In this document: positions 1-39,931 of the stretch, in pieces
How the letters are laid out: each line of letters opens with the position of its first letter
How positions within the stretch are numbered: position 1 is the first letter of the stretch
DNA from: a virus
IMG/VR virus record: IMGVR_UViG_3300025674_000109
Location: 1 to 39,931 of that record
Reading direction: 5' to 3' (one strand)
Length of the DNA stretch: 39,931 nucleotides
Program-made: the position numbers and the translations under genes
The notes under the pieces: model-generated
What the model was told of the DNA's origin: nothing
The model's database searches: none
The model's input: only the letters and a program-made list of their open reading frames with translations

Positions 1-1
1 T

Positions 2-55
2 GGTGGTAACAACCAAGGTAAATCTATACTAGAGCAACTATTTGGAATCAAATAA
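2..55 (+). CDS. 3' end of an unidentified gene (partial)
   Basis: The first bases read as an open frame ending in TAA, coding for about 17 residues that finish ...LEQLFGIK. The stop lies 10 bases before the start of the next rightward gene, whose Shine-Dalgarno AAGGAG overlaps it, as in a tight operon. It should be the last part of a virion or tail gene lying left of the window. Nothing more can be said of its function. Confidence 0.5.
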   Translation, partial: GGNNQGKSILEQLFGIK

Positions 56-65
56 GGAGTAGGCC

Positions 66-3000
66 ATGCCTAATTTTCAACCCAATTTTATTTACTCTCC
101 GTTATACGGTAGTAGATATTTAGGTGGTACCCGAGCACACTCTCCGTCTACTGGTAAGGCAGGGGAAGTAGAAAACGCCTCAGTGCAACGATCATCTACA
201 GTGGGTGGACCTACTTATGTTCCTTCTGATGTAACTCAAGGTCAGCCTGTTGGATGGAGTGGGACAGGAAGAGATCAAAGTGAAGTATCTTCATTAGGTA
301 ATTTTGGATTTGTTCCAATTGATACGGCTAATAGTTTTTTAAACCAAGAAGCTCAAGAAGCTCCAGAATTTCAAGAACAAGAAACAGATAGTTATTTTGA
401 TGTGCCAACAATAGACTCAACAGGATCTTTTCAAGTACCTACTACAGCTACACAAGATATCCCTGCTATAAGTTTTAACTCTGATGATAGTGATTATCAC
501 GATAATTTAGAAAAAAACTACGGGCAAGGTATTGTTGATCCTGATGGATATGAGGCACAATTCTTTAACTTTTTATCAGATTATGGACAAAATCCCCTTG
601 CCCCTGGAGCTATGGTAACTAATTTTCTTAGTGATCAGTTTTTCGACTCTCAAGAAAGAGCACTTGAAGAAGCTGATGATAAATTCCTCAATGCTCCTAG
701 AGGTGTAAACGCTGTTGGGGATCAGTTTGGTAATGTTACTTATGAATGGGATCGTTCTATATATCCTGAAGGTGACGAACCTAATCTAAATCCAAATGAG
801 TTTGGAAAGCTTGTTAATGACATTCAAGAAAAAGGTGGTATAATTACAGGGTTAGATGCCAGTGGTAATATTAATTATATAGATAAGGAAGGCAATCCAA
901 GGCGTAGTCAAAGTACAGGATCAACTATTAACACTAATTTAAAAGATGATGTTAGGGGTTTGTACGAATCTAACCAAGGTCGAGATGACGACGACCCATT
1001 TGAAGGTCAGAATGTTTCTCCTGATACTACACCTCCTAATCCTGCTTCTGGTCCAAGTTATTCTTCTTTTACTCAAGAAGAAAGGGCAGAGCAAGAAGAC
1101 GAAGATCAAGACGATTCTTGGGGTGGTAGTGGTTTTGGAAGAGATGGTAACTACGGTTTTTCAGAAGGTGGGTATATCCCTGCAAGTCAATCAGTAACAC
1201 AAGGAATGTCTATGGGAAATGTAACTAAGTTTACTCAAAAGGATAGGTATGGGAATATGCTATCAATTGAGTTTGATGTTCCTAAGCAAATGGAAATACC
1301 ACATCCAGGGCATCCAATGGGAACAGACACTGTACCTGCATGGCTAACCCCAGGAGAGCGTGTTATGAACGCTGAAGCAGAACGCATGTATGGTCCTATT
1401 CTAAAAGATATGAACGACCAAGGGAGAGCCTTACAAGCGGCACAGGGAGGTACTATTCCTGAGTATGCGGCTTACGGTAGTAAAGTTAAACATAAATCCG
1501 AAGGTGGTGTTGTTTACGCTCAAGAAGGATTATCTCCAGAACAAATGTCAGAGTTGTTAGCAAATCAAGTATTATCTGGTGCATTAGATCCTCGTATAGC
1601 AGAAAATGCTTTAGCTAATATGGGAATGGGTAAAGGTCAAGCACAAGCTGTAATACCTAGCTATGTTCCTAGTAGAGCACCAGATTTAGGTATACCATTT
1701 GTTCCTTCTGAAGTAGATGACGGTATGTCTTCAGCGGCTCCTGCGATAGTGCCTGTTAAAGAAATACCTGATAGAGTAGAAGGAGGTATCCCTTACCCAG
1801 AAATACCTACAACTCCTGGAACTCTTAATGCAGAGCCTCCTCAAAAAGTTGATGATCGTATGTTGTCTTTACGCGAACTATTGGTTAAGCAAGAAGATAT
1901 TCGTAACAAACCATATAAAGATACTGAAGGTAATTGGACTGTAGGTATTGGGCATAAAATTACAGATAAGGCAGTTATTGATCAATTAAATAAAGGCAAT
2001 ATGCCTATTAATTATGATGATAATCAAGTAATGGGAATGTTTGATAAAGACATTGAAACTGCTATGAAGGGTGCAAAAGCTAATTTCTCAGGATTTAATT
2101 CTTACTCTACTAATTTACAAGATGCATTAGTATCTATGAATTTTCAGTTAGGTACTGAAGGTACTCGTAAGTTTAAAGATTTTAGATCTGCCTTAGCTAA
2201 AGGTGATTATAAAACAGCTAAAGAAGAACTAGATAATTCTGATTGGGCAAAACAAACACCTTCTCGTGTAGAATATTTAAAAGCAATGATTGATCAAGAG
2301 GCATCTGGAAAGGTAGGTAATAAAAACACTATTACTAGCACTTCTGGACAACCTGTTGTTGATAGTCGCTTTGGTGTTGAGTCTACTTATCAACCTGAAG
2401 GATCTGGAGCAGAAGAAGATTTATCTATCCCTCAACAATTTAGGCAATGGGCGTTTGGAGACACCAGACCTTTACAAGAACGTTGGGATAGTGATATGAC
2501 TATTCCAGAAAATGTTCGTAACTTTGTAACAGGAGATCCAAGATCATTACCAGAGCGTGTAGAAGGTAGTGGTGGAATTTTAGATAATATTTTAAATGAT
2601 ACTCCAGAAAAACGTAAAGCTCGTAGAGATAACTTCACATTACGGGATGATGCGTTAGCTGTTAAAGAAAACGAATTGTTGCAAGAACTTGATGTTCTTG
2701 AGGGGCAGAAACAAGGAAGAGTAGGAGGGGCTACAGTACCTCGTCCAGAACAAGAAATACAAAGTGAGTTAGCTGAAGTTCGTCAAACTCGTAACCAACT
2801 TAAAACTGGATTAGTTTCTGGTATGGATGGTCCAGAAGAAGATGAATTACAAGTGACACCACCTTCCCCACCTGAAGTTCCAGAAGTATCTGAAGGTGCT
2901 GATATTCCTGCAAAACCAAAAGCTCCTGCTGTTACAGATGAGAAAAAGTCTGAAGCGGCTCAAAGTCTTATAACAAAAGGTGAAGAAGGTGGAGAGCCTA

Positions 3001-4169
3001 CGCAAGATTCTAAAGAAGTTGAATCTAACTCCACTAAAGCAACACCTGAACAAAAATCAGAAGCTAAATCTTTCTTTGATGAATGGGGTCTTTCTGATCT
3101 ATTTGATAAAAAAGAAATTGGTAAAATGATGGCTTTGTATTTAGGTTCTCGTGCGTTAGGTTATTCTCATAATGGATCATTAAACTTTGCCGCTAAGAAT
3201 TATGTTACTAGTGTTCAAAAGAAAGCTTTATCTGCATCTGCCGCAAAAGCAGAAAGAGAAAAAGCAGTACGTACAATGATTGCTGATGGCAAGATAACAC
3301 CAAAAGCAGGAGCCGCGTATGTTAAAACTGGTAACTTAGCATACCTTGATGCAGGTTCAGGTAAAGGTACAAATACAGGTGATTTTAAAACTTACTATAA
3401 AAATGGTAAACAATATCGTGCAGAAAAGATAAAGTTCCCTAATAAAACTGAAGCATGGGTATTAGGTAATGGTGATGTTATTGATCACACTTATCATGAA
3501 GATGCTTGGAGAGTCCCTAATACAAAAGAGTATAGGGATGCTCGTGCTAAGTTTGTTAAGGATAACAGAGCTACTTTTGAATCTGTAATTAAAAATGCTA
3601 AGGGTGATGAGGAAAATGTTTCATGGACTAAATCTATGGCATCCATTACTCCTGACAAAGCGGCTAGAGACTTTTGGGCATGGGCGGCTTCTACAGGAAG
3701 AGACCCAGATAGTGATGCTACTCTTCAAATAAGAGACTCTGCGTTTAGGCAATTAGTTGAAGATGCTAAAAAAGAAAAGTTTCAAATTACTTCTTTAGAG
3801 CCTTATCTTGAATCTGAGCTTTATCGTGAAAGTTCAGGCAGACCAGATTTATTTATGTTAAACTCAGAAGCAGTTAATGGAAATAAAGCTAGTCCAAAAT
3901 ATGTAGATCAAGATAAAATGAATATATTGTTTGCTAAAATTGATAGAGTTGCTAGAATGTCAGGTCGATATGAAGGTCAACCTTCTATTACTATAAGGCA
4001 AGATATGTTTAACAGAGCAGTTGCTGAATGGGCTAACGAAGATAATAAACAAATAGTTGACATATATAAGGATGCTGATACTCCCGATGAGGGAACTACT
4101 GGTTTCTATAAATTTGTAGATTACTTATTAGATGTACAACAAAAGAAGCTATCACAAAATACTCAATAG
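66..4169 (+). CDS. Giant virion (ejection) protein with T4-type lysozyme domain, 1367 aa
   Basis: This is probably an internal or ejected virion protein that cuts peptidoglycan during DNA entry, comparable in size and role to T7 gp16. A phage-lysozyme (GH24) domain lies at about residues 600-745. It matches the T4 lysozyme active-site stretch: E610, then D619 in KPYKDTEG, then T625 in WTVGIGH, with the spacing of T4 E11/D20/T26. Upstream (about 425-460) is a GTDTVPAWLTPGE motif often seen in large virion proteins. Around residues 860-930 is a charged, coiled-coil-like segment, followed by a Pro/Glu-rich linker to about 1000. The remaining N- and C-terminal parts are unrecognised. The start has a good RBS (AAGGAG). 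It is the first of three consecutive giant genes. No free endolysin is seen in the window, so this domain is the only visible muramidase. The lysozyme call is firm; the ejection role is inferred. Confidence 0.85.
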   Translation: MPNFQPNFIYSPLYGSRYLGGTRAHSPSTGKAGEVENASVQRSSTVGGPTYVPSDVTQGQPVGWSGTGRDQSEVSSLGNFGFVPIDTANSFLNQEAQEAPEFQEQETDSYFDVPTIDSTGSFQVPTTATQDIPAISFNSDDSDYHDNLEKNYGQGIVDPDGYEAQFFNFLSDYGQNPLAPGAMVTNFLSDQFFDSQERALEEADDKFLNAPRGVNAVGDQFGNVTYEWDRSIYPEGDEPNLNPNEFGKLVNDIQEKGGIITGLDASGNINYIDKEGNPRRSQSTGSTINTNLKDDVRGLYESNQGRDDDDPFEGQNVSPDTTPPNPASGPSYSSFTQEERAEQEDEDQDDSWGGSGFGRDGNYGFSEGGYIPASQSVTQGMSMGNVTKFTQKDRYGNMLSIEFDVPKQMEIPHPGHPMGTDTVPAWLTPGERVMNAEAERMYGPILKDMNDQGRALQAAQGGTIPEYAAYGSKVKHKSEGGVVYAQEGLSPEQMSELLANQVLSGALDPRIAENALANMGMGKGQAQAVIPSYVPSRAPDLGIPFVPSEVDDGMSSAAPAIVPVKEIPDRVEGGIPYPEIPTTPGTLNAEPPQKVDDRMLSLRELLVKQEDIRNKPYKDTEGNWTVGIGHKITDKAVIDQLNKGNMPINYDDNQVMGMFDKDIETAMKGAKANFSGFNSYSTNLQDALVSMNFQLGTEGTRKFKDFRSALAKGDYKTAKEELDNSDWAKQTPSRVEYLKAMIDQEASGKVGNKNTITSTSGQPVVDSRFGVESTYQPEGSGAEEDLSIPQQFRQWAFGDTRPLQERWDSDMTIPENVRNFVTGDPRSLPERVEGSGGILDNILNDTPEKRKARRDNFTLRDDALAVKENELLQELDVLEGQKQGRVGGATVPRPEQEIQSELAEVRQTRNQLKTGLVSGMDGPEEDELQVTPPSPPEVPEVSEGADIPAKPKAPAVTDEKKSEAAQSLITKGEEGGEPTQDSKEVESNSTKATPEQKSEAKSFFDEWGLSDLFDKKEIGKMMALYLGSRALGYSHNGSLNFAAKNYVTSVQKKALSASAAKAEREKAVRTMIADGKITPKAGAAYVKTGNLAYLDAGSGKGTNTGDFKTYYKNGKQYRAEKIKFPNKTEAWVLGNGDVIDHTYHEDAWRVPNTKEYRDARAKFVKDNRATFESVIKNAKGDEENVSWTKSMASITPDKAARDFWAWAASTGRDPDSDATLQIRDSAFRQLVEDAKKEKFQITSLEPYLESELYRESSGRPDLFMLNSEAVNGNKASPKYVDQDKMNILFAKIDRVARMSGRYEGQPSITIRQDMFNRAVAEWANEDNKQIVDIYKDADTPDEGTTGFYKFVDYLLDVQQKKLSQNTQ

Positions 4170-4180
4170 ATGGAGTTAAC

Positions 4181-7100
4181 ATGGTTGACATTGATATATT
4201 TGCAGATGCACCTACTGAAGGGTTGGCTCTTGGCGATACAGGGTTATCATCATATGATGGTGATACTTGGTATAATAAAGAAGGTAAGGGGTTTAGACTT
4301 CAAGGTGTAGATGCTTTAGAAGTAGACACCTTTAGTAAACAATCTGGTGAATTAGGCGGTCAAGCTCAAAAAGAAGCAATTGTTAAATTAGCTAACGACA
4401 TGGGCTTTACTCGTGTAGTTTACACAGGTGAGATGGATACCACTGGAAACCGTGAGATAATTAGACTAGAAGATTCTGAAGGAAGGGATTTTTCTAGAGA
4501 GTTAGCAAAAACTAATCTTGGAGAAGTTGCCCCTGGGTTTGATCCTGGGGGACAACTTCAATTTTCTAAAGAGTACCACAGGTTTATTAAATCTTCTCCT
4601 GATTATGAAGAAAGTCCTTTTGAAACAGCTTCAAGAAAAGTAGATGAATATATTGCAGATAACGAACAATATAGTCAGCAATTAAAAGATGCTGTTGTTG
4701 CTAGCCAAGATAAGTCTGATTTTCAAAGAACAGATAGAAATGAGTCAGGTATAGCCCTTAATCAAGAGGGTGTTGCTTGGGATACTGCAATGATTGGTCT
4801 TACAGATAATGCTTGGGGTATGGCTTCTCTGTTAGGGGACTCTTTAGGTATTGAGTCTTTATATGGGGCAGGAGAGTCTGGTGTTATTAGGGCAAAAGCT
4901 AGGATTGCTGACCAAGGAAAAATACTAGTAGACTACAAAGATGTTGATTCTTTTGGTGATGCTGTTCAATACTTAGCTAATAACACAATAATGAGTTTAC
5001 CTTATATGGCTATGATAGCGGCTTCTTCTGTAGCGGCTCCTTTAACAGGTGGTGTTTCCTTACTAGCTCCTGTTAGTATTTACACAGGACAAGCTTGGAA
5101 TGAAATGGGAGAGAAGATTAAATTTACAGACAAAGAAAGAAGTGCTGTAACTGCAATTGGATCTGGTGTTTTACAAGCGGCTTTAGATTATGTAGGTTTA
5201 AAAGGAATCACAGGTAGTACTACAAAAGAATTATATAATAACGCTAAAAAAGAATTAATGAAGAATATGACTTCTACTGAAGCAGATAAGGTATTGACAA
5301 ACGCTACCAAACGTCAAATGCTTTCTTTTGTTGGTGATGTAGGAGTAGAGGCAAAGAAACAATTAAAGTTTAAAAAACTATCTGTTGATTTGTTAAAACG
5401 TTTACGTAATGGTTCTATTTCAGAAGGAGCGACAGAAGGTTTACAAGAAGCAATTGCGGCTATTAGTTCTGATATAGGATCTGAATCTGAAATTAATTGG
5501 GAAGATGTCCAAGAGAGAACTGTTGCAGGAATTGTAGCAGGTGCGGCTTTAGGTGGGGCTTTTTCAATTCCAGGGGCCGCTTCTGATGCCGCGCAGTGGG
5601 CTAACATTGCTTACGGTGTTGATCGAGAAAATCCAAATGATGTAGCCTCTGCTACTAGATACGCTCGTGAAGAAGAAAAGTTAATGGAAAAGAAATGGTA
5701 TGCTAAGTTTCGTAATGACGGCATGTCTAAGAAAGAAGCAAGAGAGGCCGCTAAACAGATGGCTTATGTTCACTCTACTGAAGAAATTGCAGAACATTTT
5801 GGTAACCAAGCACAAGCAAGTCCTTCTTCTGTAGGTATAAACGAACGATCTGCAAAACATGAAGCAGATCAAAAGAAACGAACAGGTAGAGAAGTCATTA
5901 CTGATGCTTTAGGAGAAACCCCTGCTTTGTGGAGAGGTCAAGTTCACCATACATTTACTGAAGAAATTTTACGTAAGTCTAGAACTGCTCGTATGATGCG
6001 AGATATGTTTGGTGGTGGGTTGCAACGTATATTTAACGGTGCAGACTTTGAAAACTTTAAACACCATTTACTTAAAGCGTATAAAGGTTTATTAGGTGAA
6101 GATCCAGATAATCTTTTTATGCAATTAAACAATGGTAAGAGGGCATCTAGAAAAGATAAAGAACGTATTAGTTCTGAAATATATTCTTATGTAGATAAAA
6201 AAGGTAATTTAAATCAAAAAGAAATTGATAAAATTACTGATCCAGCTAAAAAAGATTTAATAACGAAACTAATTGCTTCTTTAAATATATTAGCTGACCA
6301 AATGCATAAAGACCAAAAAGTGTATAACCCTAAATTAGGTAAACTTAAAAACTATTTATTACAATATAAAGCTATTAACAAAAGAGCAGTATATAAAAAT
6401 AGAAGTAAATTTATACAAGCGTTAAAAGATACATATAACTTTTCAGAAGCAGATGCAGTAGAGATAACAAATAAAATTTTAGAAACTGATATGGATTTAG
6501 ATGAAGCGTTTACTGTTACAAAAGGTGGGCCACAACCAATGTCTCATAAACGTAGGACGCTAGGTTTGTCTAAGCAAGATGCCTTATCTGAGTTTTTTGA
6601 AACAGACTTATTTACTAATGTATCAACAGCGGCAAAGTCAGCGGCTAGGTATGTGGCAAATCAAAAGTTTGTAGGGACAAACGGTGGTGTTGTTTCTAAA
6701 ATGTTAGATAAGATGCAACAAGAAGGGCTTACTGAACAAGAGGTAAATAGAATTGCTTTTAGAATGAAAAATTATTTAGACTCAGAATCAGGTAACTATA
6801 AGCGACCAACATCTGAGTTTGGTAGAAAATTACAAAACATTCAAAAAAGTTTTATGCTGTTTACTATGTTTGCAGGTCTTCCTTTATCGACAATCTCTTC
6901 TTTTGTGGAAGTAGCATTAGGATTTAGAGGTTTAACTAGAGAACAAATCTTTGGACAAAAAGGTCAAGAAGGTGGGTTATCTAAGATAGGCAAAGAGTTT
7001 GCAGGTATGATTAGTGCAGGTATGACAGAAATTACTAATGCTTCTGGTATTACTAACAAGCCTAGAACATACGCTACTGCAGGTCGATCTATACTTAATG

Positions 7101-8053
7101 ATATAGGATTTTATGAATGGGATGTAGGTGCGGCCACAACTACAGGTGTGTTAGAAACTCATTCTTTTCATCAAAAAATTGCTGAAACTTACTTTAAAGT
7201 AATTGGTTTGCAAGGATGGACTAACTTTAATCGTGCGACTCGTGCGGCTATTGCGGGTGATTTTATTGCTGACAATCTTTTTATTCTTGGCAATAGAGAT
7301 CCTAAATCTAAAACAAGAACAAATGAAGAAAGAGAAGCAGAGGAAAAACTACGCAATTTAGGACTTGATGTTTCTAATAGTGGTGTGAGAGACCTGTTAA
7401 CTTTATTAGCAACAGGTTATATTGAACCAGAAAAAGAAGCTAGAGTACTATCTCAATTAAGAGAAGCACAATTTAGTTTTGTTAATGAAGCTGTTGCACT
7501 GCCTAAAGCGGCTAACAGACCTTTGTTTTATTTAGATCCAAGGTTTGCATTACTTAACCAATTCCAGGGTTTTATGTCTACCTTTACAGCGAATCATATT
7601 CCTCGTTTGTGGAATGAATATATTAAACGTGGGTCACCCGCAATGAAGTACAATACGTTTGCTATGATGGCGACTATGATTATGCTTGGATTTGCATCTC
7701 AATACTTAAAAGATTTAGTGAAGTATGGAGAAACTAGTCCTTATTTAGATGAAGCTGAGTTAATCCGTAGAGGTGTTTTATCTAGTGGATTAGCAGGAAC
7801 ATCTGAACGTATTATTGAACAAGTGTTTCCTATTTATGAAACCCGTTCTAAAAATGCAGGAGAGTGGGCTTGGAATACAGTATCAGGAGAGTCTCCATCG
7901 CTGTCTAACTTAGCAAGGTATGGTCAAAGCATAAGTCATGCTGTTAAAGGTGAAATGCCTGAAGCAACTTGGGATTTTTCTAAAGCGGCTTTTGGTCCTT
8001 TAACTAACGTAGTAGAAAACATATACAACAAATCAGATAAATGGGAATTTTAA
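4181..8053 (+). CDS. Giant virion protein with N-terminal staphylococcal-nuclease-like domain, 1290 aa
   Basis: The N-terminus (about residues 22-120) reads like a staphylococcal nuclease/Tudor-type nuclease fold. DGDT is at 26-29, FRLQGVDALE at 38-47 corresponds to FRLLLVDTPE of S. aureus nuclease (R39, D44, E47 matching R35, D40, E43), and TTGNRE places R91 near catalytic R87. The rest is a long, mostly helical protein with hydrophobic stretches near 265-305, 430-460 and 1155-1175, as expected of an ejection protein that crosses or lines membranes. It starts 11 bases after the lysozyme protein with RBS GGAG. Its opening residues DIDIFAD recur as DIDLFAD near the start of the following protein. 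The nuclease fold is a good motif match. Activity, and whether the protein is ejected, are inferred. Confidence 0.7.
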   Translation: MVDIDIFADAPTEGLALGDTGLSSYDGDTWYNKEGKGFRLQGVDALEVDTFSKQSGELGGQAQKEAIVKLANDMGFTRVVYTGEMDTTGNREIIRLEDSEGRDFSRELAKTNLGEVAPGFDPGGQLQFSKEYHRFIKSSPDYEESPFETASRKVDEYIADNEQYSQQLKDAVVASQDKSDFQRTDRNESGIALNQEGVAWDTAMIGLTDNAWGMASLLGDSLGIESLYGAGESGVIRAKARIADQGKILVDYKDVDSFGDAVQYLANNTIMSLPYMAMIAASSVAAPLTGGVSLLAPVSIYTGQAWNEMGEKIKFTDKERSAVTAIGSGVLQAALDYVGLKGITGSTTKELYNNAKKELMKNMTSTEADKVLTNATKRQMLSFVGDVGVEAKKQLKFKKLSVDLLKRLRNGSISEGATEGLQEAIAAISSDIGSESEINWEDVQERTVAGIVAGAALGGAFSIPGAASDAAQWANIAYGVDRENPNDVASATRYAREEEKLMEKKWYAKFRNDGMSKKEAREAAKQMAYVHSTEEIAEHFGNQAQASPSSVGINERSAKHEADQKKRTGREVITDALGETPALWRGQVHHTFTEEILRKSRTARMMRDMFGGGLQRIFNGADFENFKHHLLKAYKGLLGEDPDNLFMQLNNGKRASRKDKERISSEIYSYVDKKGNLNQKEIDKITDPAKKDLITKLIASLNILADQMHKDQKVYNPKLGKLKNYLLQYKAINKRAVYKNRSKFIQALKDTYNFSEADAVEITNKILETDMDLDEAFTVTKGGPQPMSHKRRTLGLSKQDALSEFFETDLFTNVSTAAKSAARYVANQKFVGTNGGVVSKMLDKMQQEGLTEQEVNRIAFRMKNYLDSESGNYKRPTSEFGRKLQNIQKSFMLFTMFAGLPLSTISSFVEVALGFRGLTREQIFGQKGQEGGLSKIGKEFAGMISAGMTEITNASGITNKPRTYATAGRSILNDIGFYEWDVGAATTTGVLETHSFHQKIAETYFKVIGLQGWTNFNRATRAAIAGDFIADNLFILGNRDPKSKTRTNEEREAEEKLRNLGLDVSNSGVRDLLTLLATGYIEPEKEARVLSQLREAQFSFVNEAVALPKAANRPLFYLDPRFALLNQFQGFMSTFTANHIPRLWNEYIKRGSPAMKYNTFAMMATMIMLGFASQYLKDLVKYGETSPYLDEAELIRRGVLSSGLAGTSERIIEQVFPIYETRSKNAGEWAWNTVSGESPSLSNLARYGQSISHAVKGEMPEATWDFSKAAFGPLTNVVENIYNKSDKWEF

Positions 8054-8065
8054 TAGGAGATACGG

Positions 8066-11000
8066 ATGGCTAAAAGAGTATCAAGTAGTAATCAAGGTAA
8101 TGATTTACTTCTTCCTGCCTCTGAACAATTAGAGGAAAAACTTAAAGCAGGTACTGTAGAATCTATAGGTTCTTTTGATATTGATTTGTTTGCTGACAGC
8201 ACTCCTTCTGTGGAGCAGATACCCTCAGAGGTTACACCCACAGAGGAGACTTCAGTTGGTCCTGTATCTCCAGAAGATATATTTTCAGTTGAAGTAGATA
8301 AGATAGATTTAGAAACTGATAATGAACAGTTACAAACTTTAGTAAATTCAGATCGTGAACTTTATGAAATGGATTTATTTGATAGGCAAGAAACTGTTGC
8401 CACTGAAGAAGCAGAGGGTCGTGATACTAGACGTTATAATATTCAATACGTAGAGCAAGAGCTAAATGAAGATGGAGGTTTGGTTCAACGGGCAGATAAT
8501 TTTGCAGATGCGATTATGTCCCGTAATCTTGATTTAGGAGCTTTCTTTCATACCGGAAAAGACTATGCAGAAACAGGAATGTTAAAACCTGATTCTCAAT
8601 TAGGTGTTATCGGTCAATCTATGGTTAAGTTAAAGGCAACCACTTCTGATCCTGAGTTACCTAATCCTGTTTTAAATAAACAATTTTTACGCATTGGTTC
8701 TTTAGTTACAGAAGATTTTTTAGCTGATGAAACTTTAGGAGAATCTAGAGTTGAACAAGCTAGAGAAAAAGAAGCTAGAAAAAAAATGTTTAATTCAAGT
8801 CCTGATGTAATTGAGCAAACTTTACTTCAGGATGATATAGACATTCGATCATCATTAGATAACTACACTATAACTAAAGCTAGGGGTAATCGTACTCTGG
8901 GAGATAGAATTGCTAGAGAATGGGGCTTGGTTAATAATACAGATGTAAAGCTAAGTCGTGAAGAATCTGAACTGCTTGGGGATGCGTTTAAAGAATTATA
9001 TTATGAAGTAAACAAAGGCCCTGCGGATGCCCCATATATTATACGTAGATCTCGCTCTAAAGGATATTATGATGAGGGTGGAAACTTTGTTGTCTTAGGA
9101 AAAGATGACGAAAAAGCACAAACCTATTTTGAAATTACAAAATTAGGTCAAGATGTATTTGCATCGTCTAGGCAAGTTCGTAACCAATACTTTCCTAAAG
9201 AACATATTGAACCATTAACTACCCCTTTACAGGACACTAGACCACCTAGATCTCGCGATCAACGCAAAAGGAATGTAAGGTATTCAGGTCAAATAAGAAC
9301 TGGAGAGCCATTAACTAATGATGATTTGCTAGACGCTAAGGCAAATTTAGAATCTGTCCCCCATGTAGTTATACCTCGTAGAGAAAAAATTGTTTACTCT
9401 ACAATGCTTATAGGTTTAGCTAGTAAAGCAATGGAAGGTAAAGTTCCTAATGAAGTTATAGAAATGAGTAAAGAGATTAATGGTTTTGGTGAATCTAAAG
9501 AAACAGAGTTTAAAGCAAGGGCTGTAATTGCAAATAAGAAGGGGGAATATTATAGTCCTTCAGATAATATGCGAGAGCTTCAACGTACTATTAGTCAATC
9601 TGTTTACGGCATGGCAAAGCATAGAAATAAAAAAGTATATTTAACTTATTTTATACAAGCTTTTAACGGAAGATTAACTCCAGAGCAAACTCATTTTAAT
9701 CCAACAACATCTAAAACAATTAGATTTGTTACAGGTAACCCTAAGTTAGTTAAGTTTTATCCAGGGCAAAATAGCCAGTTAGAAAGAAACTTAAAAGAAA
9801 TGTACTCTATGATGATGGTTAAATTTAATGATGTTGTTACGAAAGAAAGGGGAGATGCAGGAGACTTAGTACCTAGTCAACGTATAAGAAAATTTGAAGA
9901 TGCCTTGCCTAGTTTAGCAAAAGCAGGTGGTATTTTAAAAGCCGCTTTAGAAATGACAGATAGGGATGCAGACCTTATTGCAGATGCAATCCGAAAAGGA
10001 TTACCTATGGACCATCCAGACTTTCCTATTTCATCTGTCAAAGCTTTAAACTTAAATCCTGAAACGGATCTTCAAATTATTTCTTCTATTACAGCTAAAG
10101 GAGAAGATGGTTTAGCTCTTATCGATGGACTAATAGATGTCCATGAGTATTATAATGTTTTGCAAAATAATAAAAACAATCCGACTAATCCAATACAATT
10201 TACTACTCAGTTCAATGCGTACATTGATGGTAAAACTAACGGTATTGCATCAAATGCTATGCAATTAGGTTTAACTGAAATGGCTAAACGGACAGGAGTT
10301 TTAAGATCAGAAGACTCTTTATATGCATTAGATAATAATATAGATATACGAGATGAGTTAGCAAACGCATTAACGGCACACATAGATTCAGATAACGGTG
10401 GGTTACCATTAAAAGGTGTAGTAGCTGATAGTTTAATTACAGAGGCTACTGAAGTAATGAAAAGAGTGCTTACGTATCGCCCATTAAACAAAGCTACAAC
10501 TATGACATTTGGTTATGGTAAAGAGATGATGGGTTTTAAAACTGATATAGAAAATGCTTTAGAGTTATTAGCTGTTAGTGATCCTAGTATCAAAGATAAG
10601 TTAGATAAGCTTAGGGCAGGATGGTATAAAGGTAAAAAATATAATCAACCATTAGAAAAAGTATTAGTTGATGCATCTTTTTCTACGTATTCTGATAAGC
10701 TGATTGAAGTCATAACTCCAGAAGGTATTCAAGCTAGACAGATTATGTACGGCACAGCTATGCTACATGTAATGATGGATGAGTTGTTTGAGTTTAACGG
10801 ACCTACAGGTTTCCCATTAAGGTATGGGGGTATGGAGTCTACAGGTATAGAAAAAGCCACAGAGCAATCATATAAGATATCTCAAAGGTTAAACCCTAGA
10901 CCTGAAGATCCTAAACCTACTACTAAGATTAAAGCAATAAGTTATGAAACTCGACCTACGTCTGCCGCTGTTACTGAAACTAAGAAAGGTCCGTATGTAG

Positions 11001-11794
11001 GCCAAGGAGCTTTAGGAGGTTCTATTCCTGGGCCAGTTCAAGCGATTGATGCGGCCACTGTTGCAGTATCTGTTATCGGAAAATCTTGGGTGGATATGAC
11101 TAATGCCACTGAAGGTGTCCCTTATGTTCATACAATTTATGATGCTTTTAAATTTGATGCTCACAATTTTAATGTTGGTGTTAAAGAAGTTAATACAAAT
11201 TGGAAGAATTTAAGTTTTGCATGGAGCTATTTAGAAGCCGCGCAAGGATCTCTAGAAAAAGCTACTCAAAACTTTAATGATAAGCTTAAAGACTTAAAGC
11301 CTAAAGACATGATAGACATTTCTATGGCTTCTCCTTTTAGGCAAATTGGGTTGTTTTTAAACCCAATAGAAACTAAAGAAGGTATTCAAGTACATAAACA
11401 TTTAATGAGTTTCTTTAGACGAATGCATCCTGTCGGGACTAAATCAGAGTTTATACAAGATGAAGTTCAACAGTTTATTAATGATCTTGTCGCAAGAGGT
11501 GTGGTAAGAACTTATATCGATACAAATACTAAAGAACTTCGTTATGGTTATACTGCACAAATAAAAAAGGAAGACTTACTTTACATTGTAAACACAATAA
11601 GAGAAAGTTACATGTCTTCTATTACTGGTGTTTCAAAACCTTTTGATAATTTCTTTAAAGATTTTATTAAAGATACTAAAAAACGTCAAGCTAAATTAAG
11701 GCGTTTAATTGATGAGCAAGAAGCAAAAGGTCGTAAACTTGTAGAAGCAGGTAAAGAAGATGACTTAATGATTGCTCAATACTACGCGCATTAA
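8066..11794 (+). CDS. Candidate virion-associated single-subunit RNA polymerase, 1242 aa
   Basis: All core motifs of the T7/N4-vRNAP family occur in order. The GR motif is in FNGR536, followed by FNP as in T7 WRGR...FNP. Motif A is IDGKTNG with D721. Motif B is RPLNKATTMTFGYG with R805, K809, M813 and Y817, spaced exactly like T7 R627/K631/M635/Y639. GPTGFPLRY (about 912-920) matches T7 TPDGFPV. PVQAID995 matches the FVHSQD stretch, and motif C is IYD1026AF, with Tyr replacing the T7 His. The polymerase core is roughly residues 500-1130, preceded by about 450 residues of acidic, unrecognised N-terminus. It is the third gene in the block of giant virion proteins, 12 bases after the nuclease-domain protein, with RBS AGGAG. 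By analogy with N4 virion RNA polymerase it could be packaged, ejected and used for early transcription. Family membership is well supported; packaging is inferred from position. Confidence 0.82.
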   Translation: MAKRVSSSNQGNDLLLPASEQLEEKLKAGTVESIGSFDIDLFADSTPSVEQIPSEVTPTEETSVGPVSPEDIFSVEVDKIDLETDNEQLQTLVNSDRELYEMDLFDRQETVATEEAEGRDTRRYNIQYVEQELNEDGGLVQRADNFADAIMSRNLDLGAFFHTGKDYAETGMLKPDSQLGVIGQSMVKLKATTSDPELPNPVLNKQFLRIGSLVTEDFLADETLGESRVEQAREKEARKKMFNSSPDVIEQTLLQDDIDIRSSLDNYTITKARGNRTLGDRIAREWGLVNNTDVKLSREESELLGDAFKELYYEVNKGPADAPYIIRRSRSKGYYDEGGNFVVLGKDDEKAQTYFEITKLGQDVFASSRQVRNQYFPKEHIEPLTTPLQDTRPPRSRDQRKRNVRYSGQIRTGEPLTNDDLLDAKANLESVPHVVIPRREKIVYSTMLIGLASKAMEGKVPNEVIEMSKEINGFGESKETEFKARAVIANKKGEYYSPSDNMRELQRTISQSVYGMAKHRNKKVYLTYFIQAFNGRLTPEQTHFNPTTSKTIRFVTGNPKLVKFYPGQNSQLERNLKEMYSMMMVKFNDVVTKERGDAGDLVPSQRIRKFEDALPSLAKAGGILKAALEMTDRDADLIADAIRKGLPMDHPDFPISSVKALNLNPETDLQIISSITAKGEDGLALIDGLIDVHEYYNVLQNNKNNPTNPIQFTTQFNAYIDGKTNGIASNAMQLGLTEMAKRTGVLRSEDSLYALDNNIDIRDELANALTAHIDSDNGGLPLKGVVADSLITEATEVMKRVLTYRPLNKATTMTFGYGKEMMGFKTDIENALELLAVSDPSIKDKLDKLRAGWYKGKKYNQPLEKVLVDASFSTYSDKLIEVITPEGIQARQIMYGTAMLHVMMDELFEFNGPTGFPLRYGGMESTGIEKATEQSYKISQRLNPRPEDPKPTTKIKAISYETRPTSAAVTETKKGPYVGQGALGGSIPGPVQAIDAATVAVSVIGKSWVDMTNATEGVPYVHTIYDAFKFDAHNFNVGVKEVNTNWKNLSFAWSYLEAAQGSLEKATQNFNDKLKDLKPKDMIDISMASPFRQIGLFLNPIETKEGIQVHKHLMSFFRRMHPVGTKSEFIQDEVQQFINDLVARGVVRTYIDTNTKELRYGYTAQIKKEDLLYIVNTIRESYMSSITGVSKPFDNFFKDFIKDTKKRQAKLRRLIDEQEAKGRKLVEAGKEDDLMIAQYYAH

Positions 11795-11827
11795 TAATAA
11801 TAACAACGATATAATAATAAAAAAAAT

Positions 11828-11871
11828 AGCCCCCAAGGTTTCCATATGGATTCCAAGGGGGCTTCTTTTTT
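11828..11871. terminator. Bidirectional intrinsic terminator between converging units
   Basis: AGCCCCC (11828-11834) pairs with GGGGGCT (11857-11863). The stem continues through short internal loops (GG/CC, TCC/GGA) to an ATAT loop. A T-run follows on the plus strand (11865-11871) and an A-run precedes it, so it has a U-tract in both directions. It sits in the 75-base gap between the rightward giant genes and the leftward replication operon. Confidence 0.85.
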
Positions 11872-12070
11872 ACATATATTTCTTCAGTGATTGAAGTATT
11901 TCATTATGTAGTTCAGGTTTTACATCACGATCAAGTTGAGCTTGAATGATATCTTTTGTGTAAGCAAGATTAGGGTCTAACCCAAGTGTCTCACAGACAT
12001 CCATGTCATCATCATTAGTCATCCCGCGTAATGTGTTAATGTTATAGTTCTTACGAGAAGAAGTATTCAC
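11870..12070 (-). CDS. Small protein of unknown function at the end of the leftward operon, 66 aa
   Basis: I do not recognise this protein. It is acidic in the middle (NDDDMD) and helical, ending in LHNEILQSLKKYM. I keep the GTG start because a strong Shine-Dalgarno (GGAGG) lies nine bases upstream, inside the last codons of the RNA polymerase gene, which it overlaps by 20 bases. An internal ATG at codon 17 has a poor RBS. Its stop is inside the T-run of the shared terminator. The overlap suggests translation coupled to the polymerase. Confidence 0.6.
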   Translation of the reverse strand: MNTSSRKNYNINTLRGMTNDDDMDVCETLGLDPNLAYTKDIIQAQLDRDVKPELHNEILQSLKKYM

Positions 12071-14180
12071 TGTGTGTAACCTCCGTTATATCTAGTGATC
12101 CTAGTGTTGGTTGTTCTATTATAAAACTTGTTCCGTTAACCAGACTACGTTCTATAATATCAAAGTAGTTATCGTAGTTGTACATTTCGATAAACTTATC
12201 TTTAGCTAGCTGACATAGGTTATCTACATCACACGCATGGGTAGAAAAGCTATCATGCACTGCACCAAAAGACTCATCCCAATCTGTAATAATATTAGCC
12301 ATATGGCTAGCATCGAGACTATGAATGTAGTTAGGACTAATACCACAAGCAAACCCACGGGGGTCTGGTTTATCTGATATTACTAATCCCACATGTCTTA
12401 CCTGATCTCTCTTACCCACTCCCACGATAGTGCCTAGAACTTTCTCTTGCCTCTCATAAAACTTCTCATAGATTACATAGAATCCAGATGGAGTTATCCA
12501 AGACACAGAGTTATTACCTAGAGATAACACTTCTTGAGCAATTTTTTGAAAGTATCGCATTGTCTGTAAAGGTCCAGGACATACTGCGGCAATGGCTTTT
12601 ACTAGATCATGGGAAAATCCCTTACAATCCTTCTCTGTAATACCATACATAATATCGTACCCTTCTTTACGCAAATCATTATACATGTTTTCTGCGATTT
12701 TCTGAGCACCTGCTGAGTAAGCTCTTGTCATACTCCCACGTTTACTAATACCTTTACGAATATGTTTCATTGGCATAGTGTTAAGAATATCTAGACGATG
12801 TTGATCATGTGTCAACTCAATTAGTTTCTTTGCGGTTTGTACATAGAAGTCTTTGGGTATATCTTCCTTTACTAAGCTAACAAGATTAGCTGTCTGTTGA
12901 TCTTTGGATATAGCACCTAAGTGTTGCCATCCATTGTTTGTACCATCGATTGGTATAGGCAAAGAAGAATGATAAGAAAGACCTGCATTAGTAAACTTGT
13001 AATAGTCTACTAACTCATGGCAAACGGATAGAAAAGACACTGGCTTCTCACAATCAGGAAGAGAGTTAAAGTGTGATACCATTTCTATGAGATCCATATT
13101 GTTCTCAGTCCACAGTTCCCTATCACGTAATGACATTTTATCCACACTGATATCATCTAGTCCTTCATTTGACATGTATGTATAGTAATCATATGTAAAG
13201 TAATCAGGAAGTTCTGATAACTTAAAGCTTTGATTGTAAGAGTTAGCCGCATGTATTTTCATCCAACGTAGTCCTGACTCATCTACTTCTTTTGATTCAG
13301 CAAATAAGAACAATCCTCTTTCGTAATCTGAACCTTGGAAGTTAAGTATTGACTCTCTGTAGTAAATTCTACCTCGATAATCAAAGTCTAGTAATTGATA
13401 AAAAGTTTTATCTTTCAATACTTCTGCTTTACGTTTTGTATAACTTAGCTTTAACTCTTTTGATTTAAGTCTTTCTAACTCTAATGGATCTTCACAAGCT
13501 TCTATTTCTTGTGTGAGATCTACCCCATGAACTGCTTCTAATACTTTTTGGTTAATCTTCCAGGGAGTTTGTTGTAGTTTGTTAGCGGCTTGTATGCAAG
13601 GCATGTCTTTCATAGATAAGAAACAAGTAGCCTCTTCAGCACTCCAACCTTTTACGATTGGATACCTAATATCTAACCCTTGTAACGCAGGATGTTTTTG
13701 CATTAGTGTAGTAATGTCTTTGGGTTTAGTTAGAACAGTCCCACGTAGTCTGTAGGGATCTAATGCTGAAGGAAGCTCAGAGATAAACTCCAAGCCTTCC
13801 TCAGTAAATTCCAATGTATAACTACTATTCTTAATTTTAGGGTATTTTATATCGATGTAACCTAATTGGTAGAATGCCTCTACAAATAAGTCACCTAGTC
13901 TTACTGCATCTTTCCATATTAGTTTGTTATCGAATAGCCTAGATGCTATTTCGTTACCAATACGTGTTGACACTAGTGTTAGTTTAGCAACTCCTGCAGG
14001 ATCTGAAGGAGGGTTGTTGCGTGAGATATAAACTTCTAGGGTATCTAGTGCTACCATACATAGCTGTCCAAGTATAGGGCGAACATCCCCATACCCCTTG
14101 AGAATGCTCACACCAACAGAAGGTTTACCCTTGCTACTAATTTTAGCAACAAGGTAACCTTTTACATTATCTAAACTCAT
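12051..14180 (-). CDS. T7-like single-subunit DNA-directed RNA polymerase, 709 aa
   Basis: This is a phage RNA polymerase that transcribes phage DNA from its own promoters. Core motifs are intact: FDYRGRIYY near 266-274 (T7 DWRGR), motif A IPIDGTNNGWQH with D412, motif B ISKRGSMTRAY with K480 and Y488 (T7 K631, Y639), WITPSGF near 561-567, NYIHSLD near 617-623, and motif C VHDSF with H642/D643. It is about 170 residues shorter than T7 RNA polymerase, mostly N-terminal of motif A, so the promoter-binding N-domain is reduced. The region matching the specificity loop (about 575-605) is short. It starts 8 bases after primase-helicase with RBS GAGGA. Being nearly last in the leftward operon, it is probably made after the early genes and would serve later transcription. 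Identity is secure. Confidence 0.96.
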   Translation of the reverse strand: MSLDNVKGYLVAKISSKGKPSVGVSILKGYGDVRPILGQLCMVALDTLEVYISRNNPPSDPAGVAKLTLVSTRIGNEIASRLFDNKLIWKDAVRLGDLFVEAFYQLGYIDIKYPKIKNSSYTLEFTEEGLEFISELPSALDPYRLRGTVLTKPKDITTLMQKHPALQGLDIRYPIVKGWSAEEATCFLSMKDMPCIQAANKLQQTPWKINQKVLEAVHGVDLTQEIEACEDPLELERLKSKELKLSYTKRKAEVLKDKTFYQLLDFDYRGRIYYRESILNFQGSDYERGLFLFAESKEVDESGLRWMKIHAANSYNQSFKLSELPDYFTYDYYTYMSNEGLDDISVDKMSLRDRELWTENNMDLIEMVSHFNSLPDCEKPVSFLSVCHELVDYYKFTNAGLSYHSSLPIPIDGTNNGWQHLGAISKDQQTANLVSLVKEDIPKDFYVQTAKKLIELTHDQHRLDILNTMPMKHIRKGISKRGSMTRAYSAGAQKIAENMYNDLRKEGYDIMYGITEKDCKGFSHDLVKAIAAVCPGPLQTMRYFQKIAQEVLSLGNNSVSWITPSGFYVIYEKFYERQEKVLGTIVGVGKRDQVRHVGLVISDKPDPRGFACGISPNYIHSLDASHMANIITDWDESFGAVHDSFSTHACDVDNLCQLAKDKFIEMYNYDNYFDIIERSLVNGTSFIIEQPTLGSLDITEVTHSEYFFS

Positions 14181-14188
14181 AGATGTCC

Positions 14189-15844
14189 TCAGTAATAACT
14201 AAACTCCCCTCCTTTTAATAGTCGGGTTGTCTCTGGATCATACAAGGCTGTCCCACAGTCTCCTGTTTTACCTGTAAATCTGGCCTTTAGTACTCTTAAT
14301 CGTATTGTGTTACGCTCTTCTTCAGACTCAGCAACTAGATTACGTGCAAAGGATATGATATCAAAACTGATTTGTTTAATAGAACCAGAACCTTTAATGT
14401 CATCAATAGATGCCATATGTCCTTCTTCAAAAGATTGACCTCCAATAGGTTTGCGTAAGTGAGACACAACTCCTAACCATATGTTGTGTTTCTTAACAAT
14501 CTTTAACAGATTAGACATAGCACTATCTGTTCCTTCGTTACCAGTTAATCCGTTTGATCCTTCAGAAAATGCAATTGTAAAGTGATCAAGGATAATATAC
14601 TTACATCCCATCAAAGCCATGTACTCTATCTTATCCAAGATTGCACCGTCTGAATCAGCCCCTTGATGATCAAGTAAAAGCAATTGCTCATTAGCAAAGA
14701 CAGATTCAAATCCTTTTCGTAGTTCATCATCCTCGATAGATAGATTTCCGATGATAGGTTGTTTAAGTTGCATTGCAATGAGCTTTTGTGAAGTGTCGCT
14801 AATAGACTCTTCAAGAGATAAGAGACCAACCTTGTTGTCTGTTTTGTCCAGTATGTCAAGAATGATTTCTTTAATAACAGTACTTTTACCACTGCCAGTA
14901 CCAGAAGTGAATAGAGTAATCTCACCATGTCGCATACCTTGTAGTTTATCATTAAGACCTGCTAAACATTCAGGATAAGGGAAGCTTTGTACGTTTTTAC
15001 TTTGCATCATAATATCCCATACAGCTTCACCTGATACAATACCAGATGGGCTGTAGGAAGATGCATTGAAGATAGCATTAATTACTCCCTGCTTACCTTC
15101 TTTTTTGTACAAGTCACAAGGATCTTTGTAGTTAAACTTTGCAACCTTTACACGTTCAATTCCAATAATCTTAGCGGCTGATTCAACAGCTTTTTCTCCT
15201 GCTTCATCTTGATCAAACATCAAAATAACTTCAGGGTACTGCCGCACAAACTCACGATTATCTAGAATAGCTTTTGTTTGTGATGCTGAAGGTATAGATA
15301 CTACAGAGTAATACTTATTATAGTGATCGTGCATTGCTTGAGATACTGCCAAACAATCTAACTCACCCTCAGTGATAATAAGTTTGTTACCCCCTGTTGC
15401 TTGCTGTTGTCCAAACAACTCTACATTAATAAAGTTACCAACTACAGAAAACTCTTTTGGTAGTGTACGCTTTTTGTACGCTACAAGTTTACCTTTTCGA
15501 GTATAAGGATAATAATGTGCCTCTGGCATACCATCTTCATTTACACTCATCTTTACATTAAAGTGATCTACTGTGTTTTTACTAATGTTTCTCGTAGAAA
15601 TAGGGTAACTGCTGTAAGTGCTAACAGTTCCCACTGTGTCATTAGAGTTTCTATCTGTAAATTCAACTACGTTTGCTCCCATGTTTTGTCCTTCATTAGG
15701 TGGAGTATATTTAGTACAGCTAAAGCAGTACTTATGTCCGTCATCATATTCTGCGAGAGCATCACTGCTCCCACAATCTTCACAAGGTTGATGTCTTTTC
15801 ACGCACTGACTAGTCCCAATCTTTCCAATTGCGTTTGTTGCCAT
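14189..15844 (-). CDS. Primase-helicase (T7 gp4-like), 551 aa
   Basis: This is a bifunctional replication protein that makes RNA primers and unwinds DNA ahead of the phage polymerase. A zinc-binding domain carries C21, C24, C40 and C43. The TOPRIM primase core has TEGE (E159) and FDQDEAG (D211, D213). The hexameric helicase part has Walker A GTGSGKST at 315-322, SLEE near 343, Walker B YIILD (D420) and VVSHLRKP near 459-466. Length is close to T7 gp4A (566 aa). An in-frame internal ATG at codon 55 with its own RBS would give a form lacking the zinc domain, as T7 gp4B does. The start at 15844 has RBS AGAGGA. The gene overlaps the upstream 44-aa basic protein by 35 bases. Confidence 0.96.
   Translation of the reverse strand: MATNAIGKIGTSQCVKRHQPCEDCGSSDALAEYDDGHKYCFSCTKYTPPNEGQNMGANVVEFTDRNSNDTVGTVSTYSSYPISTRNISKNTVDHFNVKMSVNEDGMPEAHYYPYTRKGKLVAYKKRTLPKEFSVVGNFINVELFGQQQATGGNKLIITEGELDCLAVSQAMHDHYNKYYSVVSIPSASQTKAILDNREFVRQYPEVILMFDQDEAGEKAVESAAKIIGIERVKVAKFNYKDPCDLYKKEGKQGVINAIFNASSYSPSGIVSGEAVWDIMMQSKNVQSFPYPECLAGLNDKLQGMRHGEITLFTSGTGSGKSTVIKEIILDILDKTDNKVGLLSLEESISDTSQKLIAMQLKQPIIGNLSIEDDELRKGFESVFANEQLLLLDHQGADSDGAILDKIEYMALMGCKYIILDHFTIAFSEGSNGLTGNEGTDSAMSNLLKIVKKHNIWLGVVSHLRKPIGGQSFEEGHMASIDDIKGSGSIKQISFDIISFARNLVAESEEERNTIRLRVLKARFTGKTGDCGTALYDPETTRLLKGGEFSYY
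15680..15697 (-). promoter_or_regulatory. Internal translation start for a zinc-less helicase form
   Basis: Inside the primase-helicase gene an in-frame ATG (minus strand, 15682, codon 55) is preceded by GAAGGACAAAAC. The 14 bases AGGACAAAACATGG are identical to those at the annotated start (15844), and the following codons are also alike. The site falls just after the zinc-binding domain, where T7 gene 4 has its second start. Confidence 0.6.
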
Positions 15845-15944
15845 GTTTTGTCCTCTTCTTTTTGGCTTTTTCAGAATGAGCTAATCGTTGTGCTCTTTTT
15901 GTATTCTTGTTATTAAACAGTTCTTCAGGATATTTTGTTTCCAT
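15810..15944 (-). CDS. Small basic protein, 44 aa
   Basis: A short lysine/arginine-rich protein (KKKRTKHGNKRNWKDWD at the end) with a strong RBS, AAGGGG, before ATG. It overlaps the end of MazG by 20 bases and the start of primase-helicase by 35 bases, so it fills the gap between them with coupled reading frames. The basic tail suggests nucleic-acid contact, but I recognise no family. The helicase RBS lies within its coding sequence. Confidence 0.55.
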   Translation of the reverse strand: METKYPEELFNNKNTKRAQRLAHSEKAKKKRTKHGNKRNWKDWD

Positions 15945-16260
15945 TATCCCCTTCCTTGATAAATACTCCATTCTCATTTAAAAATCCTTTACGATCTTTA
16001 ATATCATCATAAGCTACTTTAAGACAAGTTTTTATGTCTGTACCTATTAGTTCACTAATCATGATTAACACAACAATAATATCTCCAATATCATCTTGTG
16101 CTTCGGTGTATCTTTTCTTGGCTATGTTATCTGCTAGTTCTCCTACTTCTGAGACTAGTTTTAATGCTTGGGTTTGAGGGTCACCATTGACGGTGATCCC
16201 CCTCTTAGTCCCCCATTTAATAATGTTATACTCTAGTTTATCTATTGACATGCTAGACAT
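15925..16260 (-). CDS. MazG-like NTP pyrophosphohydrolase, 111 aa
   Basis: An all-alpha NTP-PPase of the MazG type, which hydrolyses NTPs or (p)ppGpp-like nucleotides to monophosphate and pyrophosphate. The metal-binding pattern is visible: EVGELADN near residues 39-46 and DDIGDIIVVL near 56-65. MazG is common in marine phages, where it is thought to tune nucleotide pools or stringent signals. The gene begins inside the end of nrdA (19-base overlap) and sits in a nucleotide-supply block with both RNR genes. An alternative ATG three codons in is possible. The family call is good; the substrate is not known. Confidence 0.85.
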   Translation of the reverse strand: MSSMSIDKLEYNIIKWGTKRGITVNGDPQTQALKLVSEVGELADNIAKKRYTEAQDDIGDIIVVLIMISELIGTDIKTCLKVAYDDIKDRKGFLNENGVFIKEGDNGNKIS

Positions 16261-17945
16261 TCATCCTTACTTGCTTGAACACCTGCCTTAGAATAAACAT
16301 AATATAAGGCAAGTATGTTTGGATCTAGGAATGCTTCCTTGTGTACCTCATTGATGTATGATTCGTCTTCTTCTGCACTAAAGAACAGGTTAAGACTTTG
16401 CCATTGATCGATGTACTTCGATCTTGCAGAAGCCATTTGAACCACTGACTTCTGTGGGATTTCAAAGGCTGTACGGAATACCTCTTTCTCATGGTCATCT
16501 AACCATTCCTCCTCTTGTATCGAACCCATGTTATCCCTAATGCGTTCTACTGTACGCTTGTTGTAGACTCCTCTTTCTTGCATAAGTCCATATAGTGTTG
16601 GATTAATTCTATCGACTTCTCCTGCAGCCGTACGTTGAGTGTATACCATTGCTGTGTCAGGGTTAATACCTTCTGAAATTCCTCCCATGATGAGGGCGGT
16701 GGACTTTGTTGGAGCCACGGCAATCCTGTGAGTGTTTGCATATTCATAGTTTGCCATCCATTCAGGCTTTCCCCAAGTTTCTGCCAGATATTTACTAGCT
16801 CGTTTTGATTCATCATCTAACTCCTTAAACACTTTATTGTTAAACATCATTGATTCAAATGATCCGTAGACCATGTTTCTTTGTTGGAGGGCAGTATGGA
16901 AACCGCACACACCCAACCCCAATGCGCGGCTTTTCTTCGTGAATAGCCAAGCTTTCTCCAATCCTGGTAGGTTTTTACTACGTTCCAGGAATTCTTGACA
17001 AACGGAATCAAGAAACACAGTTGCATTATAGATTGCATTTGTATTCTCCCATTGGTCATATGTTGCTAAGTTCATGGAAGATAAAACACAAGTGTATGTG
17101 TATTCTTCAGAACTATGTAACATAATCTCTGCACACAGTTGTGGTGATTTAATATCTAAACCACGATCTATATACCATTGTGGGCGTTTTGCATTCGCTT
17201 TGTCAGGAAAGAAAAAGTAACCTTTTCCCGTAAGCATTTTTGTATGCATCGCTTTCTTATATCTGTTGATGCATTCAGAATCCCCATGTTGCATTTTGTT
17301 TATGAAGTCTTGAGAAATACACCACCCTATGTTGTTACCATCGGGGTTATGCTGTAAGTCATCACAGACTTCATAAAAATCTCCATGCTCAATTGGGATA
17401 TATCCTGCCCAAGATCCTCTTCTAGAAGTACCTTGAGCAACATACTCCATATCATGTTGGAAACCTTTTAGGATTGGTAAAGTTCCTGAAGCTTTCCCTC
17501 CGACACTAATCTCTGTACCTCGTGGTCTAATATCTCCAAGGTATGAAGCAGTACCGAATCCTTGCTTTGTAAGAGCCGCCACTTCTCTTTTGGCTGAATA
17601 GATTGAGTCAACACTGTCTCCAATATATGATCCCGCGCAAGACACGGGAAGTCCTCTAGTCGTTCCAACATTCGCAAGAACAGGCGTTGATGGGGACAAC
17701 CATCCTTTCCACAGCAACTCAAAGAATTTCTCCTTCCAATCATTAGGGCTATCCGTATGGACGGCCAGTGTATCGGCTATCCTACGGTATTGTTGTTTTG
17801 GTGTTGATCCATCAGGATAAGCATACTTTTCCTTAAATAACTGATACCCTCCAGTAGTGTACCACTCTGGGCATTCACCTTCTGCTTGAAGCTTCTTTCT
17901 TTCTTCTGATAATTTATTGTATATACTCAACTCATTTACTCCCAT
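16242..17945 (-). CDS. nrdA: Ribonucleotide reductase class I, large (alpha) subunit, 567 aa
   Basis: Reduces ribonucleotides to deoxyribonucleotides for phage DNA synthesis, with NrdB as radical donor. Visible residues: C103 in VSCAGSYIGDS and C286 in TCVLSSMNL form the active-site dithiol (E. coli C225/C462). C271 and E273 in QLCAEI match the thiyl-radical C439 and E441. Y548/Y549 lie on the radical path, and the C-terminal C563-x2-C566 pair takes reducing power. The position of E. coli N437 is Gln (Q269). The protein lacks an N-terminal ATP-cone (567 vs 761 aa in E. coli), so feedback inhibition by dATP at that site should be absent. It follows nrdB by 12 bases with no clear Shine-Dalgarno. 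Identity is certain. Confidence 0.96.
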   Translation of the reverse strand: MGVNELSIYNKLSEERKKLQAEGECPEWYTTGGYQLFKEKYAYPDGSTPKQQYRRIADTLAVHTDSPNDWKEKFFELLWKGWLSPSTPVLANVGTTRGLPVSCAGSYIGDSVDSIYSAKREVAALTKQGFGTASYLGDIRPRGTEISVGGKASGTLPILKGFQHDMEYVAQGTSRRGSWAGYIPIEHGDFYEVCDDLQHNPDGNNIGWCISQDFINKMQHGDSECINRYKKAMHTKMLTGKGYFFFPDKANAKRPQWYIDRGLDIKSPQLCAEIMLHSSEEYTYTCVLSSMNLATYDQWENTNAIYNATVFLDSVCQEFLERSKNLPGLEKAWLFTKKSRALGLGVCGFHTALQQRNMVYGSFESMMFNNKVFKELDDESKRASKYLAETWGKPEWMANYEYANTHRIAVAPTKSTALIMGGISEGINPDTAMVYTQRTAAGEVDRINPTLYGLMQERGVYNKRTVERIRDNMGSIQEEEWLDDHEKEVFRTAFEIPQKSVVQMASARSKYIDQWQSLNLFFSAEEDESYINEVHKEAFLDPNILALYYVYSKAGVQASKDECLACQ

Positions 17946-17957
17946 GAGTTTATTTGG

Positions 17958-18914
17958 TTAGAATACAAATCCTTCGCCTGTCCACGATCTTTCATATTGA
18001 TTACCTACAGATACAAAGAAATCATTCATACTGTATCCGTTAATGCTTTTGTAAAAGTATTCTGCTATTGGATTGTAGGTTACTTCGTATAGGTTTTTGT
18101 ACCCAAGGTTTCGTAAACAGATGTTGATTCTTGACTTAACAAATGAATCCAATTGTGTTTCCGTAATTCCTTCAATATCCCCTTCCGAGAATATTTTCTG
18201 TATGATTGCTTTTTCATGCTCATATACAATACTCCCTATAGCAATTGCCTTTGCTTCATATTCAGATGGGTCGATACCTGCTTCTTTTATGTACTGTTGG
18301 AACAGCCAACCTGTTGCTTCTGAATGTAATGCTTCATCTCTTGCAGAAAAGTTTATACCTGATACTACATTAAGTAGTTTGTTTTTCCCGTTAGTTTGGA
18401 AATGTTTTAGAAAGGCAAAGCTTGAATAAAGTACTGCACCTTCAATGAAAGAGAAAGCCGCAAGCGAGTAAGCCAAATCCTCATCCGATAATATCTTATC
18501 AAGAAATTCAATTCTTTCTGTGAGTACAGGATCTTCAAGGTATGCATTGTAGAATTCATCCGTAGCAAGATTTAACTCCTCATTTAGTTTAGCATAAAAT
18601 GGTGCATGGACAGATAACTCCATCGCTCCAAACAAAGATGCCATTGATTGTATCTCTGGTCTGGGAAAGCTCTGCATTATTTTAGTTAACCAAAACTCCT
18701 CACCAATGATTAGTTCGTATTTAGTAAATAGTTTTAGTGTTGTGATTACACCATGACGTTCTGCAGGAGTCATGTTTACTAATATATCCTGCTTGTCCTT
18801 TCCCACTTTAACTTCTTCTGGGGGCCAAAAGATAGATGATTGTTTGTTTCTAAACTCTACTGCTTGTGGGTAGTCTACAGTGTAAGTTGTTTTAGGTGTT
18901 GTCATTTGAATCAT
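17958..18914 (-). CDS. nrdB: Ribonucleotide reductase class I, small (beta) subunit, 318 aa
   Basis: Ferritin-like radical-generating partner of NrdA. Likely metal ligands are E67 (in KYELIIGEEFW), E99 and H103 (in MELSVHAPFY), E158 (in FIEGAVLYSSF), and E194 and H197 (in ARDEALH). Y107, four residues after H103, fits the radical tyrosine. The first ligand pair is spaced E-x3-H, not the E-x2-H of E. coli. The sequence style (VHAPFY, IEGAVLYSSFAFLKHF, NFSARDE) recalls NrdB of marine podo- and myophages. The gene overlaps the end of the RusA-like gene by 23 bases, so translation is probably coupled. An ATG three codons in is an alternative start. Confidence 0.95.
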   Translation of the reverse strand: MIQMTTPKTTYTVDYPQAVEFRNKQSSIFWPPEEVKVGKDKQDILVNMTPAERHGVITTLKLFTKYELIIGEEFWLTKIMQSFPRPEIQSMASLFGAMELSVHAPFYAKLNEELNLATDEFYNAYLEDPVLTERIEFLDKILSDEDLAYSLAAFSFIEGAVLYSSFAFLKHFQTNGKNKLLNVVSGINFSARDEALHSEATGWLFQQYIKEAGIDPSEYEAKAIAIGSIVYEHEKAIIQKIFSEGDIEGITETQLDSFVKSRINICLRNLGYKNLYEVTYNPIAEYFYKSINGYSMNDFFVSVGNQYERSWTGEGFVF

Positions 18915-19287
18915 TAAGTTGTAGTCCTATTATGCTGACATCTAAATACTCATCGCCCTTTGGCACTAGTTGCTTGTGAAGGGCGATTCCGTATACGTTT
19001 TTATCATTAAAATTATCATACATAGATTGATAAGTATCCAGTAATGGCTTAATGATGTTATCCAAATCTGCGGCTTTATTTGAAAGACCTGCGTGTACAT
19101 TAAAGAATACACGCTCATCTTTTTCAAACGGCCATTCAAAATTATCCCCATCTATAAATGTTATGATGGTTCTAATTTCCTCCTGATACCTCTTGTAATC
19201 CGCTGTCTTTTGTTTCATCCTGTAAAACATTCTGTTCGCTGATATCGGCTTCAGGTTTAAGTGATGGTTTATGTACATATAGTTCAT
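18892..19287 (-). CDS. RusA-like Holliday-junction resolvase, 131 aa
   Basis: Probably a structure-specific endonuclease cutting branched DNA before packaging, filling the role of T7 gp3. The RusA family pattern is visible: an N-terminal LNLKPISANRMFYR, then ADLDNIIKPLLD with two Asp, and a further Asp in NDKNVYGIALHK. A longer frame reaches 19317, but RusA proteins begin just before the beta strand, so I chose the ATG at 19287 (19278 is also possible). The start lies well inside the exonuclease gene in another frame, an overlap of 116 bases. The family call is fairly sure from the Asp pattern; the exact start is not. Confidence 0.75.
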   Translation of the reverse strand: MNYMYINHHLNLKPISANRMFYRMKQKTADYKRYQEEIRTIITFIDGDNFEWPFEKDERVFFNVHAGLSNKAADLDNIIKPLLDTYQSMYDNFNDKNVYGIALHKQLVPKGDEYLDVSIIGLQLNDSNDNT

Positions 19288-19945
19288 CCCAAGATTGTAG
19301 CATGTAAACACAATCATACATCTGTTGACAGTATTCTTTGCTTTTACCTAAGCCTCTGTACAAGGCTCTGACGCGGCCTTCTAGACGCTCTAGTGGTATC
19401 CCATTCATTACCTTTTTAGCTTTGGCTGGACCGTATCCTGGTAAGCCTGGGATGCCATCTGCAGAGTCTCCTGTAATCCATTGCTCAATTAGCTTCAAAT
19501 AAGCATCAACTGCAGAGACTTCATAACGTTCTCCTTTGTTGTAATTGTAATGAACCCCCGGAATCTGATCGAGATCTTTATCTATATGTGCAACTACATA
19601 AGGTCGCTCTGAATTAAGTGCCTCCCAACTCCAAATAGACACTAGGTCATCGGCCTCCATGCCTTCTGCTGAAGTTGCAGGGTAATTGTCCATAACCCAT
19701 TCATAAGCGTAGTTAAGTTTATCTTTTAGCTTTTGATCTAAGTCAGGACGATTTGATTTGTAATCGGAATAAACATTATACCGAAAGTTACCTTTACCTT
19801 TAAGAGCAATTTGAACAGACTGCATCATACAATCCTGATCAATTTTCATAAAGGTTTCTTTAATAGTTTTCTTAACTCCACTCTTTGAGTCTTGCGTACA
19901 GCAAGCTTTAAAAAGAATGGAGTCAGCATCTATAAGTGTTAACAT
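19172..19945 (-). CDS. 5'-3' exonuclease / flap endonuclease (T7 gp6-like), 257 aa
   Basis: Removes RNA primers and degrades DNA 5'-3' during replication and recombination. Metal-binding residues are visible: D6 and D8 in LIDADS, EADD at 97-100, DKD at 122-124, and D160/D163 in ITGDSADGIPG. The last stretch leads into a helix-three-turn-helix (GLPGYGPAKAKKV, about 167-179) that grips DNA. RBS GAGGA precedes the ATG. The C-terminal 40 residues are Glu/Ser-rich, past the catalytic fold, and overprint the RusA N-terminus. The gene starts 8 bases after the DNA polymerase gene. Confidence 0.93.
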   Translation of the reverse strand: MLTLIDADSILFKACCTQDSKSGVKKTIKETFMKIDQDCMMQSVQIALKGKGNFRYNVYSDYKSNRPDLDQKLKDKLNYAYEWVMDNYPATSAEGMEADDLVSIWSWEALNSERPYVVAHIDKDLDQIPGVHYNYNKGERYEVSAVDAYLKLIEQWITGDSADGIPGLPGYGPAKAKKVMNGIPLERLEGRVRALYRGLGKSKEYCQQMYDCVYMLQSWDELYVHKPSLKPEADISEQNVLQDETKDSGLQEVSGGN

Positions 19946-19953
19946 ATATATCC

Positions 19954-21873
19954 TCAGTGAACATCTGCGTAGCTTTCACCAACTACGTAGTTTCCACCTT
20001 CCATACAAGTAATGTCAAACCATTTGGGAGCTTCTTCAAAAGCTTCCTTTAGGATGACCCCAACTTTATCTGCATCATCTGGATGACAAGTAAATGCCAT
20101 TTCATCGTGATAAAAGATACGTGGTTTAGCTCGTAGTTTAAGTTCCTGAATTTTATCAAGAGCATAAGCTACTGTAAATGCCATTTCATCGTGATAAAAG
20201 ATACGTGGTTTAGCTCGTAGTTTAAGTTCCTGAATTTTATCAAGAGCATAAGCTACTGCGGCTTTACAAGTGATGCCTTCAGCGGCTTGAAGTAAATAGT
20301 TTAAGCATTGATGTTGGCTAGGGACAAAGACAGGTCTACCATCCAATCCTTCGATCCATCCAATACCTTGAGTTAACTGTTTGTTTTCCCACTCTTTTTC
20401 TATTTTCTTCTTTAGTGTGTCCAACCCTTTGATTGCTTTTGCGAATGCATCTTTAGCAACTTTACCAAGTTTAGGGTTACGATAACCACAAAGTACTTCT
20501 CCTAACTTAGCATCTCCACCACCAAACATGTAGCAATACAAGAAGCCTTTAGCAGTTTGTCTGCTTACTGTTGTTCCTGTAGCTTTTGAGAGAGCATCTG
20601 CGTTACGTTGATGCTGATCTCCGTTAATGATTTCATTTGTAAATTCAGGGTTTCTAAGATAGTGACATAATCCTCTAAGCTGATTTCCCGAGCTATCGCA
20701 TCCAACGATGACATCACCTTTGTCTGCCCTGAGAATAGTTCGCATTGGCTTGCCGTAGGAAGCATCAACTGAAGGGAGGTTAACAATGACTTCGTGGCGG
20801 CAACGGAATGACGGAGTTCCGATAGTCCACATGTTTCCGTGGAGTCGTCCATTCTTTACTTTCTCCTTCCATCCTTCAAGGACAGATAAGCGATTACGTA
20901 GAGTGTAGTATTCAGAAATTAATTCACCATCCTTACCAAATGCTTTCAATGAAGTATCCGTAAGTTTTGGCCCCATGTTTTTCCAACTACCATCTGGCAT
21001 TTTCTTTCGTGTGTAATCATCTGGTTCCCACCCTTGAGATAGTAACCATTCTTTAACTAGAGCGATTTGGCCCAAGTCAATTTGATCCACTCTGGACCTC
21101 CGAAAGCTTTGTCCTGGGGGCATAAGGTCCGTGTCCGTTGGTTTGACTTCCCTTCCAAAGTATTCGGATAGTATCCTAACGGTAGTAGCAGAATACGTCC
21201 CGTCCTTTTTAAACTTAGGTGTTTTAGGTTCTTTGTCAATGAATACCTCATGTGTTCCTAGTTTAGGTTCTAGTATACGTTCTATTTGATGCATACGTTC
21301 TACAAACATAGCTTCTGTTTGTTCAGCTAGCTTTTCATCAAAGTTCCAACCATCCCTACGCATCATTACATTGCATTTTGCAATTGATTGTTCGACTTGT
21401 AGTCCACGTTGAATCATTGGATTTTGTTTGTATATTTCTGAATATTCTTTCAGAAGTTTACGATATACCATCAAATTAACTTTACAATCTTGAATACAAT
21501 AGTCTAACATTTCTTGAGAAAACTCAGAAAAGTCATCATATTCAATCTTTTTGTTACCTAGATACTCTCCCCAACCTGCCAAACCATGTTTGTGTGGTCG
21601 TGTATAACGTAGTGTTTGGGACATAACCCAAGTGTCATGTACAGGTTTGTTTAGAAGAGAACTATGAAAAAGCCTATCCAAGGTAGGAATATCATAGCCA
21701 ATAACATTATGGCCGACAAGACGATCAGCGGATACAAGAGTAGCCAATCCGTCAGCGATATTGCTAGGTCCGTATGTTTTGATATCTTCTGTTTCCACAT
21801 CGATAGTAACAATACAATGTACTTTTGTAGCATCTATTCCATCTGCCTCTATATCAAAGAGCAAAGTGCTCAT
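19954..21873 (-). CDS. Family A DNA polymerase (T7-like) with duplicated motif C, 639 aa
   Basis: Replicative polymerase with 3'-5' proofreading. The exonuclease domain has D7/E9 (FDIEADG), D61 (HNVIGYD) and YCIQD ending in D129. Polymerase motif A is CDSSGNQLR (D393), motif B RQTAKGFLY (R438, K442, Y446), and motif C YHDEM. Motif C occurs twice, at H561-E563 and H589-E591, because an 84-bp segment coding for 28 residues is repeated exactly and in frame. Without the extra copy the protein would be 611 aa. A frame extending upstream to a TTG exists, but the ATG at 21873, overlapping the previous stop as TAATG with GGAG upstream, is the natural start. If both copies are real, the palm domain carries an extra helix and hairpin, and activity is uncertain. 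Confidence 0.95.
   Translation of the reverse strand: MSTLLFDIEADGIDATKVHCIVTIDVETEDIKTYGPSNIADGLATLVSADRLVGHNVIGYDIPTLDRLFHSSLLNKPVHDTWVMSQTLRYTRPHKHGLAGWGEYLGNKKIEYDDFSEFSQEMLDYCIQDCKVNLMVYRKLLKEYSEIYKQNPMIQRGLQVEQSIAKCNVMMRRDGWNFDEKLAEQTEAMFVERMHQIERILEPKLGTHEVFIDKEPKTPKFKKDGTYSATTVRILSEYFGREVKPTDTDLMPPGQSFRRSRVDQIDLGQIALVKEWLLSQGWEPDDYTRKKMPDGSWKNMGPKLTDTSLKAFGKDGELISEYYTLRNRLSVLEGWKEKVKNGRLHGNMWTIGTPSFRCRHEVIVNLPSVDASYGKPMRTILRADKGDVIVGCDSSGNQLRGLCHYLRNPEFTNEIINGDQHQRNADALSKATGTTVSRQTAKGFLYCYMFGGGDAKLGEVLCGYRNPKLGKVAKDAFAKAIKGLDTLKKKIEKEWENKQLTQGIGWIEGLDGRPVFVPSQHQCLNYLLQAAEGITCKAAVAYALDKIQELKLRAKPRIFYHDEMAFTVAYALDKIQELKLRAKPRIFYHDEMAFTCHPDDADKVGVILKEAFEEAPKWFDITCMEGGNYVVGESYADVH
20090..20257. 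repeat. Exact 84-bp tandem duplication inside the DNA polymerase gene
   Basis: Bases 20090-20173 and 20174-20257 are identical over all 84 positions. The unit codes for 28 residues, VAYALDKIQEL...YHDEMAFT, comprising a helix and the motif C hairpin. It keeps the reading frame. The absence of any difference means it is very recent or an assembly artefact. Confidence 0.98.
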
Positions 21874-22211
21874 TAGTTGTTTCTCCAATCCTCAATCATT
21901 TTGTTAATATACCATTGACATTTTTCAAGATCTTGTTTAGGTTTTCCTTTATCTTGATGACGCAGTAAATATTTAATTGCATTACCCATACAATAGCTGT
22001 AACTATCTGGTGTAAAAGCATCAATTATATCAATAACTTCCATACCATTTTTATGGTAATGTTTAGGTTTATTAACAATATCCCAATCTTCTTTACCTTT
22101 CATACTACTACCAATAGCCGCATAAAAAGCCTCTGAAGCATCTGCCGCTAGCTCTTGTGGAGAAGCAGTTAAGCTACCTTCAGACCATTTGTCGTAAGAG
22201 TCATTGCTCAT
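21873..22211 (-). CDS. DUF3310 (SaV-like) protein related to T7 gp1.7 family, 112 aa
   Basis: The family signature is clear in the second half: VNKPKHYHKNGMEVIDIIDAF, then YCMGNAIKYLLRH and DLEKCQWYINKMIEDW. Members are widespread in phages, and the T7 gp1.7 nucleotide kinase belongs to this group, so a part in nucleotide metabolism is likely. The first 40 residues are a variable leader. A longer frame starts at 22241, but AAAGAGG sits well placed before the ATG at 22211. The stop overlaps the polymerase start (TAATG), so the two are translationally coupled. Confidence 0.8.
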   Translation of the reverse strand: MSNDSYDKWSEGSLTASPQELAADASEAFYAAIGSSMKGKEDWDIVNKPKHYHKNGMEVIDIIDAFTPDSYSYCMGNAIKYLLRHQDKGKPKQDLEKCQWYINKMIEDWRNN

Positions 22212-22243
22212 ACACATCCTCTTTATGTTTTGAATATCCATTT

Positions 22244-22393
22244 TTAAGTTTGTATTTCTTGTTTAGTTCTACTTGTGGTTTGTTGAACTTGGGTAGAAAC
22301 TTTGCTACTGGATTCTTTTGCAAATATCTTTTTCCAGTTTTCATCGAATTTACCTTTATTAGTTATTGGTCTATATTTAGAACCTTTACTCAT
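22244..22393 (-). CDS. Small basic phage protein, 49 aa
   Basis: Begins MSKGSKYRPITNKGKFDENWKKIF, a layout (SKG, RP, KFD.NW.KIF) I have seen in short proteins of marine podoviruses, with no known function. The tail is Ser/Thr/Gln-rich and probably disordered. It overlaps the end of the upstream 69-aa gene by 8 bases, and its position 33 bases before the DUF3310 start fits the compact operon. Confidence 0.55.
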   Translation of the reverse strand: MSKGSKYRPITNKGKFDENWKKIFAKESSSKVSTQVQQTTSRTKQEIQT

Positions 22394-22595
22394 TGTACAA
22401 ACCTGACATATGTAACTCTACTCTAGTGATAGCTAACTTTAACGCACCCATGGCATTATCTAAAGCTAAAGATTCTAGATCTCCAGTATCGTGTAAATGC
22501 TCTTGAGCTTTATACATATGGTCAAGGCAAGAATTTAATTGATCGTACACTTTACTGTTAATACGTTCTACATTATCATCACTTCTTGTAATCAC
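22386..22595 (-). CDS. Small helical protein of unknown function, 69 aa
   Basis: Mostly one long amphipathic helix or a helical pair (YDQLNSCLDHMYKAQEHL, then ALDNAMGALKLAITRVELHM). The only start that keeps this length is GTG at 22595, with a weak RBS, inside the end of the upstream 65-aa frame. I do not recognise a family. Overlaps of 17 and 8 bases with its neighbours argue that it is translated as part of the chain. Confidence 0.5.
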   Translation of the reverse strand: MITRSDDNVERINSKVYDQLNSCLDHMYKAQEHLHDTGDLESLALDNAMGALKLAITRVELHMSGLYNE

Positions 22596-22776
22596 CGTAC
22601 CATTCCTCCATTGCTCGCAAGTCTAGATAATGATCATAAACTGCTTGTTCAAACATATCTCTGGGGTTGTCAATCGGGTTGTTCAATCGTTCCTCCCACC
22701 TTTCCTTCCATGAACCACTTTCTGTAGTATTCGATGTAGTAGTGGGAGAATCGTAAAAGCTGTTCATCGCTTGCAT
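22579..22776 (-). CDS. Small protein of unknown function, 65 aa, overlapping HNH gene
   Basis: Its second half (NPRDMFEQAVYDHYLDLRAMEEWYGDYKK) is acidic and aromatic and looks like a true protein. The first half is read in another frame inside the last 107 bases of the HNH gene. ATG at 22776 has no clear RBS. A TTG after GGGAGG (codon 31, start 22686) would give a 35-aa product with far less overlap. Function unknown. Confidence 0.4.
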   Translation of the reverse strand: MQAMNSFYDSPTTTSNTTESGSWKERWEERLNNPIDNPRDMFEQAVYDHYLDLRAMEEWYGDYKK

Positions 22777-23140
22777 TATTTTTCATCCTGTTAGCTAAGT
22801 TACTTATGATCTGAATATTTTTAGGCAAATAGCCACGAGTGGGATTAATACGATCCAAGGAAGGAGAGGTATCGAGATCTCCACCAATAGTAAAAGAAGT
22901 CCCCATAATGCTACAGCAGTTATCAACAGGCCATACGGCATAGATGTCATCTTTTTGTACCTCAACTTCAAATCTGTTTCGTTCTTTTGCACGTTTTATC
23001 ATATGCCTAACAACATCAGACATATAAGTTCCTAACTCACCTTTAAATCTGTAGTAACATTCGTTACAGATGTCCTTCTTTACAGACTTTTGGTTTTGGC
23101 AGTGACCCATTAAACATATCGATGGGTTTTCCTGTTTCAT
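22670..23140 (-). CDS. HNH-type endonuclease, 156 aa
   Basis: The C-terminal half carries the phage HNH/endonuclease VII-like pattern SPSLDRINPTRGYLPKNI, then IISNLANRMKNNAS. The N-terminal half has a Cys pair pattern (C9, C14, C25, C28 in ICNECYYR) likely to hold zinc. Such free-standing HNH proteins are often homing endonucleases that insert next to phage genes, but can also serve in packaging. Both ends overlap other frames (78 bases upstream, 107 bases downstream), which fits an inserted mobile gene that has been fitted into the operon. The start could instead be an ATG 11 codons in. Confidence 0.75.
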   Translation of the reverse strand: MKQENPSICLMGHCQNQKSVKKDICNECYYRFKGELGTYMSDVVRHMIKRAKERNRFEVEVQKDDIYAVWPVDNCCSIMGTSFTIGGDLDTSPSLDRINPTRGYLPKNIQIISNLANRMKNNASDEQLLRFSHYYIEYYRKWFMEGKVGGTIEQPD

Positions 23141-23321
23141 GTAATACCCTCATGTCCATAATTAATTTAGATATAACTAAACTAATTTCTTCAAGGACTT
23201 CAAAATATGTAGCTAAATCAATTCTTTCTTGAGAGTACAAATCATCAAGTTCTTCTTTGTAATCTCTTAATGCTGTAGTTAACTCGTTGATTTTGCTATC
23301 TAAAAGATTAGTTTTTAACAT
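23064..23321 (-). CDS. Coiled-coil protein of unknown function, 85 aa
   Basis: Residues 1-65 form heptad-like leucine/isoleucine helices (LLDSKINELTTALRDYKEEL; VLEEISLVISKLIMDM), so it is probably an oligomer. ATG overlaps the stop of the terminase-small-like gene (TAATG), with AAAGGA upstream. Its last 26 codons overlap the HNH frame. I recognise no family. Confidence 0.55.
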   Translation of the reverse strand: MLKTNLLDSKINELTTALRDYKEELDDLYSQERIDLATYFEVLEEISLVISKLIMDMRVLHETGKPIDMFNGSLPKPKVCKEGHL

Positions 23322-23707
23322 TATTCCTTTAATCCTAACTCTTTTAGTTTATTGTTTAACTCTTCATCAGAAAGTTCTTCTGCAGAAATTTCTGTGTTGG
23401 TTTGATCGATACGTGCAAGCTTTGGTGTTTCAAACTCAGCAAGAGTAGTCGCAATTTTAGCGGCTTCTTCTAGTTCTCCTTCTTGCATGTATTTAACCAG
23501 TAACACTTTTAAACATCCGATAGCAGACACTTCATTGGTAAGTTCTTCAACATCTACTTTCATTTCAGCGGCTGTTAATTTTAGTCGTTCCCTGGCTTCT
23601 TTGTTTGCTTTTCTAGAAGCGACAGAAGCCTTTTGCATTTCTCTAGCTTGTTCCACTGAAGTTATTTTGGGTGCTAGATTTTCTAAAGACTTTGGATTAA
23701 ATGCCAT
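23321..23707 (-). CDS. Terminase small subunit-like protein, 128 aa
   Basis: The layout matches small terminase or DNA-packaging proteins of many phages: NPKSLENLAP at the start, a basic SVASRKANKEARERLKL helix, then ETPKLARIDQTN and a closing LSDEELNNKL. This would be the DNA-recognising partner of the large terminase. It is odd that it lies on the opposite strand, about 6 kb from the large subunit gene. RBS GGAG precedes the ATG, and the stop overlaps the next start (TAATG). The call rests on sequence style rather than a catalytic motif, so other roles are possible. Confidence 0.5.
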   Translation of the reverse strand: MAFNPKSLENLAPKITSVEQAREMQKASVASRKANKEARERLKLTAAEMKVDVEELTNEVSAIGCLKVLLVKYMQEGELEEAAKIATTLAEFETPKLARIDQTNTEISAEELSDEELNNKLKELGLKE

Positions 23708-23727
23708 ATGTTTATATTTCTCCTTAT

Positions 23728-23749
23728 GGGGCCGAGCTTGCGAGGCTCC
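23728..23749. repeat. Conserved hairpin element, copy 1
   Basis: GGGGCC and GGCTCC flank the ten-base core GAGCTTGCGA. The element directly follows the stop codon of the 53-aa gene and precedes the RBS of the 128-aa gene. In the plus sense the core can fold as CC-GA-GC-TT-GC-GA-GG, with tandem G-A pairs and a tiny loop. The same core occurs at 28225-28234 and 29400-29409. Confidence 0.6.
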
Positions 23750-23911
23750 TTATTTACGCTTTGCATCATACAGTCGTCTGGATCTTCCTGTGTATGCAGA
23801 AGCGCTTCCTGTTTTTCTATAGACTTGTTCAATTGCATCTTCTTCGGAATATGCACGAACATTAGGAACCATTAAACGACCATCGTAATATACATTAAAA
23901 TAATAAATCAT
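23750..23911 (-). CDS. Small conserved-looking phage protein, 53 aa
   Basis: Starts MIYYFNVYYDGRLMVPNVRAYSEEDAIEQVYRK and ends in GSASAYTGRSRRLYDAKRK. The pattern (a short beta strand pair, a helix with EEDAI, then SASxYTG) recurs in small proteins of T7-like and cyanophages. Function unknown. It sits between the 71-aa gene and the hairpin element, whose first bases follow its stop codon directly. Confidence 0.6.
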   Translation of the reverse strand: MIYYFNVYYDGRLMVPNVRAYSEEDAIEQVYRKTGSASAYTGRSRRLYDAKRK

Positions 23912-23919
23912 AATATTAT

Positions 23920-24132
23920 TTATTTCCTTGTTGTTGCTTCAGAAGCTTTAATTAGGTCGTTGTCAATTTCGTAGTCATCATTTTCTTTATCCAACGCCAT
24001 CTCTAACAATCGTGCTAGGCCGATCTCAACCAGATACCTTGTAGCTTCTTGATTTGTTTCGATTTCTAAGTTGGCAGAACCATCTTCATTCTCTTCTAAT
24101 CGTTTTACTTGAATCATACCACACTCACTCAT
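23920..24132 (-). CDS. Small acidic protein of unknown function, 70 aa
   Basis: Begins MSECGMIQVKRLEENEDGSANLEIETNQEATRYLVEIGL and ends in an acidic helix with DKENDDYEIDNDLI. A frame exists to 24174, but AAGGAA precedes the ATG at 24132, which I use. It is the first gene after the two tandem promoter-like elements at 24194-24264, so it should head their transcripts. I know no function. Confidence 0.6.
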   Translation of the reverse strand: MSECGMIQVKRLEENEDGSANLEIETNQEATRYLVEIGLARLLEMALDKENDDYEIDNDLIKASEATTRK

Positions 24133-24193
24133 TTGTTTTTCCTTGCTTATGTTTTGCATAGTAATTTTATGCATATGCCCGAAAGCCCGTTAA

Positions 24194-24207
24194 CTGGGAT
24201 GTCGGTT
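24194..24207 (-). promoter_or_regulatory. Phage promoter-like element, copy A
   Basis: The minus strand reads AACCGACATCCCAG, preceded by an AT-rich run (TTTTTTTATAAC). Copies with the same AT-rich lead lie at 24251, 27551 and 28822 (the last imperfect), always on the minus strand and upstream of leftward genes. The GACA...CAG part resembles SP6/T7-family promoter cores. The 71-aa gene starts 62 bases downstream. Confidence 0.6.
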
Positions 24208-24250
24208 GTTATAAAAAAAGTTTTTGAAAAGCCCGTCGAGAGTTCTCGAT

Positions 24251-24264
24251 CTGGGATGTCGGTT
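24251..24264 (-). promoter_or_regulatory. Phage promoter-like element, copy B
   Basis: The same 14 bases (AACCGACATCCCAG) as copy A, 57 bases upstream of it. It follows the T-run of an intrinsic terminator by five bases. Just downstream is a near-perfect palindrome TCGAGAGTTCTCGA (24236-24249), which would form a hairpin at the 5' end of the transcript. Both A and B are followed by CGGGCTTT. Confidence 0.6.
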
Positions 24265-24269
24265 ATCAT

Positions 24270-24305
24270 AAAAAACATCTAAGGTTCTCGAAAGAACCCT
24301 AGATG
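24270..24305 (-). terminator. Intrinsic terminator with TTCG loop
   Basis: On the minus strand a 13-bp stem (CATCTAGGGTTCT with AGAACCTTAGATG, one G-T pair) closes a TTCG tetraloop and is followed directly by six T. It ends the leftward unit carrying the 47-aa gene, and promoter copy B starts right after it. Confidence 0.9.
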
Positions 24306-24380
24306 GAATATATGAGTGTCCCCTAAGCCGTCAGGGATATAGGTTTACGTTTTGGAGGCTTTGACTCCCACTCATAACTG

Positions 24381-24524
24381 TTATCGTTTACCTAACTTAC
24401 GTATAAGAAAGGAACGAAATGAACGGCCTTTGTATCGATCATTAGAGTATTGATACTCAAACATATACTCCATTGCTTCTTGTTTGGACAATGGGTATTT
24501 TATGTGAAAAGGTTTATCTTTCAT
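24381..24524 (-). CDS. Small basic protein of unknown function, 47 aa
   Basis: MKDKPFHIKYPLSKQEAMEYMFEY, then a basic end FRSFLIRKLGKR. AAGGA precedes the ATG. It is the last gene before the terminator at 24270-24305. After its stop, the +1 frame stays open for 22 codons with protein-like content (NSYEWESKPPKRKPIS), which might be the remnant of a longer gene broken by a one-base change. Confidence 0.5.
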   Translation of the reverse strand: MKDKPFHIKYPLSKQEAMEYMFEYQYSNDRYKGRSFRSFLIRKLGKR

Positions 24525-24533
24525 AGAAGATCC

Positions 24534-24779
24534 TTAGTACGATGATACATGTTCTTTGATAGATTTTTTGAGAGCTTGTTCTGCACTGCATTGAGATTGT
24601 ATGATTGTAGCTGTGATATCTGATTGCGACACACCATCAGCATATTTATCTGTTACATCAATTACTGCTGAGTCAAGCTTTTGTATGTATTGTCCTAACC
24701 AATAGTCAAGTTCTCTACCGATTTTATGGTAGCCTTCACCAACTATTTCATCAATAGTTTGGTTAAGGTCTTCAATCAT
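24534..24779 (-). CDS. Small acidic helical protein of unknown function, 81 aa
   Basis: Begins MIEDLNQTIDEIVGEGYHKIGRELDYWLGQYIQKLD and continues helical to KKSIKEHVSSY. A TTG start at 24800 would give 88 aa, but GGAAAG sits seven bases before the ATG at 24779, which I prefer. It belongs to the run of short accessory genes between 24.3 and 27.5 kb, where host-takeover proteins usually lie. No family recognised. Confidence 0.55.
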   Translation of the reverse strand: MIEDLNQTIDEIVGEGYHKIGRELDYWLGQYIQKLDSAVIDVTDKYADGVSQSDITATIIQSQCSAEQALKKSIKEHVSSY

Positions 24780-24796
24780 TTTATCTTTCCAAGTAT

Positions 24797-25039
24797 TCAA
24801 TAGATAATACTCCCTTGAGAATCATGATAAACAGGGTATTCTGTTTCGATCCACACCTTTGCTCCGCAAGGTAAGGGTTTGTCCGGTGAATACACAACAG
24901 TACATGGACCTTGTATATGAACATGGTTAGACTTTGTATTGTCTTTGTATGTTTTGACTGTAATTACAGGAAGGTCTTTGTTACCGTTTTTGTGGTTTGC
25001 TCGGATGTTGTGTTGGTTGATGTGAATACGCTTTTTCAT
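24797..25039 (-). CDS. Small basic beta-rich protein of unknown function, 80 aa
   Basis: Starts MKKRIHINQHNIRANHKNGNKDLPVITVKTYKDN. The middle (VHIQGPCTVVYSPDKPLPCGAKVWIETEY) alternates beta strands, as a small barrel would. ATG overlaps the stop of the DUF3846-like gene (ATGA), with GGGGAT upstream. Its basic charge is unlike its acidic neighbours. Function unknown. Confidence 0.6.
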   Translation of the reverse strand: MKKRIHINQHNIRANHKNGNKDLPVITVKTYKDNTKSNHVHIQGPCTVVYSPDKPLPCGAKVWIETEYPVYHDSQGSIIY

Positions 25040-25380
25040 GCGTGTAATCCCCACATTGTTTCAACATCTTCACGAGACATCCACTTGTAGTCCATGTCTG
25101 CTACGTCAGAAGAATCAAGCCATGAGTCGGTAGATTCACCACTAACACGGTTGATACCCAAGAAACGACCTGCGTAAGGTTCTGGATAAACATCTGGGCA
25201 GAACCAGAAGGCAGACTCTTCATACAATCCCATGTCGTTGACATATATTGCATCACCACCTTCATCGTAACCACCACTAGAGAAGATATCGCATTGCAAA
25301 TGCTTTTGGATATCTCTCCAATCATCTACCTCAACATTGAGAATAGATTTTTCATATGGATCTACTAATACACCTTTCAT
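25036..25380 (-). CDS. DUF3846-like protein, 114 aa
   Basis: MKGVLVDPYEKSILNVEVDDWRDIQKHLQCDIFSSG, then YVNDMGLYEESAFWFCPDVYPEPYAGRFLGI, follow the DUF3846 pattern: an opening strand, a short helix with a Cys, a D.GL turn, and a YP.P.AG.. strand. The family is common in phages and mobile elements and its function is unknown. The C-terminus ends in DVETMWGLHA, whose last codons overlap the next start. Confidence 0.7.
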   Translation of the reverse strand: MKGVLVDPYEKSILNVEVDDWRDIQKHLQCDIFSSGGYDEGGDAIYVNDMGLYEESAFWFCPDVYPEPYAGRFLGINRVSGESTDSWLDSSDVADMDYKWMSREDVETMWGLHA

Positions 25381-25389
25381 GATATTTTC

Positions 25390-25470
25390 CTACATAAATA
25401 ATGAAATAAGAACTAAGGGAGGCATAAGTCTAGTTATTAGAAATACTTGAATCTTTAGTATATGATCCAT
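25390..25470 (-). CDS. Candidate micro-protein with membrane segment, 26 aa
   Basis: MDHILKIQVFLITRLMPPLVLISLFM is almost wholly hydrophobic. Its ATG overlaps the stop of the 93-aa gene (TAATG), the junction used many times in this operon, so coupled translation is plausible although no separate RBS is seen. It could instead be chance. It would sit in the inner membrane. Confidence 0.35.
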   Translation of the reverse strand: MDHILKIQVFLITRLMPPLVLISLFM

Positions 25471-25751
25471 TAAGAGCTATACGGTGATACAAATTTTCCT
25501 GTAGATGAATCCCTACCAACTTTTAAGTAACCTTTGTTACTTGAGAAAGTGCCTTTGTGTGCATAACGATTTGTTATACGACGAAACTGAACGTCAGCAG
25601 TGTCGAGGTTAGTCATTCGACGTTGCAATGTATCTTTGAAAATTGAGTCAAGTAATGAACGATTCATTAAGGTTTCCTTTTTTGGTAGTTCGCTATACCA
25701 ATCATCAGTATAATGATTAAGTAAATGTTCTTTGTAAGCATATTTAGGCAT
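25470..25751 (-). CDS. Small basic protein of unknown function, 93 aa
   Basis: MPKYAYKEHLLNHYTDDWYSELPKKETLMNRSLLDSIFKDTLQRRMTNLDTADVQFRR, then NRYAHKGTFSSNKGYLKVGRDSSTGKF. Rich in Arg/Lys and aromatics, which could mean nucleic-acid binding, but no family is recognised. It overlaps the upstream 69-aa gene by 8 bases. Confidence 0.55.
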   Translation of the reverse strand: MPKYAYKEHLLNHYTDDWYSELPKKETLMNRSLLDSIFKDTLQRRMTNLDTADVQFRRITNRYAHKGTFSSNKGYLKVGRDSSTGKFVSPYSS

Positions 25752-25953
25752 ATTTTATTTCATCGATAGATAAAATATCTGTTATGTCTTCATCGTACCA
25801 ATCTGATTCTGTTTCCCAAGAGTTACAGTAGTACAGGTTAGAACTAGTATTTAGTTTTTTGATAGCATCTTCTTTTGAATCTGCTTCAACTTCATACAGT
25901 ACTTCACCATAAACACGTTCATTGTACGGTACAGTGATTGCGTATCTGGCCAT
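25744..25953 (-). CDS. Small acidic protein, paralogue of the 26176-26496 product, 69 aa
   Basis: MARYAITVPYNERVYGEVLYEVEADSKEDAIKKLN followed by a Trp/Asp-rich tail (WETESDWYDEDITDI). Lined up with the 106-aa protein encoded at 26176-26496, it shares VPY(N/T)E..(V/I)YG, a V.A strand, an EA..KL helix and a W/acidic stretch. The two are therefore likely duplicates of a small beta-alpha domain. ATG overlaps the upstream stop (TAATG). Function unknown. Confidence 0.6.
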   Translation of the reverse strand: MARYAITVPYNERVYGEVLYEVEADSKEDAIKKLNTSSNLYYCNSWETESDWYDEDITDILSIDEIKYA

Positions 25954-26174
25954 TATTGAGCTTCTCCTCTAGCTAGTGCTTGTTGGATGTCAACATCATG
26001 AAGATACTCATCAAGATCTTCGACAAGTGTTTCCATTTGTTCATATGTATATACATATTCTTCTTTGATGAGTGCCATTAGATATTCTGGATGATGTATT
26101 TCATTGTAGAAATATGGATCATTGAATACACGTAATGACAACTCATCGTTAGAGTGCATTGTAATGTTTTCCAT
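25953..26174 (-). CDS. Small acidic protein of unknown function, 73 aa
   Basis: MENITMHSNDELSLRVFNDPYFYNEIHHPEYLMALIKEEYVYTYEQMETLVEDLDEYLHDVDIQQALARGEAQ is strongly acidic and helical. I chose the ATG at 26174 because GGAGG ends ten bases before it, supplied by the last codons of the preceding gene. The longer frame starts at 26195. It has the look of a host-protein-binding early phage protein, but nothing specific supports that. Confidence 0.6.
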   Translation of the reverse strand: MENITMHSNDELSLRVFNDPYFYNEIHHPEYLMALIKEEYVYTYEQMETLVEDLDEYLHDVDIQQALARGEAQ

Positions 26175-26175
26175 G

Positions 26176-26496
26176 TCAACCTCCGTACATAGCATCGGGT
26201 GTTGTCATATCGGGATCATTCCAACCATAGGTACACTCACAGTAGTCGTCATAATGAGGGACAAGTGTTCCACAATCAGGACATGTTTTTTCAGTGTATA
26301 CATATTGTGACCAGTGGTACTCTGTCTCAGAGTCTTCTTGATTCCACTCCCACTCTGTTATGTGGTAATAATCATTGTTCCGTAATTTTTCTTTTGCTTC
26401 ATCATAGTTATGAGCAGTAACGGACATTACGATGTGACCATATATAACTTCTGTGTATGGTACTCGGAACCAGTAGTTGTTTTCACCATGAGTCAT
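26176..26496 (-). CDS. Paralogue of the 69-aa protein with zinc-ribbon-like tail, 106 aa
   Basis: The first half (MTHGENNYWFRVPYTEVIYGHIVMSV) matches the protein encoded at 25744-25953. The second half adds YTEKTCPDCGTLVPHYDDYCECTYGW, a CxxC...CxC cluster that should bind zinc. The frame extends upstream to 26571 into the 107-aa gene. I place the start at 26496, where the paralogous domain begins, though an ATG at 26538 is possible. Function unknown. Confidence 0.55.
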   Translation of the reverse strand: MTHGENNYWFRVPYTEVIYGHIVMSVTAHNYDEAKEKLRNNDYYHITEWEWNQEDSETEYHWSQYVYTEKTCPDCGTLVPHYDDYCECTYGWNDPDMTTPDAMYGG

Positions 26497-26521
26497 GTCT
26501 GATCCATAATCTATTCCTTCG

Positions 26522-26845
26522 CTAGTTCCATGAGTCATAATAAGCATCATCTTTCTCATCATCGTAGACACGGAATCTCATACCATCATCAGCATGTAGA
26601 TCTGGTATTTTACCTGCATTTATTGTTTTGCCATCTACTAATGATATGATTGCATTATCACAATTATTATACACAAATTCAACATCTTCTACTTTGTATC
26701 CATCAGGTAGTCTAACTTCCATACCTGCTTCTACATATTGTTCGATATCGATGTATATTAGGTCACCAAGAGGTTTAGTTTCTTCATGATCGTCAGGGCA
26801 TTCAAGACCTGAATAACCAACTTTGTTTGGATCTTTAGTGAGCAT
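26522..26845 (-). CDS. Acidic protein of unknown function, 107 aa
   Basis: MLTKDPNKVGYSGLECPDDHEETKPLGDLIYIDIEQYVEAGMEVRLPDGYKVEDVEF..., ending YDDEKDDAYYDSWN. It is beta-rich and very acidic. ATG at 26845 overlaps the upstream stop (TAATG); another ATG two codons earlier is possible. I recognise no domain. Confidence 0.55.
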   Translation of the reverse strand: MLTKDPNKVGYSGLECPDDHEETKPLGDLIYIDIEQYVEAGMEVRLPDGYKVEDVEFVYNNCDNAIISLVDGKTINAGKIPDLHADDGMRFRVYDDEKDDAYYDSWN

Positions 26846-27081
26846 TACCATTCACCTTTGTGTTTGAAGTTGATACGAGAGATGTTTCCCAACGTGATTG
26901 TCAAGATCTCGCCTTCGGCAATGATATCTTCTGTTGGAAAACCACGCCATGCCATTGAATCCATCCAGTTATCGACAACTGTTTCGATGATATCATCGTT
27001 TAGTATTTGATTTCTGTATGACTCTTCTACAAGCCCACGGTGTTCTGTTAAGTTTAGAAATTCTATCTCAGGAATAATCAT
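26845..27081 (-). CDS. Small protein of unknown function, 78 aa
   Basis: MIIPEIEFLNLTEHRGLVEESYRNQILNDDIIETVVDNWMDSMAWRGFPTEDIIAEGEILTITLGNISRINFKHKGEW: a helical first part, then a beta hairpin. GGAGG lies nine bases before the ATG at 27081. The longer frame to 27105 has its RBS in the wrong place. It overlaps the membrane protein gene by 14 bases. Confidence 0.55.
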   Translation of the reverse strand: MIIPEIEFLNLTEHRGLVEESYRNQILNDDIIETVVDNWMDSMAWRGFPTEDIIAEGEILTITLGNISRINFKHKGEW

Positions 27082-27259
27082 CCCAATCATCCTCCAATTC
27101 ATCAAGTTCTTCGATAGACAAAGTACGTATTGCGAATGTTACTTCATATCCAACAGGAGCAACTAGTACGATAAAGCGTACAAGGAGTACTGTGATGAAT
27201 ATTACAGGAGTCATTACAAACTCCCATGTTCTGTTTTTGAATGGTGATTCATCAGTCAT
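27068..27259 (-). CDS. Small membrane protein with acidic tail, 63 aa
   Basis: A short polar start (MTDESPFKNRTWEF) is followed by a long hydrophobic segment (VMTPVIFITVLLVRFIVLVA, about residues 15-34) and an acidic cytoplasmic-type tail (SIEELDELEDDWDDYS). One transmembrane helix is likely. It could be a host-membrane modifier or superinfection-exclusion protein; nothing specific shows this. ATG overlaps the stop of the upstream gene (ATGA). Confidence 0.6.
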   Translation of the reverse strand: MTDESPFKNRTWEFVMTPVIFITVLLVRFIVLVAPVGYEVTFAIRTLSIEELDELEDDWDDYS

Positions 27260-27537
27260 ACTAGGTTACCTTGAACTACAAGAAATGTTTCGTGATCGAC
27301 ATATGTAGGCTCACGACCATCAAGCCATTTCTTGATATGTCTGGCAGTAGTACGACTGATACCAGAGTCAGAACCGTAGACAGGACATTCGTCTACGAAA
27401 CAAGTTCTGTATAAACCTGTTGCATGGTCTATATAATGATGTTCGATTCCTACACAAGTTTCGTAGGAAAAGAAAAAGGTAGCATGTTTGCATTGCACTT
27501 CATGCATATTATTGCCAAGTCTTTTCAGCGTGGGCAT
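27256..27537 (-). CDS. Small phage protein with FSYET..HIKKW pattern, 93 aa
   Basis: MPTLKRLGNNMHEVQCKHATFFFSYETCVGIEHH, then RTCFVDECPVYGSDSGISRTTARHIKKWLDG. The FSYxT..A/G strand and T..HI..W helix are shared by a common family of small phage proteins of unknown function (DUF8033-like). GAGAGG precedes the ATG at 27537. The longer frame to 27567 would overlap promoter element C. It is the first gene after that promoter. Confidence 0.65.
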   Translation of the reverse strand: MPTLKRLGNNMHEVQCKHATFFFSYETCVGIEHHYIDHATGLYRTCFVDECPVYGSDSGISRTTARHIKKWLDGREPTYVDHETFLVVQGNLV

Positions 27538-27550
27538 AAAAAGTACCTCT

Positions 27551-27564
27551 CTGGGATGTCGGTT
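27551..27564 (-). promoter_or_regulatory. Phage promoter-like element, copy C
   Basis: The same 14 bases as copies A and B (AACCGACATCCCAG on the minus strand), preceded by the AT-rich end of a terminator. It is followed after three bases by the RBS GAGAGG of the 93-aa gene, whose ATG lies 14 bases past the element. If transcription starts near the CCCAG end, the leader is very short. Confidence 0.6.
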
Positions 27565-27571
27565 CATCTAC

Positions 27572-27612
27572 AAAAATCATGGGGAGGCCACGGCTGTTGC
27601 CATGACCGCCCC
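27572..27612 (-). terminator. Intrinsic terminator after SSB
   Basis: On the minus strand GGGG-C-GGTCATGGC pairs with GCCGTGGCC-T-CCCC around an AACA loop (13 pairs, one mismatch), followed by ATGATTTTT. Two G-T pairs exist only in the leftward transcript, which supports that direction. It begins eight bases after the SSB stop codon and is followed by promoter copy C. Confidence 0.8.
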
Positions 27613-27620
27613 TGCGATTC

Positions 27621-28118
27621 TTAGAACATTGGCGCAGTGCTGTCTTCTACCACTGCAAACTCCTCATCAGAAGGAGCATCGATAGCCTCAAAGCCACCTG
27701 CGTTATTCGGTGTGTACTCTTTGAGATCCACGATTTGGATATTGGAAAGTCGAGAGCCAACACCACCACCATTCATTTGGTAGTTGAATTGGTACACTTT
27801 GACATTCGCAATAGAGCCATTGCCAATCGTGTTAGGATCGATTGGTTCTAGTCTACGACCAACAACACCAACAGGGTTGTTAGGCTTGCCATCACGCTTG
27901 AATGCGTTACGGACTAGCTGAACGTAGTAAGAGCCATCTTTCTCTTTCACGTTGAGATAGTTGGACTTCCACTCATCTGCCACAGCTTTATCTGCGGTAT
28001 GAATCTGAGCTTCCCATTGCACTGCCTCGAAAGGCTTTACAGGGTTCTCAGGATCGAGCTTTGCCCAATGAATTTCTACATTAGGTATAGTGTATGTTCT
28101 GCTGTTATCTTTCAGCAT
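27621..28118 (-). CDS. Single-stranded DNA-binding protein (T7 gp2.5-type), 165 aa
   Basis: Coats single-stranded DNA at the replication fork and contacts polymerase and helicase. The body reads like phage SSBs: PVKPFEAVQWEAQIHT near the start, KRDGKPNNPVGVV, then IGNGSIANVKVYQFNY and LSNIQIVDLKEY. The C-terminus is acidic (PSDEEFAVVEDSTAPMF), as needed for partner binding. The frame runs upstream to 28280, but that part is not SSB-like and overlaps another gene. ATG at 28118, with AAGAGGA upstream, is chosen. A strong hairpin lies in its leader, and a terminator follows directly. Confidence 0.8.
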   Translation of the reverse strand: MLKDNSRTYTIPNVEIHWAKLDPENPVKPFEAVQWEAQIHTADKAVADEWKSNYLNVKEKDGSYYVQLVRNAFKRDGKPNNPVGVVGRRLEPIDPNTIGNGSIANVKVYQFNYQMNGGGVGSRLSNIQIVDLKEYTPNNAGGFEAIDAPSDEEFAVVEDSTAPMF

Positions 28119-28154
28119 AGTCGTTATATCCTCTTGGTTGACTATAAGATAGGT

Positions 28155-28189
28155 AGAGACACTACCAAGACTTTCTTGGCAGTATCTCT
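28155..28189 (-). promoter_or_regulatory. 16-bp leader hairpin upstream of SSB
   Basis: In the leftward transcript AGAGATACTGCCAAGA pairs fully with TCTTGGTAGTGTCTCT over a three-base loop. The two G-U pairs would be mismatches in the other strand. No U-run follows, so it is not a terminator. It could be an RNase III processing site like those of T7, or a translation control for SSB, whose start is 37 bases downstream. Confidence 0.65.
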
Positions 28190-28219
28190 GTAGGATCGAG
28201 GGAATCAATCCAGATAAAA

Positions 28220-28239
28220 GGACCGAGCTTGCGAGGGCC
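28220..28239. repeat. Conserved hairpin element, copy 2
   Basis: GGACC and GGGCC flank the core GAGCTTGCGA (28225-28234), the same ten bases as at 23734-23743. As with copy 1, it directly follows the stop codon of a leftward gene (the 63-aa gene). On the minus strand TTTTAT follows, so weak termination is also possible. Confidence 0.6.
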
Positions 28240-28431
28240 TTATCTTTCAGTAACCTCAAGGAGATTCTCAAGATTACCAATGTCTACTTGCAGTAGTTGA
28301 AGTTCGCTGAGTGTAGCATTTACCTCATCGTCCCATCCACAGGATGCACAGTAGTCAACGTAGTCAGAAAGCTCATGACCTGTTGAGTACAGATCCCCTA
28401 GACGTTCTTCGATATCTGCTTTTGTAAGCAT
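28240..28431 (-). CDS. Small acidic coiled-coil protein, 63 aa
   Basis: MLTKADIEERLGDLYSTGHELSDYVDYCASCGWDDEVNATLSELQLLQVDIGNLENLLEVTER is a pair of helices with leucine heptads in the second half. GAGGA precedes the ATG. The start overlaps the zinc-ribbon gene by 34 bases. Function unknown. Confidence 0.6.
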   Translation of the reverse strand: MLTKADIEERLGDLYSTGHELSDYVDYCASCGWDDEVNATLSELQLLQVDIGNLENLLEVTER

Positions 28432-28541
28432 GATGTATTCCTCTTATGTTTTTTAAGCCAACAAACAGCACATGAGTAGAACGAGTCTTGCTCTACTACA
28501 TCTGCAGGTTTATCACAATGAGTACACTTTGGTCTAGCCAT
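28398..28541 (-). CDS. Small zinc-ribbon-like protein, 47 aa
   Basis: MARPKCTHCDKPADVVEQDSFYSCAVCWLKKH has two CxxC pairs (C6/C9 and C24/C27) 14 residues apart, a typical small zinc knuckle. A strong RBS (GAGGAG) lies just before the ATG, formed by the last codons of the 30-aa membrane peptide gene. It overlaps the following gene by 34 bases in another frame. Small phage zinc proteins often bind host factors or nucleic acid; the target is unknown. Confidence 0.6.
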   Translation of the reverse strand: MARPKCTHCDKPADVVEQDSFYSCAVCWLKKHKRNTSCLQKQISKNV

Positions 28542-28544
28542 AGG

Positions 28545-28637
28545 TTACTCCTCAAAGAACCTTTCCCCAATGTACCCACAGATACCAAAGAGGAAAGACA
28601 CAGATGCTATGATAGCAATTGTTGTAAAGAGATCCAT
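28545..28637 (-). CDS. Membrane micro-protein, 30 aa
   Basis: MDLFTTIAIIASVSFLFGICGYIGERFFEE: one transmembrane helix (about residues 5-22) with an acidic end. AAGGAGATACTA precedes the ATG, a near-ideal RBS, and the ATG overlaps the stop of the next micro-protein upstream (TAATG). Such a strong start on so short a frame supports real translation. It may be a host-membrane modulator or lysis accessory. Confidence 0.6.
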   Translation of the reverse strand: MDLFTTIAIIASVSFLFGICGYIGERFFEE

Positions 28638-28732
28638 TAGTATCTCCTTACGTCATCTATTGCAGTAGCTATCCAAAAGGCTAGTACTGAGATTGATATT
28701 AGTATGAATAGAGTTTCGAGTGTACCACTCAT
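28637..28732 (-). CDS. Membrane micro-protein, 31 aa
   Basis: MSGTLETLFILISISVLAFWIATAIDDVRRY: one transmembrane helix (about residues 7-24) with a short basic tail. AAGGAG precedes the ATG. It is the first gene downstream of promoter-like copy D and is coupled to the next micro-protein by a TAATG junction. Function unknown; its pairing with a second one-helix peptide suggests the two may act together. Confidence 0.6.
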   Translation of the reverse strand: MSGTLETLFILISISVLAFWIATAIDDVRRY

Positions 28733-28758
28733 GTTAGTCTCCTTAGTAGAGTAATAAG

Positions 28759-28783
28759 AACCCCTCTAGTTCCTAGAAGGGTT
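28759..28783 (-). promoter_or_regulatory. Leader hairpin downstream of promoter D
   Basis: On the minus strand AACCCTTCTAG pairs with CTAGAGGGGTT around a three-base loop (11 pairs, one G-T). It lies in the 5' leader of the micro-protein operon, 16 bases before its RBS. One arm belongs to a 20-bp sequence repeated in inverted orientation at 29534-29553. Confidence 0.55.
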
Positions 28784-28790
28784 GCATATT
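28771..28790. repeat. 20-bp inverted repeat, left arm
   Basis: The exact reverse complement of 29534-29553. This arm is in the leader of the promoter D transcript and forms part of its hairpin. Confidence 0.9.
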
Positions 28791-28821
28791 CGTAAGCTAT
28801 TGAATTGATTAGGATGTCACT

Positions 28822-28835
28822 CACGGATGACGGTT
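28822..28835 (-). promoter_or_regulatory. Phage promoter-like element, copy D (imperfect)
   Basis: The minus strand reads AACCGTCATCCGTG, 11 of 14 bases matching copies A-C, with the same AT-rich lead (TTTTTTTGACT). It follows a terminator by five bases and heads the micro-protein, zinc-ribbon and SSB genes. Confidence 0.5.
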
Positions 28836-28839
28836 AGTC

Positions 28840-28874
28840 AAAAAAACTAGAGGAACCCACCTAAGTGAGTTCCT
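28840..28874 (-). terminator. Intrinsic terminator after the first leftward gene
   Basis: The minus strand AGGAACTCAC pairs with GTGGGTTCCT over a TTAG loop (10 pairs, one G-T), then CTAG and seven T. It lies 35 bases beyond the stop of the 70-aa gene and abuts promoter copy D. Confidence 0.88.
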
Positions 28875-28908
28875 TGAGATGCATTGAGGAATAAACCTGC
28901 ATCAGGGT

Positions 28909-29121
28909 TCAGCTGACTAGAGCTTGACATCTCGCATCGAGGTTGCTTTTGATCCACATCATACAATCACGGTTGTAATTGTAGTGTTTAGCAATAGCTA
29001 CTCGATACTGATCGATGATTGTTTGAAGAGTCTCAGACTCCTCGCTCAAACCACCATCACACAGGTTAGCCCGTTCGATGATGAGTTCTGCTAGCTCATC
29101 TAGCATGTCATCTAATCTCAT
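28909..29121 (-). CDS. Small helical protein, first leftward gene, 70 aa
   Basis: MRLDDMLDELAELIIERANLCDGGLSEESETLQTIIDQYRVAIAKHYNYNRDCMMWIKSNLDARCQALVS: two or three helices, acidic. GGAGG lies six bases before the ATG at 29121 (a frame to 29133 lacks an RBS). It is the gene nearest the divergent region and is closed off by its own terminator, so it forms a one-gene unit likely to be among the earliest expressed. I know no family. Confidence 0.6.
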   Translation of the reverse strand: MRLDDMLDELAELIIERANLCDGGLSEESETLQTIIDQYRVAIAKHYNYNRDCMMWIKSNLDARCQALVS

Positions 29122-29394
29122 AGTTACCTCCAAGGTATGTGAGAAGAAGAAAAATTAGTGTAGGTTGAGGTAGATTCCTGTCGTGAGACAAGCTTTCTTA
29201 CACTACCCCTTTATGCACCTACGAGCACCTACCCGCTGTTCCAGACGCAACGGGATGACCAGCTAGCCCCTTATTTACGTCTAGGACTCTGAAGAAGACG
29301 GAGGAAACTTAGAAGCCTACTTGCATATACGCTTCGGCAGATATATTCCTATTTCCTCTGGTAGCTAATCGCTACAGGTAATATCCACAATACA

Positions 29395-29414
29395 GACACG
29401 AGCTTGCGAGGGTC
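29395..29414. repeat. Conserved hairpin element, copy 3
   Basis: GACAC and GGGTC flank the core GAGCTTGCGA (29400-29409), identical to the cores of copies 1 and 2. Unlike those it does not follow a gene; it lies in the divergent non-coding region about 270 bases upstream of the first leftward gene. Confidence 0.6.
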
Positions 29415-29533
29415 AATGTTATCGAGAGAGCTATTGTAAGCTTCATGGAGAGATCGTAAGGACATCCCCTACGGTACTACCCACTAATCTCCACATATGC
29501 CCACAAATCCCCTTACAATCTCTGCAATGAGCC

Positions 29534-29553
29534 AATATGCAACCCTTCTAGGA
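29534..29553. repeat. 20-bp inverted repeat, right arm
   Basis: Reads ATGCAACCCTTCTAGG at its core in the plus sense, exactly inverse to 28771-28790. It lies 200 bases upstream of the terminase gene, so the two copies face each other across the divergent region. Confidence 0.9.
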
Positions 29554-29585
29554 GATCTTTAGGCATCCACTGAGAGATCTAGCAG

Positions 29586-29594
29586 TTATCCACA
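29586..29594 (+). promoter_or_regulatory. DnaA box (TTATCCACA)
   Basis: A perfect nine-base match to the high-affinity bacterial DnaA site, in the divergent region. TATCCACA also occurs at 29382-29389. A role in replication start is possible but a single perfect copy can be chance. Confidence 0.4.
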
Positions 29595-29640
29595 GGCATT
29601 TCTAGGGCAACTGACGGGATCTTGCCAAGCAACTGCAGTG

Positions 29641-29730
29641 GGGGGTACGAAAAGATATCGGGGGTACATATATAGGGTGTGTTATTCATATCCTCCCTAC
29701 AGCTAACCTCCAGATTACTCCAGGGGGTAC
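29641..29730. repeat. Three GGGGGTAC octamers before the terminase gene
   Basis: GGGGGTAC occurs at 29641-29648, 29660-29667 and 29723-29730, all in the same orientation, in the last 110 bases before the terminase large subunit gene. Five-G runs are rare in this AT-rich sequence. They could be terminase recognition sites or operator/promoter elements of the late unit. Confidence 0.6.
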
Positions 29731-29752
29731 AGAATTATTCTTGAGGACACAC

Positions 29753-31405
29753 ATGAATAAAAAAGAAATTACAAAATTAATCTTAGAAAAAGAAAAAAGA
29801 TTAAAGCTACAGGATTACAAACAAGACTTTGCTAAGTTTGCAGAGGAACAAATAAAAATTGTTACTAAAGATGCTACACAAGGGTTTGTACCGTTTAAGT
29901 TAAATAAAGCTCAAATGTATATTACGGAGAAGCTTAATGAACAAATGGAAAAAACTGGTAAGGTTAGGGCAATTATCCTCAAGGCAAGACAGCAAGGAAT
30001 CAGTACATATTGCTCTGGCAGAGTGTTCTGGAAGACCTACTTTAACCAACACACAAGATCTGTCGTTATGGCACACGACTCTGCTACCTCTGATGCATTG
30101 TTCAATATGTCGAAGAACCTTATCCAGAATATGGCAGGGGAATTAAAACCGGAGGAACAAAGATCAAATGCTAAAGAAATTATTATTAAAACTCCCGCAT
30201 ACTCCGATAAAGAAGCTAAAGGATCTTACAGATTATATACTGCAGGAAGTCCCGAAGCAGGTCGTGGGACTACTCCAACAATTGCACACTTATCTGAAAT
30301 TGCATTTTGGCAACATGATGAAAAGATTCTCGCAGGTTTATTCCAAGGTATATCACAAGCTGATGGTACGGAAGTAATTCTAGAGAGTACTGCTAATGGT
30401 GCTCAAGGTGAGTTTTACAGATTATGGAGAGGTGCTGTTGCAGGGGAGAATGAGTATCTTCCTATATTCCTACCGTGGTACTGGACTCAAGAATATCGTA
30501 GAACAGCACCAGAAGGTATGGAGTTAACCTCAGAAGAAGAAACACTAAAAGAAAAATATGAATTAGATAATGATCAATTATTTTGGAGAAGACTCAAAAT
30601 AGCAGAAAGTGGAGAGTTAAAGTTTAAACAAGAGTACCCATCGTCTGCTGATGAAGCTTTTGTTGTGTCTGGTTCCAATGTGTTTGATGTGGATAAGCTT
30701 GATTTATTATTACCTGAAGCACCACAATCAATACGTTCTTGGGATCTAAACTCTAAAATGTTTGATGACAACAAAGAAGGTAAGTTGAATATTTGGGAAT
30801 ATCCAAAGTTCGATAAACCTTATGTTATAGCCGCTGATGTGTCTTTAGGGGTAGCCCAAGATTACAGTTGTGCTGTTGTCTTAGATAAGGATTATAAAGT
30901 AGTAGCTTTATACAGAGATAATAGAGTTGACCCTAGCACATACGGGGAGTTGTTATTCTATCTAGGTCGTTATTATAATAATGCATTTCTTTGTGTAGAG
31001 TCTAACTCAATGGGAATAGCTACCCTACAAAAGCTAGAATCAATGAATTATGTAAATATGTACAAGCAAACTAAGATTGCTAATGTCTCTAATGAAGAGG
31101 GAGTAAGATTAGGATTCAGGACTACGCTTAGTACTAAACCAGTTATTATTGGTAATCTAAAACGATTAATTACCGATGAAGCCATATACATTCCATCAAA
31201 TATTATGATACAAGAACTAAAAGACTATATATCTACAGAAACAGGAAAAACGGAAGCATCCCCTGGAACTCACGATGATACAGTTATGGCTCTTGCTATG
31301 GGATGTGAAGTGTTACGAACCCATTATGATAAACTTGTTTTAAATAGATTATCATGGAAAGATAGAGCAGGTTCTCTAGAACAAGATAACACACAATGGT
31401 TATAA
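29753..31405 (+). CDS. Terminase large subunit, 550 aa
   Basis: Motor and nuclease that packages DNA into the capsid. The ATPase domain has a Walker A of the ARQxGxST type (KARQQGIST, 77-85), Walker B followed by AHLSE182, and a coupling stretch LESTANG near 210-216. The nuclease domain has D362 (IAADVS), E416 (LCVESN) and HDD at 507-509. RBS GAGGA precedes the ATG at 29753; a TTG four codons earlier is not needed. It opens the right-hand structural operon. The only terminase-small-like protein lies on the other strand at 23321-23707. Confidence 0.95.
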   Translation: MNKKEITKLILEKEKRLKLQDYKQDFAKFAEEQIKIVTKDATQGFVPFKLNKAQMYITEKLNEQMEKTGKVRAIILKARQQGISTYCSGRVFWKTYFNQHTRSVVMAHDSATSDALFNMSKNLIQNMAGELKPEEQRSNAKEIIIKTPAYSDKEAKGSYRLYTAGSPEAGRGTTPTIAHLSEIAFWQHDEKILAGLFQGISQADGTEVILESTANGAQGEFYRLWRGAVAGENEYLPIFLPWYWTQEYRRTAPEGMELTSEEETLKEKYELDNDQLFWRRLKIAESGELKFKQEYPSSADEAFVVSGSNVFDVDKLDLLLPEAPQSIRSWDLNSKMFDDNKEGKLNIWEYPKFDKPYVIAADVSLGVAQDYSCAVVLDKDYKVVALYRDNRVDPSTYGELLFYLGRYYNNAFLCVESNSMGIATLQKLESMNYVNMYKQTKIANVSNEEGVRLGFRTTLSTKPVIIGNLKRLITDEAIYIPSNIMIQELKDYISTETGKTEASPGTHDDTVMALAMGCEVLRTHYDKLVLNRLSWKDRAGSLEQDNTQWL

Positions 31406-31425
31406 CAGACTTCTATTGTCCTCAG

Positions 31426-31582
31426 TTAGTCTGGCATAGCTAACAGAAGGAAAGTATGCCTCTTACTTATGAAGTTCTCTTCATTACCCACAAAAAGTTC
31501 GATAGGTCTTATAAGAGTGTCTTGACGTACCAGACTAAAAATTGTTATGTCTAGACTATCTGCCATATCAAGGCACTCTTAT
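31426..31582 (+). other. Strongly folded stretch between terminase and portal genes
   Basis: Several perfect complementarities occur in about 160 bases. TTAGTCTGG (31426-31434) pairs with CCAGACTAA (31530-31538), and ATGAAG with CTTCAT (31469-31484). A 15-bp stem joins 31511-31525 to 31568-31582, with one G-T pair. The 9-bp helix uses the loop of the 15-bp stem, which would make a pseudoknot. It might be a regulatory RNA, an mRNA control element or a processing site. Confidence 0.4.
31456..31554 (+). CDS. Candidate small protein in the terminase-portal gap, 32 aa
   Basis: MPLTYEVLFITHKKFDRSYKSVLTYQTKNCYV. AGAAGGA lies five bases before the ATG, an excellent RBS. The RBS is in the loop, and the ATG in the closing arm, of a 6-bp hairpin (GGCATA 31433-31438 with TATGCC 31455-31460), so initiation could be controlled by folding. 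No family recognised. Confidence 0.4.
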   Translation: MPLTYEVLFITHKKFDRSYKSVLTYQTKNCYV

Positions 31583-31619
31583 GGGACTTAAACATTTAGA
31601 TTGATAGATAGGAGATCGT

Positions 31620-31757
31620 ATGTCTCGTTTTATGCAAATACCACAAACTTCTAAAAAGAAAGAAGTAAAAGAAAGAGTGATGACTACCCCAGGAAATTAC
31701 AATAGTGATAATCTTAGGGAGACTAAAAAGATTCCAACCAAAGGGGGATATAAATAA
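31620..31757 (+). CDS. Small basic protein before portal, 45 aa
   Basis: MSRFMQIPQTSKKKEVKERVMTTPGNYNSDNLRETKKIPTKGGYK: lysine-rich, probably disordered. GGAG precedes the ATG, and the stop overlaps the portal start (TAATG). The position and overlap support a real gene of the head module, perhaps a small head or packaging factor. No family recognised. Confidence 0.6.
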   Translation: MSRFMQIPQTSKKKEVKERVMTTPGNYNSDNLRETKKIPTKGGYK

Positions 31758-33892
31758 TGTCTACCCATTATGGCTATAAAGAAGAAGTAACTGATGAACA
31801 GGTTATTGCTCTTGTCGAAGCAGGAGTAAACAATTCTGTTGGAGATTGGTTAAACTCTTCTGACTTAGCTAACGAAAGAATCAAAAGTACTTATGAGTAC
31901 GCAGGAATACCTGTTGGTCACTTATCACCACAAGGTGTGTCTAGTATTGTGGACACATCAACTACAGAAACTGTAGAGGCATACTCTGCTATTTTGTCTG
32001 ATTTGTTTTTAAACAATCAAAGACTAGCACGTTTTGTCCCTTATAATGATAGTCCAGGGGCTTATAAAAAAGCTAAGGACGCATCATTATTAGTAAACTA
32101 TTGCATATTTAAACAAAACGATGGATGGTCTATCCTAGAGTCTTGGATTAAATGTGCGTTGCTTTGGAAAAATGGAATTATACGTTGGGATTACGTAGAA
32201 GATTTTTCCTACATATTTGAAGAATACGAAAAGATTAACCAAACTAGACTTGACGAATTACTCGCTGATGATGACGTAGAGATTGTAGGGGATCTGCAAT
32301 TTGAAAATGATGTCATGGATGATGGCGAAGGAATGGAGCTTGTCTATGTCGATGTACGCTTACGTAGGCGTATAAACAATTCAAAAGTTAAACTAGAACT
32401 TATTCCACCAGAATCCTTTAGAATATCTAGGGACGCATCGAGCATAGAAAATGCAGACTTTGTTGGTCTGCAATCAACATACACTCGTTCAGAAATGCGT
32501 AAGATGTGGCCTGAGATATCAGAAGCCTTGTCTGAAGACGATTGGAATAGTCTAGGAGACAGTAGCTACAATATTGTCACACGATACGCAGAAGATGTAG
32601 CGGCTCGTAAACTAATCACAGGTCAAGAATATTGGCAAGGTTCGATGAATCTTGATGAGACACCATTAGAAGCTAATCGTGAAGTTACGGTTACAGAGTG
32701 TTGGATGCGAGTAGATCGTGATGGGGATGGAATAGCAGAGCTAAAAAGATTCATTATTGCAGGTAAACATATTCTATTTGAAGAAGATTGTGATATGGTT
32801 CCTCTGGCTTCTTTGTCTCCCATTAATATCCCGTTTGAGTTCTATGGAATGTCTATCGCAGACTTTACACGCTCCTCTACACTTGCGTCTACAGCTATCT
32901 TACGTGGGTTTGTTGAAAACACATACTTAACTAACTACTCACCAAAGCTAGCAGATCCAAACGTAGTAGATTTCTCTGCGCTTCAAAACATGAAACCAAA
33001 ACAGATCATACCTACTAATGGTAACCCCAATGGTGCAGTCTCTGCATTGGTTCCCGAAACAATGAGTACGGGAACAGTACCTTTGTTAGAGCACTTGCAG
33101 ATGATTAAAGAGCAAGCTACAGGTATGTCAAAGGCGGCTCAAGGGTTAAACGACACTTTATACGTATCTGGAAACTCTGAGCAAAAGCTAGCGGCAGTAC
33201 AATCAGCTTCTCAGAAAAGAATACAACAGATTGCTAGACGGTTTGCAGAAACAGGGTTTAAACATTTATGCCGTGGAATATACCACACACTGCGTAAATG
33301 CATGACTCAGAAAGTCTCTTGCACACTAGCTAACTCTTTTGCTACAATTAATCCATCAGATTTACCTTACAACTTAGAATGTGAAATCTTTGTGGATATC
33401 GGAGAAAACTCTAATCTTAACAAGATTCAAAAACTAAAATCAGTTGGTTCTGAGGTATTACCTGCGCTGAAAGCGCAAGGTGTTGGCATGGTTGTCAAAC
33501 CAGAAGCTCCTGCTATGCTAGCCACACAACTTGTGGAAGCAATGGGTTTAGACTCTAATGACTTCCTAGAGGATTACACAGAGGATGAGTTTAAAGAAAA
33601 AGCAGCGCAAGTTATGCAAAAGCAATCACAAGAAGCTCAACAGGCTAAAGAACTTGAACTTGCTAAAGCACAAGCAGATGTAGGTCTACAACAAGCTAAT
33701 GTGGCTTACACTCAAGCTCAAGCAAGAAACACTATGGATGATAACGCAAGACAAATGGCAGTTGCTATAGATCGGCATTATCAAGAGTGGGCAGACACTG
33801 CTATTAGTGCTGTCAAAGAAGGTGCGAACGTACCACCTCATCCAACATTTGATGAAATTGTTGCGATGACTAAACAATACATGCAAGGATAA
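31757..33892 (+). CDS. Portal protein (P22-like), 711 aa
   Basis: Forms the dodecameric gate through which DNA enters and leaves the head and to which the tail attaches. Length and style fit the P22-type portal group. An N-terminal wing is followed by LIPPESFRISRDA.. and ITGQEYWQGS regions. The central part has PFEFYGMSIADFTRSSTLASTAILRGFVENTYLTNYSP, and the downstream stretch NLNKIQKLKSVGSEVLPALKAQG. A long Gln/Ala-rich helical barrel (about 615-670) ends it. It is followed after two bases by the 103-aa gene. Confidence 0.88.
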   Translation: MSTHYGYKEEVTDEQVIALVEAGVNNSVGDWLNSSDLANERIKSTYEYAGIPVGHLSPQGVSSIVDTSTTETVEAYSAILSDLFLNNQRLARFVPYNDSPGAYKKAKDASLLVNYCIFKQNDGWSILESWIKCALLWKNGIIRWDYVEDFSYIFEEYEKINQTRLDELLADDDVEIVGDLQFENDVMDDGEGMELVYVDVRLRRRINNSKVKLELIPPESFRISRDASSIENADFVGLQSTYTRSEMRKMWPEISEALSEDDWNSLGDSSYNIVTRYAEDVAARKLITGQEYWQGSMNLDETPLEANREVTVTECWMRVDRDGDGIAELKRFIIAGKHILFEEDCDMVPLASLSPINIPFEFYGMSIADFTRSSTLASTAILRGFVENTYLTNYSPKLADPNVVDFSALQNMKPKQIIPTNGNPNGAVSALVPETMSTGTVPLLEHLQMIKEQATGMSKAAQGLNDTLYVSGNSEQKLAAVQSASQKRIQQIARRFAETGFKHLCRGIYHTLRKCMTQKVSCTLANSFATINPSDLPYNLECEIFVDIGENSNLNKIQKLKSVGSEVLPALKAQGVGMVVKPEAPAMLATQLVEAMGLDSNDFLEDYTEDEFKEKAAQVMQKQSQEAQQAKELELAKAQADVGLQQANVAYTQAQARNTMDDNARQMAVAIDRHYQEWADTAISAVKEGANVPPHPTFDEIVAMTKQYMQG

Positions 33893-33894
33893 AA

Positions 33895-34206
33895 ATGGAT
33901 AAATACCGAAAGGCAGGTGAGAAGAACCTGGGAAATAAGGTGCATCCAGATGTGTTAGCAAAAGAAGCATTAGTAAATGCTGAGTTTGCATCTAGAGAAC
34001 GTAATGTTTTCTTTGATGACGCATATGGTGAATTACTTGTAACCTATTTTATGCATTGGCTAAAAACAGATCCCCATGAGACTAAGACACGGGAGTTTAT
34101 TTATAACTCTGCCTTAGCTCTTGGGGATGTTCGTAAAAAATTAGTCGAGTATGAAATGTTAGGTAAAAATGTTAAATTTATGGAGGACAATAATGAGAGT
34201 AATTGA
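33895..34206 (+). CDS. Head-module protein of unknown function, 103 aa
   Basis: MDKYRKAGEKNLGNKVHPDVLAKEALVNAEFASRERNVFFDDAYGELLVTYFMHWLKTDPHETKTREFIYNSALALGDVRKKLVEYEML is a compact helical protein. AAGGA precedes the ATG. Its place between portal and scaffold suggests a role in head assembly or packaging, but I recognise no family. Confidence 0.6.
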   Translation: MDKYRKAGEKNLGNKVHPDVLAKEALVNAEFASRERNVFFDDAYGELLVTYFMHWLKTDPHETKTREFIYNSALALGDVRKKLVEYEMLGKNVKFMEDNNESN

Positions 34207-34435
34207 AACAGAAAAGCTCATAGAGAATATTAATTTAATGATAAATTCTTTGGAATACGATTCTATGCGTAGCCCAGGAAAATTAAAAGTAAATTCTGAC
34301 ACTCTGGCAAACTTATTTTATTTAAAAGAGCGTTATGAAAAAATAGCAGTAGAAGCTCCTACTGTAGAAGAAGCAGTAGTAGAAGCTCCTGCAAAGAAAA
34401 CAACAGCAAAGAAAACTGCTGTTGCTAAAGCTTAA
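34193..34435 (+). CDS. Head-module protein with Ala/Lys-rich tail, 80 aa
   Basis: Residues 1-52 are helical (METEKLIENINLMINSLEYD-like start, then TLANLFYLKERYEKIA). The rest is low-complexity (VEEAVVEAPAKKTTAKKTAVAKA), like DNA- or scaffold-binding tails. GGAGG lies before the ATG at 34193; a frame from 34169 lacks an RBS. It overlaps the previous gene by 14 bases. Function unknown. Confidence 0.6.
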   Translation: MRVIETEKLIENINLMINSLEYDSMRSPGKLKVNSDTLANLFYLKERYEKIAVEAPTVEEAVVEAPAKKTTAKKTAVAKA

Positions 34436-34452
34436 TTGAGGAATTACAATTT

Positions 34453-35541
34453 ATGAATACAGAAGCAAACGAATCTCTACCTACGGATGACATTCCTGCC
34501 GATGTTAATGGCCCAACCGAACAAGAACTCTTGGATGCTGTTATTTCACAATCTGAATTTGTGTCTGAATCGCTACCCGTTGAAGAGATCCCAGAAGTTG
34601 GCCCGTCTGATTCAGATGAAGAAGACCCAGAAGAGTCTGATGAAGTCGTTAATGAGAATGAAGAAGAAGTTGAATACGAAGAAGAAGAAATAGAAGATGA
34701 GGATGCTACGGCTACCCAAGATGCTACTGTTTACTCTTTGGATGATCTTGACTTGGATGCACAAGTTATTGTCAAAATTGACGGTGAGGAAGTGCCTGTA
34801 TCCTTTAGTGATCTTGTAAAAGGTTACTCTACAGAACAATCTCTTTCTGCGAAGGGTCGTGAACTAGGAGAAGCACGTAAGGAATTAGAAGCTGAACGTG
34901 AAGCACAACTAGCTGAGATTAATAAAATTGGAGAAGCAAGCGCAATTGTCCTGCTACAGGACGAACAAACTTTTGCTAAACAATATCATGATATCGAAGC
35001 TAAAATACAAGAAGCAAGGGACAACGGTGACACTTATGAGTTGTCCGAACTAAAGGATCAACGTGAACAAGCTCAGTCCAAGTATTGGGCGGCTCGTAAA
35101 AAGCGTGAAGGCATCCTTGCAAACATGGAAGAACAACAAGAAGCTGTTTTAGAAAAACAATGGGTTGAAGCATTAGATAGTTTTAATGAACATATCGAAA
35201 CGTATGTCCCAGGGTTTGATGAAAGTGTGGCTTCTGAGATTCGTGAGTTTGCAGTAGGTGAAGGAATTTCTGAAGAAATAGTTGATACCATTGTAGATCC
35301 TGTTTTAGTTAAGTTTGTAAATGATTACAGAATTCTAAAACAAGGAGTTACAAAGGGAAAAGCTAAACGGAAAACCGTTGCTACTAAAAAGCTTCCTGTT
35401 AAAAAAGCTAAATCAGCATCTAAACAAAAGTCGGATCGAGCTAATGCTATTAGGCAAAATGCACTCAGAGAGGATGCATCATCAGACGATCAAATGGCTT
35501 TCTTACGACAACTTGCTTCTCGATCTCTTGGTGAATCTTAA
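34453..35541 (+). CDS. Capsid scaffolding protein, 362 aa
   Basis: A likely internal scaffold that shapes the procapsid and is then removed. The first 95 residues are extremely acidic (runs of Glu/Asp). A small folded part follows (VIVKIDGEEVPVSFSDLVKGYS), then a long coiled coil (about 130-225). The end is strongly basic (KGKAKRKTVATKKLPVKKAK), as in other scaffolds that bind the capsid protein with their C-terminus. Position between portal and capsid genes fits. Confidence 0.8.
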   Translation: MNTEANESLPTDDIPADVNGPTEQELLDAVISQSEFVSESLPVEEIPEVGPSDSDEEDPEESDEVVNENEEEVEYEEEEIEDEDATATQDATVYSLDDLDLDAQVIVKIDGEEVPVSFSDLVKGYSTEQSLSAKGRELGEARKELEAEREAQLAEINKIGEASAIVLLQDEQTFAKQYHDIEAKIQEARDNGDTYELSELKDQREQAQSKYWAARKKREGILANMEEQQEAVLEKQWVEALDSFNEHIETYVPGFDESVASEIREFAVGEGISEEIVDTIVDPVLVKFVNDYRILKQGVTKGKAKRKTVATKKLPVKKAKSASKQKSDRANAIRQNALREDASSDDQMAFLRQLASRSLGES

Positions 35542-35580
35542 TTCACAATATAAATAACAACAATAATTTCGGAGGCTATA

Positions 35581-36687
35581 ATGGCAATTGTTGCAGGTCG
35601 TGGTGTATCCACAGGTCGTGCTCAAGCAGATGTAACGTCTGGTCGTCAAGACGCAGATGTTTCACAGCGTGAGGATTTGGCTAATTTTATTACAATGATC
35701 ACTCGTGAAGAAACACCTTTTATTTCTTCTATTGGTAAAGCAAAAGCTACGGCTATTTACCATGAGTGGCAAACAGATGAGCTACAAGCTCCAGGAAACT
35801 CTCGTCTAGCTGAAGGCTCAGATTTTGTAGATCCAAGTGCTACAAGCGGAGGAGACTATATTGCGGGAGCACATTACGTAGGTCCACATCGTACTCGTCT
35901 AGGTAACTACACACAGATTAATGGTAAGACCATTGCTGTGTCAGGAACTCGTCGTGCTGTCGATCAGGCAGGTGTCGCAGATGAGTATGCGTACCAATTG
36001 AAAAAGCGTGGCACAGAGCTTCGTCGTGATGTTGAGTTTGATGTAGTTCATTCTTACAACGTAGCGTCAGCATCAAGCCCACGTAAAATGGGTGGTTATC
36101 AAGCGTTTATTAACGATGATGCCACTGTAGAGTACAATGGTGATTTCCAAGCTCCTGCGGTTGGATCAACTAATGAGGGTACAGCTACAGTCACATCTGG
36201 TGATGCCGCTGATGGACGTACCGCTTTGACTTTATCAGACATTGATACAGTCATGCAGAAGATCTATGAGCAAGGTGGTAAAGCATCTCGTATTATGCTT
36301 TCTCCAAAACTTCGTCGTGATTTCTCTGACTTAATGGTTGGTGATACAGGCGTTAGGCGTAACATGGATGCTGACGGCAAGCTACGCCAATCAGTTGACG
36401 TATACATGTCAGACTTTGGTGATCTGATGGTAGTTCCTAACTACATTATGGGTCTTTCTAACAATGCTCCCATCGGAAATGGTGGGGCTAATGTAGATGT
36501 AGCAGACTTTGCCGCGTTGATCTATGATCCAATGTGGTTCAGCATTGCGACTCTACGTCCACTTACAGAAGTTGATGTAGGTCAGCAAGGTGACTCAACC
36601 AAGGGTATGATGGTTGAAGAAACAACTCTTGAGGTTCGTAACCCCAAAGGTTGTGGTGCTGTATACGGTCTGTCAGGATCAGCATAG
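35581..36687 (+). CDS. Major capsid protein (DUF5309/SU10-like), 368 aa
   Basis: Main shell protein, HK97 fold expected. The N-terminal stretch EDLANFITMITREETPFISSIGKAKATAIYHEWQTD and the EGSDF..., R.GNYTQI and AVDQAG segments match the DUF5309 group that includes the SU10 major head protein. Near the C-terminus, PMWFSIATLRPLTEVDVGQQGDS follows the usual family end. The RBS CGGAGG is strong, as expected for a highly made protein, and an intrinsic terminator follows nine bases after the stop. Confidence 0.88.
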   Translation: MAIVAGRGVSTGRAQADVTSGRQDADVSQREDLANFITMITREETPFISSIGKAKATAIYHEWQTDELQAPGNSRLAEGSDFVDPSATSGGDYIAGAHYVGPHRTRLGNYTQINGKTIAVSGTRRAVDQAGVADEYAYQLKKRGTELRRDVEFDVVHSYNVASASSPRKMGGYQAFINDDATVEYNGDFQAPAVGSTNEGTATVTSGDAADGRTALTLSDIDTVMQKIYEQGGKASRIMLSPKLRRDFSDLMVGDTGVRRNMDADGKLRQSVDVYMSDFGDLMVVPNYIMGLSNNAPIGNGGANVDVADFAALIYDPMWFSIATLRPLTEVDVGQQGDSTKGMMVEETTLEVRNPKGCGAVYGLSGSA

Positions 36688-36695
36688 CATACATA

Positions 36696-36726
36696 GGAGG
36701 GGAGCTTCGGCTCTCCTTCTTTTATT
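36696..36726 (+). terminator. Intrinsic terminator after the capsid gene
   Basis: GGAGGGGAGC pairs with GCTCTCCTTC (10 pairs, two G-T) around a TTCG tetraloop, followed by TTTTATT. It probably sets high capsid versus lower tail expression, with readthrough into the tail genes. Confidence 0.88.
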
Positions 36727-36749
36727 AAATTATTTGGGAGTAATAATTT

Positions 36750-36953
36750 ATGTTAGTAATTAAAAACAACACTACAGGTGTAATTTACCCTGCGGATAGT
36801 TGCATATGGAAAGAAGCAGATGCAACTAGTGGATATGGGTATACAATTAATACGGTAAAATATTATGGTTCAGGCACTGAAGTGACTGTCGCTACACCCG
36901 TATTAGGCTTCATCGGCAAGTCAGGCCGATTTGTACAGATTTCTTCAGATTAA
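36750..36953 (+). CDS. Small structural-region protein, 67 aa
   Basis: MLVIKNNTTGVIYPADSCIWKEADATSGYGYTINTVKYYGSGTEVTVATPVLGFIGKSGRFVQISSD is beta-rich throughout. GGGAG precedes the ATG. Between capsid and adaptor genes, such small beta proteins are often head decoration proteins, but the sequence itself does not show this. Confidence 0.6.
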   Translation: MLVIKNNTTGVIYPADSCIWKEADATSGYGYTINTVKYYGSGTEVTVATPVLGFIGKSGRFVQISSD

Positions 36954-36962
36954 GGATATTAG

Positions 36963-37295
36963 ATGGCTAAATGGAAAGTTGGGGACAAGAGTAATCCAGG
37001 GTCACTTCAAGGTACATTTGAGTACGAATCAGGGTCCACTACAGGAGAGTCTGTGTGGTCTGTCCAACAAGATGAAAAACCTTTTCTTGAGCAAGCTAAA
37101 CGAGATCGAGATACAGGGCAAAAAGATAATGTTGGATATAAAAAATTTGCTACTATACCAGATATTGTAGCTATTGATATTCTTAATAAATACGGTATTG
37201 ATATTCATGATCCCAACACAATGAGAGATCGTGATAAAATGATAAAATTTAGAAATATAATTAAGACGGAGTATAAATACCTTTTGTCTTATTAA
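36963..37295 (+). CDS. Conserved marine-phage structural-region protein, 110 aa
   Basis: The pattern SVQQDEKPFLEQAKRDRD, then GYKKFATIPDIVAIDILNKYGIDIHDP and a closing II..EYKYLL recurs in T7-like cyanophages and relatives, where the protein is encoded with head-tail genes. Its role is unknown. RBS AAGGA lies before the ATG, 9 bases after the previous stop. Confidence 0.65.
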   Translation: MAKWKVGDKSNPGSLQGTFEYESGSTTGESVWSVQQDEKPFLEQAKRDRDTGQKDNVGYKKFATIPDIVAIDILNKYGIDIHDPNTMRDRDKMIKFRNIIKTEYKYLLSY

Positions 37296-37304
37296 GGTGA
37301 TGAT

Positions 37305-38252
37305 ATGAAAACTTATAATGAATTTGTTAAGCTAGTTCGTAATTGGGCTAATAGAGATGAAGAAGTTTTAAGTAATGCGATTATTGCTGATTGTTTAACC
37401 TATGCGGCTGATAAAGCTTATCGTACCTTGCGTGTACCTCCTTTGGAAACTACAGTTACGTATAACTCTACGGAGCTTACAGCCGCTACTACGACAGGAC
37501 CGCCTAGCTTTACAGAGTTAGCAATTCCTTCTAATCTTATTGAGTTCATTCAGATTAGATCAATTGCCGCTGATGGTGCTACGAAAAGAGTCTTTAATGA
37601 AAAATCAGATGTTCGTACATTTTTTGACACTTATGCCGAAAAATATAATGCATCAGCTTATTGGACACGTAAGGGAAACAATATTCTTTTGTCCCCAGGA
37701 TTTAATACATCCAATGTATCAGGGACAGAAGATAAAGTAGAATTGTATTACTATAGACGATTACCTGCTTTAAATGCAAGGTATGATGTTACAGCGGCTA
37801 ACGCTAATCTTAGTGAGACTTTTATTTCTGAAATTACAGAAAGTAATCCTGCTCCGACAGATCTTAAAACAGGACAAGTAGTAAGTACTGATAGTTTAAA
37901 GAAAGCAGTTTACACAAGGACATCCGATAATCAAGTAATAACGACTACATACTATGAAACGTCTGTAGCAGACTCCTCCATACCTGCGGCTCCTGTAGGT
38001 CAAACTAGAGCTATAACAACAGCTAGTTACTACGGTTCAGAAGTTCCTAATTGGCTTAGGGATGAAAACGAGCGCATAATTTTAAATGGAGCATTAGCAG
38101 AAGCTTTTATTTATCTTAATGAACCAGAGTCTGTTCAAATGTATGGTCAAATATTTACATCAGAGATTGATGAATTAAATAGAGAAGAATCAAAACGACA
38201 CTCTTCTGGCGGTAATGTTCAAATTAATATTAACACTAATGGTTTGATATAG
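37305..38252 (+). CDS. Head-tail adaptor / tail-tube-like protein, 315 aa
   Basis: The N-terminal helical part (MKTYNEFVKLVRNWANRDEEVLSNAIIADCLTYAADKAYRTLR) and the beta-rich middle (AIPSNLIEFIQIRSI, YWTRKGNNILLSPG, VELYYYRRLPAL) resemble adaptor or tail tubular A-type proteins that bind under the portal. Residues near 255-300 (NWLRDENERIILNGALAEAFIYLNEPESVQMY) are a helical bundle, also seen in such proteins. The order capsid, small proteins, adaptor, fibres supports the role. The exact homologue is unclear. Confidence 0.65.
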   Translation: MKTYNEFVKLVRNWANRDEEVLSNAIIADCLTYAADKAYRTLRVPPLETTVTYNSTELTAATTTGPPSFTELAIPSNLIEFIQIRSIAADGATKRVFNEKSDVRTFFDTYAEKYNASAYWTRKGNNILLSPGFNTSNVSGTEDKVELYYYRRLPALNARYDVTAANANLSETFISEITESNPAPTDLKTGQVVSTDSLKKAVYTRTSDNQVITTTYYETSVADSSIPAAPVGQTRAITTASYYGSEVPNWLRDENERIILNGALAEAFIYLNEPESVQMYGQIFTSEIDELNREESKRHSSGGNVQININTNGLI

Positions 38253-38261
38253 GAGATTTAA

Positions 38262-38783
38262 ATGGCAGATCCAACTATTTCTTCTGGTGCAGGAGGGTTG
38301 TTTAATACTACTGATAGTACAGCCGCATCTGCTACTGCTTCTGTTAGTGTAACAGGAATATCAGATAAAGTTACAGCCGGTGGTTTGTTTAAAGGGCAAG
38401 CATCCGATAGTGTACAGCAAGAGCTTGCATCTACCTTATCTGAAATAGAAACCTTTGCCAACCAAGCTTTAGAGTCTGCCGCTACTGCTAGCGCGGCTCA
38501 AACAGCGGCTGAAACTGCTGAAACAAATGCTGAAAATATTGTAAATGGATTAGGTTTAGGAAATACTAGTTTTAATCTTTCAGGTATTTCAGAAGGTGAC
38601 GGTATAGTATTGGGAAACAATAATACTTTAGTTGCCCACACATTCACAACTACTTCTTTATCTGATGTTGATAATACAAATAGACAAAATGGGTCTGTAT
38701 TAGTTTATAATACAACCTCTAACAAATATGTATCTACAAATACAATTGAAGAAAATATGACCATTAAGGGAGGAACTTTTTAA
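38262..38783 (+). CDS. Tail-fibre-region protein, 173 aa
   Basis: Ala/Thr/Ser-rich, with an alanine coiled coil near residues 60-95 (LESAATASAAQTAAETAETNAENIV) and a beta-rich end (GSVLVYNTTSNKYVSTNT). This is the make-up of trimeric phage fibres. The final residues NMTIKGGTF resemble the end of the next protein (NVTLDGGAY). The stop overlaps the next start (TAATG). Confidence 0.65.
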   Translation: MADPTISSGAGGLFNTTDSTAASATASVSVTGISDKVTAGGLFKGQASDSVQQELASTLSEIETFANQALESAATASAAQTAAETAETNAENIVNGLGLGNTSFNLSGISEGDGIVLGNNNTLVAHTFTTTSLSDVDNTNRQNGSVLVYNTTSNKYVSTNTIEENMTIKGGTF

Positions 38784-39748
38784 TGGCAACTACTCTTATA
38801 CTTAAAAAGTCCACCACAGGAGGCGCTGAACCTGTTTCTGGTGATTTAGAAAAAGGCGAACTAGCGATTAACCTTACTGATCGTAAACTATACACTAAAG
38901 ACAATGGTAATAATATTGTTCTTGTTGGTAACCCTTATGTGGGAGCCTCTGCACCTAGTCATGCAGAAGCAGGTGATCTTTGGTATGATACAGCTAATAA
39001 TATATTAAAAGCTCACAATGGTTCTAGTTTTGATTCTCTTACGTCAACAACAGGAACAGTTACTTCTGTAGGGATTACAGAAGGTGATCTTATTGATGTT
39101 TCTAATAGCCCTATTACAAGTTCAGGATCTATAACAGTTAATGTTGATCTTGAAGAATTAACAGATATGACTGAAGCTAATACAGAAGATGATGAACTTG
39201 TTATTTTAGATGATAGTGTAACAGCAGGAAGTAGAAATCGTCAAAAACGTAAAGCTATTAGCGAAATTAAACTATCTACTTTTAATAACGATTCTGGATT
39301 TCTTACATCAGAGTCAGACACATTAGACTCTGTTACAGATAGAGGATCTTCTACTACTAATGACATTACTGTTGGCGGTGATGGCGATAATGTACAACTT
39401 ACTGTTAAGGGTAATGCAAGCCAAACTGCTAATATAGTAGAAGTATTAAGCTCTGGTGGCTCTGCCTTATTTACTGTTGATAAAGATGGAGATACAGTAA
39501 TTGCAGGTGACCTAACAGTTAGTGGATCAACTACTACCGTTAACTCTAATGAAGTTAATATTGGTGACAGTATTATTTTGCTCAACGCAGACATAGATGT
39601 AACCACTACTCCTTCTGAAGACGGTGGTATTTCTATCAAACGTGGTAATGAGGCTACTAAAACATTTAAATGGAATGAAACAAGTGATGCTTGGGATTTA
39701 GGTAGCGAAACACTTCAAAATGTAACACTTGATGGTGGGGCTTATTAA
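38783..39748 (+). CDS. Tail fibre protein with Mtd-like N-terminal domain, 321 aa
   Basis: Residues 1-50 (ATTLILKKSTTGGAEPVSGDLEKGELAINLTDRKLYTKD) match the N-terminal domain of major-tropism-determinant-type receptor proteins. The middle is repetitive beta, with GTVTSVGITEGDLI. The region near 240-320 (GDLTVSGSTTTVNSNEVNIGDSIILLNAD) is typical of marine phage fibres and may form a triple beta helix. It probably contacts the host surface. The next gene opens with the same N-terminal domain, so these fibre genes are duplicates. Confidence 0.75.
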   Translation: MATTLILKKSTTGGAEPVSGDLEKGELAINLTDRKLYTKDNGNNIVLVGNPYVGASAPSHAEAGDLWYDTANNILKAHNGSSFDSLTSTTGTVTSVGITEGDLIDVSNSPITSSGSITVNVDLEELTDMTEANTEDDELVILDDSVTAGSRNRQKRKAISEIKLSTFNNDSGFLTSESDTLDSVTDRGSSTTNDITVGGDGDNVQLTVKGNASQTANIVEVLSSGGSALFTVDKDGDTVIAGDLTVSGSTTTVNSNEVNIGDSIILLNADIDVTTTPSEDGGISIKRGNEATKTFKWNETSDAWDLGSETLQNVTLDGGAY

Positions 39749-39763
39749 TAAAAGGAACATGAC

Positions 39764-39931
39764 ATGGCTACAAAAATACAGCTTAAAAGATCTTCAACAG
39801 CAAATGATGTTCCAGTTGCAGGTGATTTAGCAGTTGGAGAAGTTGCTGTAAACACAGCCGATGGAACACTTTTTACAAAACATACAGATGATTCAATTAA
39901 AACAATTTCCGCAGGGCCAATATATCAAGCT
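39764..39931 (+). CDS. Tail fibre protein, 5' end only (runs off the window)
   Basis: The visible 56 residues (MATKIQLKRSSTANDVPVAGDLAVGEVAVNTADGTLFTKH) are again the Mtd-like N-terminal domain, paralogous to the start of the previous gene. AAGGAAC precedes the ATG. The rest lies beyond the window. Confidence 0.75.
   Translation, partial: MATKIQLKRSSTANDVPVAGDLAVGEVAVNTADGTLFTKHTDDSIKTISAGPIYQA

Follow-up and report, generated by a model that had tools for sequence, protein, structure and literature searches.

Virion RNA polymerases of described phages

Single-subunit virion RNA polymerases (vRNAPs) are known from N4-like phages, in which the chain is ∼3,500 residues long, and the role of the extra domains of the N4 enzyme in ejection is still under study. 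Here we describe P0001, a predicted compact relative of these enzymes, encoded by an uncultured marine phage in a stretch of 39,931 nt (positions 1 to 39,931 of IMG/VR virus record IMGVR_UViG_3300025674_000109; hereafter, the window). N4 gp50 and the Schitoviridae vRNAPs share with P0001 a homologous polymerase domain, a DGxTNG motif A, a motif C that lacks His, a PxxxKxxR signature after the GR motif, the absence of Cys, and a gene position at the end of the structural operon, after the ejection proteins. They differ in length (2,842–3,820 aa in the Schitoviridae (PMC10654107), versus 1116–1426 aa among the complete P0001-family members listed, with P0001 itself at about one third of the N4 protein), in the N-terminal and C-terminal domains of N4, of which P0001 has no counterpart, and in motif A, where P0001 has Y at the position of the E in the N4-type ExDGxxxG. 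The partner polymerase also differs: it is a one-chain, T7-like enzyme in the P0001 phage and the two-gene RNAPII in N4.

The T7 and mitochondrial RNA polymerases have the fold and catalytic residues of P0001 as well, but the profile match to them is weaker than that to N4, and P0001 is distinguished from them by its lack of Cys, its location in a structural operon, and AxxGR in place of DxxGR. In phage P23-45, a virion RNA polymerase fused to the tail tape is described as transcribing the pre-early genes, one of which encodes a second RNA polymerase (PMC10770324); this enzyme is homologous to cellular RNA polymerases, unlike the single-subunit P0001. A single-subunit, Cys-free vRNAP has been put forward for the podophage StenR_269 on the basis of size, absence of Cys, and helicity (PMC10747016), and the large proteins of StenR_269 and the Zobellviridae resemble P0001 as proposed virion polymerases without Cys. 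In one of these, gp39 of CRP-4 (Zobellviridae), we found neither polymerase motifs nor a match to the P0001 family HMM.

Gene neighborhood and cysteine content

The genes at the P0001 locus are:

66..4169, + strand: first ejection-type protein, 1367 aa (Pfam Phage_lysozyme, 1.3e-11, residues 609-731)
4181..8053, + strand: second ejection-type protein, 1290 aa (PHROG virion structural protein, 4.5e-22; CRP-7 gp34, 2e-27)
8066..11794, + strand: P0001, predicted compact virion-type single-subunit RNA polymerase, 1242 aa (ORF; AlphaFold2/Foldseek/VIA; Schitoviridae profile match)
12051..14180, - strand: cytoplasmic T7-like RNA polymerase, 709 aa (Pfam RNA_pol, 4.3e-59), convergent with P0001

The P0001 gene closes the late structural operon, behind the two ejection-type proteins, in the same gene order as in N4. 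This bears out an earlier note, made from the DNA letters alone, which had placed it third in a block of ejection-type proteins; the second polymerase that the note reported at 12051-14180 is likewise present, with the correction that it lies on the minus strand and converges on the P0001 gene. Homologues of the first ejection-type protein occupy the same place in relatives, and the ejection-type pair is found directly upstream of the candidate in every relative whose sequence extends far enough. The candidate gene adjoins a T7-like polymerase gene, in convergent orientation, in 109/109 loci. Loci retrieved with the T7-like polymerase include that gene by construction, and in several cases a contig was retrieved twice and entered as two loci; the fair test of the pairing is the set of 79 loci retrieved with the profile of the candidate itself. 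Cys is absent from P0001 and both ejection-type proteins, as it is from the N4 vRNAP (0/3500 residues), versus 11 in the window's T7-like polymerase and 12 in the cytoplasmic enzyme of T7; Cys is also scarce in the window's remaining structural proteins.

Polymerase motifs and their conservation

The core motifs of the polymerase family are located within P0001 as follows:

9668..9724, + strand: GR motif and following NPxxxKxxR, residues 535-553 (G535, R536, P546, K550, R553)
10220..10243, + strand: motif A YIDGKTNG with the predicted catalytic D721, residues 719-726, at the end of strand 518-522 in the model
10478..10519, + strand: motif B, residues 805-818 (K809, M813, Y817, G818), aligning with T7 627-640
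11039..11050, + strand: QxxD motif, residues 992-995 (D995 invariant), in register with the HSLD of T7-like polymerases
11135..11149, + strand: motif C IYDAF with the predicted catalytic D1026, residues 1024-1028, at the turn between model strands 822-825 and 828-832

Further motif residues are FNP at 544-546 and T914-G915-F916-P917. The ORF at 8066-11794, its length of 1242 aa, and the motif residues given in the earlier note were all confirmed on checking. The family comprises more than 100 IMG/VR stretches, and conservation was scored over 52 diverse aligned homologues, with a mean column identity of 21%. In all 52, R536, D721, G722, T724, G726, K809, M813, Y817, G818, D995, and D1026 are invariant, which shows that the motif matches are more than chance. 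R553 is also invariant, P546 and K550 are each kept in >90% of members, and G535 in 45/52; at the D position of DxxGR (T in N4), P0001 has A, and most of the family has either G or A. In the ExDGxxxG motif, Y replaces the E in P0001 and most members, while E is present in 16/52 relatives. The spacing of motif B is exactly that of T7 (R627/K631/M635/Y639), as had been claimed, but its first residue, R805, is R in only 30/52 members (also E, K, or D). Motif C does lack His, but this is not peculiar to P0001: the N4-type motif is FDG, and that of one relative (L022) is HDA.

Searches with individual sequences gave weaker signals. Pfam RNA_pol matches P0001 alone with E=0.0038 over motifs A and B, below the family cut-off; a PHROG search with the single P0001 sequence gave no match, and PDB sequence searches, including a profile search, returned nothing relevant. 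The PHROG "RNA polymerase" family is matched by 8/17 homologues (best 3e-7). No match was obtained by tblastn of P0001 and two relatives (L049 and L064) against phage records, and no family member was found by BLAST among GenBank phages; a whole-collection tblastn with another relative (L128) matched Schitoviridae-type records only, and weakly (E 4e-3 to 6e-3).

Fold and nearest polymerase relatives

The AlphaFold2 model of P0001 (pTM 0.73) has the right-hand fold of the polymerase superfamily in structural comparisons of the kind that the earlier note had proposed: every one of the best 50 Foldseek matches in the PDB is a single-subunit RNA polymerase of the mitochondrial, T7, or N4 kind (E to 8e-14), and VIA structure comparison gives Z of about 20-22 to single-subunit RNA polymerases. 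In the model, the motif A Asp lies at a strand end, motif B on a helix, and the motif C Asp at a turn between two strands. Approximately 900 of the 1242 residues model as polymerase, so the description of a polymerase hidden in a giant structural protein does not hold; this is no small embedded domain. Taken with the motifs, the model strongly supports P0001 as an RNA polymerase of the single-subunit superfamily, with DNA-dependent synthesis predicted.

In profile comparisons, P0001 aligns with eight Schitoviridae vRNAP domains with E=2.3e-9 and Prob 96 (hhalign), versus E 7.4e-5 for the family against T7-like polymerases, and the N4 initiating-nucleotide residues P433/K437/R440 are kept, with the same spacing, as P546/K550/R553. 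By these sequence measures, P0001 is nearer to the polymerase domain of the N4-type virion polymerases than to the phage's own T7-like polymerase; core alignments joining the N4, T7-like, and P0001 families have 11-15% identity, too low for a reliable tree. Because P0001 lacks the large extra domains of N4 and the strict ExDGxxxG motif, we call it, on present sequence comparisons, a compact variant and not a member of the gp50 family.

Proposed role and alternatives

We consider it likely that P0001 is a single-subunit RNA polymerase carried in the virion, compact and self-contained, and nearest to the N4-type polymerase domain. The earlier proposal of a virion polymerase that starts early transcription thus stands in its polymerase part, through fold and homology; for its virion part, we infer packaging and early transcription with good support from gene order, the absence of Cys, and the specific similarity to the N4 virion polymerase.

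The same gene could be read as an active second RNA polymerase that stays unpackaged, made late and working in the cytoplasm, e.g., on late genes, since its active site is intact and a late-operon product need not enter the particle. We regard this as unlikely, given the position behind two ejection-type proteins in every relative long enough to show it, the lack of Cys, a closest similarity to the N4 virion polymerase combined with N4-like gene order, and the T7-like polymerase that the phage already has. Less probable still is a former polymerase that has lost catalysis and now has only a structural or ejection role; its location in the structural block, the variation at R805, and the apparently diverged motifs of CRP-7 gp33 would fit, but all other catalytic residues are invariant in the 52 members despite the low mean identity, which is hard to explain without selection for catalysis. 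We give almost no weight to chance motifs, or to a different kind of polymerase or a structural fold: although single-sequence searches fell below cut-offs and the PDB profile search found nothing relevant, these readings are contradicted by the agreement of predicted fold, profile-profile comparison, and conservation, and the phage also encodes a separate family A DNA polymerase.

For the virion polymerase that we favor, we propose the following course of packaging, ejection, enzymatic activity, promoter use, and polymerase order. P0001 would be made late and enter the particle together with the two ejection-type proteins whose genes precede its own, would pass the tail as an unfolded chain free of Cys, and would refold in the cytoplasm. 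There it would transcribe the early region, with D721 and D1026 serving two-metal catalysis, and the early products would include the T7-like polymerase, which would then take over from its own promoters.

Besides the evidence named above, the compensated hairpin families in the early regions of two relatives (below) favor this reading. Counting against it are the lack of a hairpin family in the window, the small share of longer relatives with a stem-compensated one (2 of 11), the scarcity of Cys in the other structural proteins, and the absence of the large terminal domains of N4, owing to which ejection of P0001 cannot follow the N4 proposal exactly.

Promoters and repeats

Repeats in the window include:

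28754..28790, + strand: candidate promoter of the T7-like polymerase, CTCTAGTTCCTAGAAGGG plus a 20-nt repeat that recurs exactly, in inverted orientation, at 29534-29553; directed at the late operon
29534..29553, - strand: second candidate promoter of this polymerase, directed at the replication operon; 20-nt exact inverted repeat
23733..23745, 28224-28236, and 29399-29411, all - strand: CCTCGCAAGCTCG, three copies

The first two resemble the CTCTAAGTTCCTTATAG repeats of four relatives and may serve as promoters of the T7-like polymerase. The CCTCGCAAGCTCG copies were considered as hairpin promoters and rejected, as they have no good common hairpin.

A hairpin scan (stems of at least 5) found no hairpin family in the window; applied to the N4 early region as a positive control, the scan recovered three hairpins. 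Stem-compensated hairpin families resembling N4 early promoters occur in the early regions of two relatives (G006 and G010) out of 11 longer ones, with G010 hairpins at 12969, 13484, and 21427. Coding DNA of AT-rich genomes can yield small families as well, and use was therefore restricted to the long-stem families found in these two. Sigma-70-like sites show no excess at 21.8-31.8 kb (25 vs 32.8 in shuffles), a comparison that says little.

A probable cultured counterpart

Roseobacter phage CRP-7 (MK613349) has a syntenic block, in which a T7-like polymerase is followed by convergent gp33, gp34, and gp35, and its gp33 is similar in size to P0001 and likewise free of Cys. The family HMM matches gp33 weakly over residues 774-955 (1/2000 shuffled copies scored higher), motifs A and B appear altered, and no similarity between gp33 and the family was detected by BLAST or hhalign; AlphaFold2 models of gp33 relatives were unusable (pLDDT 40). 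Gp33 of this roseophage, which is cultured on Rhodobacteraceae bacterium FZCC0042, is a probable diverged counterpart of P0001.

Implications for marine podoviruses

P0001 points to a widespread group of phages that probably deliver a transcription enzyme of their own to the cell. A broader reading, which we hold only tentatively, is that widespread and almost entirely uncultured marine podoviruses (contigs of up to about 54-61 kb) carry a compact vRNAP without the N4 accessory domains, use hairpin promoters and a handover to a T7-like polymerase, and need little or no host RNA polymerase, with CRP-7 gp33 as a far-diverged branch. A previous search of IMG/VR for N4-like viruses dropped all proteins shorter than 2,500 aa (PMC10654107), so the P0001 family could not have been kept there. 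The stem-compensated hairpins of the two relatives offer promoter candidates, and cultured CRP-7 offers a direct route to the question of packaging. A 1106-aa fragment of the N4 enzyme initiates, elongates, and terminates as the full-length protein does (PMC4496689); a natural family near this size, one third that of the N4 vRNAP, would show what packaging, ejection, and early transcription need, and would extend the virion-polymerase strategy to many ocean phages.

Sequence Motifs and Relatives of P0001

The proposed compact virion RNA polymerase, P0001, is the last of three large proteins encoded in an ejection-type block. The genes considered here are as follows:

66-4169, first ejection-type protein of the block, with a phage lysozyme domain
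4181-8053, second (middle) block protein, which matches a family of virion structural proteins as well as structural proteins from KPP25-like phages
8066-11794 (+), P0001, 1242 aa
12051-14180 (-), T7-like RNA polymerase, 709 aa, convergent neighbor of the P0001 gene
19954-21888 (-), family A DNA polymerase, with an exact 84-nt tandem duplication (28 codons, 20090-20257) that may be real or an assembly artefact
29741-39748, terminase, portal, scaffold, capsid, and tail-fiber genes

The polymerase motifs that an earlier note had read in P0001 are all present in the translated ORF at the residues it assigned, and motif B has the spacing of T7 R627/K631/M635/Y639, as claimed. By itself, P0001 is almost invisible to database searches: Pfam RNA_pol matched residues 706-863 under the family cut-off (E=0.0038), the single sequence had no match in PHROG and nothing relevant in a PDB sequence search, and no relative was found by BLAST among 50,697 phage records or by direct peptide patterns in IMG/VR.

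The T7-like polymerase led to 45 IMG/VR relatives, and many of sufficient length have a convergent adjoining gene (1116-1426 aa) whose product is a P0001 homologue, and after it come homologues of both other block proteins. An alignment of the P0001 homologues, used as the query for a second retrieval, returned 79 loci; 126 stretches encode relatives, and metagenome-assembled genomes added three loci. BLAST of three family members against GenBank phages gave no match. The T7-like polymerase gene is the convergent neighbor of the candidate in 109/109 candidate-bearing loci, a count in which the pairing is built in for loci retrieved via that polymerase and some contigs enter twice, so that the fair test of the pairing is the 79 loci retrieved with the candidate's own profile.

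Among 52 aligned members (mean column identity 21%), positions without any variation include R536, D721, G722, T724, G726, K809, M813, Y817, G818, D995, and D1026. R805, previously listed as a core motif B residue, is not conserved (R in 30, E in 9, K in 5, and D in 4), and at residue 1025, adjacent to the Asp of motif C on its N-terminal side, 38 members have Y, 11 have F, two have M, and one has H. The PHROG family 'RNA polymerase' was matched by 8 of 17 members (best E=3.1e-7).

Predicted Structure and Closest Polymerase

An AlphaFold2 model of residues 200-1150, computed from 24 sequences (model numbering is protein residue minus 199), has a mean pLDDT of 77.4 and a pTM of 0.73. In this model, D721 (522) lies at the end of strand 518-522, K809 (610) is on helix 606-617, which stops just ahead of Y817 (618), and D1026 (827) is at the turn joining strands 822-825 and 828-832. 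Such placement of motif A, B, and C residues is expected for the single-subunit polymerase superfamily, and the predicted arrangement fits that expectation. A structure search of the polymerase region, as the earlier note had proposed, bore out the assignment: the best 50 Foldseek matches in the PDB are all single-subunit RNA polymerases (E from 8e-14), comprising yeast and human mitochondrial, T7, and N4 mini-vRNAP structures (N4 structure 2po4, E 1.2e-10). VIA-align Z values are near ties across the yeast mitochondrial (Z 21.9, rmsd 6.6, 630 aligned), T7 (Z 21.7, rmsd 5.2, 521 aligned), and N4 mini-vRNAP (Z 20.3, rmsd 6.8, 647 aligned) polymerases; the N4 alignments cover model residues 1 to 916-942, and those with most T7 elongation structures begin at model residue ∼179.

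In profile-profile comparison, the P0001 family matched eight Schitoviridae vRNAP polymerase domains at E=2.3e-9 (Prob 96, P0001 residues 193-736), versus E=7.4e-5 for 14 T7-like polymerases from these phages and from the cultured roseophage CRP-7, an alignment in which motifs A, PTG, QxxD, and C are in register; the two reference sets compared with each other gave only 0.08. One family member (L128) matched eight phage records (E 4e-3 to 6e-3), namely Vibrio phages of ∼75.8 kb, one annotated as virion RNA polymerase at the matched place, and the virion RNA polymerase of Escherichia phage Pollock. In N4, the initiating nucleotide is bound by K437 and R440 (PMC4496689), and the invariant P433/K437/R440 of the N4 family correspond, with equal spacing, to P546/K550/R553 in P0001, where R553 is invariant and P546 and K550 are each present in >90% of the 52 members. 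N4 E557, two residues ahead of the catalytic Asp, is replaced by Y in 35/52 members and retained as E in 16/52. The motif C Tyr in place of His and the GR motif AFNGR in place of DWRGR, flagged in the earlier note, are both real. Motif C of N4 is FDG, likewise without His, and N4 has TX2GR where others have DX2GR. These oddities therefore point towards N4.

Evidence for a Virion-Type Protein

The three block genes share the orientation of the structural genes at 29741-39748. This gene order is shared with N4, whose vRNAP gene comes last in the leftward structural operon and converges on the replication side. The block proteins contain no Cys in 3,899 residues, and Cys is also absent from CRP-7 gp33-35, from 13 of 14 homologues checked, and from N4 vRNAP (3,500 aa); the T7-like polymerase of the window has 11 and T7 polymerase 12. 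Because the remaining structural proteins of the window are likewise Cys-poor, this absence is supporting, not decisive. None of three polymerase profiles matched in the stretches examined of KPP25 and JB8, both of which have the second ejection-type protein.

The window is probably incomplete (∼55-60 kb in full), since its ends (1, 39931) have no terminal repeat and it lacks most of the tail genes that CRP-7 (58 kb) has between its capsid and ejection genes.

CRP-7 (MK613349; PMC6918029) shares the block: its T7-like polymerase gp30 (35.8% identical to that of the window) is followed by convergent gp33, gp34, and gp35, of which gp34 is homologous to the middle protein (2e-27). The hypothetical protein gp33 (1235 aa) has no BLAST similarity to P0001, and the P0001-family HMM aligns in the correct order with its residues 774-955, which lie immediately before AIHDALI; 1 of 2000 shuffled copies exceeded the score of this match. 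We consider gp33 a probable homologue.

Candidate Promoters, Hairpins, and Repeats

Four related contigs (G003, G004, G005, G012) each carry 4-5 copies of AAGTTCCTTATAG, in most cases with CTCT ahead of it and GG or AG behind, a repeat with likeness to T7-type promoters; G009 has CCTATAGGGACTA three times. In the window, CTCTAGTTCCTAGAAGGG occurs from 28754-28771 onward (+) and its 20-nt core at 29534-29553 (-), one copy facing the late operon and the other the replication operon. These repeats would suit the T7-like polymerase as candidate promoters.

Families of non-coding hairpins were sought de novo. The N4 early region, used as the positive control, yielded three hairpins (95, 564, 4553), CRP-4 one small family, and T7, CRP-6, and KPP25 nothing. 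In relative G010, four of eight genome-wide hairpins (stem ≥7, 4-nt loop) have the common loop ARAA and compensated stems (GAAAATG/CATTTTC, GTAAATG/CATTTAC, GAAAAATG/CATTTTTC, and GTGAATG/CATTCAC). All four point the way of the early and replication genes; three of them lie where that region begins, and the fourth closely precedes a 615-aa ORF of the replication region. In relative G006, 5/15 hairpins have the form AAATTTRY-GWTA-RYAAATTT with compensated inner pairs, all within 21.4-26.2 kb. Both families look as N4-like hairpin promoters would and are candidates for that role; alternatively, these palindromes may be operators. No family of this kind is seen in the window or in most other relatives.

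In CRP-4 (MK613346), a cobavirus said to be without RNA polymerase, three non-coding hairpins with similar flanks (38753, 39648, 40504) read GGTAC-ATC-GTACC or GGAAC-ATC-GTTCC. Together with the Cys-free gp39 (1455 aa), in which a search for polymerase motifs found none, they may hint at an unrecognized virion polymerase.

Other repeats were also observed. The window has three exact minus-strand copies of CCTCGCAAGCTCG (23733-23745, 28224-28236, 29399-29411), one directly 5' of a Shine-Dalgarno and ATG; the similar CCACGCAAGCGTG occurs four times in G009, and in at least two cases a Shine-Dalgarno and ATG follow it. Three exact minus-strand copies of AACCGACATCCCAG (24194-24207, 24251-24264, 27551-27564) adjoin leftward genes, 2/3 just after T-rich stretches, and positions 21800-31800 of the window have a threefold excess of terminator-like sites (15, versus 4.9 in shuffles). 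Near both G005 contig ends are four near-identical copies of TTGCTGTTTCATAAACACTTAACC (∼77-91, 524-538, 56925-56939, 57356-57370), with a 5-bp stem and 3-nt loop.

A Probable Compact N4-Type Enzyme

A search of open-access papers turned up no description of a compact virion polymerase of the single-subunit type. An IMG/VR survey of N4-like viruses required ExDGxxxG and removed proteins <2,500 aa (PMC10654107), and the proposal of vRNAPs in Zobellviridae, made in the StenR_269 paper, rests on size, absence of Cys, and helicity, apparently without motif evidence (PMC10747016). P0001 falls outside the size and strict-motif limits of the gp50 family and is therefore not placed there. We regard it as likely to represent a novel, compact version of the N4-type virion RNA polymerase. 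Since a 1106-aa N4 fragment retains the full-length protein's transcription properties (PMC4496689), it is plausible, by analogy, that the compact chain is a complete enzyme. In N4 vRNAP, the N-terminal domain is lipid-binding and the C-terminal domain inhibits the polymerase (PMC12633501); in these phages, such tasks would be taken by the two large neighbors of P0001, or may be dispensable.
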